Part shown: in pieces, positions 1 through 64,000 of the stretch
How positions within the stretch are numbered: position 1 is the first letter of the stretch
How the letters are laid out: every line of letters begins with the position of its first letter
Assembly (NCBI GenBank): GCA_030278955.1
Contig: JAOANR010000014.1
Coordinates: forward strand, 21,144,068 to 21,208,067
Reading direction: 5' to 3'
DNA length: 64,000 nt
From: Hygrophila difformis
Lineage: Eukaryota > Streptophyta > Magnoliopsida > Lamiales > Acanthaceae
Translations under genes and position numbers: made by a program
The notes under the pieces: model-generated
Seen by the model: the letters and a program-made list of their open reading frames with translations, nothing else
Told to the model about the DNA's origin: nothing
The model's database searches: none

Positions 1-95
1 CTACTTCCTCCTTCTTTTAACACTCCTCCTCTTCTCTCACCTCTCAAATCTACTACATTTCATTCTCCCTTTTTTTTCACTTTTTGTCATTAAAC

Positions 96-608
96 ATGTC
101 ATATCCTACAGAAATTACTTATGACAATTGGGTTGATGAGCTGTCTCGCTTCCTTACAGAGGATGTTCCTACCGACACTAAGGCCTCAGAATTCGAAACC
201 CTGCTACTCCGACTAGTCCATCAATTCAATTTCTCTCGTCGGGGGCAACTCGCATTGGAAAGTGCAATTGCTTTTACAGATAGGTTATTCAATGAATACC
301 CTAAATATGTTGACAACAACACTCGACACAGTGATTTGATTAACTTATGCCGAAAATGCAGAGATAGCCTGCAAGACCTTACAGATTATGCTAACAGGGA
401 AGATAACGATCTAGAGATGCACATCAATGAATATCTTCAGCTGCTAGATCGTGCCGACAGTGATCTCTTGGCCCTGATTGATAGCAAGTATCTGAATGAC
501 AACGATTTGAACGAATTTCAAGGAGACTGGAATGATCTGTGCGAGAAACTGAACACGTTCATAGCCCTTGAGACATCAGCAAATCGATCCAGAAGAATCA
601 TCGCATAG
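96..608 (+). CDS. antisense ORF downstream of Athila pol, 170 aa, unknown function
   Basis: This is an uninterrupted ORF on the strand opposite to the Athila genes, 378 bases beyond the pol stop. The ATG at 96 is preferred over the upstream TTG at 84 because plant translation needs ATG. A pyrimidine-rich leader (about 1-95) precedes it, as in many plant 5' UTRs. The protein is acidic, looks mostly helical and has many Leu, Asp and Asn; it has no visible signal peptide, membrane segment or zinc motif. I do not recognise a family. Antisense ORFs between pol and the 3' LTR are known in some large Ty3/gypsy plant elements such as Grande and Retand, so an element-borne gene is the first hypothesis. 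A captured host exon is the alternative. The promoter, if any, is outside the window. Confidence 0.55.
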   Translation: MSYPTEITYDNWVDELSRFLTEDVPTDTKASEFETLLLRLVHQFNFSRRGQLALESAIAFTDRLFNEYPKYVDNNTRHSDLINLCRKCRDSLQDLTDYANREDNDLEMHINEYLQLLDRADSDLLALIDSKYLNDNDLNEFQGDWNDLCEKLNTFIALETSANRSRRIIA

Positions 609-888
609 TTTCACGCACATTTCCCTATTTAGCACTATTTCCATCTTTCATTTAAATTGTTGTCATCAATTTATCAATAATGTCAGACAGTACACAGCTC
701 TATTGTTGCATTTGTTCCCATTATCAATAACATGCACTATTTGATTTGTTAAATTCAAGTGTGAAAGCAGCATGAAATCCATCAAAATAAACTTAATCTA
801 AAGCAGCATTTACTCAATTAAAAATAATACTAATAATAATAAAAGAACAAATAAAAACACTACAGCACAAGATACAAAATATTTTTGT
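609..888. other. AT-rich spacer between antisense ORF and Athila polypurine tract
   Basis: No ORF or repeat is seen. The stretch would be the 3' UTR of the antisense ORF on the plus strand, and non-coding Athila sequence on the minus strand. Confidence 0.4.
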
Positions 889-902
889 CCCCCTTTTTTT
901 TT
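889..902 (-). promoter_or_regulatory. polypurine tract just downstream of Athila pol
   Basis: On the minus strand nine A followed by five G lie about 80 bases after the pol stop. This is the form of a plus-strand priming tract. The sequence that follows does not match the start of this element's LTR (TGATGAGTGATGC), so it is probably an additional internal tract rather than the LTR-adjacent one. Extra tracts near pol have been described in Athila/Tat-like elements; assignment here is by inference. Confidence 0.5.
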
Positions 903-985
903 ATAATTTTTATGGGTTTTCGTAATTTTAACAAATCAGACTAAACATAAGTAAAAATGCAAAGCAATTACTTCAATAAACAAAT

Positions 986-3900
986 TTAAATAACCAAAGG
1001 CTTAACATTAATTTGTTCGATGAATTTTACTTCATCTCCAAAATAATGTTTAAGTCTTTGACCATTTACAGTGAATTCCCTTTCATCATCAGCTTTTAAA
1101 ACTACTGCACCATTATCCAACACCTTTACAATTCTAAAAGGCCCTGACCATTTAGTCTTCAATTTCCCAGGAAATACTTTAAATCTAGAATTATACAAAA
1201 GCACTAATTGACCAGCTTCAAACACCTTAGGCCTAAGCATTTTATCATGATAAAGCTTTGTTCTTTCTTTATAAATTAAAGCATTGTCATAAGCATGACG
1301 TCGCATTTCTTCTAATTCATTAAGATCTACCTTTCTTTTCTCTTGAGCTTCTTTAAATTCAAAATTTAATTTCTTCATAGCCCAAAGCGACTTAAACTCA
1401 AGTTCGAAAGGCAAGTGACAAGCTTTACCATAAACCAATTTAAACGGGGTCATCCCTATAGGTGTTTTAAATGCTGTCCTATATGCCCATAATGCTTCAT
1501 CTAACTTAAAAGCCCATTCTTTCCTAGATTTTCCTACAGTAGCTTCCAAAATCTTTTTAATCTCGCGATTAGTGACTTCTACTTGACCATTGGCTTGAGG
1601 GTGATAGGGTGTTGTTATCCTATGATGAACATGAAATCTAAATAACAATTGATTAACAGCCCTATTGACAAAATGAGATCCACCATCACTAATGATTGCT
1701 TTAGGCACACCAAAACGAGTAAAAATTTGCTTTTTCAAAAATTTAATCACTTGTTTAGCATCATTCAACGCACATGCTTCAGCTTCTACCCATTTTGACA
1801 CATATTCTACAGCAACTAGAACATATAATTTTCCATTAGATGGTGGAAATGGACCCATGAAATCAATCCCCCATAAATCAAACAACTCAACAGGCATAAT
1901 TCCTTTTAAAGGCATTTCATCTCTTTTAGTGATGTTACCAGCCCTTTGACATACGTCACATTTTTGCACAAATGATCTAGCATCCCTATAAATATTAGGC
2001 CAATATAAACCACCTTCGAGTACCTTATGAGCTGTCCTATTCGGTCCAACATGTCCTCCTCCAAGTCCTTCATGGCAAGCCTTTAATACTTTCTCAAAAT
2101 CTTCATCCGGGATGCATCTCCTTATAATCTGGTCTGCACACAGTCTAAACAAATAAGGTTCATCCCAAATAAAATACTTAGCATCAGTTTTAAATTTTTG
2201 CTTTTGACTATGCCATTTTAGATGATCAGGAATTACACCGCATGCCAAATAATTCACAAAATCAGCAAACCACGGATCAGAGGAAGTGTTATTAATTAAA
2301 TACAAATTTTCATCAGGAAATGCATCATTAATTAATCTTCCTTCCCCTTTTTCATGCTCAAGTCTAGATAAATGATCAGCTACAGGATTCTCATCTCCTT
2401 TTCTATCTCTAATTTCCAAGTCAAACTCCTGTAACAATAATACCCATCTAATTAACCGTGGTTTAGCATCTTTCTTTGCAAACAGATATTTAATAGCAGC
2501 ATGATCAGTGTAAACTACAGTTTTTGAGCCTATCAGGTATGGCCTAAACTTTTCACATGCATAAACAACAGATAAAAGCTCTTTTTCAGTAGTGGCATAA
2601 TTTTTCTGTGCAGTATTTAAAGCCTGACTAGCATAATAAATAACATGAAGTTTCTTATCCTTTCGTTGACCCAATACTGCACCAACAGCGAAGTCACTAG
2701 CATCGCTCATGATCTCAAATGGGAGGCTCCAGTCGGGTGGCTGAATAATCGGTGCAGTTATCAATGCTTCCTTGATCCTATTGAACGCCTCAGTACACTC
2801 ATCAGAAAAATCAAACTCAACATCTTTACATAGCAGCTTAAACAGAGGTAATGCAATTTTTGAAAAATCTTTTATGAACCTTCGATAAAATCCAGCATGA
2901 CCCAGAAAACTTCTCAAAGTTTTTAGATTCTTAGGAGGTGGAATTTTTGCAATCACTTCTACTTTAGCCCTATCAACTTCGATGCCATTTTTAGAAATTC
3001 TATGTCCTAAGACAATTCCTTCATTAACCATAAAATGACATTTTTTCCAATTAAGAACCAAATTTGACTCTTCACATCTAATCAGAACTTTTTCCAGATT
3101 AATTAAACATTTTTCAAAATCAGACCCGAATACAGAAAAATCGTCCATAAATACCTCAATGCATGTCTCAATTAAATCAGAAAATATAGACATCATGCAT
3201 CTCTGAAATGTAGCTGGAGCATTACACAAACCAAATGGCATTCTCCTATATGCAAATGTACCGTAAGGACATGTAAAAGTAGTTTTATCTTGATCCTCAG
3301 GTGCAATTGGAACTTGATTATAACCAGAATAGCCATCTAAAAAGCAATAAAATTCATGACCAGCTAAACGCTCTAGCATTTGATCAATAAAAGGCAATGG
3401 AAAATGATCTTTCCTAGTTTTATCATTCAATCTCCTATAATCAATGCAAACACGCCATCCAGTAGTAGGTCTAGTAGGTACTAATTCACCATTTTCATTT
3501 CTAATCACAGTCATACCTCCTTTCTTAGGCACTACTTGTACTGGACTCACCCACTGACTATCAGAAATAGGATAGATAATACCTGCATCGAGTAGTTTAA
3601 TCACCTCTGCTCTTACAGCTTCTTGTAGATGTGGATTCAATCTCCTTTGGGGCTGTCTAACTGGCTTGTCGTCCTCCTCCATGTAAATCCGATGTGTGCA
3701 CAGTGCTGGACTCAGTCCCTTGATGTCAGCTATTGTCCAACCTATTGCTCTAACATGCTTACTCAACACTTGGGTTAATGCAGTTAATTGATCATCATTT
3801 AATTTATTACTTGCAATAACAGGTAAAGTATCATTCTCACCTAGAAAAACATACCTCAAGTGTGATGGCAGCTCCTTCAATGTCAACGTAGGTGGCTTTT

Positions 3901-4462
3901 CAACAGACGGGACTAACTTGGATTCTTCGATTGCACATGTTACTTGCACAGGTAATCCTCCCTCACACTTACTTTCAGCTAAGTCCTCACAACTCTCCAC
4001 TAACTGCTCAAATTTCCTATAGGGATCGTGTCTAGCAAAGAACTCTCTCTCAATCACCTCATCCTCCTGATAGATAGCTGTGACTCTATTACACGGGTAG
4101 GTGTCAGAACTAGCGTGTTGTGTTTTAGTTGTCTTAGAAATGTCAAACGACACTTGTTCATTACCTACTTTAAGTGTAATTTTACCATCATCCATGTCTA
4201 CCATAGCCCTACCAGTTTGAAGAAATGGTCTACCTAAAATCAGAGGGATATCAATGTCTTTTTCCATATCAAGAACAACAAAATCAACAGGGAAAATGAA
4301 GCTCTCTACTTGAACAGGAACATCTTCTACAATGCCTAAAGGAGTCCTAATGGATCTATCAACAAGCTGTAGCTGCATCCTAGTAGGCTTCACAACTCCT
4401 ACTCCTAGTTCTCTAAAGACATGTAGAGGCATCAGATTAATACTAGACCCGAGATCACACAA
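986..4462 (-). CDS. pol: Athila Pol polyprotein (protease, RT, RNase H, integrase)
   Basis: The open frame is 1158 aa from the first Met, but the true frame enters further upstream, because the protease active site (CDLGSS) lies at residues 2-7. Domains in order: aspartic protease (about 1-90, with ILGRPFL near 75); reverse transcriptase (about 270-500, with YRRLND and the catalytic FMDD at 438-441); RNase H (about 580-700, Asp587 in SDASD, YTDH at 651); integrase with an HHCC zinc finger (His797, His804, Cys835, Cys838) and the DD35E core Asp867, Asp926, Glu962; then a C-terminal tail with GPF. Catalytic residues are all present and there is no internal stop. The protein would copy and integrate the element in nucleus and cytoplasmic particles. 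It is separated from gag by a one-base frame change, so normal expression as a Gag-Pol fusion is doubtful. Confidence 0.9.
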
Positions 4463-4478
4463 AGCTTTGTTAAATTCT

Positions 4479-6229
4479 TTAGTGCCTATGATGCACGGAA
4501 TAGTGTAACTCCCAGGATCTTTTTTGTTTAATAGGTTGCCTTCTTTGTAAGATTGCGCTGCATTCCCCTGTCAGTGTCACTTTCTCTTCATCATCAACAC
4601 TCCTCTTTTTTGATAGAATTTCTTTTAAAAACTTAGCATAGACGGGCATTTGTGCTATAGCATCAGAAAAAGGAATATCAATTCTTAAATTCTTAAAGAC
4701 TTCTAAGAATTTAGCATAATATTTATCTTCCTTAGCCTTTTTAAGACGCTGTGGGTAAGGGATAGGTGGCTGATATGACTTGACTGGAACAGTAGACTTT
4801 CCCTTATCCTTACTCCTGTCAACACTAACTTTCTCACTCTCCTTAGGCTCCTCAGAATCCTTCTGCTGACTTTCTTTCTCTGCATCCTCACCCTGATCGT
4901 CTACAGTATCAGCTGAAATCTCTGGATCATCTAAGGTAGGGTAAGGATTAGGTAATTCCTTTTTATTCCTTAAAGTGATTGCTTTACATTGCTCTTTTGG
5001 ATTAGGATCAGGCATGCTTGGTAGTGTTCCTTGCTGTCTATTTGAAGTGTCCCTAGCAATTTGACCAACTTGTACTTCCAGATTTCTCATTGAGGCTTGC
5101 ATTTGCTGAATTGTTTGTTGTTGAGACACGATTGTGCTCATTAACTCTTTTAAATTAACTTCATCACTTACTTGATTTTGTTGCAGCTGTTGTTGAGGTT
5201 GAAAGTTCCTAGGTTGTTGGTTAGGGTAGAAAGGTTGATTCTGATTTCGGTTTTGATTATAGTTTTGATTCTGATTTTGATTTTGGTTTTGATTTTGAAA
5301 GTTTTGATTTTGATTTGGGTAATTTTGATTTTGGTTTTGTGGATAAGATGGACGGTTGTTTTGTGGATAAGTGTTTTGTTGAAATTGAGAATTTTGATTA
5401 GGGTAGAAATTTTGGTTTTGAGGTCGGTTTTGGTTGTAATTCTGCTGCCTATTTCCCATGTACCTCACATCTTCCACTTGCTCCTCACTGCTCTCACACT
5501 GCATAGTCTCTTGAAGTCCTTGATCAAGCAAGTGACAAGCTGATGACTCGTGAGGTCCATGACAAATACCGCATCTCACAACTTTAGCTTGACCTTTCTT
5601 AAGCGTAGAAACTTCCCTCATCAAAGCATCTAACTTAGAATCTATAGCAACTGCCTTTTCTACCTCATAGATTCCCCCTTTTGTTTTATTTCTAGCATTT
5701 TTCTTACCAGGAAATTTTTTCATGTTAGAAATCTTTTTCTCAATTATTTCCTTAGCTCTAGAAGGTCCTATAGATAGAAAAGAATCTCCAGCCGCTGCAT
5801 CCAACAAGTTCCTCCAATGATCAATCAACCCATTGTAGAAGAAGTGCATCTGCTGCCAATCTTCAAAGCCATGATTCGGGCATCTTGCCAATAAAGTGTT
5901 ATATCTATCCCATGCTTCAAGTAAAGTTTCACCCTCATCTTGCACAAATTCTTTGATTTTTTCTTGCAATTCAATAACCTTAGATGGTGGGAAGAATTGT
6001 TCTAAGAAAGCTTCTAACATTTTATCCCAAGTAGTGACATCCCTTAATTGAAGTGAGTTGTACCAAGTTTTAGCCTTATCTCTGAGTGAAAACGAGAACA
6101 ATCTCAACTTAATTTCATCACTAGTAACACCATTTATTTTCACTGTGTCACAATAATCCAGAAAGTTCCTTATGTGTTCTACAGCATCATTCGTAGGTGA
6201 TCCATTATATTGATTAGCTTGAACCATAG
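4479..6229 (-). pseudogene. gag: Athila gag, C-terminal part (continued from 14816-14427)
   Basis: About 580 codons are open from the insertion point to a stop at 4479. The first part (about 1-150) is a retrotransposon Gag domain with the typical motif AKTWYNSL. Then comes a basic linker and a single degenerate zinc knuckle of form C-X2-C-X3-H-X4-C (CGICHGPHESSAC). Next is a long Asn/Gln-rich low-complexity region (about 5170-5450) and a charged Glu/Lys/Ser stretch. The last roughly 20 codons after CSAILQ do not look like Athila sequence, while the adjacent frame does, which places a one-base shift near 4520-4560. The reading frame matches the N-terminal fragment across the CATAG duplication, so this is one gene split by the nested element. 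The apparent Met at the junction is part of the interior of the original gene, not a start. Confidence 0.88.
6225..6229. repeat. target-site duplication CATAG, left
   Basis: The 5 bases before the LTR start TGTAATACC are identical to 14427-14431, directly after the LTR end GTGTTACA. This defines the insertion exactly and shows it landed inside the Athila gag. Confidence 0.95.
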
Positions 6230-8262
6230 TGTAATACCCGGGGTTTTTACAACGCCCAAAGAAATGAAATAAAATTTATTTCCGAGAAGAAAATAATTTA
6301 TTACAACAAATTATTGCTCGGAAATGGCGTGACCGATAAATTCAAAGAATTCGAACCCAAATTTTGGTCAAGTCGAAATGGGATGAAAGAGGGAAAGGAA
6401 GCCCGAAGATATTCCATGGATTAATCCCAAAAGAATTGGAATTAAATTCAAGAAGGAAAAGAATTTTAATTCCAAGAACCCGTGAAGTCAGAAATAAATT
6501 AATTAGATAAATTATTGCACGGGAATCACAGGACGACAAATTCAAGCCGACGGATTCGAACTCGACGAATTCTTGATTTCAAATATGAAATTCATTGGAG
6601 TCAAAATAAAATTTAGAAAGAAATCGTAACCCCAGAAATGACCCGAAAAGTCGAACCAAAAACGTAGGGGATAGAAACCCGATCGAGAAAAGAAGAAAAG
6701 ACCCGACGGACCACGCGGACCGCCGAACCGGCCGGTCCGGCCGGCCCGCGCTCTCCGCGCGCCGCCGCGCGGCCACCGCGCGGATGGAGGAGTCGCGACT
6801 CCAGGGCAGACCACGCGTGCTCCGCGCGGACAAAGGCCTATGTGCGCGTCACCAGCGCGCCAGAGGTGCAGGAGGTGTAAACTTTCCTTCCATGGCGATT
6901 TTCTTGCCAAAAATCCAATCCCTATCGAGGGCAACCGGATCACAGCCTTTGGGAAAGGCTTAAGGGCGGATTGGGGCGCCCTCATTCTCATTTGGACAGA
7001 AAACAAAAGCTTCACTCTCTCAAATTCTCCTCTCCAAGCCGAAATCCCTCCGAGACCACTTTCCGGCGAGTATTCCGGCGACGACGAGGCAAACGGGACA
7101 AGGCCTCTGCTTCCTAGACCTTTGGTAAGTCATAGCTTAATGTTTTAGTTCGTCCATAACACTTAGAAACTCATATTCTAACCCTTTTTCCTTACTACGA
7201 TTTCCCGTCGGAAAACGAACAAAAAGCGATCGGAGAAGTTGGCCGTTCGTCGTGACCCTAGGACGTCCGGAAACCCAATCCAGCGACCCTATCATCATTC
7301 TAAGTAAGTTAAAACCTTACTCACAAATTTTCGTGGTTGTTTGTTGTTTAAATCTCGAGATATAGGCTTGTAACAAAAATCGGTTTTCAAAAACCCTATT
7401 TTCGTCCAATTTTAGAGACTCGCCAAAAACTCGACCTTCGGGAATTCAAACCGAATACTTTTCAACATAAAAGTTGTTCCTAACACCTTTATCTATCTTG
7501 TGTCCAAATTTCAGCCATTGACATTAAGTTTTGCTATCCCAATTTTCGCCATGAACTTTCTGTACCAAACCGAACGATTTAAATCTGTGACAGATTCCTT
7601 CATTCAACTTGATGCATGTTTTTCACCCATTTTTCGAATGATTTAACTTTGCATTTCTAAACAAAAGTTGTAGATAATTGTGTCTAGATTATGCCTACAA
7701 AATTTCACGAATTTTGGTGTTCATTTGATATGTCAAACGGCCAAGTTTTTAGAACTGTTTTGAATTCGTTTTAAAGGCCATGAGTATGCAGTGAGTTGCA
7801 CTCGATTTTTGAGTACCAAGAATTCATTATTTCCAAAAACTTAAAACATGAAAGTTGTTCCTTAATGTGTCGTGTAGTTACTGTAAAAATTTCACATCGA
7901 TTGGTTTTGAAATGAATTTTTAATCGGCGTTACACGAACCTGTGACGAAAACAGTTTTTAAGACGTAAATAATTCTTTGCAATAAACTCAAATTTCAACT
8001 CACTTCGGAACCTTATTTCCAAAAACTTAAAACATGAAAGTTGTTCGTGTGTGTGTTTTTGAATTACTGGCCAAGTTTCAGAATTTTTGGAGGAAAAACG
8101 AATTTTAAATTAAGAAAGGCGTGAACTGCCTCGAATAGGATTTTTCGAACTTGAGAAAACTCGAACTATGAAAACGCGATATCGATTAGTTGATAACTTT
8201 GAAATACGAACTTTCGAAAAATCCCGTTCACTAGGCTGAGCCGATCTTCATACAAATTATTT

Positions 8263-8648
8263 GGACTGCCTCGTTAGTGGTCCTACTATCTTTTGAGACT
8301 GCCTCGTTAGTGGTCTCCCTTCATTTGGACTGCCTCGTTAGTGGTCCTACTATCTTTTGAGACTGCCTCGTTAGTGGTCTCCTTACTATGGCAGTTGTGC
8401 ACATGGCCTGCCAAATCGGCAGTGAGAAATACACGGCCTGCCCGAGTGGTAGTGAAACCGTTTGAAAGGCCTGTCAAACGACAGTTGATATACATGCCTG
8501 TCAAATTGACAGTAGATACACACGGCTTGCCGAAATGGCAATCGAGATACATGGCTAGCCAAAACGGCAGTCAATACTGATATGGCTGCGGCCGCCGGTT
8601 CACCGGCTAACTGATTATGATTTTTGAGATTGCCTCGTTAGTGATCTC
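8263..8648 (+). repeat. tandem array of 11 small hairpins with compensating stem changes (5' LTR copy)
   Basis: There are two hairpin types. Type 1 has the loop TGCCTCGTTAGTG with closing stems GGAC/GTCC (8263-8283, 8327-8347), GAGAC/GTCTC (8295-8317, 8359-8381) and GAGAT/ATCTC (8626-8648). Type 2, between them, has about 30-bp spaced units with 5-bp stems: CTGCC/GGCAG (8408-8422), CTGCC/GGTAG (8438-8452), CTGTC/GACAG (8471-8484 and 8498-8512), TTGCC/GGCAA (8527-8541) and a bulged CT-GCC/GGCAG (8555-8570). Stem bases change in pairs, which argues for selection or replication constraint on structure rather than on sequence. Confidence 0.85.
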
Positions 8649-8942
8649 TCTTGTGTGGTGTCCTCTTCTTAGTTGCGGGATAAAATATAAAAGACTTGTG
8701 TGAGTGTTGATTACGCTTAAATCTTTTGTATCATGTTTTTAAATTACGCATTTAAATTACGTCATTTAAGTTATGCTTTTAAATTCCGCTTTTAAATTCC
8801 GCTTTTAAATTATGCATAGTCGTCTTGAATAAATTAAACATGTTTTCCGCTGCGAATAAAATATGGATTTTTAAAGTAATGCATGACGAGTGAATCTTTG
8901 GATTTAAACACATGTAACCCCTTAAATTGTTTTGTTAGGGCT

Positions 8943-8999
8943 TAACTTACTCAGTATTTTATATACTGATAAAACCCGTTGTTCATTTTTCCATTACAG
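8943..8999 (+). promoter_or_regulatory. conserved LTR hairpin plus 3' splice acceptor (5' LTR copy)
   Basis: The motif ACTTACTCAG is followed by a perfect 7-bp stem TCAGTAT (8951-8957) and ATACTGA (8963-8969) with a 5-base loop. Thirty bases later a pyrimidine-rich tract ends in an acceptor (TTACAG, AG at 8998-8999). TTAAC just upstream could serve as a branch site. The same arrangement with different but pairing inner bases occurs at 51509-51566 and 21912-21966 in other LTR families. Confidence 0.6.
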
Positions 9000-9316
9000 A
9001 GTACGGAGCATGATCATGCATCGGGGGATCACTTTGGATATTTGGCTAGTTATTTACATGACTTGCATGCGGGTTTGTTGACCCGAGTTTTTGCCATGTC
9101 GGCCCATATTTAAATTTCCGCTGCAACATATTATTCTTATTCATGTATGGATGATGATACACTATTATTTTTAAGTAATTCCGGACTTGCTTTTAAAACT
9201 TTTTCCAACACCTATAGCCTTGCATCTCTTTAGTAAGCTCGGAGAAACCGTGTCTTGCTAGGGAGGTGCGGCGGTGACACCTCGGCCTGGGTTATCAAAT
9301 CCGGGGTGTTACAAAG

Positions 9317-9329
9317 TGGTATCAGAGCC
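9317..9329 (+). promoter_or_regulatory. primer binding site (initiator Met tRNA type)
   Basis: TGGTATCAGAGCC lies 3 bases after the LTR end, the standard position and sequence for priming by the 3' end of the initiator methionine tRNA. Confidence 0.95.
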
Positions 9330-9853
9330 CGGAAATATTTTTTTTTTTAAAATTATTATTATTATTTTGGCCAATATAGAGGCCCAAGATTTTTAAACAA
9401 ATATTAATATTATTTTAAAATTTTTAAGTACCATTATTATTATTTAAATTTTAAGTTTTATTTCCATGGAACAAAATTTATTTTAAACCCATGGGAAATA
9501 TTTACATATGCATAGAAATTTTTCCAACAAGTTTTTAAAGTCACGAAAATATTTTTCAGGGTTGGGGTAGCATTGTATAAAGCATACATGCATTCACATA
9601 CATACATACATGAATATCGCGCTAATTTTTTTTATGTGAATTAATAGTGTCAAAACTCTTACCTTCAAATTGGTCATGACCTTGACTTAGAAGCGTTTGC
9701 TTTAAACTAATTCTGCCTCAGTCTTATAATTTGATCACCTAAGTTTAGCATTCTCCTATCTATTACCTCTTTCCAATCCTACCTTATAGATTTTCTTGAA
9801 CGCTAACTTGCCTTAGATTAGAAACTCATCTTCACGTGCGTTGATAACAGAGA
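9330..9853 (+). other. untranslated leader of TR-GAG element
   Basis: AT-rich, with short ATT runs near 9350 and CATACA repeats near 9590-9610. No ORF precedes the gag ATG. Confidence 0.6.
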
Positions 9854-10909
9854 ATGGCACCTGAGGGAAAATCGAGAAAGGAAATCCCAAACAACACTAA
9901 CGCTGACCTCCCCAACACACCGAACAATAATGAGATCCCTCAGAACGTAGGAGGGCGAGTGCCTCATGTTCCCAACAATATGGATGAGCGTCTAAGGACT
10001 GTCGAGGAAGTTCTCGTAGTATTAGGAAATGCTGAAGTGCAACGTGCACAAGCGGGTGTACCACCACCGGTAACCCGGGTCAACTACTTAGCCTTGGTAA
10101 ACCCTTACCAACCACCCCACTACGCCGGCGAAGAGGACCCGGCTCAGCTAGAGGAATGGATACGGACGTTCGACAAGCTGTTGAACGCCGTAAAGTGTCC
10201 CGGCGTGGAAAAGGTTCACGTAGCTTCATACTACCTAGGAGGCGAGGCGGATGATTGGTGGCAAGTCACCCAAGGGAAACGTGCAGAGTACGACGAGCCC
10301 TACACATGGTCAGAATTCACGGATCTGCTTAGGGATCATTTTTATCCCATGAGCATGAAGGCTGCTATGTATGAGGAATTTCTGACACTGAGGCAAGGAG
10401 GAAAGACGGTCCAAGAATACTATAACCGTTTCAAGGAGTTGGTGCGGTTCGCACCGAGACTGGTGCCAACTGATGTAGAGAAGGCACAGAAGTTCGAGAC
10501 GGGACTGAACCTATCTATTAGAGAGGTGATCACGGGCGAGCACTATCTTGACCTACAAGCTGTGTATGATCGTGCAGTAGCGGTTGCACGAGTTCAAGGA
10601 CTGAAACAGAAACCGGTAGGTGGGACTAAGCAAGGACCACAAGGACGATACAAGAGGAATAAGGACCATTCCCGTAGAAACTTGGACCAACCACATCAAA
10701 ACGACAATGGACGAAACAAGGGGATAGTCTTCAACCATGGCGACTATGCGCCACCATGTCCAAAGTGTGGTAAACCACACTATGCGAGAGGATGCCCTCA
10801 ACCTGGAGCATGCCTTCGGTGCGGTCGACATGGTCATCGGCTGCGTGACTGCCGGACGCGAATAGAAAATATAAACAAGAGGGAGGACGTGACCACTCGG
10901 CCCAAGTAA
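9854..10909 (+). CDS. gag: Gag of Tekay/Del-type retrotransposon (TR-GAG)
   Basis: An intact 351-aa ORF; the ATG at 9854 is the first after the PBS. Residues 1-60 are polar and variable. The retrotransposon gag domain spans about residues 80-250 (ADDWW, DHFYPMSM, VQEYYNRFKEL). After a basic, Asn/Arg/Gly-rich linker come two zinc knuckles near the end: CPKCGKPHYARGC (C-X2-C-X3-H-X4-C) and CLRCGRHGHRLRDC (C-X2-C-X4-H-X4-C). It would form the virus-like particle and bind element RNA. It ends in TAA directly followed by non-coding sequence, where an autonomous relative would continue into protease and pol. With no mutations visible it is probably still able to encode protein, and would depend on Pol from a related element. 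Confidence 0.92.
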   Translation: MAPEGKSRKEIPNNTNADLPNTPNNNEIPQNVGGRVPHVPNNMDERLRTVEEVLVVLGNAEVQRAQAGVPPPVTRVNYLALVNPYQPPHYAGEEDPAQLEEWIRTFDKLLNAVKCPGVEKVHVASYYLGGEADDWWQVTQGKRAEYDEPYTWSEFTDLLRDHFYPMSMKAAMYEEFLTLRQGGKTVQEYYNRFKELVRFAPRLVPTDVEKAQKFETGLNLSIREVITGEHYLDLQAVYDRAVAVARVQGLKQKPVGGTKQGPQGRYKRNKDHSRRNLDQPHQNDNGRNKGIVFNHGDYAPPCPKCGKPHYARGCPQPGACLRCGRHGHRLRDCRTRIENINKREDVTTRPK

Positions 10910-11122
10910 CCGTAAGAAGTTTTCAAGCATCGACAAACTGCATTTATTTTTGAGTGCGACTCTAAGAATTGTATCCAATCAAAAATAAACGAATTCAAAT
11001 TGTTTTGAACTACGTAATGACTTGATCCCTTCACAGGGTACGTAGGCAACTTGGAAATTTCAATTCTGGGTTCAGTCAAATAATAACAGACAACAACACA
11101 CACTAATACAATCACGCAACCA
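10910..11122 (+). other. non-coding 3' part of TR-GAG internal region
   Basis: No long ORF on the sense strand. It sits where pol would be in an autonomous relative and is only about 200 bases. Confidence 0.5.
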
Positions 11123-11182
11123 AACAATGTCCGAGCTCGCGAGGAGCTAACGCCCAACTTCGAGGACGAAGTTGACTCCTAA
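11123..11182 (+). pseudogene. remnant of the C-terminal end of a Tekay-type pol
   Basis: About 19 codons ending in a stop are open immediately before a polypurine tract and end NFEDEVDS. An end of this kind, directly joined to a PPT and TGTAACACCC, is what a Tekay/Del pol gene end looks like. It suggests the internal region arose from an autonomous element by deleting almost all of pol but keeping its last codons. Confidence 0.55.
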
Positions 11183-11329
11183 GGGGGAGAGGATGTAACA
11201 CCCGAGAAATTTAATTCACGTTCAAAGGAATGGGATAAATTTCTTGTGGAAAGTAGATGGAGATACCCCAACATTAAATTGAGCCCAAAAGAAAGCGAAG
11301 GCGCAACTTCGGGGACGAAGTTGATTCTT
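11183..11329 (+). repeat. relic PPT plus LTR-start of a second Tekay family inside the TR-GAG
   Basis: AAGGGGGAGAGGA is followed at 11194 by TGTAACACCCGAGAAATTTA, which has the form of a Tekay/Del LTR start but is unlike this element's own LTR start (TGTAATACCCGGGG). About 100 bases later the unit AACTTC(A/G)(A/G)GGACGAAGTTGA-TAAGGGGG repeats and leads into the real 3' LTR. The element therefore carries two successive 3' ends from different families. Confidence 0.65.
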
Positions 11330-11342
11330 AAGGGGGGTAGAC
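11330..11342 (+). promoter_or_regulatory. polypurine tract of TR-GAG element
   Basis: AAGGGGGGTAGAC lies directly against the 3' LTR start at 11343, the expected place for plus-strand DNA priming. Confidence 0.9.
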
Positions 11343-14300
11343 TGTAATACCCGGGGTTTTTACAACGCCCAAAGAAATGAAATAAAATTTATTTCCGAGA
11401 AGAAAATAATTTATTACAACAAATTATTGCTCGGAAATGGCGTGACCGATAAATTCAAAGAATTCGAACCCAAATTTTGGTCAAGTCGAAATGGGATGAA
11501 AGAGGGAAAGGAAGCCCGAAGATATTCCATGGATTAATCCCAAAAGAATTGGAATTAAATTCAAGAAGGAAAAGAATTTTAATTCCAAGAACCCGTGAAG
11601 TCGGAAATAAATTAATTAGATAAATTATTGCACGGGAATCACAGGACGACAAATTCAAGCCGACGGATTCGAACTCGACGAATTCTTGATTTCAAATATG
11701 AAATTCATTGGAGTCAAAATAAAATTTAGAAAGAAATCGTAACCCCAGAAATGACCCGAAAAGTCGAACCAAAAACGTAGGGGATAGAAACCCGATCGAG
11801 AAAAGAAGAAAAGACCCGACGGACCACGCGGACCGCCGAACCGGCCGGTCCGGCCGGCCCGCGCTCTCCGCGCGCCGCCGCGCGGCCACCGCGCGGATGG
11901 AGGAGTCGCGACTCCAGGGCAGACCACGCGTGCTCCGCGCGGACAAAGGCCTATGTGCGCGTCACCAGCGCGCCAGAGGTGCAGGAGGTGTAAACTTTCC
12001 TTCCATGGCGATTTTCTTGCCAAAAATCCAATCCCTATCGAGGGCAACCGGATCACAGCCTTTGGGAAAGGCTTAAGGGCGGATTGGGGCGCCCTCATTC
12101 TCATTTGGACAGAAAACAAAAGCTTCACTCTCTCAAATTCTCCTCTCCAAGCCGAAATCCCTCCGAGACCACTTTCCGGCGAGTATTCCGGCGACGACGA
12201 GGCAAACGGGACAAGGCCTCTGCTTCCTAGACCTTTGGTAAGTCATAGCTTAATGTTTTAGTTCGTCCATAACACTTAGAAACTCATATTCTAACCCTTT
12301 TTCCTTACTACGATTTCCCGTCGGAAAACGAACAAAAAGCGATCGGAGAAGTTGGCCGTTCGTCGTGACCCTAGGACGTCCGGAAACCCAATCCAGCGAC
12401 CCTATCATCATTCTAAGTAAGTTAAAACCTTACTCACAAATTTTCGTGGTTGTTTGTTGTTTAAATCTCGAGATATAGGCTTGTAACAAAAATCGGTTTT
12501 CAAAAACCCTATTTTCGTCCAATTTTAGAGACTCGCCAAAAACTCGACCTTCGGGAATTCAAACCGAAAACTTTTCAACATAAAAGTTGTTCCTAACACC
12601 TTTATCTATCTTGTGTCCAAATTTCAGCCATTGACATTAAGTTTTGCTATCCCAATTTTCGCCATGAACTTTCTGTACCAAACCGAACGATTTAAATCTG
12701 TGACAGATTCCTTCATTCAACTTGATGCATGTTTTTCACCCATTTTTCGAATGATTTAACTTTGCATTTCTAAACAAAAGTTGTAGATAATTGTGTCTAG
12801 ATTATGCCTACAAAATTTCACGAATTTTGGTGTTCATTTGATATGTCAAACGGCCAAGTTTTTAGAACTGTTTTGAATTCGTTTTAAAGGCCATGAGTAT
12901 GCAGTGAGTTGCACTCGATTTTTGAGTACCAAGAATTCATTATTTCCAAAAACTTAAAACATGAAAGTTGTTCCTTAATGTGTCGTGTAGTTACTGTAAA
13001 AATTTCACATCGATTGGTTTTGAAATGAATTTTTAATCGGCGTTACACGAACCTGTGACGAAAACAGTTTTTAAGACGTAAATAATTCTTTGCAATAAAC
13101 TCAAATTTCAACTCACTTCGGAACCTTATTTCCAAAAACTTAAAACATGAAAGTTGTTCGTGTGTGTGTTTTTGAATTACTGGCCAAGTTTCAGAATTTT
13201 TGGAGGAAAAACGAATTTTAAATTAAGAAAGGCGTGAACTGCCTCGAATAGGATTTTTCGAACTTGAGAAAACTCGAACTATGAAAACGCGATATCGATT
13301 AGTTGATAACTTTGAAATACGAACTTTCGAAAAATCCCGTTCACTAGGCTGAGCCGATCTTCATACAAATTATTTGGACTGCCTCGTTAGTGGTCCTACT
13401 ATCTTTTGAGACTGCCTCGTTAGTGGTCTCCCTTCATTTGGACTGCCTCGTTAGTGGTCCTACTATCTTTTGAGACTGCCTCGTTAGTGGTCTCCTTACT
13501 ATGGCAGTTGTGCACATGGCCTGCCAAATCGGCAGTGAGAAATACACGGCCTGCCCGAGTGGTAGTGAAACCGTTTGAAAGGCCTGTCAAACGACAGTTG
13601 ATATACATGCCTGTCAAATTGACAGTAGATACACACGGCTTGCCGAAATGGCAATCGAGATACATGGCTAGCCAAAACGGCAGTCAATACTGATATGGCT
13701 GCGGCCGCCGGTTCACCGGCTAACTGATTATGATTTTTGAGATTGCCTCGTTAGTGATCTCTCTTGTGTGGTGTCCTCTTCTTAGTTGCGGGATAAAATA
13801 TAAAAGACTTGTGTGAGTGTTGATTACGCTTAAATCTTTTGTATCATGTTTTTAAATTACGCATTTAAATTACGTCATTTAAGTTATGCTTTTAAATTCC
13901 GCTTTTAAATTCCGCTTTTAAATTATGCATAGTCGTCTTGAATAAATTAAACATGTTTTCCGCTGCGAATAAAATATGGATTTTTAAAGTAATGCATGAC
14001 GAGTGAATCTTTGGATTTAAACACATGTAACCCCTTAAATTGTTTTGTTAGGGCTTAACTTACTCAGTATTTTATATACTGATAAAACCCGTTGTTCATT
14101 TTTCCATTACAGAGTACGGAGCATGATCATGCATCGGGGGATCACTTTGGATATTTGGCTAGTTATTTACATGACTTGCATGCGGGTTTGTTGACCCGAG
14201 TTTTTGCCATGTCGGCCCATATTTAAATTTCCGCTGCAACATATTATTCTTATTCATGTATGGATGATGATACACTATTATTTTTAAGTAATTCCGGACT

Positions 14301-14426
14301 TGCTTTTAAAACTTTTTCCAACACCTATAGCCTTGCATCTCTTTAGTAAGCTCGGAGAAACCGTGTCTTGCTAGGGAGGTGCGGCGGTGACACCTCGGCC
14401 TGGGTTATCAAATCCGGGGTGTTACA
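11343..14426 (+). repeat. 3' LTR of the TR-GAG element (3084 bp)
   Basis: Same length as the 5' LTR and nearly identical (two differences seen, offset 5113). It contains the same hairpin array (13376-13761) and the same conserved hairpin with acceptor (14056-14112). It ends at GTGTTACA and is followed by the CATAG duplication. Confidence 0.95.
13376..13761 (+). repeat. tandem hairpin array (3' LTR copy)
   Basis: The same eleven hairpins as at 8263-8648, with no visible differences. Confidence 0.85.
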
Positions 14427-14431
14427 CATAG
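14427..14431. repeat. target-site duplication CATAG, right
   Basis: Identical to 6225-6229; see the left copy. Confidence 0.95.
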
Positions 14432-14816
14432 TGATTAGTGCAGGCTGAAGGGTAAAGCTTAAAGCATCTACATCAGGCCTAGGAGTTCTATTAAACAGAT
14501 TTCCACTAGTTCCTTGTAAGTGTTCTTCAATGGTCATTTCAGCTTGATCATCGTGCTCCAAATCACCACCGTTACCTCCGTTATTACCCTGATTATCATT
14601 ATCATTCGCTGCCATGTTTAACCTATTGAACTGAGCAACTAATTGATTAGTTAGAATTGTTGAAACTCCAGTCGTTGGAGAATAGTTTTCTTCATCAGAG
14701 GACGAATTAATTAAAATTTCCAACTGAGCTGGTCTCCTACGTTTTCCTAATCTAATAGCTCTAAGAGTACGCTCAATTTCAGGATCATAAGCTATTTCTG
14801 CTTGTTTGCTTCGCAC
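14427..14816 (-). pseudogene. gag: Athila gag, N-terminal part (continues at 6229)
   Basis: The ATG at 14816 is the gag start: it follows the PBS and a short AT-rich leader. The 130 codons run MRSKQAE... to ALITM and then hit the CATAG duplication and the nested LTR. The fragment has an Arg/Lys-rich patch (GKRRRP), an acidic Ser/Asp/Glu stretch and an Asn/Gly-rich stretch, typical of the poorly conserved N-terminus of Athila Gag. In-frame codons after the insertion end only by chance at 14343 inside the LTR. Confidence 0.85.
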
Positions 14817-14922
14817 TGCAAGTATAAAATAAAATAAAATAAAATAAGTAACAGTTAAATTAATATTTAACTTAATAGATTTAAATTAATAAACTAAAAA
14901 CAATTAAAAATTCACAACAAAT

Positions 14923-14940
14923 TCCCCGGCAACGGCGCCA
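14923..14940 (-). promoter_or_regulatory. Athila primer binding site
   Basis: On the minus strand TGGCGCCGTTGCCGGGGA lies a few bases after the 5' LTR end. This GC-rich, tRNA-Asp-type PBS is characteristic of Athila/Tat elements. Confidence 0.85.
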
Positions 14941-14946
14941 AAAACT

Positions 14947-16937
14947 TGATGAGTGATTTTCACTACTCATATTTTACCACAAGCGGATGGTTGTCATCAA
15001 GTAATAAAAACCGGTGAATACCGGGTCGAATCCACAGGGAATTTCAGAATATTATTTCATTCCGGAGAAATTTTAATTGTTCTTAAGTTCATTAATTATA
15101 TTTAATATATTTAAAAAGATTTTGATTAATTCTAATGGTGATTTAAATTAAAACAGTGACATTAAGTTAAAATAAAGCAAATTAAAATTTTAATTAATAA
15201 AAATACTAATGGGAGTTGCTTGTAATATTTTAAATATTGCCATCTTTATTATAAAATAGAAATTGTGCAATAATTTGACATTTCCCAATGTTCTAAAAAT
15301 CAATTTCTTAAATTTAAATATTTTTATAAAGATTAAAAATATAATAATCTACTAAAAATTCCAAATTATGCTTAAACGGACTTCATGGAAGCTGATTAGA
15401 TTATCTAACATTTTGGAATCATTATTCTAGGCCTAAATTTGAGTCTTTCCCAAGCATACAAATTTTCCTATAGCAATTAATAGGCACTTTTCATTTTCCA
15501 AATCATTGTGCACATGCCAGAATCCATTTTTAATGAAATTTATTCCCAATTCCGGTACTAAAATATTAATTCTACTTTTTATCTCCCGATTTCGCAAAGC
15601 AGAATTTATGGAATTAGATTCTAACATTTAAATTATGCAAAACAGTGTAAATAATCTAACAATTATGGTAAAATAACAATAAAACATGGTAAACTGGATT
15701 TAATTAACAATATTAAAATACAGACAGATTAGATTTAATGCCAGATTACTAAAAATAGATGGCACAGATTGATCGATCAATTTGGTTTCTAGCAGATTAA
15801 CATTTCAGATTACAGAATTGATAAAAACATAAAATCTCGATCAATATTTCAGGCATCTGACATACAATCCCAATACAGAGTCTAATATTATAGCAGATTT
15901 ATCCAGTTTAAGCGATCAAAATTAGCAGATTCTTATTCCTAAACACAGAACATCGATCAAAAACAGATTAATCAAAATTCCAGATTTCAGAATAAAACAT
16001 CGACATATTATATGCTTCCATAAAAGATGAATTCGTACTTCAAAGTGATTCTGAACTCCCGTTCTAGAACACTTCTAACACGAACAATACAGAAATCCGT
16101 CTACAAATTAAGAACATGATAGCAGATTACATTAAGAGGCAATTTCAATTCATTACAATGCAAGAAAAAGAAAGGCAACACCTAGAATAGGAAGAACACG
16201 CCCAGAACAGCGTCCTTGATGCATTCCTCCGGCATGATTTTGTGTTTCTGGCCTTCTTCTCCCATTAGCAGATGTTTACAGAATGTGTATGTTCGAAAAT
16301 ATGAGTCTGTCTGTCGAAAAAAATGAAGAAAACGGTGTTTAAAACCGAGTTCGGGAAGTTAAGAAACTGCTCAACCGCGACTGTGGCGCCTAATGTGGCG
16401 CTCGGAAGAGGTTTTAGGCGCCACCAAGAAGCTGCGGCGCATAACGACGATTTTCCAAATTTCAGTATGTGGCGCATTTTTTGGCGCTCGGAGATCATTT
16501 TAGGCGCCACCCAGCTTATGCGGCGCATTCTGAAGCTTTTTCCATCCGAAATTTTCCCAAGTGTTGATGCGGCGCCTGATGTGGCGCTCAGGGCTCGATT
16601 TGGGCGCCGACATGCCTATGCGGCGCATTCTGGGCACAGTCCAGTGTTGAAAAATCCGAACTTGACATCTTTTGTTCTCCGAACATCTTCTTTCTTCATT
16701 TTAATGCCTGCAACATCATTGCAATGTCTTAGAATTGCTAAAGTCTTATTAAAAAGCATAAAACAAGGTAAATTGAGCTCAAATAAGCTCAATTTAATCA
16801 ATCTTATTAATATTTACACATCACATGAAATGTACACTAAAAAGAAGTAAAATAGGATCTCATACATGCAATTTAGGTTCTTTTTATCATAATTTGAGCT
16901 TATTTAAATGTGGTTTCACAGGGTGCATCACTCATCA
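14947..16937 (-). repeat. 5' LTR of Athila element (1991 bp)
   Basis: The minus-strand start TGATGAGTGATGC is at 16937 and the end ...CACTCATCA at 14947. The two termini form an 11-base inverted repeat (TGATGAGTGAT), longer than the usual TG...CA. The inner end also has a short hairpin (ATGAGTGA/TCACTACTCAT, 14949-14970). The body is AT-rich apart from a GC-rich repeat block at 16383-16629. No ORF is supported. Confidence 0.85.
16383..16629 (-). repeat. three imperfect GGCGCC-rich repeats in Athila LTR
   Basis: About 62-bp units at 16383-16442, 16468-16529 and 16566-16629 each contain GTGGCGC, GGCGCTC, GGCGCC and GCGGCGCAT in the same order. GGCGCC is self-complementary. The block stands out as GC-rich in a very AT-rich LTR and lies near the LTR's 5' (U3) end, where enhancer repeats are usually found. 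Confidence 0.7.
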
Positions 16938-18718
16938 CATGTATTTTTATTCAAAAATAATACATAGATACATTTGTTTAAGAATTATGTTTGTTATGAA
17001 CGCTATATACCATATATTGCTCATTAAACTATATAGGGTATAATCAAATGCAGTTGGCCTGAGTGATATGGGTCTTTGTTAGTTTAAGCAAATGTCTCGG
17101 ATTGGAGCCTTTGAATATACAGAATTCAAATACCCACCAGATTCTTAAGTTATTAGTCTAGAGTTCAACGTGATCAGAGATACATAGTATACGCCAAAAA
17201 TTATATACGGTAAATTTGACGAAAAATATATCTACGATTTTTGGTGTCCATGCACATAGATAGATCCAAATGTTAGATTGTCATTGTATATAGATAATTA
17301 TGAGAAAATGATTAAATAGTAGTATTATATATTTTCCTTAGATCAGAGCCTATTTGCTTGAATTTTTTTTTCTCTCTTTTGCTCTTCGAAAGCCTTTTTG
17401 AATTAATTTTTCTAACTATTCATTTGACTTTTTGTCAAAAGAAAAGACAATTGCAAAAGAAAAATTATCTTTGTAAGTGAGTAGGTAGGGCTTGCTTTTC
17501 CCAAAAATGAAAAGTTGTTTTGGGTAGGAAAATATAAAATAAAATTATACAATCATGTTTTCATTAAAAAGCAATGTTTTTTTTATTATTTTTTGGTGAA
17601 ACCGGGTATCCCCAGACCACATTGGACCCAAAACGAATCCCTCGAAGATTTGCAAGGACTATTAAGGGTGCCAATATTTTTAATTCAAACAATTATATAG
17701 ATTGTTTTTTTTATTATTATTTCTCATTCTTTTTCCGACTGACTTCTTATTTTCTTAGAAGCCTAAACAAACCGGCCTAATTTCAAATTTATACATTTTT
17801 TTATCGCAAATTCTAGGAAGTTCTATGTTGCTGTCAATTCTGTTTGGGTTCGTGCTCATCCTCTTTATTCACTTATTAATCGAATTTGGCCATAAAAGAA
17901 AAGATTTGGCCTTATATGTTTACATTAATTCCAAATTGGTACTTATAAACATATACTATACTAGCTAAAAAGCTGTGCACAGCACAGCTTATTGAGGACG
18001 TACAACCGCCCGTGGGGGAAAAGAAATAATTGTAGGTAAGCGTATGTGGGTTTTTTATATTTATAAAATGGTGAATAAATGACTGAGGAATCGGAAGTGG
18101 GTTTTATTGAGATAAAATAAATGCTATTTAATTTTTTTAAATAAATACCAGGGCAACCATAAGCTTCAAAATTGGGTGAGCATTGAAGAGTTGCTGGTAT
18201 GAAAGTCAAAATATCGACTTTTCAGATGAGAAACAAAATAAACCAAACCTCAACGTGTTTGCCAAAGTCAAAATATCGATTTTTAGAACCAATGCTATCA
18301 ACAAGCTTTTTTGGCTATAATGCCACAGGCACACCCTACAAGAAAACAAGAAAAACGTAAATCCACGCTCAAAATGAGAGTAGGGATACACAATTAATCT
18401 AGCAGCAGAGATGCCTTAGAATTACCTTTTCCCTAACATATCTTCGTAAAGCAATAGAAACACCAATTTGAGAAATAGCACAAAACAATTCCTCAAATGG
18501 TCAATTACAGGTAAATAATTATTTCAACTCTTATGCTACTAAAGGTAAACGCCAAAAGGAAGAAGATGGCAAGTAACCTTCTTCAAATTATTGTTCTCCT
18601 CAGACAGATGGGCTACTTACAGAGCTCTAAAACATAAACCAATATTCTAATGGAGAGCCATTTTATCGCCGGGCTCGACTGGTTAAATTGTTACAAATAC
18701 ATATACAGCATGAATAGT

Positions 18719-18720
<2 letters not shown>

Positions 18721-18771
<51 letters not shown>
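18721..18771. repeat. (AAT)n microsatellite, about 17 copies
   Basis: A perfect trinucleotide run; the allele in the second duplicate has about 6 copies. Confidence 0.95.
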
Positions 18772-18774
<3 letters not shown>

Positions 18775-18959
18775 GACGTCAGCATCAATGGGAATCAGCT
18801 TTCCCATGTTCCCATAAATAGACGAGTATTAATGGATTCACAACTTTGAACCATGCCCGAAATCCCTCCATTACAAAACGTTTTAAGAATTCTGCATATC
18901 TTGGCTTTGCTATCAGTATTAATGGCATAAAAAGCTAACTAAAATTAACATCCCAAAGT

Positions 18960-20650
18960 AGAATCAACAAATTTTTACAATGACATTGGACGAAGGCTAG
19001 GCGAAGGAGAAGGAATCCTATTGAATGGCGATAATCTGAAACTGCCGTTCATTCGGTGGACTTCCACCACCACCTTGGTCGTCATGATTCTCTCAATGCC
19101 CAAGCACACATGATGGAATACTCGTCCCTGGATACTGGTTTTGATCATGTGGAAGAAGCTGGACCTAGTAAAAAAAGAGAAGAGTAAAAGAATATGGTCA
19201 GTGTTATCATCTCCTTACAAATTCAGTTTTAGTTTTTCTTTTATTAGGGTAGTTAATTGACAGACGAGTTGGTATGACTTAAAACATGGGTGCTTTACAA
19301 AACAACAGACATAAGGGAAAAAAGTAAACCAAAGCTCATGCCACATCAGCCTGCGGCCCTGGTAGGTTCTTTGGCGAAGTGCGGGAAAGCATTCAAAACC
19401 CATCACGCCTAAGGTGTATGAGGAGTTGTATGTTGAGCAGAGGCTGAAAGGCTCTGCAAAGCACGGGGGAATTCATCCTATGTGTAATTTATAAGAATTC
19501 ATATTAACAAACAATATATATACTATACATTTGTACAATGAATTAATGTTGAATTCACTAAGAGCTGACCTGTCAGCAGACGGCTGGTGTGAGTGTACAT
19601 CAAAGGTAAAGATAGTTTTCCACTCCACTGACCATTCCAAACTGAAAAGCTAATGCAACACACAAACAAACCAATCAACTTGCAAAGGAATTACATATAG
19701 GGTAAACACTAACATTATCGTCCACTGACGTATAGGTAAGATTTAGATGTTGCTACTCTAACAAGAGGAGGGGGAAAAAGGAAAAGTTATATTGGGTATC
19801 AATATTCAAAGGAAATCATTAGAATAATAAGTTGGGAAACCGGCCACTGTTTTTACAAAAAAGGGGAAGGAAAAAGTCAGGGAAATCAAACAACAGGCAA
19901 ATACACTTAAAATGAAAGCTTTTCCATAATAATAGTAAAGAATCACAAAAAGGCGTCAAAGGTGAGGCGTGTTTATATCAAATAACCACAAAGGGCAAAA
20001 AAACAAAGAGAATTGAACAATGCAAGGCGCTCACACACGGCACCATATTAACAAGCCTACCATATTGAGCAAGAACGGGTAATTTGTTCTTTCATGGCAC
20101 TTGGTTTCCCATCAAATGCAAAAAGATGATGAATAGCTCGAAAGGTATTACTCGCACTGTGGAGGACATTTTGCGATGCCCTGGTTTCTCCAATCACAGT
20201 CGCTGATTATTGCAACTTCTCCACTTTGGAACTGCACGCGAGAAAGTGTTTGCGAAAAATTAATAGGGAAAAAAGAAATCATTGTTAGAATGTATTCTCA
20301 AGTTTGGCATGCATTCTAAAAACCGAGGGGCAGCAAATTAGAAAAAAACAACGATGAACTGTAAGTACAAGGGCGAATGCAATTCTCACAGATGGAGGCA
20401 ATAAACCATGAGACAACACAAGGACTTCTAACGTGGGGAGGCAATAGGTATCATTAATATACAATAAGCAAACCTGGACATCCTGAGGTGGAGTGTAGCA
20501 GGACATATTCAACAAAGCTGCATTCCTCATATGACTGGACTACAGCGAGGAAGCACACTGGTAAGCTGAATTGAAATGGATACCAGATCGAGCTGCTCCA
20601 ATGAGCGGGGAATTATGCAGGCTATACCTAACATAATGAACAAAGGCACC
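18960..20650 (-). pseudogene. exon-like fragments of an unidentified minus-strand gene (copy 1)
   Basis: Several separate blocks read as short coding stretches on the minus strand, with splice-like borders: about 20560-20650, 20060-20240, 19565-19665, 19330-19480 and 18965-19165. The last could end in a stop near 18980. They are kept in both duplicates. Frames do not join into a continuous protein by eye and I recognise no domain, so this may be a decayed gene or a misreading of conserved repeat sequence. The remaining parts of the duplicated segment (16938-18950 and 20660-21346) show nothing coding. Confidence 0.25.
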
Positions 20651-21911
20651 AGCTATAGGGTAAACATACTGACGTATAGCTAACAATTTAGATGTTGCAA
20701 CTTTAACAGGAAGGGGGGAAAAAGGAATTCACCAGGCATCATCAGAATAATAATATGAAAACCTGCCACTGCTTTTACAAAAAGGGGGGAAAAAATGAGT
20801 TGGGAAATTGAAACAATAGACAAGTACAGTAAAAATGAAAATTTTTCCATAATAATAGTAAAGAAGCCATACAATTTCCATCCAATTTGGGATGACCACA
20901 ATATGGACAATTTTGTCACTCCATAATCATTTACTATATATGCTCCTTTTTACTTTCTTCTATTAATATGTGTGGACAATTTTGACTACCTAGGGATACT
21001 GGCCCAAAACCACCCCCTACTCTTTTGGGCCACAATATGCCAGAATTCCTTCTATTACTGAATTGAAATTCTCCCTGGGCTAATATTAATATGTGTGGCA
21101 AGATACTATTTGGTAATAAAAACAGTTAAAAACAATAAAGGCTCTGTTTGGTAAATTCATAAAGTTTAGAGTTTAGCGATTAGAGATTAGAGATTAGAGT
21201 CCGGAGTTTAAAGTTTAGAGATTAGAGATTAGGGTTTGAATTTTAGTTTTGCAAACTGAGTGTTTGGTAACATTTTTAGAGTTTGGAGTTTAAAAGGCAA
21301 AATTACATAAATAGGCTTTACTAGCCATTAATTAATATGCAATTGTTGTAACACCCCCATTTTCCCTAAGGATGCAGCGGAAGAAAAGAGCGGGAACAAT
21401 GGGTGGGGTGCTACCGCCACGTATTCCGGACTGCCAGAAATACGCTAAGGCTAGCAGAAATAATTGCATAAAATCAGAATTTGAATGTATATGCTAACCA
21501 CGTTCCGGACAAGCTAGCATATAATTCACAAAGAAGCTTATATAATGTGAAAGGTATAAAATAAGCTTAATAAAAATATTTGGTATAGCGTAACCAAACG
21601 GAGAACTGCATTCCTCAAAGCGCGCAATAACAATAATGGAGTAAATCCATGGAATTTTTATTTCGCAAAAAGGGGTTGTCTGTTTCATACTCAAAAATAC
21701 TGTTAAACGCATAATGCATTGTTTAAGACAGTAGGGCACCCTATTTTCATAGATGGGATAAAACCCAAATATTTTGTTTATGCTCGATAAAAATCACTAT
21801 CTATGCCAAGTAATAACTTTTTATCCCAATAAGGGGGTTTTAAAATATACATTTTCATAAATAATACCCCAAATCGTGCCCGTGCAGATGATGCCTTGCA
21901 GATCTCAAAAC

Positions 21912-21966
21912 CTGAAAGGAAATGGTGACAAGTGTAGAGTCAGCGAAAACAATCGCTGAGTAAGTA
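21912..21966 (-). promoter_or_regulatory. conserved LTR hairpin plus 3' splice acceptor (LARD-like LTR)
   Basis: On the minus strand ACTTACTCAG opens a perfect 7-bp hairpin TCAGCGA/TCGCTGA (21959-21953 and 21946-21940, 6-base loop). A pyrimidine tract then leads to the acceptor CTTTCAG, ending at 21912, 28 bases after the hairpin. The truncated LTR repeats it near 28225-28275. Confidence 0.6.
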
Positions 21967-22257
21967 GACGTTTACTCCCGGAGGAGGTAGGGTTGCAGAA
22001 ATAATTTAAAGACAACAGTTATGGTAATGGTATGCTGAAACGAGAGTTAATTTAAGCACTGACAAAATCCATATAAATCTAATCCCGGGAAGAGATAATA
22101 TGACACTATGCGTTACCAAGAAATAAATTTCTCAGCCAACATGATGTGCAGGTTCCCATTGTAGGGCCCAAATCTCACATACATTCAAGGGTTGTGGTGG
22201 AGGTAAGAAATTTCCTCAGACCACATTGAATCGAGAAATGGCATCGGGCTGATTTCC

Positions 22258-22347
22258 ATCAGTCCCCGTAAATCGTGTATTACAGGCAAACGGCGGAGGA
22301 TTAACATCTGTCCCCGTAAGTCGTGTAACGCAAGCAAACGGCGGAGG
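22258..22347 (-). repeat. two 42-bp direct repeats in the putative LTR intron
   Basis: Units at 22258-22299 and 22306-22347 share TCCCCGTAA(A/G)TCGTGTA and GCAAACGGCGGAGG. They sit between the putative donor (22734) and acceptor (21912), about 900-1000 bases from the LTR 3' end. That is the same zone as the hairpin arrays of the other two LTR families. No clear hairpin is seen here. Confidence 0.6.
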
Positions 22348-24844
22348 TGGCAGCAGCGACCCAAAACTTGGACCCAACCCCGTAGCAATGCGCGCTCAAA
22401 AAATCCATAGGACATTGAGAATAATTGCAAGTATTGTAAAGCACAGTAAAATGGCATACCAATAATCCAAAAGCAGTAGGGAGCTATAAGCATAAATTTA
22501 AAATAAGGAAGCGGTAGTAAAAATTATGCTTAAGCTAAAATAAATTTGGCTTTACTCCAAAGAGTAAAAATCTACTTACTGTCACCGTGGTTGGAATGGT
22601 TATGACACACGCACAGGCTACGAGCAGATATCCCTTTACAGCTATTTGACTAGCAAAAATTTTAATATTAACTTAGCATGCTATAATAATATTTAAACAG
22701 AAATAACTAAAATTTCCAACTTAATAACTCTTACCGAACACTCTCTCGTAGCAATCTGCACTAATTCTTACTAAAATTCCTTCGGAGCAAGCAGCAAAAA
22801 TCCCACGCGAAATCTCGACTACTATAATCTCTCTAAAAAGCTATTTAAAACCTAGCAGCAATAAACTAAACTAGACAATGGAATCAGCAAAAAAGAATAA
22901 GGAATTTGGAGCCAGAATGCGTGAGAAAAGAAGGAAAAATGGTGTGAGAAGGAAAAAGGGTGGAGGGGGTTTATATAGACCAGATAGGCTGGAAAAATAA
23001 AACAAGTGCATCCCCTTTCTTTTTTTTTTCTTTGTCCGACTCCAGCTGTCCCAATTTCCCCATTTTGCCTCTGTCCCGCAATTAATCTTTCTGTAGCCCC
23101 TAGCCAACGTACTATGCCCCCTCTTCTTTTGGAAACCATTTGTCCCTTTCTCAAGCCAAGCAGAGCTTGGTCTGCTATTCCCCTTTTCTGTCTCCCCTCT
23201 CTTTTTTTCTTTTGTTCCCTTCTCTCCCACTCTCTATGGCAGCTCCGGTAGGTGGTGCCGGGAGGCGACGACGGACGGCGAGCGGTGGATCGGCGACAGC
23301 GGCGGTGGCCTCGCGGCCTCATTCCTCTCTCCTTCTTCTCTCTCTTCGCCCTTCTCTTTTCTTCTACTTATTTTTCTCTTTTGTGGTTTGGTTTTCTTGA
23401 TGTCTGAAAAAGGGGCGGTTATGGGCGGAGAAATGGAGGGAGGGTTCGTGGTGGTGGAAAGGGCTGCGGGTGGAGGCTGAGGTGGCGTTGTAGGCGGCGG
23501 ATCTGTGGAGGGAGACGGAGGATGGTCCGGATGGAAATGGAGAACGGAGGTGGTTCGAAGGGGATGAGGCGGTGGCAATGGGCGAGTTCGGTTGCAGGCT
23601 AGCGGCGGTAGAGATGGGTGGCGGCTTTTCTTCTTCCCTCCTTCTCTTTTTCCATTTTTCTTCTTTTCGTTTTGATATTTGGTTTGTTGGTTTTGAGAAG
23701 GAATGGTGGTTGTTGGCCGTGAATGGCGGCAGATCGGAGGATGGTGCGGCAGCGATGGTGTTGGCTATTTGGGGGAGAGAGACGAGGAAGATGGTGGTGG
23801 CCGGATTCGTGGTGGCGGAAATGGTGAAGATCCCATTTTTTTAGGCTTTAGTGGTGACTGCCGGAGGTAGCGGGTTGCCGCGGCGCGGTGGCGGCGGGAG
23901 GGTGGCAGCGGCGCCGCACTAGGGTTAGGGTTTTGGGGTTCCTGGGCCAAACGTTTGGGCTAGGGTTTGGGCTCAGGGTCATTGGGTTTGTATTGGGCCG
24001 GAGTATTGTGTTCTGAAATTGTCAATTGGACTCTACAAGAAACTAATCAAGTGGCCCAAGCTTAATTGTTAATCTATTAGACCTAATATATCTAGCTTAT
24101 GGACCTAATTAAGTCTTAAATGTTCTTATTCTTATAATCCATCATAAAATTAATCCAAGCTCCAAAGATCTTATACTTGTTTTTTAATTAATGAATCCAA
24201 TGGACTTATATAATTTAACATTTGGCACCATTAGTAAAAATATTCTAAGTCTTCAAATCCTTCAAATTAGGATAATTCACTAATTTAAATAATCGGGCCA
24301 CACATGAATTCGCAATTCATTCGGATAAACATTTTAATCAAACATATTGTTTAAATTTTATAACTTAATTCATATCAAATAAGATTTATTTCAATACTTA
24401 TAAATTAATGGATCTAAGCTTAAATCAAAACCTTTCGATAATAGTCCTTTACTCGTTGAGGCTCGTCTTGCTAATCATTATCTTGGAAAATAATAATAAT
24501 ATTTTTATCCTTGAAATCGAGTTCCATTAGCGGTCAAGGATTTTTGATTTAAAGATGACTAAATAACTACACTAAATTTTGACTAAATAGGCGTAACTAA
24601 TTAATATTGATTTAAATAATTCGTAATACAATATAATTTAATACTTTTATGTTAATTTAATGATTTTTCCCTTAAAAGTTTTAATTTCTCAAAGTTCGTT
24701 AATAACTAGGATCGACTTAAATAAATTCACACTTCGAAAAGTATTATTTCTTTTCATCTTAAAAAAAATTAAATTTATGAGAAATTTTGAATATCAATTT
24801 ATTAAAATTTAAATTTCTATTTAATAATTTTATGGGGTGTTATA

Positions 24845-24861
24845 GTCTACCCTCCTTAGAA
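24845..24861 (-). promoter_or_regulatory. polypurine tract of the LARD-like element
   Basis: On the minus strand CTAAGGAGGGTAGAC directly precedes the LTR start TATAACACCCC. Confidence 0.8.
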
Positions 24862-27636
24862 TAAGGCTTCGTCCTCGGAGCCTTACGACAAAACTTAAGA
24901 GTAAATCATAATTGGAGGTATATCCTAATATTACATTTTATAAAAAAACTTTTATCGTGTTACTTATATTAATTACAATTTCCTTCAATCGGCCACAGAT
25001 ATTTATTCTTGATATCCGCTTGATCTCCTTAGGTCATATTTCTACATTGCAAGAATCATCGAATTTAATTACGTCGGGGTTTCTAAACAATCTTATATTT
25101 GGTCCTCAATTATCGAGGTCAAATATGGGTTGGTTCATCTTTCTCGTGACGCTTTCTTTACCGGAGTATGCTAACGGCTCCGTGCTTCATTCCCTTCGTA
25201 GGGAGATAACTATTTCATTTAATTACTTATCCATTCTCCATATCTTAATCAGCCTAGGTCAAAAAGATCCATCGATATGCTATCTTATATCCGTTTTGGG
25301 GTTCTCTAATTTCTCAATTTAAACTGATAGGTTTCCTCCGAGTATTCCATAATCCATGATAAATTTCAACTCTTCTTTTAAGTCGCATATTTCGTAGTCC
25401 TTTCATCCTTTAAGTGCGAACACGAAATTGCCAGTCCGAGATCGGAGATTAGGCAATCATCCTTAAAAATTTTAGGTCATAGTTTGTGATCCAAAATCTT
25501 AGATCCAAGAAGGTTAAGATGAGAGTTGTGGTCGTTCTAACTTGTAGGCTCGGAAGGCCTCTTGGCCCTTTGGCATCCCACATTCCTTATTGGTAAACCG
25601 TTGCTTCTTGGAAAATTACTCGTTTGTCTTGAAATACTTGTCAGTCTTGTTTGGTACTTAATCCATCACTCATTTATTATACTTGGAGTGTTCTCGAATC
25701 CAAAAATACTATGATAAATTCTTCAGGTTTGGTCTAACATAGATAAATTTAATCCTCAGGATATCCCGCTCAACTTATTGTTACGTATGCCCTTTAGTCA
25801 GTTACATACGAGCATTTTCCAATTATTCTCATGTTCCTAGAAATTCCCCATGTCACTTCTCAAGTTACCCGTCCAAAGGTATGTCCTCTTATATTAGATG
25901 TCCTTGTAGGTGTCATATGCTTCTCATAGATCATGGTCCATTAGCTTTATGGATATGACTTGATGCATCCTTAAATCCATAGTGTTATGATAAGTTTGTC
26001 GGGTCCGATCTAGTATAGACAAAATTTTAATCCTTAGGATATCCAACTCGGCTCATCCTTACCTGAAGTATTCCCGTCTAAGGTTAAACATTCATTGTCT
26101 TTTGTTGTACGCCTAGAAATTTCCAATTATTTACAAGTTCCCATCACTTGGAACTTCTTAACGTGGATTAAATATACCTTAGGGTTGTCCGACTAGGTGT
26201 ATATGCAACCTACATGGGTCCTTTACACGTCATATTAAAAGTAGGTTAGGTTTAAATGCTTAGCCTTGGATATTCATAGTAAGTACCCACCTTACTATGT
26301 CCTCTTCATAGTAATTCCATGACAGGAGTTTACGTTTTTTATGTTTCCTTGCTCAGTGGGTTTTCGCCTAGATGAATAGTAATGTCATTATCCAACTAAG
26401 GATTATCTCCCATAACTTCGTAAATATGCACTTTAGAATTTCCGAGGTGGGAAAATTCATCTCTTTGATTATAACCTTCGTCCTTGATAATCCATAGGTT
26501 TATTTAAAAATATTACATCATCGTAATATAGGTTATTGTATCCTTTTAAAGGAACATTTTATTTGAACAACATACTCGGGTATCCTATTGAGTCAGATAC
26601 GAAGTAATTCCAACTACTCAATTAAGCCTTAAGTAGCAGATTATTTGTCAGATGTTGGATTCCAAGTCCTTAAAGCTAGAGGAATAGGATGAATGTTTTA
26701 TGTTATCCTCTAAGCGCTAATTGAGGCCAATTGCTTTCCTCAATAATATTCTTGTAGATATGTAACTTTCTTTGCCAATTTGGCATATGAAATTAAGGGA
26801 AGTTCGTAAACGTTTTATAAAATTCGTTGTGAGTTTAAAAGCTTTTGGTGCTCTTTCGTAGCACTCGCGTCTTATCTTTAAGACCATATAGTATTTAGGA
26901 AATTCTTATTCCTAGTCATCCGCATGATCATCGTGTGCTCTTATAAGTCTAAGGCATAACCTTATGTTGACTAAGGCAAGAACCAAAATCGCACTAAGGC
27001 ATAAAACAATTTGCGATACTACGATTTCTTATATAGATCGAGGAAGGTCATAGACCATTTCAATACGATGTTACCACTTCGTAGGTACAACTTTGGGGTA
27101 AACGTTCCCATACCTTACCAGTGGTAAAAATAAAAGTAATCGCAAACATCGTCACCTATTGTAGGCGTCATCTTACGTAATAAGGCAACTGAACTGAGAA
27201 GCCAAGGAACTAGTGCAATACTAGTAGGTTATCCAAGACACGTCTAGGGGTAGATACTAAGGGATGCTTAGCACAACAGCAATAAAAGTATCGGAGAGAG
27301 ACTCTAGCTCGGAGTCCGATACCTTGGGAAATCATTGTCAAGAATATACTTGTAATAAATCAAAATTCTGCTCGTGCCTATATGCATATGTGTGTGTGTT
27401 CCCATCCCCAAAATAGCGTAAAGAAAAATACTTGGCATAGTCTTTTCAAAATATTTTCGTGTAAAAATTTCAATAATTTGAATGCACTACTTCTTGGGCA
27501 AAAATGCTTCAAAAATAATTCATTCGTGCACAAATTTAAAATTTAGATGCACTACTAGCAAAACCATATTGCTTTCAAAAATATTTCCTTGTGCAAAAAT
27601 TTTAATAATTTAGATGCACATATCCATAGAGCAAAA
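24862..27636 (-). other. non-coding internal region of the LARD-like element
   Basis: About 2.8 kb between PPT and PBS with frequent stops on the minus strand and no Gag, RT or integrase motif. A plus-strand ORF of 136 codons (24912-25322) is antisense to the element, low in complexity and not accepted as a gene. Strong AT bias and scattered near-repeats such as TTCCTTTAGGT-like pieces fit a decayed pol region with C-to-T changes, but no domain can be traced. Confidence 0.6.
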
Positions 27637-27650
27637 CCGCTCTAATACCA
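27637..27650 (-). promoter_or_regulatory. primer binding site of the LARD-like element
   Basis: On the minus strand TGGTATTAGAGCGG follows the LTR end TGTTACA by 3 bases. It differs from the iMet PBS by one C-to-T change and at the last bases. Confidence 0.8.
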
Positions 27651-27653
27651 AAC

Positions 27654-28434
27654 TGTAACACCCCCATTTTCCCTAAGGATGCAGCGGAAGAAAAGAGCGG
27701 GAACAATGAGTGGGGTGCTACCGCCACGTATTCCGGACTGCCCGAAATACGCTAAGGCTAGCAGAAATAATTGCATAAAATCATAATTTGAATGTATATG
27801 CTAACCACGTTCCGGAAAAGCTAGCATATAATTCACAATGAAGCTTATATACTGTGAAAGGTATAAAATAAGCTTAATAAAAATATTTGGTATAGCGTAA
27901 CCAAACGGAGGACTGCATTCCTCAAAGCGCGCAATAACAATAATGGAGTAAATCCATGGAATTTTTATTTCATAAAAAGGGGTTGTCTGTTTCATATTCA
28001 AAAATACTGTTAAACGCATAATGCATTGTTTAAGACAGTAGGGCACCCTATTTTCATAGATGGATAAAACCCAAATATTTTGTTTATGCTCGATAAAATC
28101 ACTATCTATGCCAAGTAATAACTTTTTATCCCAAAAAGGGGGTTTTAAAATATACATTTTCATAAATAATACCCCAAATCGTGCCAGTGCAGATGATGCC
28201 TTGCAGATCTCAAAACCTGAAAGGAAATGGTGACAAGTGTAGAGTCAGCGAAAACAATCGCTGAGTAAGTAGACGTTTACTCCCGGAGGAGGTAGGGTTG
28301 CAAAAATAATTTAAAGACAACAGTTATGGTAATGGTATGCTGAAACGAGAGTTAATTTAAGCACAGACAAAATCCATATAAATCTAATCCCGGGAAGAGA
28401 TAATCTGACACTATGCGTTACCAAGAAATAAATT
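27654..28434 (-). repeat. truncated 5' LTR of the LARD-like element (781 bp)
   Basis: It matches 21347-22130 and then breaks off at AGAAATAAATT, where separase-like sequence begins. Confidence 0.9.
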
Positions 28435-29059
28435 GTGAGTTAACTAAAATCATCCAAGAAAGCCTTCAATGCTGGTTAGTTGCAGAAAATTTGATTGCAA
28501 TACTATCGGTTCCTGCATCTTTATTGAAGGAGTGGGTAAGGTAAAGCATTTTAATTACTGCATCATTTATCACTACTCCGGTGCCAGCTCAACCTAAGAG
28601 TACTCTCGTTGTCAGGTGCAATATTTCCATTCGAAGGATGCAAAAGAAGAGCATGGTAGACTGATGAATTCATTGATACCAACCCCAAAAGAAATGTCTA
28701 TAAGGGCCAAAAGGAAAATTATTGGAAGAGGTTTCTCTCCCTTGCTCCTTCTCTAAAACAACTGCATGCTTTCTTATTATTTGATGTATTCGGTGTTTCT
28801 TCATTTGTTGAAATCTAATGCCCGGGCTTTATCAGGAGCTTCTTGCCTACGTTGATACGAGCCATTTGAACCCAAACTTCTCACTGAGAATGTGGATGAA
28901 AATCATTGACATCCTTTTACAAGAGTGTAGTGTTATGAAAGACAGTGGTTTTGACAAATCTAGGTTTCTCGTTGAAAAGGCAGAAGTATTAAGAGCTCTT
29001 GGATTATCATAATTGGATGATTGCTTTAAATCTCTATCCGATGCTATAATCAAAGTGGT

Positions 29060-32000
29060 GAGTTATGCAATGATCTTTGATCATTTGCCACATATTTTTG
29101 TTTTCTTGTGGTCATTGGACATACTCATCTCAAGAAACAAAACATAAGTCAATTTACAGGAAAGAAAAGAGATGAAGTTCTAAGGTGCACATTATCCGTG
29201 CTTACATTTTATGTGCATTACGTACACATGAGGGAAGACCAATAAAATCTGACTCGTCACTTTTTGTGTTTATCCGAACTGTATACCCATAAAATCAATA
29301 TTCATTTTCGTTTATTTTATTTCCAGGAAAATAATAACGAATGGGAACTCGAAAGGTGTCCCATGCCCATTAAATGTGTCAGAGTCTACTGTCCCCAATT
29401 TCCGACTTTTCAGGCTTATACATGTGTTTCTTTTATCCAGAACACACAAACACAAATACCCAATGTTGAATGATACAAGGCGGATTGAGAGTTAGGGTTT
29501 GCGCAACTCCTCTCCTTCTTTTCTTTTCCCTTCTTCTGGAGCTGCGCAAGATGATGGCTGAGAGAGAGACGACAGCAACGGTGGTGTTTTGAGCTGCTAC
29601 GGAGATGGAGGGACCACTAGTGATGGTGTTGGACAGAGAGATGCCTGAAACGGATAGCAGCCATTGTTGGAGATGCGTATGGTGGCTTAAACAGGAGGCG
29701 CGACAAGCTTCGACCCGGAGGGGGAAGCAGCAGCAGCCCGAGAGAGATGGTCGCTGGCCTATTGGTTGAGATGAAGATGACGGTAGCCGGAGGTGGACGA
29801 GGACGATAGCAGGCCGGCAGACGGCTGAGGACGACGCAGGAGAGAGGTCAGCGGACAACGAAGAAGGTGAACGGTGTAGCAGCCGGAGGAAACTTCTATT
29901 CAGTTGATATGTGAAAATGAAGGGCATCAGAGATGGTGCTGTGCACGGTGGTAGAAGCGAGCAGCCATGGCGAGGAAGTGGCTCGCCGGAGATGGAGACA
30001 GCGGTCGTGAGGAAGAGGGAGCGCCGCTAGTGGCCTCGGCTGTGACACGATGGCAAGGAGACCGGCGGATGCGCAGGGAGAACAACGCCGGAGCAGGGAG
30101 ACCAAGCAGCGGACGAGAGGGCTGTGGTGGTCGGCGATTTAAACCTTCAACAAAGGAAACAGCAGATCCGATGAAAGGTTGGAGGCGGGGCTGCGCTGTG
30201 AGAACAAAAGTAGTAGTAGTCATGGAGATTCGCAGCAGAAGAGGCTCCAGGAGGCCGGAGCAGTGGAGCAGCAGTGGACTTCCGGCAGCGGGAGGTGATG
30301 AAGGCAGTGCAAATCCCATAAAGATGGTCAACCGGTCCATTCTTCCCTTTTTCTTACATTTTTACAGCCTCTAATTTTTGTATTATTTGTTTATTTTATT
30401 TTATTTTGTTCTTTTGATTTATACTTGGTTTTGCTTTTATGTGGGTTAGGATGTAGATATGTATATGTGATTCTTTATTCTTTAAATCTGTGTACAAAAT
30501 AATTTTGGCTAATAGAGTAGTTGTAGATCTAAAAATGGAGTTATGAGTGTTAAAAATCACATGTTGTTGCTTAGATGGTGTAGATCTATTAATATTCATT
30601 GATTAAGTTTAGATGTTAGAAATATTCATTTAAGTAATTAGGTAGATGAAGATTGAGTATGTTAGTGTGATTATTTGAGCATTTGGTTACTATTTGTTTG
30701 AGGTTGGGATTTTGAACATTAGAAGTTATATTTGTTGAACTATTTGGGTGTTAGTTTGTTTTAGTGATTTTGGAATGATTGGAAGATGCATGAATGAATA
30801 TTTGTGGGATTGGTGTTTTGTGGTATTTTTGGACTCATGATATTGTTCGATTAGTATTTGTTAAAATGCTCAAGAGGTGTGTGCAAATTCTTTGATTCTT
30901 TGGTATTCTTTGGTCATGTGGAGTTATTGAATAGTAAAATGGAATAATTGCATGGTGTGATTTGAAATTTGGAATGAATAACTTGGTTTAATTAATTTTT
31001 GGTGTTGAGAGTGAAGAAAAAGTGATTTGATAAGTAAAAAAATGAGTGTTTAGTAAAAATTGTTGTTTAATAAAAATAAGAGTTTATAATAAAATGGTTA
31101 TAGTGGTTCTCTAAAATTCTTTTATTATTTTTACTATTTTTTTAGTACTATTTATATTTATATTTTTATTATATTAAATTATACAGACTATCTTTCTTAT
31201 TTATAAGTATAATAGGCTAATTATTATTATTATTATTATGCGTGGTGGGGCCTTAAATTTTAAGGCCCGTTTAAAAACGGGCCCAAACTGGTTTACCCAA
31301 ATGGGCTATAGGGCCACACGGGTTTTGACCCGGACTAGCCCGCGGGCTTTCCTAAAAGAAAATTCCCTAACCTAAAGCCCAAATGTTTAATAGCCCATTT
31401 AGTCTGGAACCCTCGTCCGCCTTCATCGATTCTCTTCCAGACTTCCACTCCAATCTCTACTCTCCTGTCTCCACTACCGCTGCACTCGGCGCCGCCTCAG
31501 CCATGCCCATCTCCACCATTCGTCCCTCCGCTCCGCTCACCTCCACCATTGTACTCCCTCCGGCCTCTATTCACCACCACCGCAAGCGCAGGTCCGGCGC
31601 TCTTCGCTTACCAGTCACCACCATAGCTCATAGCTGTACTCCCTCCGGCCTCTGTTCACCACCACCGTATGCCCGTCTCCACCGATCTGTGTAGCCCTTC
31701 GCTCACCAGTCATCCACCACCGCTCCGTGGTGCCCTCCGGCCTCCGCTCAGTCTCTCATAAGTTTCCTTTTGGTTTTTTAGTAATATGTAGCGTATTTAA
31801 ATTTGAAATTAGTATTTAGTTTTTAAATTAAGTTGTTTTCATCTGTATTCCAATGTGGTAGCTGAAAATTTATGTGAAGAATTGGTGTTTGTTTGCTGTT
31901 ATTGTTGGGATTTTGGTGACTCTATTGGCTTCCTTTTGATTGCTTAAGATGATGAAAGTGAAAATATAGAAAGTTCAACCTTTTTGGTTGATTATGAATA

Positions 32001-33600
32001 CAAATTATCAAGTATGTATTCATAATGTCCATTCTCTAATCTTTTCCAATCTAATGTGTGCACCTTATGGTTGATTATTAATACAAATTACTGACCTCTG
32101 TTACCTTTTTGGTTTGGCAGAATTATTGTGTGTTATATTTGACTAAAATGCAGCAAGTTTTTGTGGATCTTTTTTTTTTTTTTTTTTTTCCTGGAACTTG
32201 AATGACCTTTGTAGCAGTTTGCTTGATGTTTGATATGTTAAGACAAGTTAAGTATCAAAACTTAAATTTAATTTACCATGATGGGAAGTGCTTGTCATTT
32301 GGTAGTCTTACCGTGCGATGCGTGTTGTTATATGCTTTGGTTATCACATTTATTACAAGGAAGTTATTAAGATTTTTATTGGAGAAACTTATTGAGTCAC
32401 TCACACCATTGCATGTTAATCCCTTGTTATTAGTATTTCTACTTAAAAGATGTCTGCTTGCGACTTTGATATAGTTTTGAATTACTTGAAACCTATTCTT
32501 ATGTTTTAACAGTTGCTATGATTTATTAAGATGGATACAATTTTTCCCATACTTATCATTTTTTTTGCTTAAACATCATTTACTTTTTTGTTGATCTAGG
32601 CCTTAAAGAACTGCAATTAGAGGTTGAAAAAGTCATATGCCAGGACGGAGAATCTGCTAGTGGCCTACTGCATCCATGGACATGAAAATGAAAAGTAAAT
32701 TGACAAATAGGCTTACTCGGAAGGTTCTCAATACTCAAATCTCTGCAAGTTTATCAAAAACTTTTCCTAAGAATTGCATCTCACTCATGACAACAACTAT
32801 TGCAAAGGGCAGTACGGTAAGTTTTATATTTTCATCATTTATGGAGCTGGAAAAATTTATAATTGAAGAAGCCTAAATTATATGAATGTTGTATTGCAAG
32901 TTCAGATCTTAATATGAGTTAGAGTGACTATCATTATGAGTTTATAACATTTATCTAATCTTTTGGCAATTGTGTGAGCTTTTGCAAGTTCTTATCCAAC
33001 CATTCATAATACAAGTCTTTCTAGTAGTTTATAATTCCATATATTTTATTAATTTATTAGAATTGATGTTTACTCATATTTCTCAATTAAAAGATATATT
33101 TCAATTCCCAAATTTATTTTTTACCAAAAAAAATTATTTAAAATTATTTAATTAAAAAGCCCGCGGGCCGGCCCGCATAACCTGCTGCCCGCATGTGGGG
33201 AGGGTTGGGCCTTGGAAATTTGAGCCCGTCCCATTTAAGCCCGCCCCGTTAAAGCCCGCAAAAGTGTGGGCCCCCGCACGGGCCGGCCCGTTTCGCCCCG
33301 CGGGACCGTTTCGACAGCTCTACCGACAGGATTAGCTTCTTTTTTCTGATCATATACGAAAGTTATCATGTTAGTAATCCTTACTAGTTTTGTGTTGACA
33401 GAATCTGTCTTGAGGATGTTGATGTGAGCTCATCTTGAGCTCAGATCATCACCACACAGGTCAACAATACAATGACATGCTTTATTTATCGTATTAGCTG
33501 TTTGATTTGTTATCATTCAAAGTAAAGTTGCTTTCAATAGAGTCATGTAGATGAATTTCTAATATGTTTGTATATTGCAATTGATATGTTTATCTTGTTC
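29060..33600. mobile_element. foreign DNA inside the separase pseudogene, partly hAT-like
   Basis: No separase match. 29450-30375 is GC- and purine-rich with low-complexity ORFs on both strands that I do not accept as genes. 30376-31235 is T/TTTG-rich and featureless. 31236-31365 and 33155-33335 are rich in GGGCCC/GCCCG words. The latter ends CGACAGCTCTA, which resembles the terminal sequence of plant hAT transposons. Between them 31380-31690 reads as a short Ser/Pro-rich ORF and 32600-32820 as a possible broken exon. A poly-T run lies at 32170-32189. I did not find the matching left terminus, so limits and type are uncertain. Confidence 0.4.
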
Positions 33601-36600
33601 CAGGGTTATTTGAAGTTTCACTCAAGATTGTATGATGTTTTAATCCAATTGTTTAAAGAGAAGAACTTGGGTATGACAAAGATGATGTCAGAGCTCTGGA
33701 AGAGCAGAAGACTTACTTCTCTTTGTGTTGCATCCGTTGATACTTCTCCTGAGCATCAGAGCCGTCTTTTCAATTCTTCGGAATTGTGGAAAATGTTTTA
33801 GGAAGAACTTAAACCTCTACCATTTGGGTTCCACCACCACACGGATGATGATATTAAGCAAGCAGCCGTTGGCCTTGTTTCTGAGGTATGTTTGTCCGGT
33901 CATATTGTGGTTCCAAATACATTTTAAGCTAAAAATTAGATATTGTGCAACATCTTTATCTCATCTAATGCCCCTTGATAGGTTCTACAAACGAATCATT
34001 CAATTTTTCTTTCTTCAAACCTCTACTCTGAATTGTCTGGACGATTGATCTCTAGTGGTCAAATAATTAAGGTAATTTTAATCCTTCCACTATTTTTGTT
34101 TCATTGTAGCATTACCAGACTAGTAGCCATGATTTGGCCACTTATTGAGTATAAATATCTTGAGGATTAAAGTTATAAAGTTTTGGAAATAGTCTTTTAA
34201 CTTTGCAAATTGATGGATAATGAATATTCTGTCAACATTGGAGGTGATGCTTTTAACGAATACAGTTATTTCCTCTTTGAAGTATTCATCCGCCAGCAGT
34301 AGAATTCAATTTTATTCCCTTCTTTTTGTGTGTTGAGGCTAATAAATCATAGCTTTTTGTGCACAAGAAAAATTAAATCTATGAAGTTTTCCTAAATTTA
34401 CAGATGGCTCGACACCAACATATAGTAAGTATCTTGCTAGTGCCTAGTTGGCGGTGGGGGGTGTCATTATGTCTTGCATATTCAGAAGAAGTATTCTATA
34501 AATAATTGTTTTTATATGATTTGGGCTCTTAAATATGCAAACAAGACGCATGAGTTTCTGATTGAGCCGCTCCTTCAAAAATTTGAATGTTCAATGAAGA
34601 AAAAGACATTCATTCGTGGAGGATGGAAATATTATAAAAAAGGACTACTTTGGCATCGGTGCCTTTAATGTTAATGATGCTGAGGCAACAAATGTTTCTG
34701 AAACTGATGAAGGTTGCGTCCTAACTCCATGAATGTGCTTATCGCTTACCTTGAAAGCGTATTGCAAGTAATGATGGAAACATCGAATTTGAAGCTTTTC
34801 TCCGAGGTTATTGTCCGTATAGTAACTCTGTATTGTATGTGCTCTGCCTTTGCAGGTTGCATTTATTCATGAGATTCTAGGGCATGTGGATGATGCTGAA
34901 GACCTGGTACAGTGGGATCTCACAGTTTCAAGCTTTGCCATTTTTTGAAATTGAATTTTCTTCTATGTTAGGTATGCCTCCCTCTGTCATTTTTTTTTCT
35001 ATTCAATACAGAGTCGCGAAAGCACTAATTTATTGTCTTTTTTCTTTATTTTTTTTTAATCAGGAAAAATATTCTATAAACAAAAACTCCAGACCATGGC
35101 TGAAAAAGAAAATTTCCATGCTAAGAACATCCTGGATGTCAACTTTGACAGTATTTCATGTAAAAGGTGTTCATGCAAACTTGCAGTTTCTCTTAACCAA
35201 CAAATTGGAAATTTATTCATCCGCAGTTCTTGTAGTACTGGAGAGATGCCTGTAGTTTCGCCAGAGAGGCTGCAAAAGGCCAAAAGCTTATATGAATCAG
35301 CATTAGAAGAGCTAACTCTTTCAGACGTATTTGGCCGAAGTCAAATCAAGATAAGATCCCTAAGTGAATGGAGGATTTCCTACTGCAGTTCTGATGGAAC
35401 CAGGGGTGAGCAGGCCACATTAAAGGAGAGCTCAGTTTCCAGTTGTGATTCGAAATGTGCTGCTACAGAATTTAAACACACTATTGTATCCCTTTGTGAG
35501 AGGCTGAAATGTTGGCATTGCATTTACATTAACTCTGGCCAATGCAACACTCTAGCTGACTTTTTATGCATCAACTGGGATCTTGATTACAGAGGGCTTT
35601 GTTTAAGACTACTTATTGACATCGGTATGGTCTGTTCGAAAATATTTCTGTAAGTATTATGTTTACCTGATTAAACCATTTGAGTTTGTTTTTATCGAAT
35701 GACATACTACTTGTGTTGTGCAGGGAAACTTAGTGAACTTTGTGATAATGCTCAATGTGGCCATGACGTTCTACTTCAAAGCATATCAATTCTTTTCAAC
35801 AGAAGTTCAAGTTGTTTAGAGTACTCTTCAGAGACCCTTCCTTTTCTAATTGAGTCAATTGCGAAGGATATTCCAGGAAATGTATTGGCTGTTGAGCGTG
35901 CAGCCGTAACGAGAGTCTCAGGTATCTACTTAGTGCTACTACCACTACCACGAGCATGCACGTAACTATATATTTTCAATATACAATGTTGGGATCTTAC
36001 ATTGATATTACTTATTTTTGTTTCAAGTCTTTTACTATCAATGTTGTACTCGATCAAGTAATAAAATGCATGAGCAATAAAATTTCCCCCTCTATTGTTT
36101 GACTCTTGCTATTTTCTTGTTAAATAGGGTCTTTTGCTCTGAGCTTCCAGGCATTGAGATAAACAAAAATTGTTTTGTGGTTAAAAATGGCCTTCGTACT
36201 CTCCCGAGAAGTCCCTGTTCTTTTTCTCATAAGGTAAGATTTGGCATCTCCTTTCCCTTCCGTTCCATTTTGGTAATTTGTATATGTAGGGATCATCCGC
36301 TAGGCTCATCGTCTTAATTTATTTTAAAAAAGAGATTTTCTTGTTTCATGTTAATCTTCTGTCAAAAAAAGCATCTTAGTTAAAAGGTCAGCCATCTGTG
36401 TGCGAAAGTACACATAAAGGATTTCTCCTGTCTCATTTGTTTTATTTTTAAAAAAAATTCCTAAGCAATTTTATTTCCATATTCTTCAACCAACAATGTA
36501 TTCTTCAGGAGTGATATAGTTCACTACGAAATTCATGTTTATCTTTGAATTAAATGAGTTTGAGGCACAGGTGATTATCTCAAGGAAAACTAAATCAGAG

Positions 36601-36857
36601 TAAGAAACTGCATGAATTAAAAAAAGGGACCATGATGGTTCCAAGGAATGCCCATTTGAGGAAAATTTCCTCCATTATAATGAAATTAAGGAATTTGTGG
36701 TTCAATTGACTAAACAACACCTATGAGCACTGTGTGTTGATTTATTGAATTGTTCTTTGCAAGAATTGTATACATTTATAGAATAAAGTAATAGGGCCTT
36801 AAATAGCTGCCGATTGAAGTGAAATTTCAATATTACACTTCTGATTCAATTAAAAGA

Positions 36858-36860
<3 letters not shown>

Positions 36861-36888
<28 letters not shown>
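36861..36888. repeat. (AT)n microsatellite
   Basis: About 14 TA dinucleotides within an intron-like part of the separase pseudogene. Confidence 0.9.
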
Positions 36889-36893
<5 letters not shown>

Positions 36894-38164
36894 TATAATT
36901 ACCTTCCCCATTTGAAATTCAAACCTTAATTACATCACAAATAACCTTAACATAACTTATCACCTCGCATGTAACATTTTTATTAATTATAATTCGTTTT
37001 AAATTTCTAGTACTTTTTATTTCTTATAACATGCAGAAGATACACAAGTATGTATGCTTGACTTTCTAATTTAGTTTAATGATTGGGTTTAGACCACATA
37101 GTTCCATTTTCACGTCTCAGTGTTAGAATGAGGATTTGTTTGAATTTTATCTCGATATTCACTTTTTACTTAATATGTCATACTTGAGGAATAACACTCA
37201 TTATGAGCCACCATATACGTGGAGCGATCCACAACCAACAAGTCCTTTGATTAGAGTGAATAACATAGAATGATGGAATGTTTGAGAGGGTGATAGGACT
37301 AAGGCCATGGTGAGTATGAAAGAAATGGAGTGATGATTCCCAACTATATTCTCATTCCCATGGTTGGTATAATTTTTGGGAGGGAATCACCAATCACAAC
37401 TCAAAGTAATCTACATCTTATTTACGTGCCTTTTACTTTGTATTATAATGTTGCAGGTTTCCAAGTAGCTAGCTGCCCTTTATGTCCTTTTTACCACATC
37501 GAAACAATTCTCTTTATCTCCTCAAAGTGAAGATGAAAGTTTTTGGGCTTCGTTCTTTCATCAAGCTTCGATTGGCACCAATCTTAACCCACATAACCAA
37601 GAAACTGATACAGAGTTTGAGGTGTGCTTTCTTTGAACTTGACGCTCATATTAAATGCAATTTGTACTTATACAACAGTTCTACTTCCCAAGTTTTAATT
37701 GGAGCCAGAACTTTACATGATTATGTTGGATGTCACTTCAATACATATTGTTCTAAGTTGCTAATTCCTTTTGTTCTATATTTGAGTTTTTGCATGGAGA
37801 TTATCTAAATAAAAGGTACCCATGTAGTTGTATGGTTGTGCCTGCAATCACCTATTGCTCTAGTTTTCAATCTTTTATTACAATTACGACCTTCATTATG
37901 AAAACCAACTGACCAACATTTCCTTCTTTTGGTGATCCATTTCTGGCACAAACAATACTAGTATTTGTATAATTAGAGTTAGAATGTTCCTTTTCTTCAC
38001 ATTCCAGCATTCTGCTGAGGATTTTATCTCCACATCTTTGTTCCGCATGGACAATTGTGTGGAGCGAAAGTTTAGATGTTTACTGTTTTAATATCATAAG
38101 AGTAATTATAAGTAAGAAGTAGAATTTATACTATAAAAGTTTACTGTTTTTAGCAATTAGCACC

Positions 38165-40305
38165 AATATGTACTAATTAGTTGTGATGCTGTGAAATATT
38201 GTTGCTTTTTCGTTTCCTTATGGACTTCCTCATGCTTCAGGTGTTTCACCAAATAGCATTGAAGAGCTAGAAACCTTTGTTCGAAACTTTTTTCAATGTC
38301 TGCCGTCAACTGCAGTCATCTGCATTAGCTTGGTTACAGAGTTTGATGCTTGCCTAGTGACACAACTCTTGCAGTCTTCTCCCACAATTCAATCATGGAT
38401 TCTATTATCCCAGTTGGGTTCAGATGATCAGCATATTGTGCCGCTGCCAATATGGACAATCTTTAGGTATTATATCATAAAACAATGCACACTTGAGAAT
38501 TATGTGCCAATAAGTAGACGTATCCTTGGGCTTCATATGCAATTGATAACATCTCTCCATTGTTTAGGCATGTGGTGGAGGGACGTCACTATTCAAACAA
38601 GGAAAAGAATTGGAGGAAAAAGAGAAAATGTGATAAGTGTCTTGGCAAACTCTTGAAGTAAGTTCTGATTTCCGAAAAAATTAACTTTCAGATTCCCTTA
38701 AAATGTTGTTATCATATATTCAACTTTTCCATATGTTATCCTTGATAATTAATAATTGGGCGTCACAACCTTTTATTTGAGTCGTTAATTTTCATTATAG
38801 TCCATGTTTATCTAAACAATCATCAAACCTCCATGCAAAAAATAACTTTATGGATCAAGGATGTGGAAAACTATGGGTTGAGTTCTTGAAGACATCTGCT
38901 TTTGGGGGATTGGTTAGATTGTGACTATATTGACTCTATTTACAATAACCTACTCGAGGACAACGATAGAGATTTTTTTGTAGCTAGTTGCAAGAAAAAA
39001 ATGTTGCATTGGAATGCGGGCTCCACGATCTAAAGCATTAGTAGATTTTGAAAACAAAATTGAATCGTCATTTAAAGGAATGGTCAGTGTATTACTTGAT
39101 GGAGATTGAATTGAAAGGAAGAAGAAAAGACCAATCATATTGGTTTTGGATTTTGAGGTGCAGGTATGTCTTTTACACTTGAAATGTCATTGGGATCATT
39201 ACCTTAGTATATTAAATTAACACTAATTTAAACATAGATGTAGCACAAAATGTGTGTGGTTTGGTTTCGTTTTATTTCTATTTTACATTTGTCGACGAAT
39301 CTGACATTTTTCCTGAAGATGTTACTGTGGGAAAGCATTCCTGTTTTGAGAGACAGAGGTTTATAGGATGCCATTAGTTTTATACCATCTTTCAACACTT
39401 GAAAAGATGCTTTCAAAACCCGAAACAACTTGAAATTACTTCCCACATTTTCCAATAATAGATCACCTAGATTCATATTACTTGTTGAATCCAGGTGGTA
39501 ATACTAATATGATCTATTATCAGACAAGACTTAAAAAATTGTTTAAAGATTGAAACACAGATGTACTTTCATATTTATAGTTGCATGCTACAATATTGTG
39601 TGCTTTACATTTCACAGTAAGTGAGTTCTAACAAACTTCTCATACAGTGAAGGGTTGAAACAACTCCCACAATTGCCGAACTTGTTCGGGCATTGAAAGA
39701 TCATAACTTTTATGAATATTTATGACCATGGAGATGGTTAGCCAGATAAAAATGAACATTCGCTTCAGATTAGTTCTCACCTTGTCAAGTTTAATCATAT
39801 ATTGATTTAAGTTTAATAGACATGCAATATTTTTCCCGGTAAATTGAGGAATTCGATAAATGTGCTGCCGCTCTACTTAGTGGATGTTGCAGCGGTGCTC
39901 TTTATTCACGAGGATGCTACAGGCCTGTAGAGCTTCCATCTCATACTTGTTGGGAGGGTCCTCATTCATAATCTCGAATTTGTGGGAAGTAAGTGGTGAT
40001 GATAGAGAAAAATTTGGAAGGATACTGCCAAAGGCATTGATAAGCGAAAGATCAATTGAGTGCCCTGAATTTAATGTATTATTGACAGGAGACAAGTCTA
40101 GGTCCACAACATGTAATCATAGACGGAGGATTGGATCGTTTATTGAGGAGACTCGTGATGCTTGTCATTTCCCTTTTGCAAATGGTGCAGCAATGGTTTG
40201 CTATGGTGATCCAATCGGAATAGCCAATGTATAGGGCGCAACTGAGGAAAAGGGAAAAGAAATAAGAATATGTTTTGAGCTTTTTTGAATTGGGGGATTC
40301 TGATC
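38165..40305 (+). repeat. left arm of a large inverted repeat (separase catalytic region)
   Basis: It matches the reverse complement of 40356-42545 over its whole length, exons and introns alike, at roughly 85-90% by eye with small indels. The innermost bases are GGGGATTCTGATC, against GATCAGAATCCCC in the other arm. Confidence 0.88.
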
Positions 40306-40355
40306 TAGCTATGATATCATTTCAATCAAATGATTTTGATTGTTATTCACATCAG
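40306..40355. repeat. centre of the inverted repeat, itself palindromic
   Basis: The 50-base spacer contains the perfect palindrome ATGATATCAT (40311-40320) and an 8-bp hairpin CAATCAAA-TGAT-TTTGATTG (40324-40343). Confidence 0.8.
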
Positions 40356-42545
40356 GATCAGAATCCCCAATTCAAAAAACTCAGAACATGTTCCCATTCC
40401 TTTTCTTTTTCCTCAGTTGCGCCCTATTCGTCTTGCCTTTTGGCTATTCCGGTTGGATCACCATAGCATACCACTGCTGCACCATTTGCAAAAGGGAAAC
40501 AACAAGGATCACGAGCCTCCCAATAAACGATCCAATCATCCGTCTATGATTACATGTTGTGGACCTAGACTTGTCTCCTATCGATAATACATTAAATTTA
40601 TGGCACTCAATTGATCTTTTGCTTATCAATGCCTTCAGCGTATCCTCCCAAATTTTTCTCCGTCATCACCATTTACTTCCCACAGATTCGAGATTATGAA
40701 TGAGTATCCTTCCAACAAGTATGAGATGGGAGCTTCTATAGGCCTGTAGCATCCTCGTGAATAAAGAACACCGCTGTAACATCCAATAAGTAGAGCGGCA
40801 ACACATTTATCAAATTCCTCAATTTACAGGGGATACATTGCATACATGTTAAAATTAAATCAATATGATTAAACTTGACAATGTGAGCAGTAATATGAAG
40901 GGACTGTTCATTTTTCTCTGCCTTACAATCTGCATGGTCATAATATACATAGAAGTTATGATTTTTCAATGCCTGAACAAGTTCGACAACTGTGGGAGGA
41001 GCTATTCCAACCTTTCCCTGTATGAGAAGTTTGTTAGAATTCACATAATGTGAAATGCGAAGCACACAACATTGTAGCTAACTTGCAAGTATAAATGTGA
41101 AGGTACCTCTATGTTTCAATTTTTAAACAACTTTTTAACTCTTGTCTCATAATAGATCATATTAGTATTACCACCTGGATTCAACAAATAATATGAATAT
41201 ATGGGATCTATTATTGGGAAATCTAGGACAGTAGTTTCAAGTTGTTTCGGATTTTGACAGCATCTTTTTTAGTGTTGAAAGATAGTACATACTGATGACA
41301 TCCTATAAACCTCTTTGTCTCTCAAAATAGGCATGCTTTCCCACGGTAACATCTGAAGGAAAAATGTTAGATTCGTTGACAAATGTAAAAGAGAAATAAA
41401 ACCAACCCACAAACATTTTGTACTACATCTATGTTTAAATGAGTCTTAATTTACATATACTAAGGTAATGATCACAATGACATTTCAAGTGAAAAAGACA
41501 CACCTGCACCTCAAAATCCAAAATTAATATGATTGGTCTTTTGTTCTTCCTTTCAATTTAATCTCCATCAAGTGATACATTGACCATTCCTTTAAATGAC
41601 GATTCAATTTTGTTTTCAAAATCTATTGATGCTTTAGATTGTTGAGCCCGCATTCCAATGCAACAAATTTTTTTTTCTTGCAACTAGCTGCAAAAAATCT
41701 CTAATGCCGTCCTCGAGAAGGCTTTTGTGAACAGGGTCCATATAGTCACAATATAACCATCCCCCGAAAGCAGATGTCTCCAAGGACCCAAACAGTAATT
41801 TTCCATATCCCTGATTCAGAAAGTTATTTTTGGCATGAAGATTTTATGATTCTTTAGATAAACACAGGCTGTCCACAGATAATAGGCTAGTAGAATGAAT
41901 ACTGTTATGAAAGTTAACGACTCAAATAAAAGGTTGTGATGCCCAATTATTAATTATCAAGGATAACATATGGAAAAGTTGAATATAGGATAACAATATT
42001 TTCTAGGGAAGCTTAGAGTTTATTTTTTTGGAAATCAGAACTTACTTCAAGAGTTTGTCAAGACACTCATCACATTTTCTCTTTTTCCTCCAATTCTTTT
42101 CCTTGTTTGGATAGTGACGTCCCTCCATCACATGCCTAAACAATGGAGCGATGTTATCAATCGTAGAGGAAACCCAAGGCCGCGTCCACTTATCGGCACA
42201 GAATTCTCAAGTGTGCATTGTTTTATGATATAATACCTTTAAAGGTTTTCCATATTGGCAGCAACACAATTTGCTTATCATCTGAACCCAATTGGGATAA
42301 TAGAATCCATGCTTAAATTGTGCGAGAAGAGCGCAAGAGTTGTGTTAGTAGGCAAGCATCAGATCCTATAACCTAGTAAAATGTAGATGGCAGGTTTGGT
42401 GGTGGACATTGAAAAAAGTTTCGAACAAAGGTTTCTAGCTCTTCAATGCTATCTGGTGAAGACTCGAAGCATGAGTAAGTCCTAAGGAAACAAAAAAGCG
42501 AGAATAGTATTTCACGGCATCACAATTAATATACATTGATAGTTT
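40356..42545 (-). pseudogene. ESP: right arm: inverted copy of the separase C50 region
   Basis: The minus strand repeats the separase catalytic part. It keeps some stretches that arm 1 has lost: the exon at 41285-41352 reads in frame MLPWES...LRDKEVYRM, whereas arm 1 has a 2-base deletion and a Pro-to-Leu change there. The His motif reads DHADC rather than HGSG/HGDG. The end region (40444-40629, KRSIECHKFN...) matches 40020-40200. Stops and frameshifts remain, so this too is a pseudogene. Both arms decayed separately after the duplication. Confidence 0.82.
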
Positions 42546-42660
42546 TCAATCTTTTATTACAATAACGATAGCCGTGACATACTAATTAATATCCATTGAT
42601 ACTTTTCAATCTTCTATTACAATTAATATCCATTGATAGTACTAATCAAATGTGATGCTG
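42541..42660. repeat. short direct repeats at the outer edge of the inverted repeat
   Basis: TTTTCAATCTT(T/C)TATTACAAT occurs at about 42545 and 42605, with the neighbour TTAATATCCATTGATA also repeated. The same word lies near 37865, outside the left arm. Confidence 0.6.
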
Positions 42661-42667
42661 TGAAATA

Positions 42668-42927
42668 CTTCACTCGTTTGGGAAGATTGCAACATTGGAT
42701 TAGTTGCAACTATTCACATAAACACATTAAGTTAAAATTTTATTATAATTATACAAGTTAAAATATAAACATATGAGATCTTGTTACATTCATCTCGTCA
42801 TATAGTTTTTAAATATCAAATTTTTAGAATTTTTTTACTTGTACCGAACTTGAGCTATTAATGGTTTAAAATATGTATTGACTGCGTACACTGTAGGTCC
42901 ATAGCAATTAAAAAGGAACAGAGGAAA
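42668..42927. mobile_element. Stowaway-like MITE, 260 bp, decayed
   Basis: TA-flanked; ends CTTCACTCGTTTG and a degenerate complement near 42915-42927. Internal words (TGAGATCTTGTTA, ATTAATGGTTTAAAAT) match the MITEs at 43445 and 44726. No coding capacity. Confidence 0.65.
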
Positions 42928-43444
42928 TACTAATTAATTGGGATGCCGTGAAAACTATCAAAAATACGCCCATGGGAAACTGCCACTTCTTCATTCCATT
43001 CTTTATGGAAAAAACAAATTATAAAGATATAATTTCATATATCTGAAATTCTTATGCAAACAAGATATTAATTGGAAAATTAATATTAAGATTACCATCC
43101 AAAATTATTTATTATCATGATTATAAATATATGTATTAAAAGGATTAAATATAGTAAAACTATATAAATTACTTGGTTAACTCGGTCAACATTAGAGTGT
43201 ATATGTTGGAAATTTTTGGGCTATTAATTTTCATGGTTTATAAGTATTTAGTATTAATTCTTGAGGCCTGAAAGAGATTAGGAATTGGAGTTTAGGTGCT
43301 CTATGAGCTTCCACATTTGGATAAGTTTTGGGAATTTTAAATCCTTGAGTTTTTCTTATCTTTTGTTGACTTATTTGCCATTGTATATTTCTCATTCAAA
43401 CGGGCCCTATGTTCTATAGTATATTTCTCATTTTATTTTATATA

Positions 43445-43704
43445 CTTCCTCCGTCTCGGTATAATTGTTACGTTTGATTTTTTGACACTATTCACTGTTG
43501 AAGTTTGATTCAAATTTTTATCATAGTTCTGTAAGAAAAAACATAGTCAATTGAGATCTTGTTAGATTCGTCTAATCTTGTAGTTTTAGACAATCAAATT
43601 TTTATAATTTTTTATTGTACACAATTTAAGTTATTAACCATTAAAAATGAGTATTGGCATACGTGCCAGGTGGGTCCGTGACAAAAATAATGAGACGGAG
43701 GTAG
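43445..43704. mobile_element. Stowaway-like MITE, 260 bp
   Basis: Terminal inverted repeats CTTCCTCCGTCTC and GAGACGGAGGTAG, flanked by TA on both sides (43443-43444, 43705-43706). Size, TA target and CTCCGTC-type termini fit Stowaway (mariner-derived) MITEs. Confidence 0.88.
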
Positions 43705-44725
43705 TATGTGGATGATCCATGCCGTATGACTATGACCCCTTTGCTTCTGTTGGCAGCATTGTCATCCTCTACTATTGTGTTTTTATAGGCTCAATTTCAA
43801 ACTTCTATTGTTTGATTGATATTAGTAAATTAATGTTAGTTTTTTAGTAATTGAAATTGATGGAACCAAATTATTACTTATGTATAGTCAGTCTTATGTA
43901 TACATATGTATGTTAACAGCATTACAGTACTGTTATATGCAAATGCATTTACATAGATATGCTTCAAGAGGGACTAAGATTGGCAAAAAAAAAAAAAAAA
44001 AAACTTGGGAATGTTGTCAATGAAAATTGTGTTTCTTTTGCTGTGTTTATAACATTCTTAGTTCTTTTCCATCAACCCTCTTTGATTGCTCCTTTATATC
44101 TCGATAAAATATTCTTGATATTTTTGTGCTTAAACCAATAATTTTTTTCTATGTTTTAGGGTCGGATCACTTTCAAACCAATATTGATGTGCATCAATTT
44201 AGCTATACAGTGAGGAAAGGATTTGAGGCTCTAAGAGAATGCCTGAAGCAAGGAAGGGATACTTTGACGTTTACGCTGGGCTAATATTAGCTGGGACAAA
44301 AACATATAGATTTTTTTTTTTGGTTGGCAATTTCTAGTGACACAAAAATAACTATCCTCACATAATGGTTCACCAAATAAACTATTGAGATAAATATTTT
44401 TTTGGCCATTATAAGGCTCAAATTCCATATTTGGGCCACGAACAATTGAATTTTAAGAATTGGGCCACATCAAGGCGTTTGGGCTGATTTTCCTAGCCAA
44501 ATAGACAAAAGATGCATCTTCATGGGCTGCGTGTTACCCACTCGCCCAATAGCCAGAAAATTGGTCTCACATTTTTAATGGCCACACGATTTTAGACATT
44601 TTGAACATGCTTTTAGACATTGTGAGCTGAAAAAACTTGCAATTTGGGCTAAAATAACTGAGTAACCCCAATTCCAATACCCTTAACTCATTAGCACATG
44701 TAAAAGTATATTCTACTAATTTCTA
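43705..44725. other. AT-rich interval between MITEs
   Basis: No gene supported. 44180-44280 reads for about 30 codons (YTVRKGFEALRECLKQGRD) without flanking support; it could be an isolated exon but I cannot assign it. A poly-A run lies at 43986-44003. Confidence 0.35.
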
Positions 44726-44985
44726 CTTTCTTCGTTCTTATTTATTTGCTACGAATTCACCCAACATGCAGTCCAATGCACATTTTAAACCATTAATAAC
44801 TCAATTTCGGTACAAGTAATAATTCTAAAAGTTCGATATTTAAAAACTTCACAATGAGACGAATCTAACAAAATTTCTCTGGGCTATATTTTCACTTATA
44901 TAACTATAATAAAACTTTAAATGAAAGTGTGTGGGTGAATAGTGCCTAAAATCCCAATGTGGCAAATAAAAAGAAACGGAGGAAG
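44726..44985. mobile_element. Stowaway-like MITE, 260 bp, opposite orientation
   Basis: Ends CTTTCTTCGTTC and GAAACGGAGGAAG with TA on both sides (44724-44725, 44986-44987). The internal sequence is the reverse complement of the 43445 family. Confidence 0.82.
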
Positions 44986-45007
44986 TATTAAAAGAAAAAG
45001 CAAGTCA

Positions 45008-45008
45008 A

Positions 45009-45066
<58 letters not shown>
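45008..45066. repeat. (AAT)n microsatellite, about 20 copies
   Basis: A perfect trinucleotide run immediately before the second duplicated segment; a tyrosine-repeat ORF on the minus strand is an artefact of it. Confidence 0.95.
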
Positions 45067-45071
<5 letters not shown>

Positions 45072-45082
45072 TACACTCATCA

Positions 45083-48000
45083 CATGTATTTTTATTCAAA
45101 AATAATACATAGATACATTTGTTTAAGAATTATGTTTGTTATGAACGCTATATACCATATATTGCTCATTAAACTATATAGGGTATAATCAAATGCAGTT
45201 GGCCTGAGTGATATGGGTCTTTGTTAGTTTAAGCAAATGTCTCGGATTGGAGCCTTTGAATATACAGAATTCAAATACCCACCAGATTCTTAAGTTATTA
45301 GTTTAGAGTTCAACGTGATCAGAGATACATAGTATACGCCAAAAATTATATACGGTAAATTTGACGAAAAATATATCTACGATTTTTGGTGTCCATGCAC
45401 ATAGATAGATCCAAATGTTAGATTGTCGTTGTATATAGATAATTATGAGAAAATGATTAAATAGTAGTATTATATATTTTCCTTAGATCAGAGCCTATTT
45501 GCTTGAATTTTTTTTTTCTCTCTTTTGCTCTTCGAAAGCCTTTTTGAATTAATTTTTCTGACTATTCATTTGACTTTTTGTCAAAAGAAAAGACAATTGC
45601 AAAAGAAAAATTATCTTTGTAAGTGAGTAGGTAGGGCTTGCTTTTCCCAAAAATGAAAAGTTGTTTTGGGTAGAAAAATATAAAATAAAATAATACAATC
45701 ATGTTTTCATTAAAAAGCAATGTTTTTTTATTATTTTTTGGTGAAACCGGGTGTCCCCAGACCACATTGGACCCAAAACTAATCCCTCGAAGATTTGCAA
45801 GGACAATTAAGGGTGCCAATATTTTTTATTATTAATTCAAACAATGATATAGATTGTTTTTTTTTATTATTATTTCTCATTCTTTTTCCAGCTGACTTCT
45901 TATTTTCTTAGAAGCCTAAACAAACCGGCCTAATTTCAAATTTATACATTTTTTTATCGCAAATTCTAGGAAGTTCTATGTTGCTGTCAATGCTGTTTGG
46001 GTCCGTGCTCATCCTCTTTATTCACTTATTAATCGAATTTGGCCATAAAAGAAAAAATTTGGCCTTATATGTTTACATTAATTCCAAATTCGTACTTATA
46101 AACATATATATACTAGCTAAAAAGCTGTGCACAGCACAGCTTATTGAGGACGTACAACCGCCCGTGGGGGAAAAGAAATAATTGTAGGTAAGCGTATGTG
46201 GGTTTTTTATATTTATAAAATGGTGAATAAATGACTGAGGAATCGGAAGTGGGTTTTATTGAGATAAAATAAATGCTATTTAATTTTTTTAAATAAATAC
46301 CAGGGCAACCATAAGCTTCAAAATTGGGTGAGCATTGAAGAGTTGCTGGTATGAAAGTCAAAATATCGACTTTTCAGATGAGAAACAAAATAAACCAAAC
46401 CTCAACGTGTTTGCCAAAGTCAAAATATCGATTTTTAGAACCAATGCTATCAACAAGATTTTTTGGCTATGATGCCACAGGCACACCCTACAAGAAAACA
46501 AGAAAAACGTAAATCCACGCTCAAAATGAGAGTAGGGATACACAATTAATCTAGCAGCAGAGATGCCTTAGAATTACCTTTTCCCTAACATATCTTCGTA
46601 AAGTAATAGAAACACCAATTGGAGAAATAGCACAAAACAATTCCTCAAATGGTCAATTACAGGGAAATAATTATTTCAACTCTTATGCTACTAAAGCTAA
46701 ACGCCAAAAGGAAGAAGATGGCAAGTAACCTTCTTCAAATTATTGTTCTCCTCAGACAGATGGGCTACTTACAGAGCTCTAAAACATAAACCAATATTCT
46801 AATGGAGAGCCATTTTATCGCCGGGCTCGACTGGTTAAATTGTTACAAATACATATACAGCATGAATAGTGTAATAATAATAATAATAATAAAAAAAAAA
46901 AGACGTCAGCATCAATGGGAATCAGCTTTCCCATGTTCCCATAAACAGACTGAGTATTAATAGATTCACAACTTTGAACCATGCCCGGAATCCCTCCATT
47001 ACCACACATATTAAGAAGGCATAAAAAGCTAGCTAAAATTAACATCCCAAAGTAGAATCAACAAATTTTTACAATGACATTGGACGAAGGCTAGGCAAAG
47101 GAGAAGGAATCCTATTGAATGGCGATAATCTGAAACTGCCGTTCGTTCGGTGGACTTCCACCACCACCTTGGTCGTCATGATTCTCTCAATGCCCAACCA
47201 CACATGATGGAATACTCGTCCCCGGATACTGGTTTTGATCATGTGGAAGAAGCTGGACCTAGTAAAAAAAGAGAAGAGTAAAAGAATATGGTCAGTGTTA
47301 TCATCTCCTTACAAATTCAGTTTTAGTTTTTTTTTAGACAGACGAGTTGGTATGACTTACAACATGGGTGTTTTACAAAACAGCAGACAGAAGGGAAAAA
47401 AGTAAACCAAAGCTCATGCCACATCAGCCTGCGGCCCTGGTAGGTTCTTTGGCGAAGTGCGGGAAAGCATTCAAAACCCATCACGCCTAAGGTGTATGGG
47501 GAGTTGTATGTTGAGCAGAGGCTGAAAGGCTCTGCAAAGCACAGGGGAATTCATCCTATGTGTAATTTATAAGAATTCATATTAACAAACAATATATATA
47601 CTATACATTTGTACAATGAATTAATGTTGAATTCACTAAGAGCTGACCTGTCAGCAGACAGCTGGTGTGATTGTACATCATAGGTAAAGATAGTTTTCCA
47701 CTCCACTGACCATTCCAAACTGAAAAGATAATGCAACACACAAACAAACCAATCAACTTGCAAAGGAATTACATATAGGGTAAACACTAACATTATCGTC
47801 CACTGACGTATAGGTAAAATTTAGATGTTGCTACACTAACAAGTGGAGGGGGAAAAAGGAAAAGTTATATTGGGTATCAATATTCAAAGGAAATCATTAG
47901 AATAATAAGTTGGGAAACCGGCCACTGTTTTTACAAAAAAGGGGAAGGTAAAAGTCATGGAAATCAAAACACAGGCAAATACACTTAAAATGAAAGCTTT

Positions 48001-49425
48001 TCCATAATAATAGTAAAGAATCACAAAAAGGCATCAAAGGTGAGGCGTGTTTATATCAAATAACCACAAAGGGCAAAAAAACAAAGAGAATTGAACAATG
48101 CAAGGCGCACACACACGGCACCATATTAACAAGCCTACCATATTGAGCAAGAACGGGTAATTTGTTCTTTCATGGCACTTGGTTTCCCATCAAATGCAAA
48201 AAGATGATGAATAGCTCGAAAGGTATTACTCGCACTGTGGAGGACATTTTGTGATGCCCTGGTTCCTCCAATCACAGTCGCTGATTATTGCAACTTCTCC
48301 ACTTTGGAACTGCACGCGAGAAAGTGTTTGCGAAAAATTAATAGGGAAAAAGAAATCATTGTTAGAATGTATTCTCAAGTTTGGCATGCATTCTAAAAAC
48401 GAGGGGCAGCAAATTAGAAAAAACAACGATGAACTGTAAGTACAAGGGCGAATGCAATTCTCACAGATGGAGGCAATAAACCATGAGACAACACAAGGAC
48501 TTCTAACGTGGGGAGGCAATAGGTATCATTAATATACAATAAGCAAACCTGGACATCCTGAGGTGGAGTGTAGCAGGGCATATTCAACAAAGCTGCATTC
48601 CTCATATGACTGGACTACAGCGAGGAAGCACACTGGTAAGCTGAATTGAAATGGATACCAGATCGAGCTGCTCCAATGAGCGGGGAATTATGCAGGCTAT
48701 ACCTAACACAATGAACAAAGGCACCAGCTATAGGGTAAACATACTGCCGTATAGCTAACAATTTAGATGTTGCAACTTTAACAGGAAGGGGGGAAAAAGG
48801 AATTCACCAGGCATCATCAGAATAATAATATGGAAAACCTGCCACTGCTTTTACAAAAAGGGGGGAAAATATGAGTTGGGAAATTGAAACAATAGACAAG
48901 TACAGTAAAAGTGAAAATTTTTCCATAATAATAGTAAAGAAGCCATACAATTTCCATCCAATTTGGGATGACCACAATATGGACAATTTTGTCACTCCAT
49001 AATCATTTACTATATATATGCTCCTTTTTACTTTCTTCTATTAATATGTGTGGACAATTTTGACTACCTAGGAATACTGGCCCAAAACCACCCCCTACTC
49101 TTTTGGGCCACAATATGGCCAGAATTCCTTCTATTACTGAATTGAAATTCTCCCTGGGCTAATATTAATATGTGTGGCAAGATACTATTTGGTAATAAAA
49201 ACAGTTAAAAACAATAAAGGCACTGTTTGGTAAATTCATAGAGTTTAGAGTTTAGCGATTAGAGATTAGAGATTAGAGTCCGGAGTTTAAAGTTTAGAGA
49301 TTAGAGATTAGGGTTTGAATTTTAGTTTTGCAAACTGAGTGTTTGGTAACATTTTTAGAGTTTAGAGTTTAAAAGGCAAAATTACATAAATAGGCTTTAC
49401 TAGCCATTAATTAATATGCAATTGT
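45083..49425. repeat. duplicated 4.3-kb segment, copy 2
   Basis: Direct repeat of 16938-21346. The identity begins 9 bases earlier, at CACTCATCA (45074-45082), which equals the last 9 bases of the Athila LTR next to copy 1. It ends at GCAATTGT (49425), exactly where copy 1 is cut by the LARD-like element. The exon-like blocks of the unidentified minus-strand gene are present at about 47090-48780. No intact gene. Confidence 0.92.
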
Positions 49426-51022
49426 ATTTTCACTTTTTGAACCAACAAATTAATATTTAAATTTTTAAATCCATTGTTATTATTAAAATTATATTCTCGA
49501 TTATTTGCAAAATTAAGTGTTATGTATTATTTTAGAAAATATTTGAGTCGGCATTTGTAAAATAATATAATTCATTATTCGAAATAATTTATGTTATGTA
49601 AATTCTTTTAGTAAATTTATATGTAGTCTTAGAAAATATGTAAATACATTACACGCAAAATAAATTAAATTTCTGTAAATTGTATTGTAGGTGAATGTTC
49701 CACTAATATTTCGGTCAGAGCCGTCTTCTCACGACTAACCCCACCATCAGTGTCATCATATGTATTAAATTCCTGTAAATTCAAATATTGACATATAAAA
49801 ATCAGGCTAATTTATTCTATAATCTTTAAACATAGACAATAATAATGTAGGTTTCATCCATCCCAGACAAAACTAATGTAGGTTTCATCCATCCCCTCCA
49901 GATAAAGCAATAATAGAAAAAATTTCAGTTCTAAAGAATAAAAACAGTCATTCCAAGAGGAAGAAGTTCAAGATACGATGCTTATACAAAAAAATGAAAT
50001 ATTTACTATGATCAATAGAAATTGATCACGCAAAGCAACAAAGGTGAAAACAAAACACACTCAACTCAAGAAATACAAAGAAGAGTCTGTGTGGCAAGTC
50101 AACAACCAGTTACAACAACGTATTCTACCCAGTTCAAATGTATAATCTTTAGATTTCTCTACTGCATTTGAAGCCACTGCTGTAGGTTTCTCCATTTCTC
50201 ACATTAGTTTCCTTCCATTCTTGGTTATCATCTTCCCTCTCTGGTAGCCAGGGCACCTAAGTAACAAAATCATGAAGTTTATGTTTTGAATCACAGATTG
50301 CAATAAATATAGCAGAAGACAAATGAAATTAGAGTTTTACAATATAACATCATTAAAAATGTTGCAAATTGACATAAGCAGCCTAAAGACAAACATAATG
50401 CCAATAGAACTAGATCGATGGACACTATACAGAGAGTATATATATATCTAAAGCTCATACAAGACAACACACATGAATAACCAAAAGATCTTTTCAGTAA
50501 TGAGTAATAGAACAAAGATAAATTACTTGGCACCTTGTAAGTCAGTGTGAAGAGACAAATCCAAAAGGACTATTGACTCATGCTAAAGAATTAAAACTGA
50601 AGACCACATGCTCAATACATAGCATTAACTTATTCAGCAATCAGCACTCTCCCTATCATATTATTACCTAAATCTATCTTCCACTAATGAACCAAGATCA
50701 GTTAGCTTTCCAGGTGGTATGGAACTGCTAAAACTTTGAGCATGTGGCAAAGAGACATCCTCTATTTTCGTACCCCACCAGCTTCATGCCCATATTTCTC
50801 ATACTTGACAATTAAGAAATATAAACCATATAAATGCATCTCAAAATCTGACATTTATCTCCAGTAAATTCTCTAGAGGTAGAGCAACCCAAAAAAACAA
50901 CTCTATATTAACATGTAGCTTGTCAAGAAGCTTCAGCTTTGCTTATTTACATTTTTACTTTACAATTTACAGGAATCTTATCGAGATATCCAAACAAGCG
51001 AGAGCTTGATCAATCAAGTAAA
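49426..51022. other. AT-rich interval, no gene supported
   Basis: One possible minus-strand exon near 50130-50260 (about 35 codons with an AG border at 50259) is too short to call. Otherwise nothing is seen. Confidence 0.3.
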
Positions 51023-51155
51023 TCGAATTTATTGCTGTTATAGAGAGTTGACCAAAGACCTCAAACTAAAACGGGCAAAGGCTGAACTGAAGGTGACATC
51101 ATGTAACCACAAGCAAAGCAATAGACATCATGTTATAGAGCTATGACAATATTAT

Positions 51156-51160
51156 AGAAT
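51156..51160. repeat. target-site duplication AGAAT of the solo LTR, left
   Basis: Identical to 53905-53909. Confidence 0.9.
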
Positions 51161-51508
51161 TGTAACACCCCGGTTTTTGGTCACCCAGGTCGGGATGTCA
51201 CCGCCACATCTCCCTAACAAGACACGGTTTCTCCGAGCTTGCTAAAGAGATGCAAGGCTATGGTTTTTCAGAATTTAAAACATTCAAACAGCCCATTTAT
51301 ATATAATTTAAAAATTAATACATCAAAGTTGCAGCGGAAAATAATATTTACATAAGAACAATGCAGCGGAATTTAAATATAGCCAACACGGCCAGAATAC
51401 GGGTTAAACAGGCCCGTTCATGCAATTTCTAGTCTAACGTAACATTTAAAAATAAATCGTTTCCCCAAACTTCCCATGAATGCATATGATGATGCATATT
51501 CTTCAACT

Positions 51509-51566
51509 CTGAAATAAACAGGGAAATAAAAATGGTTTGGTCAGCAATACGTGCTGAGTAAGTTAC
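51509..51566 (-). promoter_or_regulatory. conserved LTR hairpin plus 3' splice acceptor (solo LTR)
   Basis: On the minus strand AACTTACTCAGCA opens a perfect 6-bp hairpin TCAGCA/TGCTGA (51557-51552 and 51546-51541, loop CGTAT). A pyrimidine tract and the acceptor TTTCAG follow, ending at 51509, 31 bases after the hairpin. Confidence 0.6.
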
Positions 51567-51826
51567 CACAAACATGATTGTGAGGTTTCAAAGCCTTTAA
51601 TTAAATTTAAAAACATGTGCATAATATCCATGATTTAATTTATCCAACTAATAATAATTTAATTGCGTATTTTAAAAGACAAGGGTTTCCATAAGATCAT
51701 AATTCAACACATGATAAAATAATCGCAAGACATAATTTAAAGGCATAATTTAAATAAGGAAACTATTTAAGTATTTCAGGATTTCACTATCCCTCTTTTA
51801 TTCGATATAATCTAGTATAATTTATT

Positions 51827-52134
51827 CTTGGGGAATCGAACCCGCAAGAAAACAAACAATCGCCCTTGGGGAATCGAACCCGCAAGAACTCACATACATC
51901 CTAGGGAATCGAACCCGTAGGAATCAACACATATTCTGGGGAATCGAACCCGCAGAAAGACACACCCTGGGGAATCGAACCCGCAAGGTTTGACACGGAC
52001 ATCCTGGGGAATCGAACCCGCAGGAGAACATACAATCGCCCTTGGGGAATCGAACCCGCAAGAACTCAAACACACCCTGGGGAATCGAACCCGCAAGGTT
52101 TGACACAGACATCCTGGGGAATCGAACCCGCAGG
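51827..52134 (-). repeat. nine tRNA T-arm-like hairpin repeats, each with a B-box
   Basis: Units start at 51827, 51865, 51900, 51935, 51966, 52003, 52041, 52076 and 52113, each 22-23 bp with 14-17 bp spacers. On the minus strand every unit contains GGTTCGATTCC, a perfect match to the Pol III B-box (GGTTCGANNCC), which in tRNA forms the T arm. The outer stem differs between units but still pairs: CTTG/CAAG, CCTG/CAGG, CCTA/TAGG and TCTG/CAGA. Two units have an extra A (CCTG/CAAGG). There is no A-box or tRNA body, so these are not tRNA genes. Confidence 0.85.
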
Positions 52135-53904
52135 TCAAACAAATTTCGCAAATTTCACGAGTTTCATCAAGAGTTCAAGATTTAACTCGGTCAACCACAG
52201 TTTAATCTAAAATGCGTCTAAAATCAGATTTAATTTCAAAAATTCCGAAATTTTGCGTCTGACTCCAAAACGTCAAGATCTACAACTTTCGTGTTTTAAC
52301 TTTTTCAATCCGGGATACCTAAATAGGTCAAAAACACTAATTTTCACAGAAGTATAAATCTGTCCGAATTTCCTAGGTCACAGTTTAGAGATTTCGAATT
52401 CTACCATAGCAAATCAACTCCAAAATTAACGAAATTTGACAGAGATCATCTTAAGACATATATCTGCAAGTTTCATGTTCAGCAAAAGATCTAATTCATC
52501 CTATTTCTATTGTCAAAAACGCCAACAAGTTCGGGCCAAGAATCTGTCAAAATTTCAAGATCCATATCCTAGCAGTTCGGTTTCGGGTGGATTTCATATA
52601 CCAAATCATCACGAAAAATTCTGAAAATTTACGGAGGTGTTCTTAACGCATAGATCTACAACTCTTATGTTCAACGCTAAGCCTAGATCGGTCTAGATCG
52701 AAGGTAGAAATCACCAACAAGTTCGAACTAAAGTTCTGTCACCGTTTCAAGATCTAAACTCAAGGCAGGTCTGTTTGTGGTCGTTTTCGGATATCAAAAC
52801 ACGATGAAAAATTATGAAAATTTTACAGTACATAGATCTATGTCATAGGAACGTTTTTCGTGGTTTAAGTTTTTTCGTTTGAAGTCGTTTTGATGTTCGG
52901 AAAAATTAGACAAAACTGTTGCACCGTTAAAAATCACATATGGACGGATTTACGAAAGATTTGCTCAAGTTTCTAGATTTGAATATTTTTACTACTCCCA
53001 AAACCGTGTAAGCGTTAACTTACTGATTTACGGATGTCTCGGCTCGATGATTCGGAGGCGTGGCTTCCACGTTCTTCGTTCTCCCTCCGAGATCCTTCGT
53101 TTTTCCTCAACGCGTCCGGATCGGGGTTTAGAATAGGAAAGAGATTTAATTAGGATTCGTTTTCGAATCTTGAATGGAAAAGAATGGACAAGAATGGTTC
53201 GAATCTTACCCCGATGATCGAAGACTCCTAATTTTCGTCCAAGTCAGTCCCTTGATTCGGTTTGTGCTTCCGACGACTCCGGAATTAGGGTTTTGTGTGT
53301 AGAGAGATTTCGTAGGGTTTTGTAAAGATGTTCGGGGCTCCCAAGAGGGTTTATTTATAGATATTTAAGATCTAGGGCGTCCAAGATCTGACCCCAAGCG
53401 TCTTGAGTCGAGATATGTTCAACCGAAAGTCGAAAAATCCGCGTTCGGGCGAGAAAATCGCGAAACGGCCGCAACTGCCAAGTGGCGCGCTCTTGGCGCG
53501 GTGAACCCCTAAAGACCGCGCGGCGACCGCGCCGTCCTGGCCTGGACTTCGGTCTGGGCCGGGTCGTGCGATCCGTCGGGCGTTTCCTCCTCTCTTTCGG
53601 ACTTCTATCCCTCTATGTTCCCGGATTCGGATTTCCGGGGTATCTTCGGGCTCCGATTTCCTATCTTAATTTTATTCGGACCTAAATTTATGTTTGGACT
53701 CGAGTTATTGAGTCCATCGATGTCGGGTCCCCGTGTAACCGTTTATTCAATTAAATTGTCTCCGGCTTCCCGGGTTCTTGGAATTTTGATTCCTTTTTAA
53801 TATAAATTTCATTTCTCATCTTTTATGATTCTTTATCCCTTTATCATGTTTATTATATTTATTTATTGCATTTATTTTATGTTGGAAAATTCTCGGGTAT
53901 TACA

Positions 53905-53909
53905 AGAAT
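53905..53909. repeat. target-site duplication AGAAT of the solo LTR, right
   Basis: Identical to 51156-51160. Confidence 0.9.
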
Positions 53910-54351
53910 AATCAAATCCCTTAAAAACATTTATCATCCAATGAAATCAAATTCAGAAGTCTGAATTCATTGCAGCTATAGAGAGTTATACAAAGACCTC
54001 AAACTAAAACGGGCAAATGCTGAACGCAGGGTGATGTAACCACAAAACCAATAGATCATCAGGTTACAGAGCTATCAAAATACTATAGAATAATTAAATT
54101 CCTCAAAAACATCTCTCATCCAGTGGAATATTAATTCAGAAGTCTGAAACCCACATCAAAGCACATATTTACCAATCTAATAAAGAAAGACTTCTCAATT
54201 TCTCAATATAACGCAGATAAAAGCACATGTGAAGAATCAACAAATTATATCTTCAGGCGATCGTGGTGTCATAGGTGAAAGAGACGAGGAGGTAGTTTCC
54301 TGGATTATCCTCGTCGGGTTCAATTCTTAGTGTCTACTTATTCACAGTAAC

Positions 54352-55266
54352 TGTTAGGTCCGTTTGCGTGGATAACCAATTAAGTAGTCCTGAAAACTAG
54401 TTCAAGCACCTTTCGTGGACACGTTAAACAGTTTAAGAAATTAAGCAGCGGAAAGTAAATAAACTGTAAAAATAAAGAACTCAAGGTTTGTTGACCCAGT
54501 TCGGCACAAGCCTACATCTGGGGGATACCAATCCAGGAGATTCACTAATTGTTTTGACTTGATCCTCGATCTAAACAATAGTGATTTGTTTCGCCCAACT
54601 CCAATCACCAAGCGGACTGAATTGTCAAACCAAGACACTCCCCCTGTCTTGGTGAAGATCTCTCCGACCTTGCTTCAATCCCTTGAAGGCTCCTCCTTCA
54701 AGTTTGCCCGTGGTCGAAACCTGTTGGCGACTCTCCTTGATCTTTTCAATTAAGCTCTTGAGTTTGACGACTCCTCGAAACCCTTGATTGAATCCGTCGA
54801 CTTCAACCAAGCTCACAGTAACACTGTCGATCAATCCACCCGAGGAAGTGTTGATCGGATTTCTTCCTTCGAAATGATAAACATACGAACACAGAAGGAA
54901 TATGATTCTCTCTTCACAAATGCTTTCGATTGCTCAAGGGTGTAAGTCAATTCATTCGTCGTATAGATCCAACCCTTGGCCGTCCTATTTGAAGAGAATC
55001 ACCTTGCCTCCATTCTAAGGCTGAGGATTTTCTTTCCATAAATACACGGATCCTTAGAATGAAGTTGCCCGAATTAAGAGATCTTGGTTTCCATACTCCG
55101 TATGCAAGATCCGGGCAGAAGATCAGCTAGCCGTTGGAGGATCTTCATGAATATATTCGCCAGCTCTTCTTCCTTTACTTAGTTTGTCTGCTGTTGACGA
55201 GGTTGGTCCAACAAAGTAGTTCAGACATCGGTTGTGAACACATTCGCTCAAAACTGGTTCCCAACA
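54352..55266 (-). repeat. 3' LTR of the Sirevirus (915 bp)
   Basis: Plus-strand edges TGTTAGGTCC and TCCCAACA. The first 368 bases match 63633-64000 with three substitutions. Confidence 0.93.
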
Positions 55267-55280
55267 ATCTCCCCCTTTTT
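55267..55280 (-). promoter_or_regulatory. polypurine tract of the Sirevirus
   Basis: On the minus strand AAAAAGGGGGAGAT directly precedes the LTR start TGTTGGG. Confidence 0.92.
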
Positions 55281-55819
55281 GGCAGAATGTGGGCCAGTAC
55301 AAGAGTTGATTCAACCGAAGTCTGAACAATTGACACAAGAACAATGATGTTGAAATACTTCCCATTGAGACCCAACCACCAATTACAGTGATTCCCAAAC
55401 ACAAGACAAACTATACTAATGCTCCGTACAAGGTTGTCTATCAAATGTTCTAGGAGCATTTACATCAAAAGTAAGCACATGGCAATAATCATTAAATAAA
55501 GCATGTAAGATCACAATTTAATTATTACAGGCCATTGTGCAATTGTCCAACAAAAACAGTTATAACTAGTTCATGAAAATAGTCCAGACAAAAAAAATTA
55601 CCCTTCATCAGCAGAGACTTTCTTTCACCAGGCTGCCCCATGTCGATTGTAGTGCATGCCAGAGGAAGTTACATCAACTTAACTCCCTCTCTGGCGCACA
55701 TTTTGCCCAAAAAGGGCATGTCACTCAGACTCCTCAGAGGAATCCTCAGCCGAGTCGCTGGACTCCTCTGCTGGATTGGTATCCAAATCCTGTTCATCAT
55801 CAGACCAAACATCAGGAAG
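55281..55819 (-). other. untranslated region between env-like ORF and PPT
   Basis: About 540 bases with no supported ORF on the element strand. Confidence 0.5.
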
Positions 55820-58111
55820 CTATCTGAACAGCTTTTCAGCAGCTTGGACACGACTGTGCACTTGAGCTTCCAGCACTTTGAGGTGATTGATGTGGTCTGT
55901 GAGTTCATCTCGGAGCATGGAGAAAGCGTCTTTTGCAGGGATCCTCCCTCCTGGTCCAGCCAAGTCTGGCTTCTTCTTTGCAAGATTTAAGGAAAGTTTG
56001 AAGTCGGCAATGACCTCAGGGCGATCATGCTTGCTCCCAAGAATGTGGAGATGCTTCAGATACTCAGATATGAGGCCAGGGAAGGGAAGAGTGGTGTTGT
56101 ACTTCCTTTTGATTGCGCCCGCGAACGCCAGCATTTGTTCGAGCACGAGGGCTCCATAGTTGATCTCGTACTTCTGGTCTATGGCAAACAATAATTTAAA
56201 CATGCTTTTTGACACAACAGAGTGGTTAGCAGTGGGCATGATGTTGTGTGCACATAACTTGTAAAGCGGTGAAAACTTTTGGGTTAGGACACCAGCACTT
56301 AACCCCTTTCCTTGAAACTTTTTCCCTTCAACTCCAGTGAGAGTTTCAGCAATAGTATTCATAGGGAACTTGGCACTTCGAGAATAAACAGATTTCAGAT
56401 GAGTTCGGGGTACCTGGAGAAAACGGTTCAGTGCTCTAGCTTTGAGTTCAAACAGTTGGCCATGTGCATAACTGAGTTCAAACCAGGGGCTTTTGGAGTT
56501 CAGGACTTCAGAGCTCAGGTTTGCATAGAAATGCCTAACTAGCTGTCCCTTATATTGCTTGATCTCCGTTCCCCAGAATAGAAGAGATCTGTCCTCCAGG
56601 TATTTGTGCCATCCCATTTCCTCATACCGCACAGCTGCAAATCTGATCTCAGGGTGCACCTTCATCCTTTCCAGAACAGTTGAGAAGTATTGCTCGGACA
56701 CTACATAGTAGAAGGCCGTGGATATGGCGTTTCCAGCATCAACGATCTCTGGTTCATGTTCTTCAGACGAGGATAAGATGATTTTTCTCTTCTTGGATCC
56801 AGTGGCCTTGGAAGACTCTTCAGGTTCAGAACGAGTCCGCTTTTTGGGTTCGGACTCCTGGGGTGAACGCCTTTGTGGAGTAGGATCTCGGGTTTCTGGC
56901 TGGGTTACCGTTTCCTGCACAGTGACTGGTTCAACATTGACTTCGACTCTTTCTTCAGATTCTTCCTCTTCGGAACTTTCTTCATCGGACTCTTCCTCCC
57001 CGCTTTGAGTATCTTGAGATCCCAACTCTTCGGACTGGTTGTCAGTGGGATTCTCTCCCTCAAGTGGTTCCTGGGCATCGATTTGAGGGTGCTCAGAGTC
57101 TCCTCCGGACTCATTATTCTGGTCGTCTTCAGAGTCAGATGAACTCTCTTCTTCTTCTTCTTCCTCCTGTTCAACCTCAGTGTGAACAACTTCAGTGTGA
57201 ACTGGTTCTTTGGTCGCTGCGACTTGCTCTACTTCCTTCCTCAGTGCATGTTTCCGTTTCTGACTGGCAGTCCAAGCAATTTCTTCGGTGATTTCGTTCA
57301 TAGCACAATCTCTTTCATCATCACTGATGTCAATCATTGATTCATCTCCAGAACTTTCATCAGCATCCTCTTGAACATAGTCTGAGTCCAGTTCTTCCTC
57401 GTCAAGTGGTTCAGTGACAGGTTCGGACTCCTTTGGTGAACCAGTTTGGGTCACTGTGGTAGTGATCTGCAGGGGTTCTTCAGGGGTTGCTTCAACGGTG
57501 GTGACTGGTGCTGGGTTGGTTGGAACACTTGGCACAGTTGCAACCTTCTTTGCAGGAGTTTTCTTCTTTGGCTTTTCAGTGGACACCTTTGGTGCATCTT
57601 TTGATGCGGGTTCAGCGGACTTGATGGACACTCCTGTCTCTGTCGCATTGTCATCGCCCAAGTTGGGGAGGTCAGCCAGGATTGCATCAATGGGTCCAAG
57701 TGCCATGGCTAGGTCAGCCTCAACTCGTTCACTGATAGAGGCGTTCTTCCTTGCAACTGCTTTCTCGCGGGTCTTTGAAGTTGAAACCTCCTTTTCTTTT
57801 GCTTTCTATACCTCTGCTTTTTGTTGTTTCAGGGCTTTGGCTCCGGCTACTTCAGCTCGAATGTCGAGCGGATCCTGAACAGCTACAGTGGTACCCTTTT
57901 CTCCTGCAGTAGATGGAGATGAGGAGTGGAAAGGAACAACTACAAGAGATGGTGTCTCCGAGATGGTCTGTTCGATGATGGCTTTCTGAACAGCTTTGGC
58001 ACGGCCCTTAGCACCAGACTCCTCAGGGGATATAGCTTTCTTGCTGCCTGCGGTTGATGAGGGAGTAGGGCCTTGAGTTTTGGAGCTCTGGCTGCCTCTT
58101 GTCTTCACCAT
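55820..58111 (-). pseudogene. Sirevirus env-like ORF, 763 codons with one in-frame stop
   Basis: The frame starts with ATG at 58111 (MVKTRGSQSS), meets a TAG at 57808-57806 after 101 codons, and stays open in the same frame to 55820. This looks like one gene broken by a single nonsense change rather than two genes. The N-terminal half is low-complexity: Ser/Thr/Ala/Lys-rich, then strongly acidic runs of Glu, Asp and Ser (about 57180-56920). The C-terminal half (about 56750-55870) is folded-looking, with the words RHFYANL and GWHKYLEDR of the putative plant transposon protein family found in many plant retroelements. No convincing signal peptide or transmembrane segment is seen, so a true envelope role is doubtful. 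Confidence 0.72.
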
Positions 58112-58575
58112 GGTTGCTTAAAAACAAACTTTTGGCAAGAACAAGTGAGAGTGTATGTGTGGTTGGAAGAGAAAAACCGAGAGATTTCTTTTAGAGAAGA
58201 GTAAGTTTGTGAGTGAGGAGAATCCGATCAAATAGAGAGGTAAGATAGCGGTTATGAGGAAACTTCCCTTAATTTGAATATGGAAGGTGAATCACGGTTC
58301 CCAAACATGGTCATGATCACAAATTTGAATTTTGGTGGCTATTAACCGTTCCCGCCGGTTGTACGTCAGACGTGCCATGATGAGATGTCAAATCAAGGTA
58401 ATTGATTCTTTCTTTGTTTAAATTTAAATGAGAGGGTAACTTCCCAAGTAAGGAGATCCTACGGAATATGCTTAATAAGATGGTTAGAAAACATAATTTA
58501 GGTAATAAAATATAAAATTACACAAAATATGGAAATTGCAAAATAAAAAAACTTATTCCATAATTTTCGGGATTT
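58112..58575 (-). other. spacer between Sirevirus pol and env-like ORF
   Basis: No ORF on the element strand. It would contain any splice acceptor or leader used to express the env-like ORF. Confidence 0.5.
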
Positions 58576-61500
58576 TTATGTGATCGTGCATAGGCCGAGA
58601 TCTCTCCTTAATTTTTCGAATCTCTCCCGATCAAGAGCCTTAGTGAAAATATCCGCATGTTGCTCAGTAGTTCCGACATGTTGTATGGACACTATTCCTT
58701 CTTCAACAAGATCCCTTATGAAGTGGTGCCTAAGGTCAATGTGCTTAGTTCTTCCATGTTGGACTGGATTCTTTGAGATGTTGATTGCGCTCATGTTGTC
58801 ACATAGTATAGTGAGGACTTCTTGATCAATCCCATAATCCAGCATCATTTGCTTCATCCATAGCAATTGTGCACAACAACTTCCAGCTGCAATGTATTCA
58901 GCTTTGGCAGTTGAGAGCGAGATGGAACTTTGCTTCTTGCTATACCAACTTACTAAGTTAGTTCCAATGTAAAAGCATCCTCCGGTTGTGCTTTTTCGAT
59001 CGTCCGCATCACCTGCCCAATCTGCATCACTATAACCAAGTAGTGAAAGATTAGATTCTTTAGAATACCATATACCAAGATCACTTGTCCCTGAAACATA
59101 TTTAATCACTCGTTTGGCAGCTTTCAGATGTGATTCCTTGGGATCGGCTTGGTAACGAGCACAAACTCCTACTGCATAGCTTATGTCTGGTCGACTTGCA
59201 GCTAGGTATAGAAGACTTCCAATGATGCTTCGATAGAGTTTCTGATCAACACTTTGACCACTGGGATCTTTGCTCAATTTCTCATTTGTCCCTATAGGCG
59301 TTCGGACGGGTTTTCTGGACTCCATGCCAAACTTCTTAACAATGTTTCGGGCATACTTGGTCTGGCTTAGAAATATCCCATCTTTCTTCTGAGCAACCTG
59401 CAAGCCAAGGAAATAAGTTAGTTCTCCTACCATGCTCATTTCGAACTCCTTACCCATTATTTCGATGAATTGGTCTTTGAGCACATGGTGTGTTGATCCA
59501 AAGACAATGTCATCGACGTAGACTTGAGCAATGAGGATTCCTTTGTTTTCTCTTTTGATAAAGAGAGTCTTGTCCAAGCTTCCTCTTTCGAATCCATGTT
59601 CAAGCAGGTACTTGGAAAGCCTTTCGTACCAAGGCCTAGGAGCTTGTTTCAATCCATAGAGTGCCTTGTTGAGCTTGTAGACATGTTGAGGATGATGGGG
59701 ATCTTGAAACCCTCTAGGCTGTTCTACGTACACTTCCTCATTCAGCCATCCATTTAGGAAGGCTCTTTTGACATCCATTTGATAAAGTTTGAATCCTAGC
59801 GAGCATGCGATGGACAGCAGGAGTCGGACTGCTTCAAGTCTTGCTACAGGCGCAAATGTTTCACTGAAGTCCACGCCTTCGACCTGGGTGTAGCCCTGAG
59901 CAACTAAGCGAGCTTTGTTCCTTGTAATATTCCCTTTTTCATCACTTATGTTGCGGAAGATCCACTTGGTTCCAATTATGTTCTTGTCTTGAGGTCTTTC
60001 AACCAGGGTCCAGACTTCATTTCTTTCAAACTGGAGTAGTTCATCCTGCATGGCATTTATCCAGTGTTCATCTTGAAGGGCTTCTTCAACTTTGGAGGGT
60101 TCGATTTTTGAAGTATAGCAGTGCAAGCCAGCTAGTTCTTTAAAGTCGATCTTTTTCCCTCGAGTCTTTCTCCTTTCATTTACATCACCAATAATGTCTT
60201 CAGTGTCATGGTGCTTGTGGATGCGTCCATTTAGATCCTTTTGAGGTTCTACTTCTCGTGACAAGGCGTCCATGGTCGGCGTTTGGACTCTCTTAGTGGA
60301 CATGTCATCAGACGTGGCTTGACCTGCACTGTTTTGATCATCCTGTTCGCTGGGAGTTTCATCATCATAAGGTGGGGCATCCTCCTTGCTGGCCACATCT
60401 TCTATGGTCACATTTGTGGACTCCAGTACTTTCCTTGTTTTAGGAAGATATACTCTGTATGCACGACTTGTGGTAGAGTATCCCACAAATATTCCTTCAT
60501 TACTTTTTTCTTGAAACTTCCCAACATGTTCCCTGTCATTTAGAACAAAACACTTGCTACCAAAAATATGGAAATAAGTGATTGAGGTCTTTTTACCGTT
60601 CCAAATCTCATATGGAGTCATAAGAGAGTTTGGCCTTAAGTAGACTCGGTTTATGGTGTAGTATGATGTGTTAACAGCTTCGACCCAGAGGAATTCAGCC
60701 ACTTTCTTTGAATTGAGCATCACCCTAGACATTTCTTGTAGAGTTCGATTTCTTCTTTCGACTACTCCATTTTGTTGAGGTGTTTTTGGAGCTGAATATT
60801 CATGCTTAATTCCATGTGTTGTACAGTATTCCTCAAAGAATTGATTTTCGAACTCTCGTCCATGATCACTTCGAATTCGTTTCACCTTGGTGTCCCTTTC
60901 GGTCATGAGTCTATTGCATAGCTTCTCGAAAGCTTTGAACGTGTCGCCTTTTTCCCTGAGAAAATCTATCCAAGTGTACCTGGAGTAATCATCAATACAT
61001 ACAAAAATATATTTTTTACCTCCCAAACTTTCAACTTCCATTGGACCAACAAGATCCATGTGCAGTGGGTCAAGACACTTGGTCGATCCAGGGTGTTCGG
61101 ACAATTTGTGTGAACTCCTGTGCTGTTTGTTTTTGGCACATTCGTTGCAGAGAACTGCATTTGAATTTTTGAATTGAGGAAGACCTTTGACTGCCCCGGT
61201 TCTGCTGAGTTTGATGAGATCTTTGAAATTGAGATGTCCGAGTTTTTCATGCCATAGTGTGATGTGGTCTTTACCTGCAGCTGCACCAAAATTGCAAGTT
61301 TGAACAAGATGATAGCAATTATTTTTAGAGCGCAAACCTCTCATGATGCATTCTTGATCTTGGTTGAGCACTTGACAGTCTTTCTTGGTGAACTGCACCA
61401 CGAGGTTCTCATCACACAGCTGACTGATGCTAATCAAGTTAGCTTGGAGACCATCGACTAGGAAAACTGGAGACAATTCCCTCGAGCCATTGTTCTCAAT

Positions 61501-63582
61501 GGTCCCTTGTCCAACTAGGGCACCCTTTTTCCCATCTCCAAATACAACAAATCCTCCATCAATTTCTTTGTAGTGTTTGAGCAGACTCCTTTCACCTGTC
61601 ATGTGTTTGGAACAGCCACTGTCGAAGTACCATACTTTGTTCGCAACATTCTTCTTTTGCGAAAGAAAGGCAACTTGACATCTGTTCTGAGTTTTAGGAA
61701 CCCATTCGCACTTGATGGAAATCAGCTTCATCTTGATTTTGTCATTTGGCCAGGTGATAGGTTTTCCTGTTTGTAGGTCTCTTACTAAGATTCCACAGTT
61801 CTTGGTTTTGTGGCCTTCAAGCTTGCAGTAGTCGCATCTGAGTGGGACTGGTGGAGGTGGTCTTCTTGTCCATTTGTTCCTACCTTCATGATGGAATGAT
61901 TTCTTGATAGTTCGGTGTTCACTTAGCATTCCCCCGGACACAAACTTGCTTTTCTTTTCTCCTCTTGAGGTTGAGGCTTGATATCCCAAGCCTTGTTTGT
62001 TGCTGCTCGGCCTTCCCATAGCAATTACATCATCTAACTTGGCTTTTCCTTTGTTTAGTGCCGCCAGAGTGCTTTCTGCCTTGGCAAGTTTGTCTTGAAC
62101 TTCGGTGAGTTCTGTGTGAAGAGCATCTTTCTTTCCAAGCATACTATAGTACCATAGTTTATAGTCAACTTTTTCAACCTCCAGTTCCTTGTTTTCTTTC
62201 TGGAGCTCTGCATTTTTCTCACGTAGTTCATTTACCAGTCCAGACAGTTCTGTGGACACCTTTTCAAGTTCCTGATTTCTGCTTGTGAGACTCTGGAGTT
62301 GTTCCTTTAGGTTTCCATTCTCAACATGTAATTCTACTGATTCAGCAATGAACATTTCCAGTTTCTCGAACGTTTCTTCATAGAGATCATTAAGTTTACT
62401 GATGCTTTCATCTTGATCCCTAGCAAAAGAGCGAACCATGTTAGAGGAAACCATATTGACTGAGTTGATACCAATACCTGCCTCGGGTTCATCATCACTG
62501 TCGGAATCCCATGTGCCGATGAGGGCTACTCCATAGTTTACACCATGTTCATTGGACTCCTTTTCATCTTCGGAGTCACTGAACGTTACTTGATAGGATT
62601 TGCTAGACTCCTTTGGTCTGAGATTGGCACAGTCCTTTTTCATATGGCCTCTTCCCCCACATTCAAAACAGATGATCTCCTTGTCATCTTCAGTCTTTGA
62701 AGATTTGGGTTTATTTTTGTCGAGTGACTTCGAGCCTTTCTGAGTGGACTTTGAGTTTGATGTCCCGGCATCCTTCTTCATAGATGAGTTGAATCTAGAT
62801 CTTCGGTTCTTGATGATTTGATTTAGTCTTTTGGACAGCATGGCCAATTCTTCTTCGTCACTATAGTCATCATGATTTTCCATGGAGGAGTCATCCACAT
62901 CCTTAGTCACGGATTTGAATGCCACTGGCTTACTTTTGGTCCTGGGACAGTGATCCATTTCCCACGATTGTAGGATTCCCATTAGTTCATCAACCTGCAG
63001 TTTATCAAAGTCTTTGTATAGTTCAAGCGCAGCCACTTTTGCATTGAACCTTTCCGGAAGCGTCCCAATGATTTTACCTACAATATCCTGCTGAGAATAC
63101 ACTTTGCCAAGCTGAGGGGCTTGGTTGGTTAGATCACGAATGCGACCAATATATTGGCCGACTGACTCATTATCATCCATAGAAATCTTATGAAATTGAG
63201 CATCGAGAGTAATGATCCTAGATTTCTTTACCGGAGCCATACCCTCGTAGGTATTGGCTAGAGTAGTCCAGACATCGTAAGCGACCTTACATCCAGCGAT
63301 GAGTCTGTATTGATCCTTTGTGAGAGCATTGTGAATGGCATTCAGGGCTTTGGAGTTCTTTGAAGCGGCAAGCTTCTCGGCAGCAGTCCATTCACTCCTT
63401 GGTTTGATGGTTTTTACACCATCTTCTTCTTCTTCTACTGGAGGATGGTATTCGTTTTCTACTGCGTCCCAAGCCCCTTCATCTAGAGCAATGAGAAAAG
63501 CATCCATTTGATCTTTCCAATATGCATAGTTGGATCCATCGAGCAATGGAGGTCTGGTTACTGATCCGCCTTGGTTTTCCAT
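58576..63582 (-). CDS. gag-pol: Sirevirus Gag-Pol polyprotein, intact
   Basis: A 1668-aa open frame. The ATG at 63582 (MENQGGSV) is chosen over 63660, which lies in the LTR upstream of the PBS. Gag: UBN2-like capsid (about 10-210), a CCHC knuckle [14 protein letters not shown] (305-318), a long coiled coil (about 390-515) and a second knuckle [14 protein letters not shown] (583-596). Pol, in copia order: protease DSG (Asp654); integrase with HHCC (His778, His783, Cys812, Cys815) and core Asp843, Asp906, Glu942; reverse transcriptase with YVDD (1355-1358); RNase H (Asp1519 in YSDADW, STAKAEY near 1559). No stop or frameshift is visible, so the frame could still be translated. In RNase H the first Glu of the usual TEAEY motif is Lys; the second, aligned with the catalytic one, remains. 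Confidence 0.93.
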
Positions 63583-63617
63583 GCTTCTTTGTCTGGATCT
63601 CGCTTTCCAAAGCGTGT

Positions 63618-63630
63618 GGCTCTGATACCA
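63618..63630 (-). promoter_or_regulatory. primer binding site of the Sirevirus (initiator Met tRNA)
   Basis: On the minus strand TGGTATCAGAGCC lies two bases after the LTR end CCTAACA. Confidence 0.95.
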
Positions 63631-63632
63631 AT

Positions 63633-64000
63633 TGTTAGGTCCGTTTGCGTGGATAACCAATTAAGTAGTCCTGAAAACTAGTTCAAGCACCTTTCGTGGA
63701 CACGTTAAACAGTTTAAGAAATTAAGCAGCGGAAAGTAAATAAACTATAAAAATAAAGAACTCAAGGTTTGTTGACCCAGTTCGGCACAAGCCTACATCT
63801 GGGGGATACCAATCCAGGAGATTCACTAATTGTTTTGACTTGATCCTCGATCTAAACAATAGTGATTTGTTTCGCCCAACTCCAATCACCAAGCGGACTA
63901 AATTGTCAAACCAAGACACTCCCCCTGTCTTGGTGAAGACCTCTCCGACCTTGCTTCAATCCCTTGAAGGCTCCTCCTTCAAGTTTGCCCGTGGTCGAAA
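63633..64000 (-). repeat. 5' LTR of the Sirevirus, partial
   Basis: It starts TGTTAGGTCC on the plus strand and is cut by the window edge after 368 bases. Confidence 0.93.

Follow-up and report, generated by a model that had tools for sequence, protein, structure and literature searches.

The sequence of Pol III origin in Cassandra is 5S-derived; it is not T-arm-like and is not known to form a hairpin array. These TRIMs share with the LTR analysed in this study the presence of Pol III gene sequence (that of 5S RNA) in a plant LTR (available portion of PMC10886601; see also PMC7215508). Helenus (TRIMp3) resembles it in having a tRNA-derived sequence with a conserved box B (GGTTC) inside the LTR, as well as target site duplications (TSDs) of 5 bp in plants (PMC10886601, in the portion available). 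According to the same portion of PMC10886601, Helenus differs in that its LTR has a single tRNA-like stretch, which includes both box A and box B, and its plant LTR, found only in Selaginella, has a length of 120 bp. The solo LTR described below contains nine B-boxes and no A-box in 2744 bp, and its relative lacks an exact B-box. Neither is a miniature element of the Helenus/TRIMp3 kind, the LTR alone measuring 2744 bp and the relative, which carries gag, 8197 bp. This relative (element 2) is similar to elements of the TR-GAG type, a name that we take to denote gag-only non-autonomous LTR elements: it has two LTRs, a primer binding site (PBS) and one gag ORF in the 2029 bp that separate the LTRs. 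It differs in the hairpin arrays of its LTRs, TR-GAG being compared by name only.

The barley element BARE is a Copia element. It reportedly produces separate RNAs for packaging and, in spliced form, for Gag; the splice takes out 104 nt near the end of gag, and a tandem hairpin array is not mentioned in the excerpted text (PMC3735527). The separate RNA pools of BARE suggest that full-length RNA needs marking (PMC3735527, same excerpt). A cluster of five B-boxes, comparable to the array of nine, has been described in the IR boundary of S. pombe, which differs in not being an LTR and in the action of TFIIIC at the DNA level; covarying hairpins are not mentioned in the available part of that paper (PMC4502379). 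In the open-access literature, no LTR hairpin arrays of the kind reported here were found among the titles and abstract beginnings of the matches listed.

The nine-unit array was identified in the window (the whole stretch of 64,000 nt that was analysed) by TRF, motif counts and unit alignment. The sequence-only reading had placed it inside an LTR, and this was borne out; more precisely, it resides in a solo LTR flanked by AGAAT duplications:

51161-53904, minus strand, solo LTR holding the array, 2744 bp, TG...CA ends, sense TGTAATACCC...GGGGTGTTACA
51156-51160, target site duplication AGAAT, left flank of the solo LTR
53905-53909, target site duplication AGAAT, right flank of the solo LTR
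51827-52134, minus strand, array of nine T-arm-like hairpins
52113-52134, minus strand, unit 1, stem CCTG/CAGG
52076-52097, minus strand, unit 2, stem CTTG/CAGG, wobble on sense
52041-52062, minus strand, unit 3, stem CTTG/CAAG
52003-52024, minus strand, unit 4, stem CCTG/CAGG
51966-51987, minus strand, unit 5, stem CTTG/CAGG, wobble on sense
51935-51956, minus strand, unit 6, stem TCTG/CAGA
51900-51921, minus strand, unit 7, stem CCTA/TAGG
51865-51886, minus strand, unit 8, stem CTTG/CAAG
51827-51848, minus strand, unit 9, stem CTTG/CAAG

The TG...CA ends, the 5-bp TSD and the homology to an LTR accompanied by a PBS and a Ty3-type gag identify this sequence as the LTR of a Ty3-type retrotransposon. 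No second copy of it was found within the window, and the plasmid collection contained no match. Comparison with the LTR of element 2 (LTR2) revealed 87% identity across the last 108 bp and 58-77% identity in the other matching stretches of at least 40 nt. Since the solo LTR is homologous to the end of LTR2, which the PBS follows, its sense strand is the minus strand. A direct duplication of approximately 137 bp (51025-51160 and 53963-54091, 82% identical) brackets the solo LTR.

All nine units contain an exact copy of GGTTCGATTCC on the minus strand, between positions 51832 and 52128, as expected from the earlier claim of a perfect B-box in every unit; window shuffles gave 0.64 matches to GGTTCGATTCC, even with one mismatch allowed. 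Each copy constitutes the apex of a 22-nt hairpin, which is composed of four basal pairs, an invariant bulged C, three G-C pairs and a 7-nt loop (TTCGATT). The loop is T-arm-like; the stem, with 3 bp, a bulged C and 4 bp, is not a regular 5-bp T-stem. The four compensating stem versions named in the sequence-only reading (CTTG/CAAG, CCTG/CAGG, CCTA/TAGG and TCTG/CAGA) were all detected, together with a fifth, CTTG/CAGG, in two of the nine units (51966-51987 and 52076-52097), where the sense strand of the LTR has a T-G wobble and the opposite strand a C-A mismatch. The units are separated by G- and T-rich spacers of 9 to 16 nt, giving a pitch of 31-38 nt, and the order of stems and spacers revealed three-unit higher-order repeats (TRF period 110).

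Analysis of the 63 pair cells of the nine units identified 61 Watson-Crick pairs, two G-U pairs on the sense strand and no broken pair; in the five distinct units all 35 cells are paired. Three of the seven pairs, namely three of the four basal ones, are changed on both sides. This degree of covariation was equalled by 4 of 500 shuffles, and when the partners were slid by 1 to 3 columns in either direction (six versions), no pair was changed on both sides. All 14 core columns are invariant, which holds for 3 of the 20 columns of the spacers (Fisher 1e-6, a number that is rough because the spacer alignment contains many gaps); pairwise identity of the spacers falls to 66%. These results agree with the proposal of a loop conserved at the sequence level and a stem conserved at the level of structure. 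We regard the evidence from the solo array as good for a kept core and as moderate for covariation; the units are few and mutually related (the solo array has 5 distinct ones, 2a has 3 and 2b has 6; 2a and 2b are the arrays of LTR2 described below).

Element 2 and the two types of array within its LTRs (2a and 2b) comprise the following features:

6230-14426, plus strand, element 2, gag-only, 8197 bp, CATAG duplications on both sides
6230-9313, plus strand, 5' LTR (LTR2)
9317-9329, plus strand, PBS TGGTATCAGAGCC
9848-10906, plus strand, gag ORF with Retrotrans_gag and Ty3_capsid
11343-14426, plus strand, 3' LTR, differing from the 5' LTR at 2 of 3084 sites
8263-8283, 8296-8316, 8327-8347 and 8360-8380, plus strand, hairpins 1-4 of array 2a in LTR2, with the 3' LTR copy 5113 bp further on
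8627-8647, plus strand, fifth hairpin of the 2a type, stem AGAT/ATCT, 267 nt from the fourth
8408-8422, 8438-8452, 8471-8484, 8498-8512, 8527-8541 and 8556-8570, plus strand, six hairpins of array 2b in LTR2

With only two differences between its LTRs, a TSD, a PBS (presumably of the initiator-Met type) and gag, element 2 is complete and young. Protein searches with its gag product identified 15 relatives, 14 of which are named Ipomoea triloba, the basis for regarding the window as plant DNA, and one Morganella morganii. The latter is encoded by a contig of 1330 bases and is probably plant DNA in a bacterial assembly. No confirmed relative of this gag was found in IMG/VR.

The apex of 2a (TGC-CTCGTTA-GTG) is invariant in the five hairpins, which have the stems GGAC/GTCC, AGAC/GTCT and AGAT/ATCT. 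The loops of 2b are not conserved, as illustrated by CTGCC-AAATC-GGCAG, CTGTC-AAATT-GACAG and TTGCC-GAAAT-GGCAA. The pitch is 31-33 nt in 2a (the fifth hairpin apart) and 27-33 nt in 2b. Two covarying pairs were detected in 2a, a result matched by 58 of 500 shuffles and not significant alone; one outer cell, outside the 7-bp stem, is T-T. Array 2b has two covarying pairs in three cells (matched by 14 of 500 shuffles) and one A-A mismatch, and sliding its partners by -3 also yielded one pair changed on both sides. This array was found mainly by eye and by repeat search, a scan with a fixed 5-nt geometry giving one pair per strand. The three shuffle fractions combine to 0.0017, which is to be taken as a guide and not as a probability. 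In all three arrays the standard pairs that are not Watson-Crick are G-U on the sense strand, those of 2a counting only through where the stem was drawn. A loop motif, NUCGNUN, is common to the solo array and 2a in four of the seven loop letters as compared by eye; this likeness is weak, and chance yields such motifs often enough.

To place the arrays among the hairpins of the window, both strands were scanned over the whole length for hairpins within 500 nt of each other with like loops and compensated stems. The scan revealed 70 + 41 = 111 covarying hairpin pairs on the two strands, a count that includes the same hairpins at several loop lengths. The solo array and those in both LTRs of element 2 account for 92 of these, including every pair with an identical loop of at least 9 nt. 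The remaining 19 have shorter or imperfect loops, many of them in AT-rich or telomere-like sequence, with one identical 7-nt loop (57437/57593). Also among the 19 are the G+C-rich palindromes GCGGGCCGGCCCGC and ACGGGCCGGCCCGT, at 33168 and 33283 (115 nt apart), with one compensated pair.

Folding gave mixed support for the hairpin arrays. Compared with shuffles, the solo array reached a z of -3.54 on the sense and -3.09 on the antisense strand. Its minimum-energy sense fold is predicted to contain three of the nine, since pairing also takes place between units. The predicted mean local pairing probabilities of the nine hairpins were 0.18-0.77 on the sense and 0.01-0.61 on the antisense strand, and those of the five 2a hairpins were 0.56-0.85 on the sense strand. 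For the array region of LTR2 the z was -1.49 (7 of 100 shuffles were as good), and all five 2a hairpins were present in the predicted centroid fold.

The arrays of both LTRs are accompanied by signal-like sequences, which are listed here with their putative roles:

53352-53359, minus strand, TATA-like TATAAATA, putative, approximately 1.2 kb upstream of the array in sense
53205-53209, minus strand, GTAAG, putative donor-like site, solo LTR position 696
7125-7130, plus strand, GTAAGT, donor-like site of LTR2, LTR2 position 896, at a place comparable to the solo GTAAG
53018-53023, minus strand, GTAAGT within AGTAAGTTAA, putative donor-like site, solo LTR position 882
7304-7309, plus strand, GTAAGT of LTR2, LTR2 position 1075, in the same 10 letters AGTAAGTTAA and aligned with the solo LTR
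51821-51826, minus strand, first AATAAA of the solo twin, position 2079, adjoining the last unit, putative signal
51797-51802, minus strand, second AATAAA of the solo twin, position 2103, putative signal
8828-8833 and 8855-8860, plus strand, twin AATAAA of LTR2, positions 2599 and 2626, putative signals
51509-51510, minus strand, AG of TTTATTTCAG, putative acceptor-like site, pyrimidine-rich, ending near 2396
8998-8999, plus strand, AG of TTTTTCCATTACAG, putative acceptor-like site of LTR2, pyrimidine-rich, ending near 2770

The order of these signals is common to the two LTRs (donor-like sites, arrays, twin AATAAA, acceptor-like site), and it is this order that hints at an R region or at an intron in the leader. 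Each signal alone is possibly due to chance, since GTAAGT occurs 36 times and AGTAAGTTAA five times on both strands of the window, and AATAAA occurs eight times in the solo LTR and six times in LTR2. A palindrome, GCATGATCATGC, is located directly after the acceptor-like site of LTR2 (9008-9019), and the solo LTR has ATGCATCATCATATGCAT at a like place; these could be palindromes of the dimer type.

The tRNA likeness of the solo array is confined to its apex. ARAGORN detected no tRNA in the window, and no Rfam match reached the gathering score. The solo LTR gave one sub-threshold match to tRNA-Sec (51997-52077; 19.6 bits as against 47, E 1.4), in which it is the T-arm that aligns well. Four A-box patterns were compared with sense positions 1500-2150 of the solo LTR, and the best site had two mismatches. 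From these three results it follows that the array has B-boxes and T-arm-like loops but lacks the other parts of a tRNA. The ARAGORN and Rfam results led us to reject a surrounding tRNA or SINE body; a Pol III gene with a type 2 promoter was rejected for want of an A-box upstream at a tRNA-like distance. The 14-nt core is presumably equal to part of the T-arm of plant tRNA-Gly, and the T-loop/B-box apex may derive from a tRNA. With one mismatch to GGTTCGANNCC, seven further sites were detected in the window (shuffles, 6.3): these include two in each LTR of element 2, in antisense and far from the arrays (6347, 6552 and their copies), and one at 53196 on the antisense strand of the solo LTR.

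The trait common to the two LTRs seems to be RNA hairpins and not tRNA-like letters. What was observed are (i) the hairpins themselves, (ii) invariant apices in two arrays, (iii) covarying stems, and (iv) different arrays at the same place of a related LTR. Our preferred reading, tentative and with a probability of about 0.45, is that the array is a fast-evolving hairpin module of plant Ty3-type LTRs, kept by selection on the sense RNA. Such a module would consist of tandem RNA hairpins, mostly at a pitch of 27-38 nt, in what is expected to be the transcribed portion of the LTR. For the solo array and 2a, the apex (7-nt loop and three inner pairs) would be fixed and the basal stem free to change while paired; in 2b the loop would vary too, and only the stem pattern would be kept. 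The T-loop/B-box would be the apex that the subfamily of the solo LTR happens to use.

The array region would be transcribed and would lie in the unspliced leader, between the donor-like and acceptor-like sites. For so many similar hairpins the simplest role would be multivalent binding of one protein, to which they would offer a landing platform, perhaps for packaging; the likeliest candidates are Gag and a host factor able to distinguish full-length genomic RNA from spliced mRNA. An array removed from the mRNA by splicing would mark the full-length RNA. In retroviruses, packaging hairpins located beyond the splice donor have this role. A more far-reaching version, which we consider unlikely, is that of a replaceable module of the LTR leader, in which the apex is swapped between families and the form, pitch and place of the array are kept. 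The multivalent platform would then mark full-length genomic RNA, and this may be how non-autonomous copies choose the Gag of a partner.

A serious rival to selection on the sense RNA is a neutral minisatellite, possible although distinctly less probable, in which a short quasi-palindrome was amplified in tandem, and arm-templated correction and conversion between units keep the stems complementary without any selected function. In quasipalindrome correction, replication errors occur with one arm serving as template for the other. Both LTRs contain many tandem repeats, some of them of higher order (the TRF period of 110 mentioned above, and a 64-bp unit repeated at 100% in LTR2), and the independent changes are few. 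When six changes were simulated neutrally on a tree resembling that of the solo units, all pairs stayed standard in 9% (outer 8 columns) and 15% (all 22 columns) of the runs with transitions only, which is compatible with neutrality, and in 0.09% and 1.4%, respectively, when any substitution was allowed. However, when transitions were placed in all columns, pairs and core were jointly kept in only 0.04% of the runs. An invariant core between spacers that have diverged to 66% is unlike the outcome of whole-unit conversion, and the wobble of two units pairs in the sense RNA only. A neutral origin is also disfavoured by the finding that two related LTRs carry dissimilar arrays at corresponding places, and that 92 of the window's 111 covarying pairs are concentrated in them.

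The sequence-only reading had offered a TFIIIC insulator or decoy. In an explanation of this kind, TFIIIC would occupy the nine exact B-boxes in the absence of Pol III, and the array would serve as an insulator, a boundary or a decoy. As the reason for the array this now appears improbable. LTR2 contains hairpin arrays in the same region but no GGTTCRANNC on either strand, its two one-mismatch antisense sites lying away from the arrays; the B-boxes are thus not the common function, and a B-box function common to both LTRs was rejected. TFIIIC needs the B-box in DNA and not the pairing of the basal stem, whereas the covariation is found in that stem, outside the 11-nt B-box, and there is no A-box with fewer than two mismatches near the array. 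The option of a structured RNA, raised in the same reading, gains support from the kept loop and the paired stems. In S. pombe, deletion of its five B-boxes lowers the boundary strength of IR-L, but loss of the B-boxes alone does not severely impair the boundary at the endogenous IR-R (available part of PMC4502379); tRNA-derived sequences with boxes A and B do exist in LTRs of Helenus TRIMs (excerpt of PMC10886601). T-arm mimicry at the RNA level, with pseudouridylation of the loop or a tRNA-like signalling role of the hairpins in phloem transport of RNA, has about the same low standing. The loop GUUCGAUUC fits the TRUB1/Pus4 motif GUUCNANNC in all nine units (excerpt of PMC5713356), and mRNAs fused to tRNA-Gly or tRNA-Met become mobile in plants, although only 11 of 174 highly expressed motif-bearing mRNAs moved in a study quoted in the accessible text of PMC8047152. 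Because neither 2a nor 2b has T-loops, such mimicry is not the function common to the LTRs, and the bulge of the solo stem is absent from a T-arm. The least probable of these readings is control of polyadenylation, in which hairpins and U/G-rich spacers would bring upstream elements near the twin AATAAA and set the frequency of RNA ends. An AATAAA adjoins the last solo unit, twin AATAAA follow the arrays in both LTRs and the solo spacers are G- and T-rich, but the twin of LTR2 lies 180 nt beyond its last hairpin and AATAAA is frequent in both LTRs.

On the reading of a hairpin module kept in the sense RNA, a recently active element with an array of similar hairpins, their stems covarying, would provide a defined and deletable candidate signal. 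The T-arm version brings together, within a single LTR, nine B-boxes and nine sites predicted to be pseudouridylated, which could be checked against plant RNA-modification and ChIP data.

The searches were extended to sequence collections of prokaryotes, viruses and plasmids. A two-site pattern matched 25 stretches of IMG/VR, with one match each. ARAGORN, applied to 12 of these, identified tRNA or tmRNA genes in nine, and the matches were rejected as copies of the array and taken to be ends of phage tRNAs. The 17-nt unit was found in five stretches of IMG/VR and the 16-nt string of a 2a hairpin in four; a 23-nt string of the conserved LTR end had no matches there. A three-site pattern matched two prokaryote contigs, both from MAGs, which carry a sequence resembling a tRNA 3' end three times head to tail (L031, 1405-1503; L032, 3835-3912). 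Protein searches with two ORFs across the array revealed no relative at E <= 0.001 among 111 and 340 candidates, respectively.

Apart from the LTRs, the window contains a large inverted duplication (38168-42536), in which 38168-38801 matches 41901-42536 with 88% identity and 38805-41864 matches its own reverse complement with 87%. Three ORFs within it had no Pfam match at E 0.01; to us they look separase-like. Telomere-like AGTTTAG repeats occur at 21163-21246 and 49239-49325, near the ends of long repeats (16929-21346 and 45074-49425).
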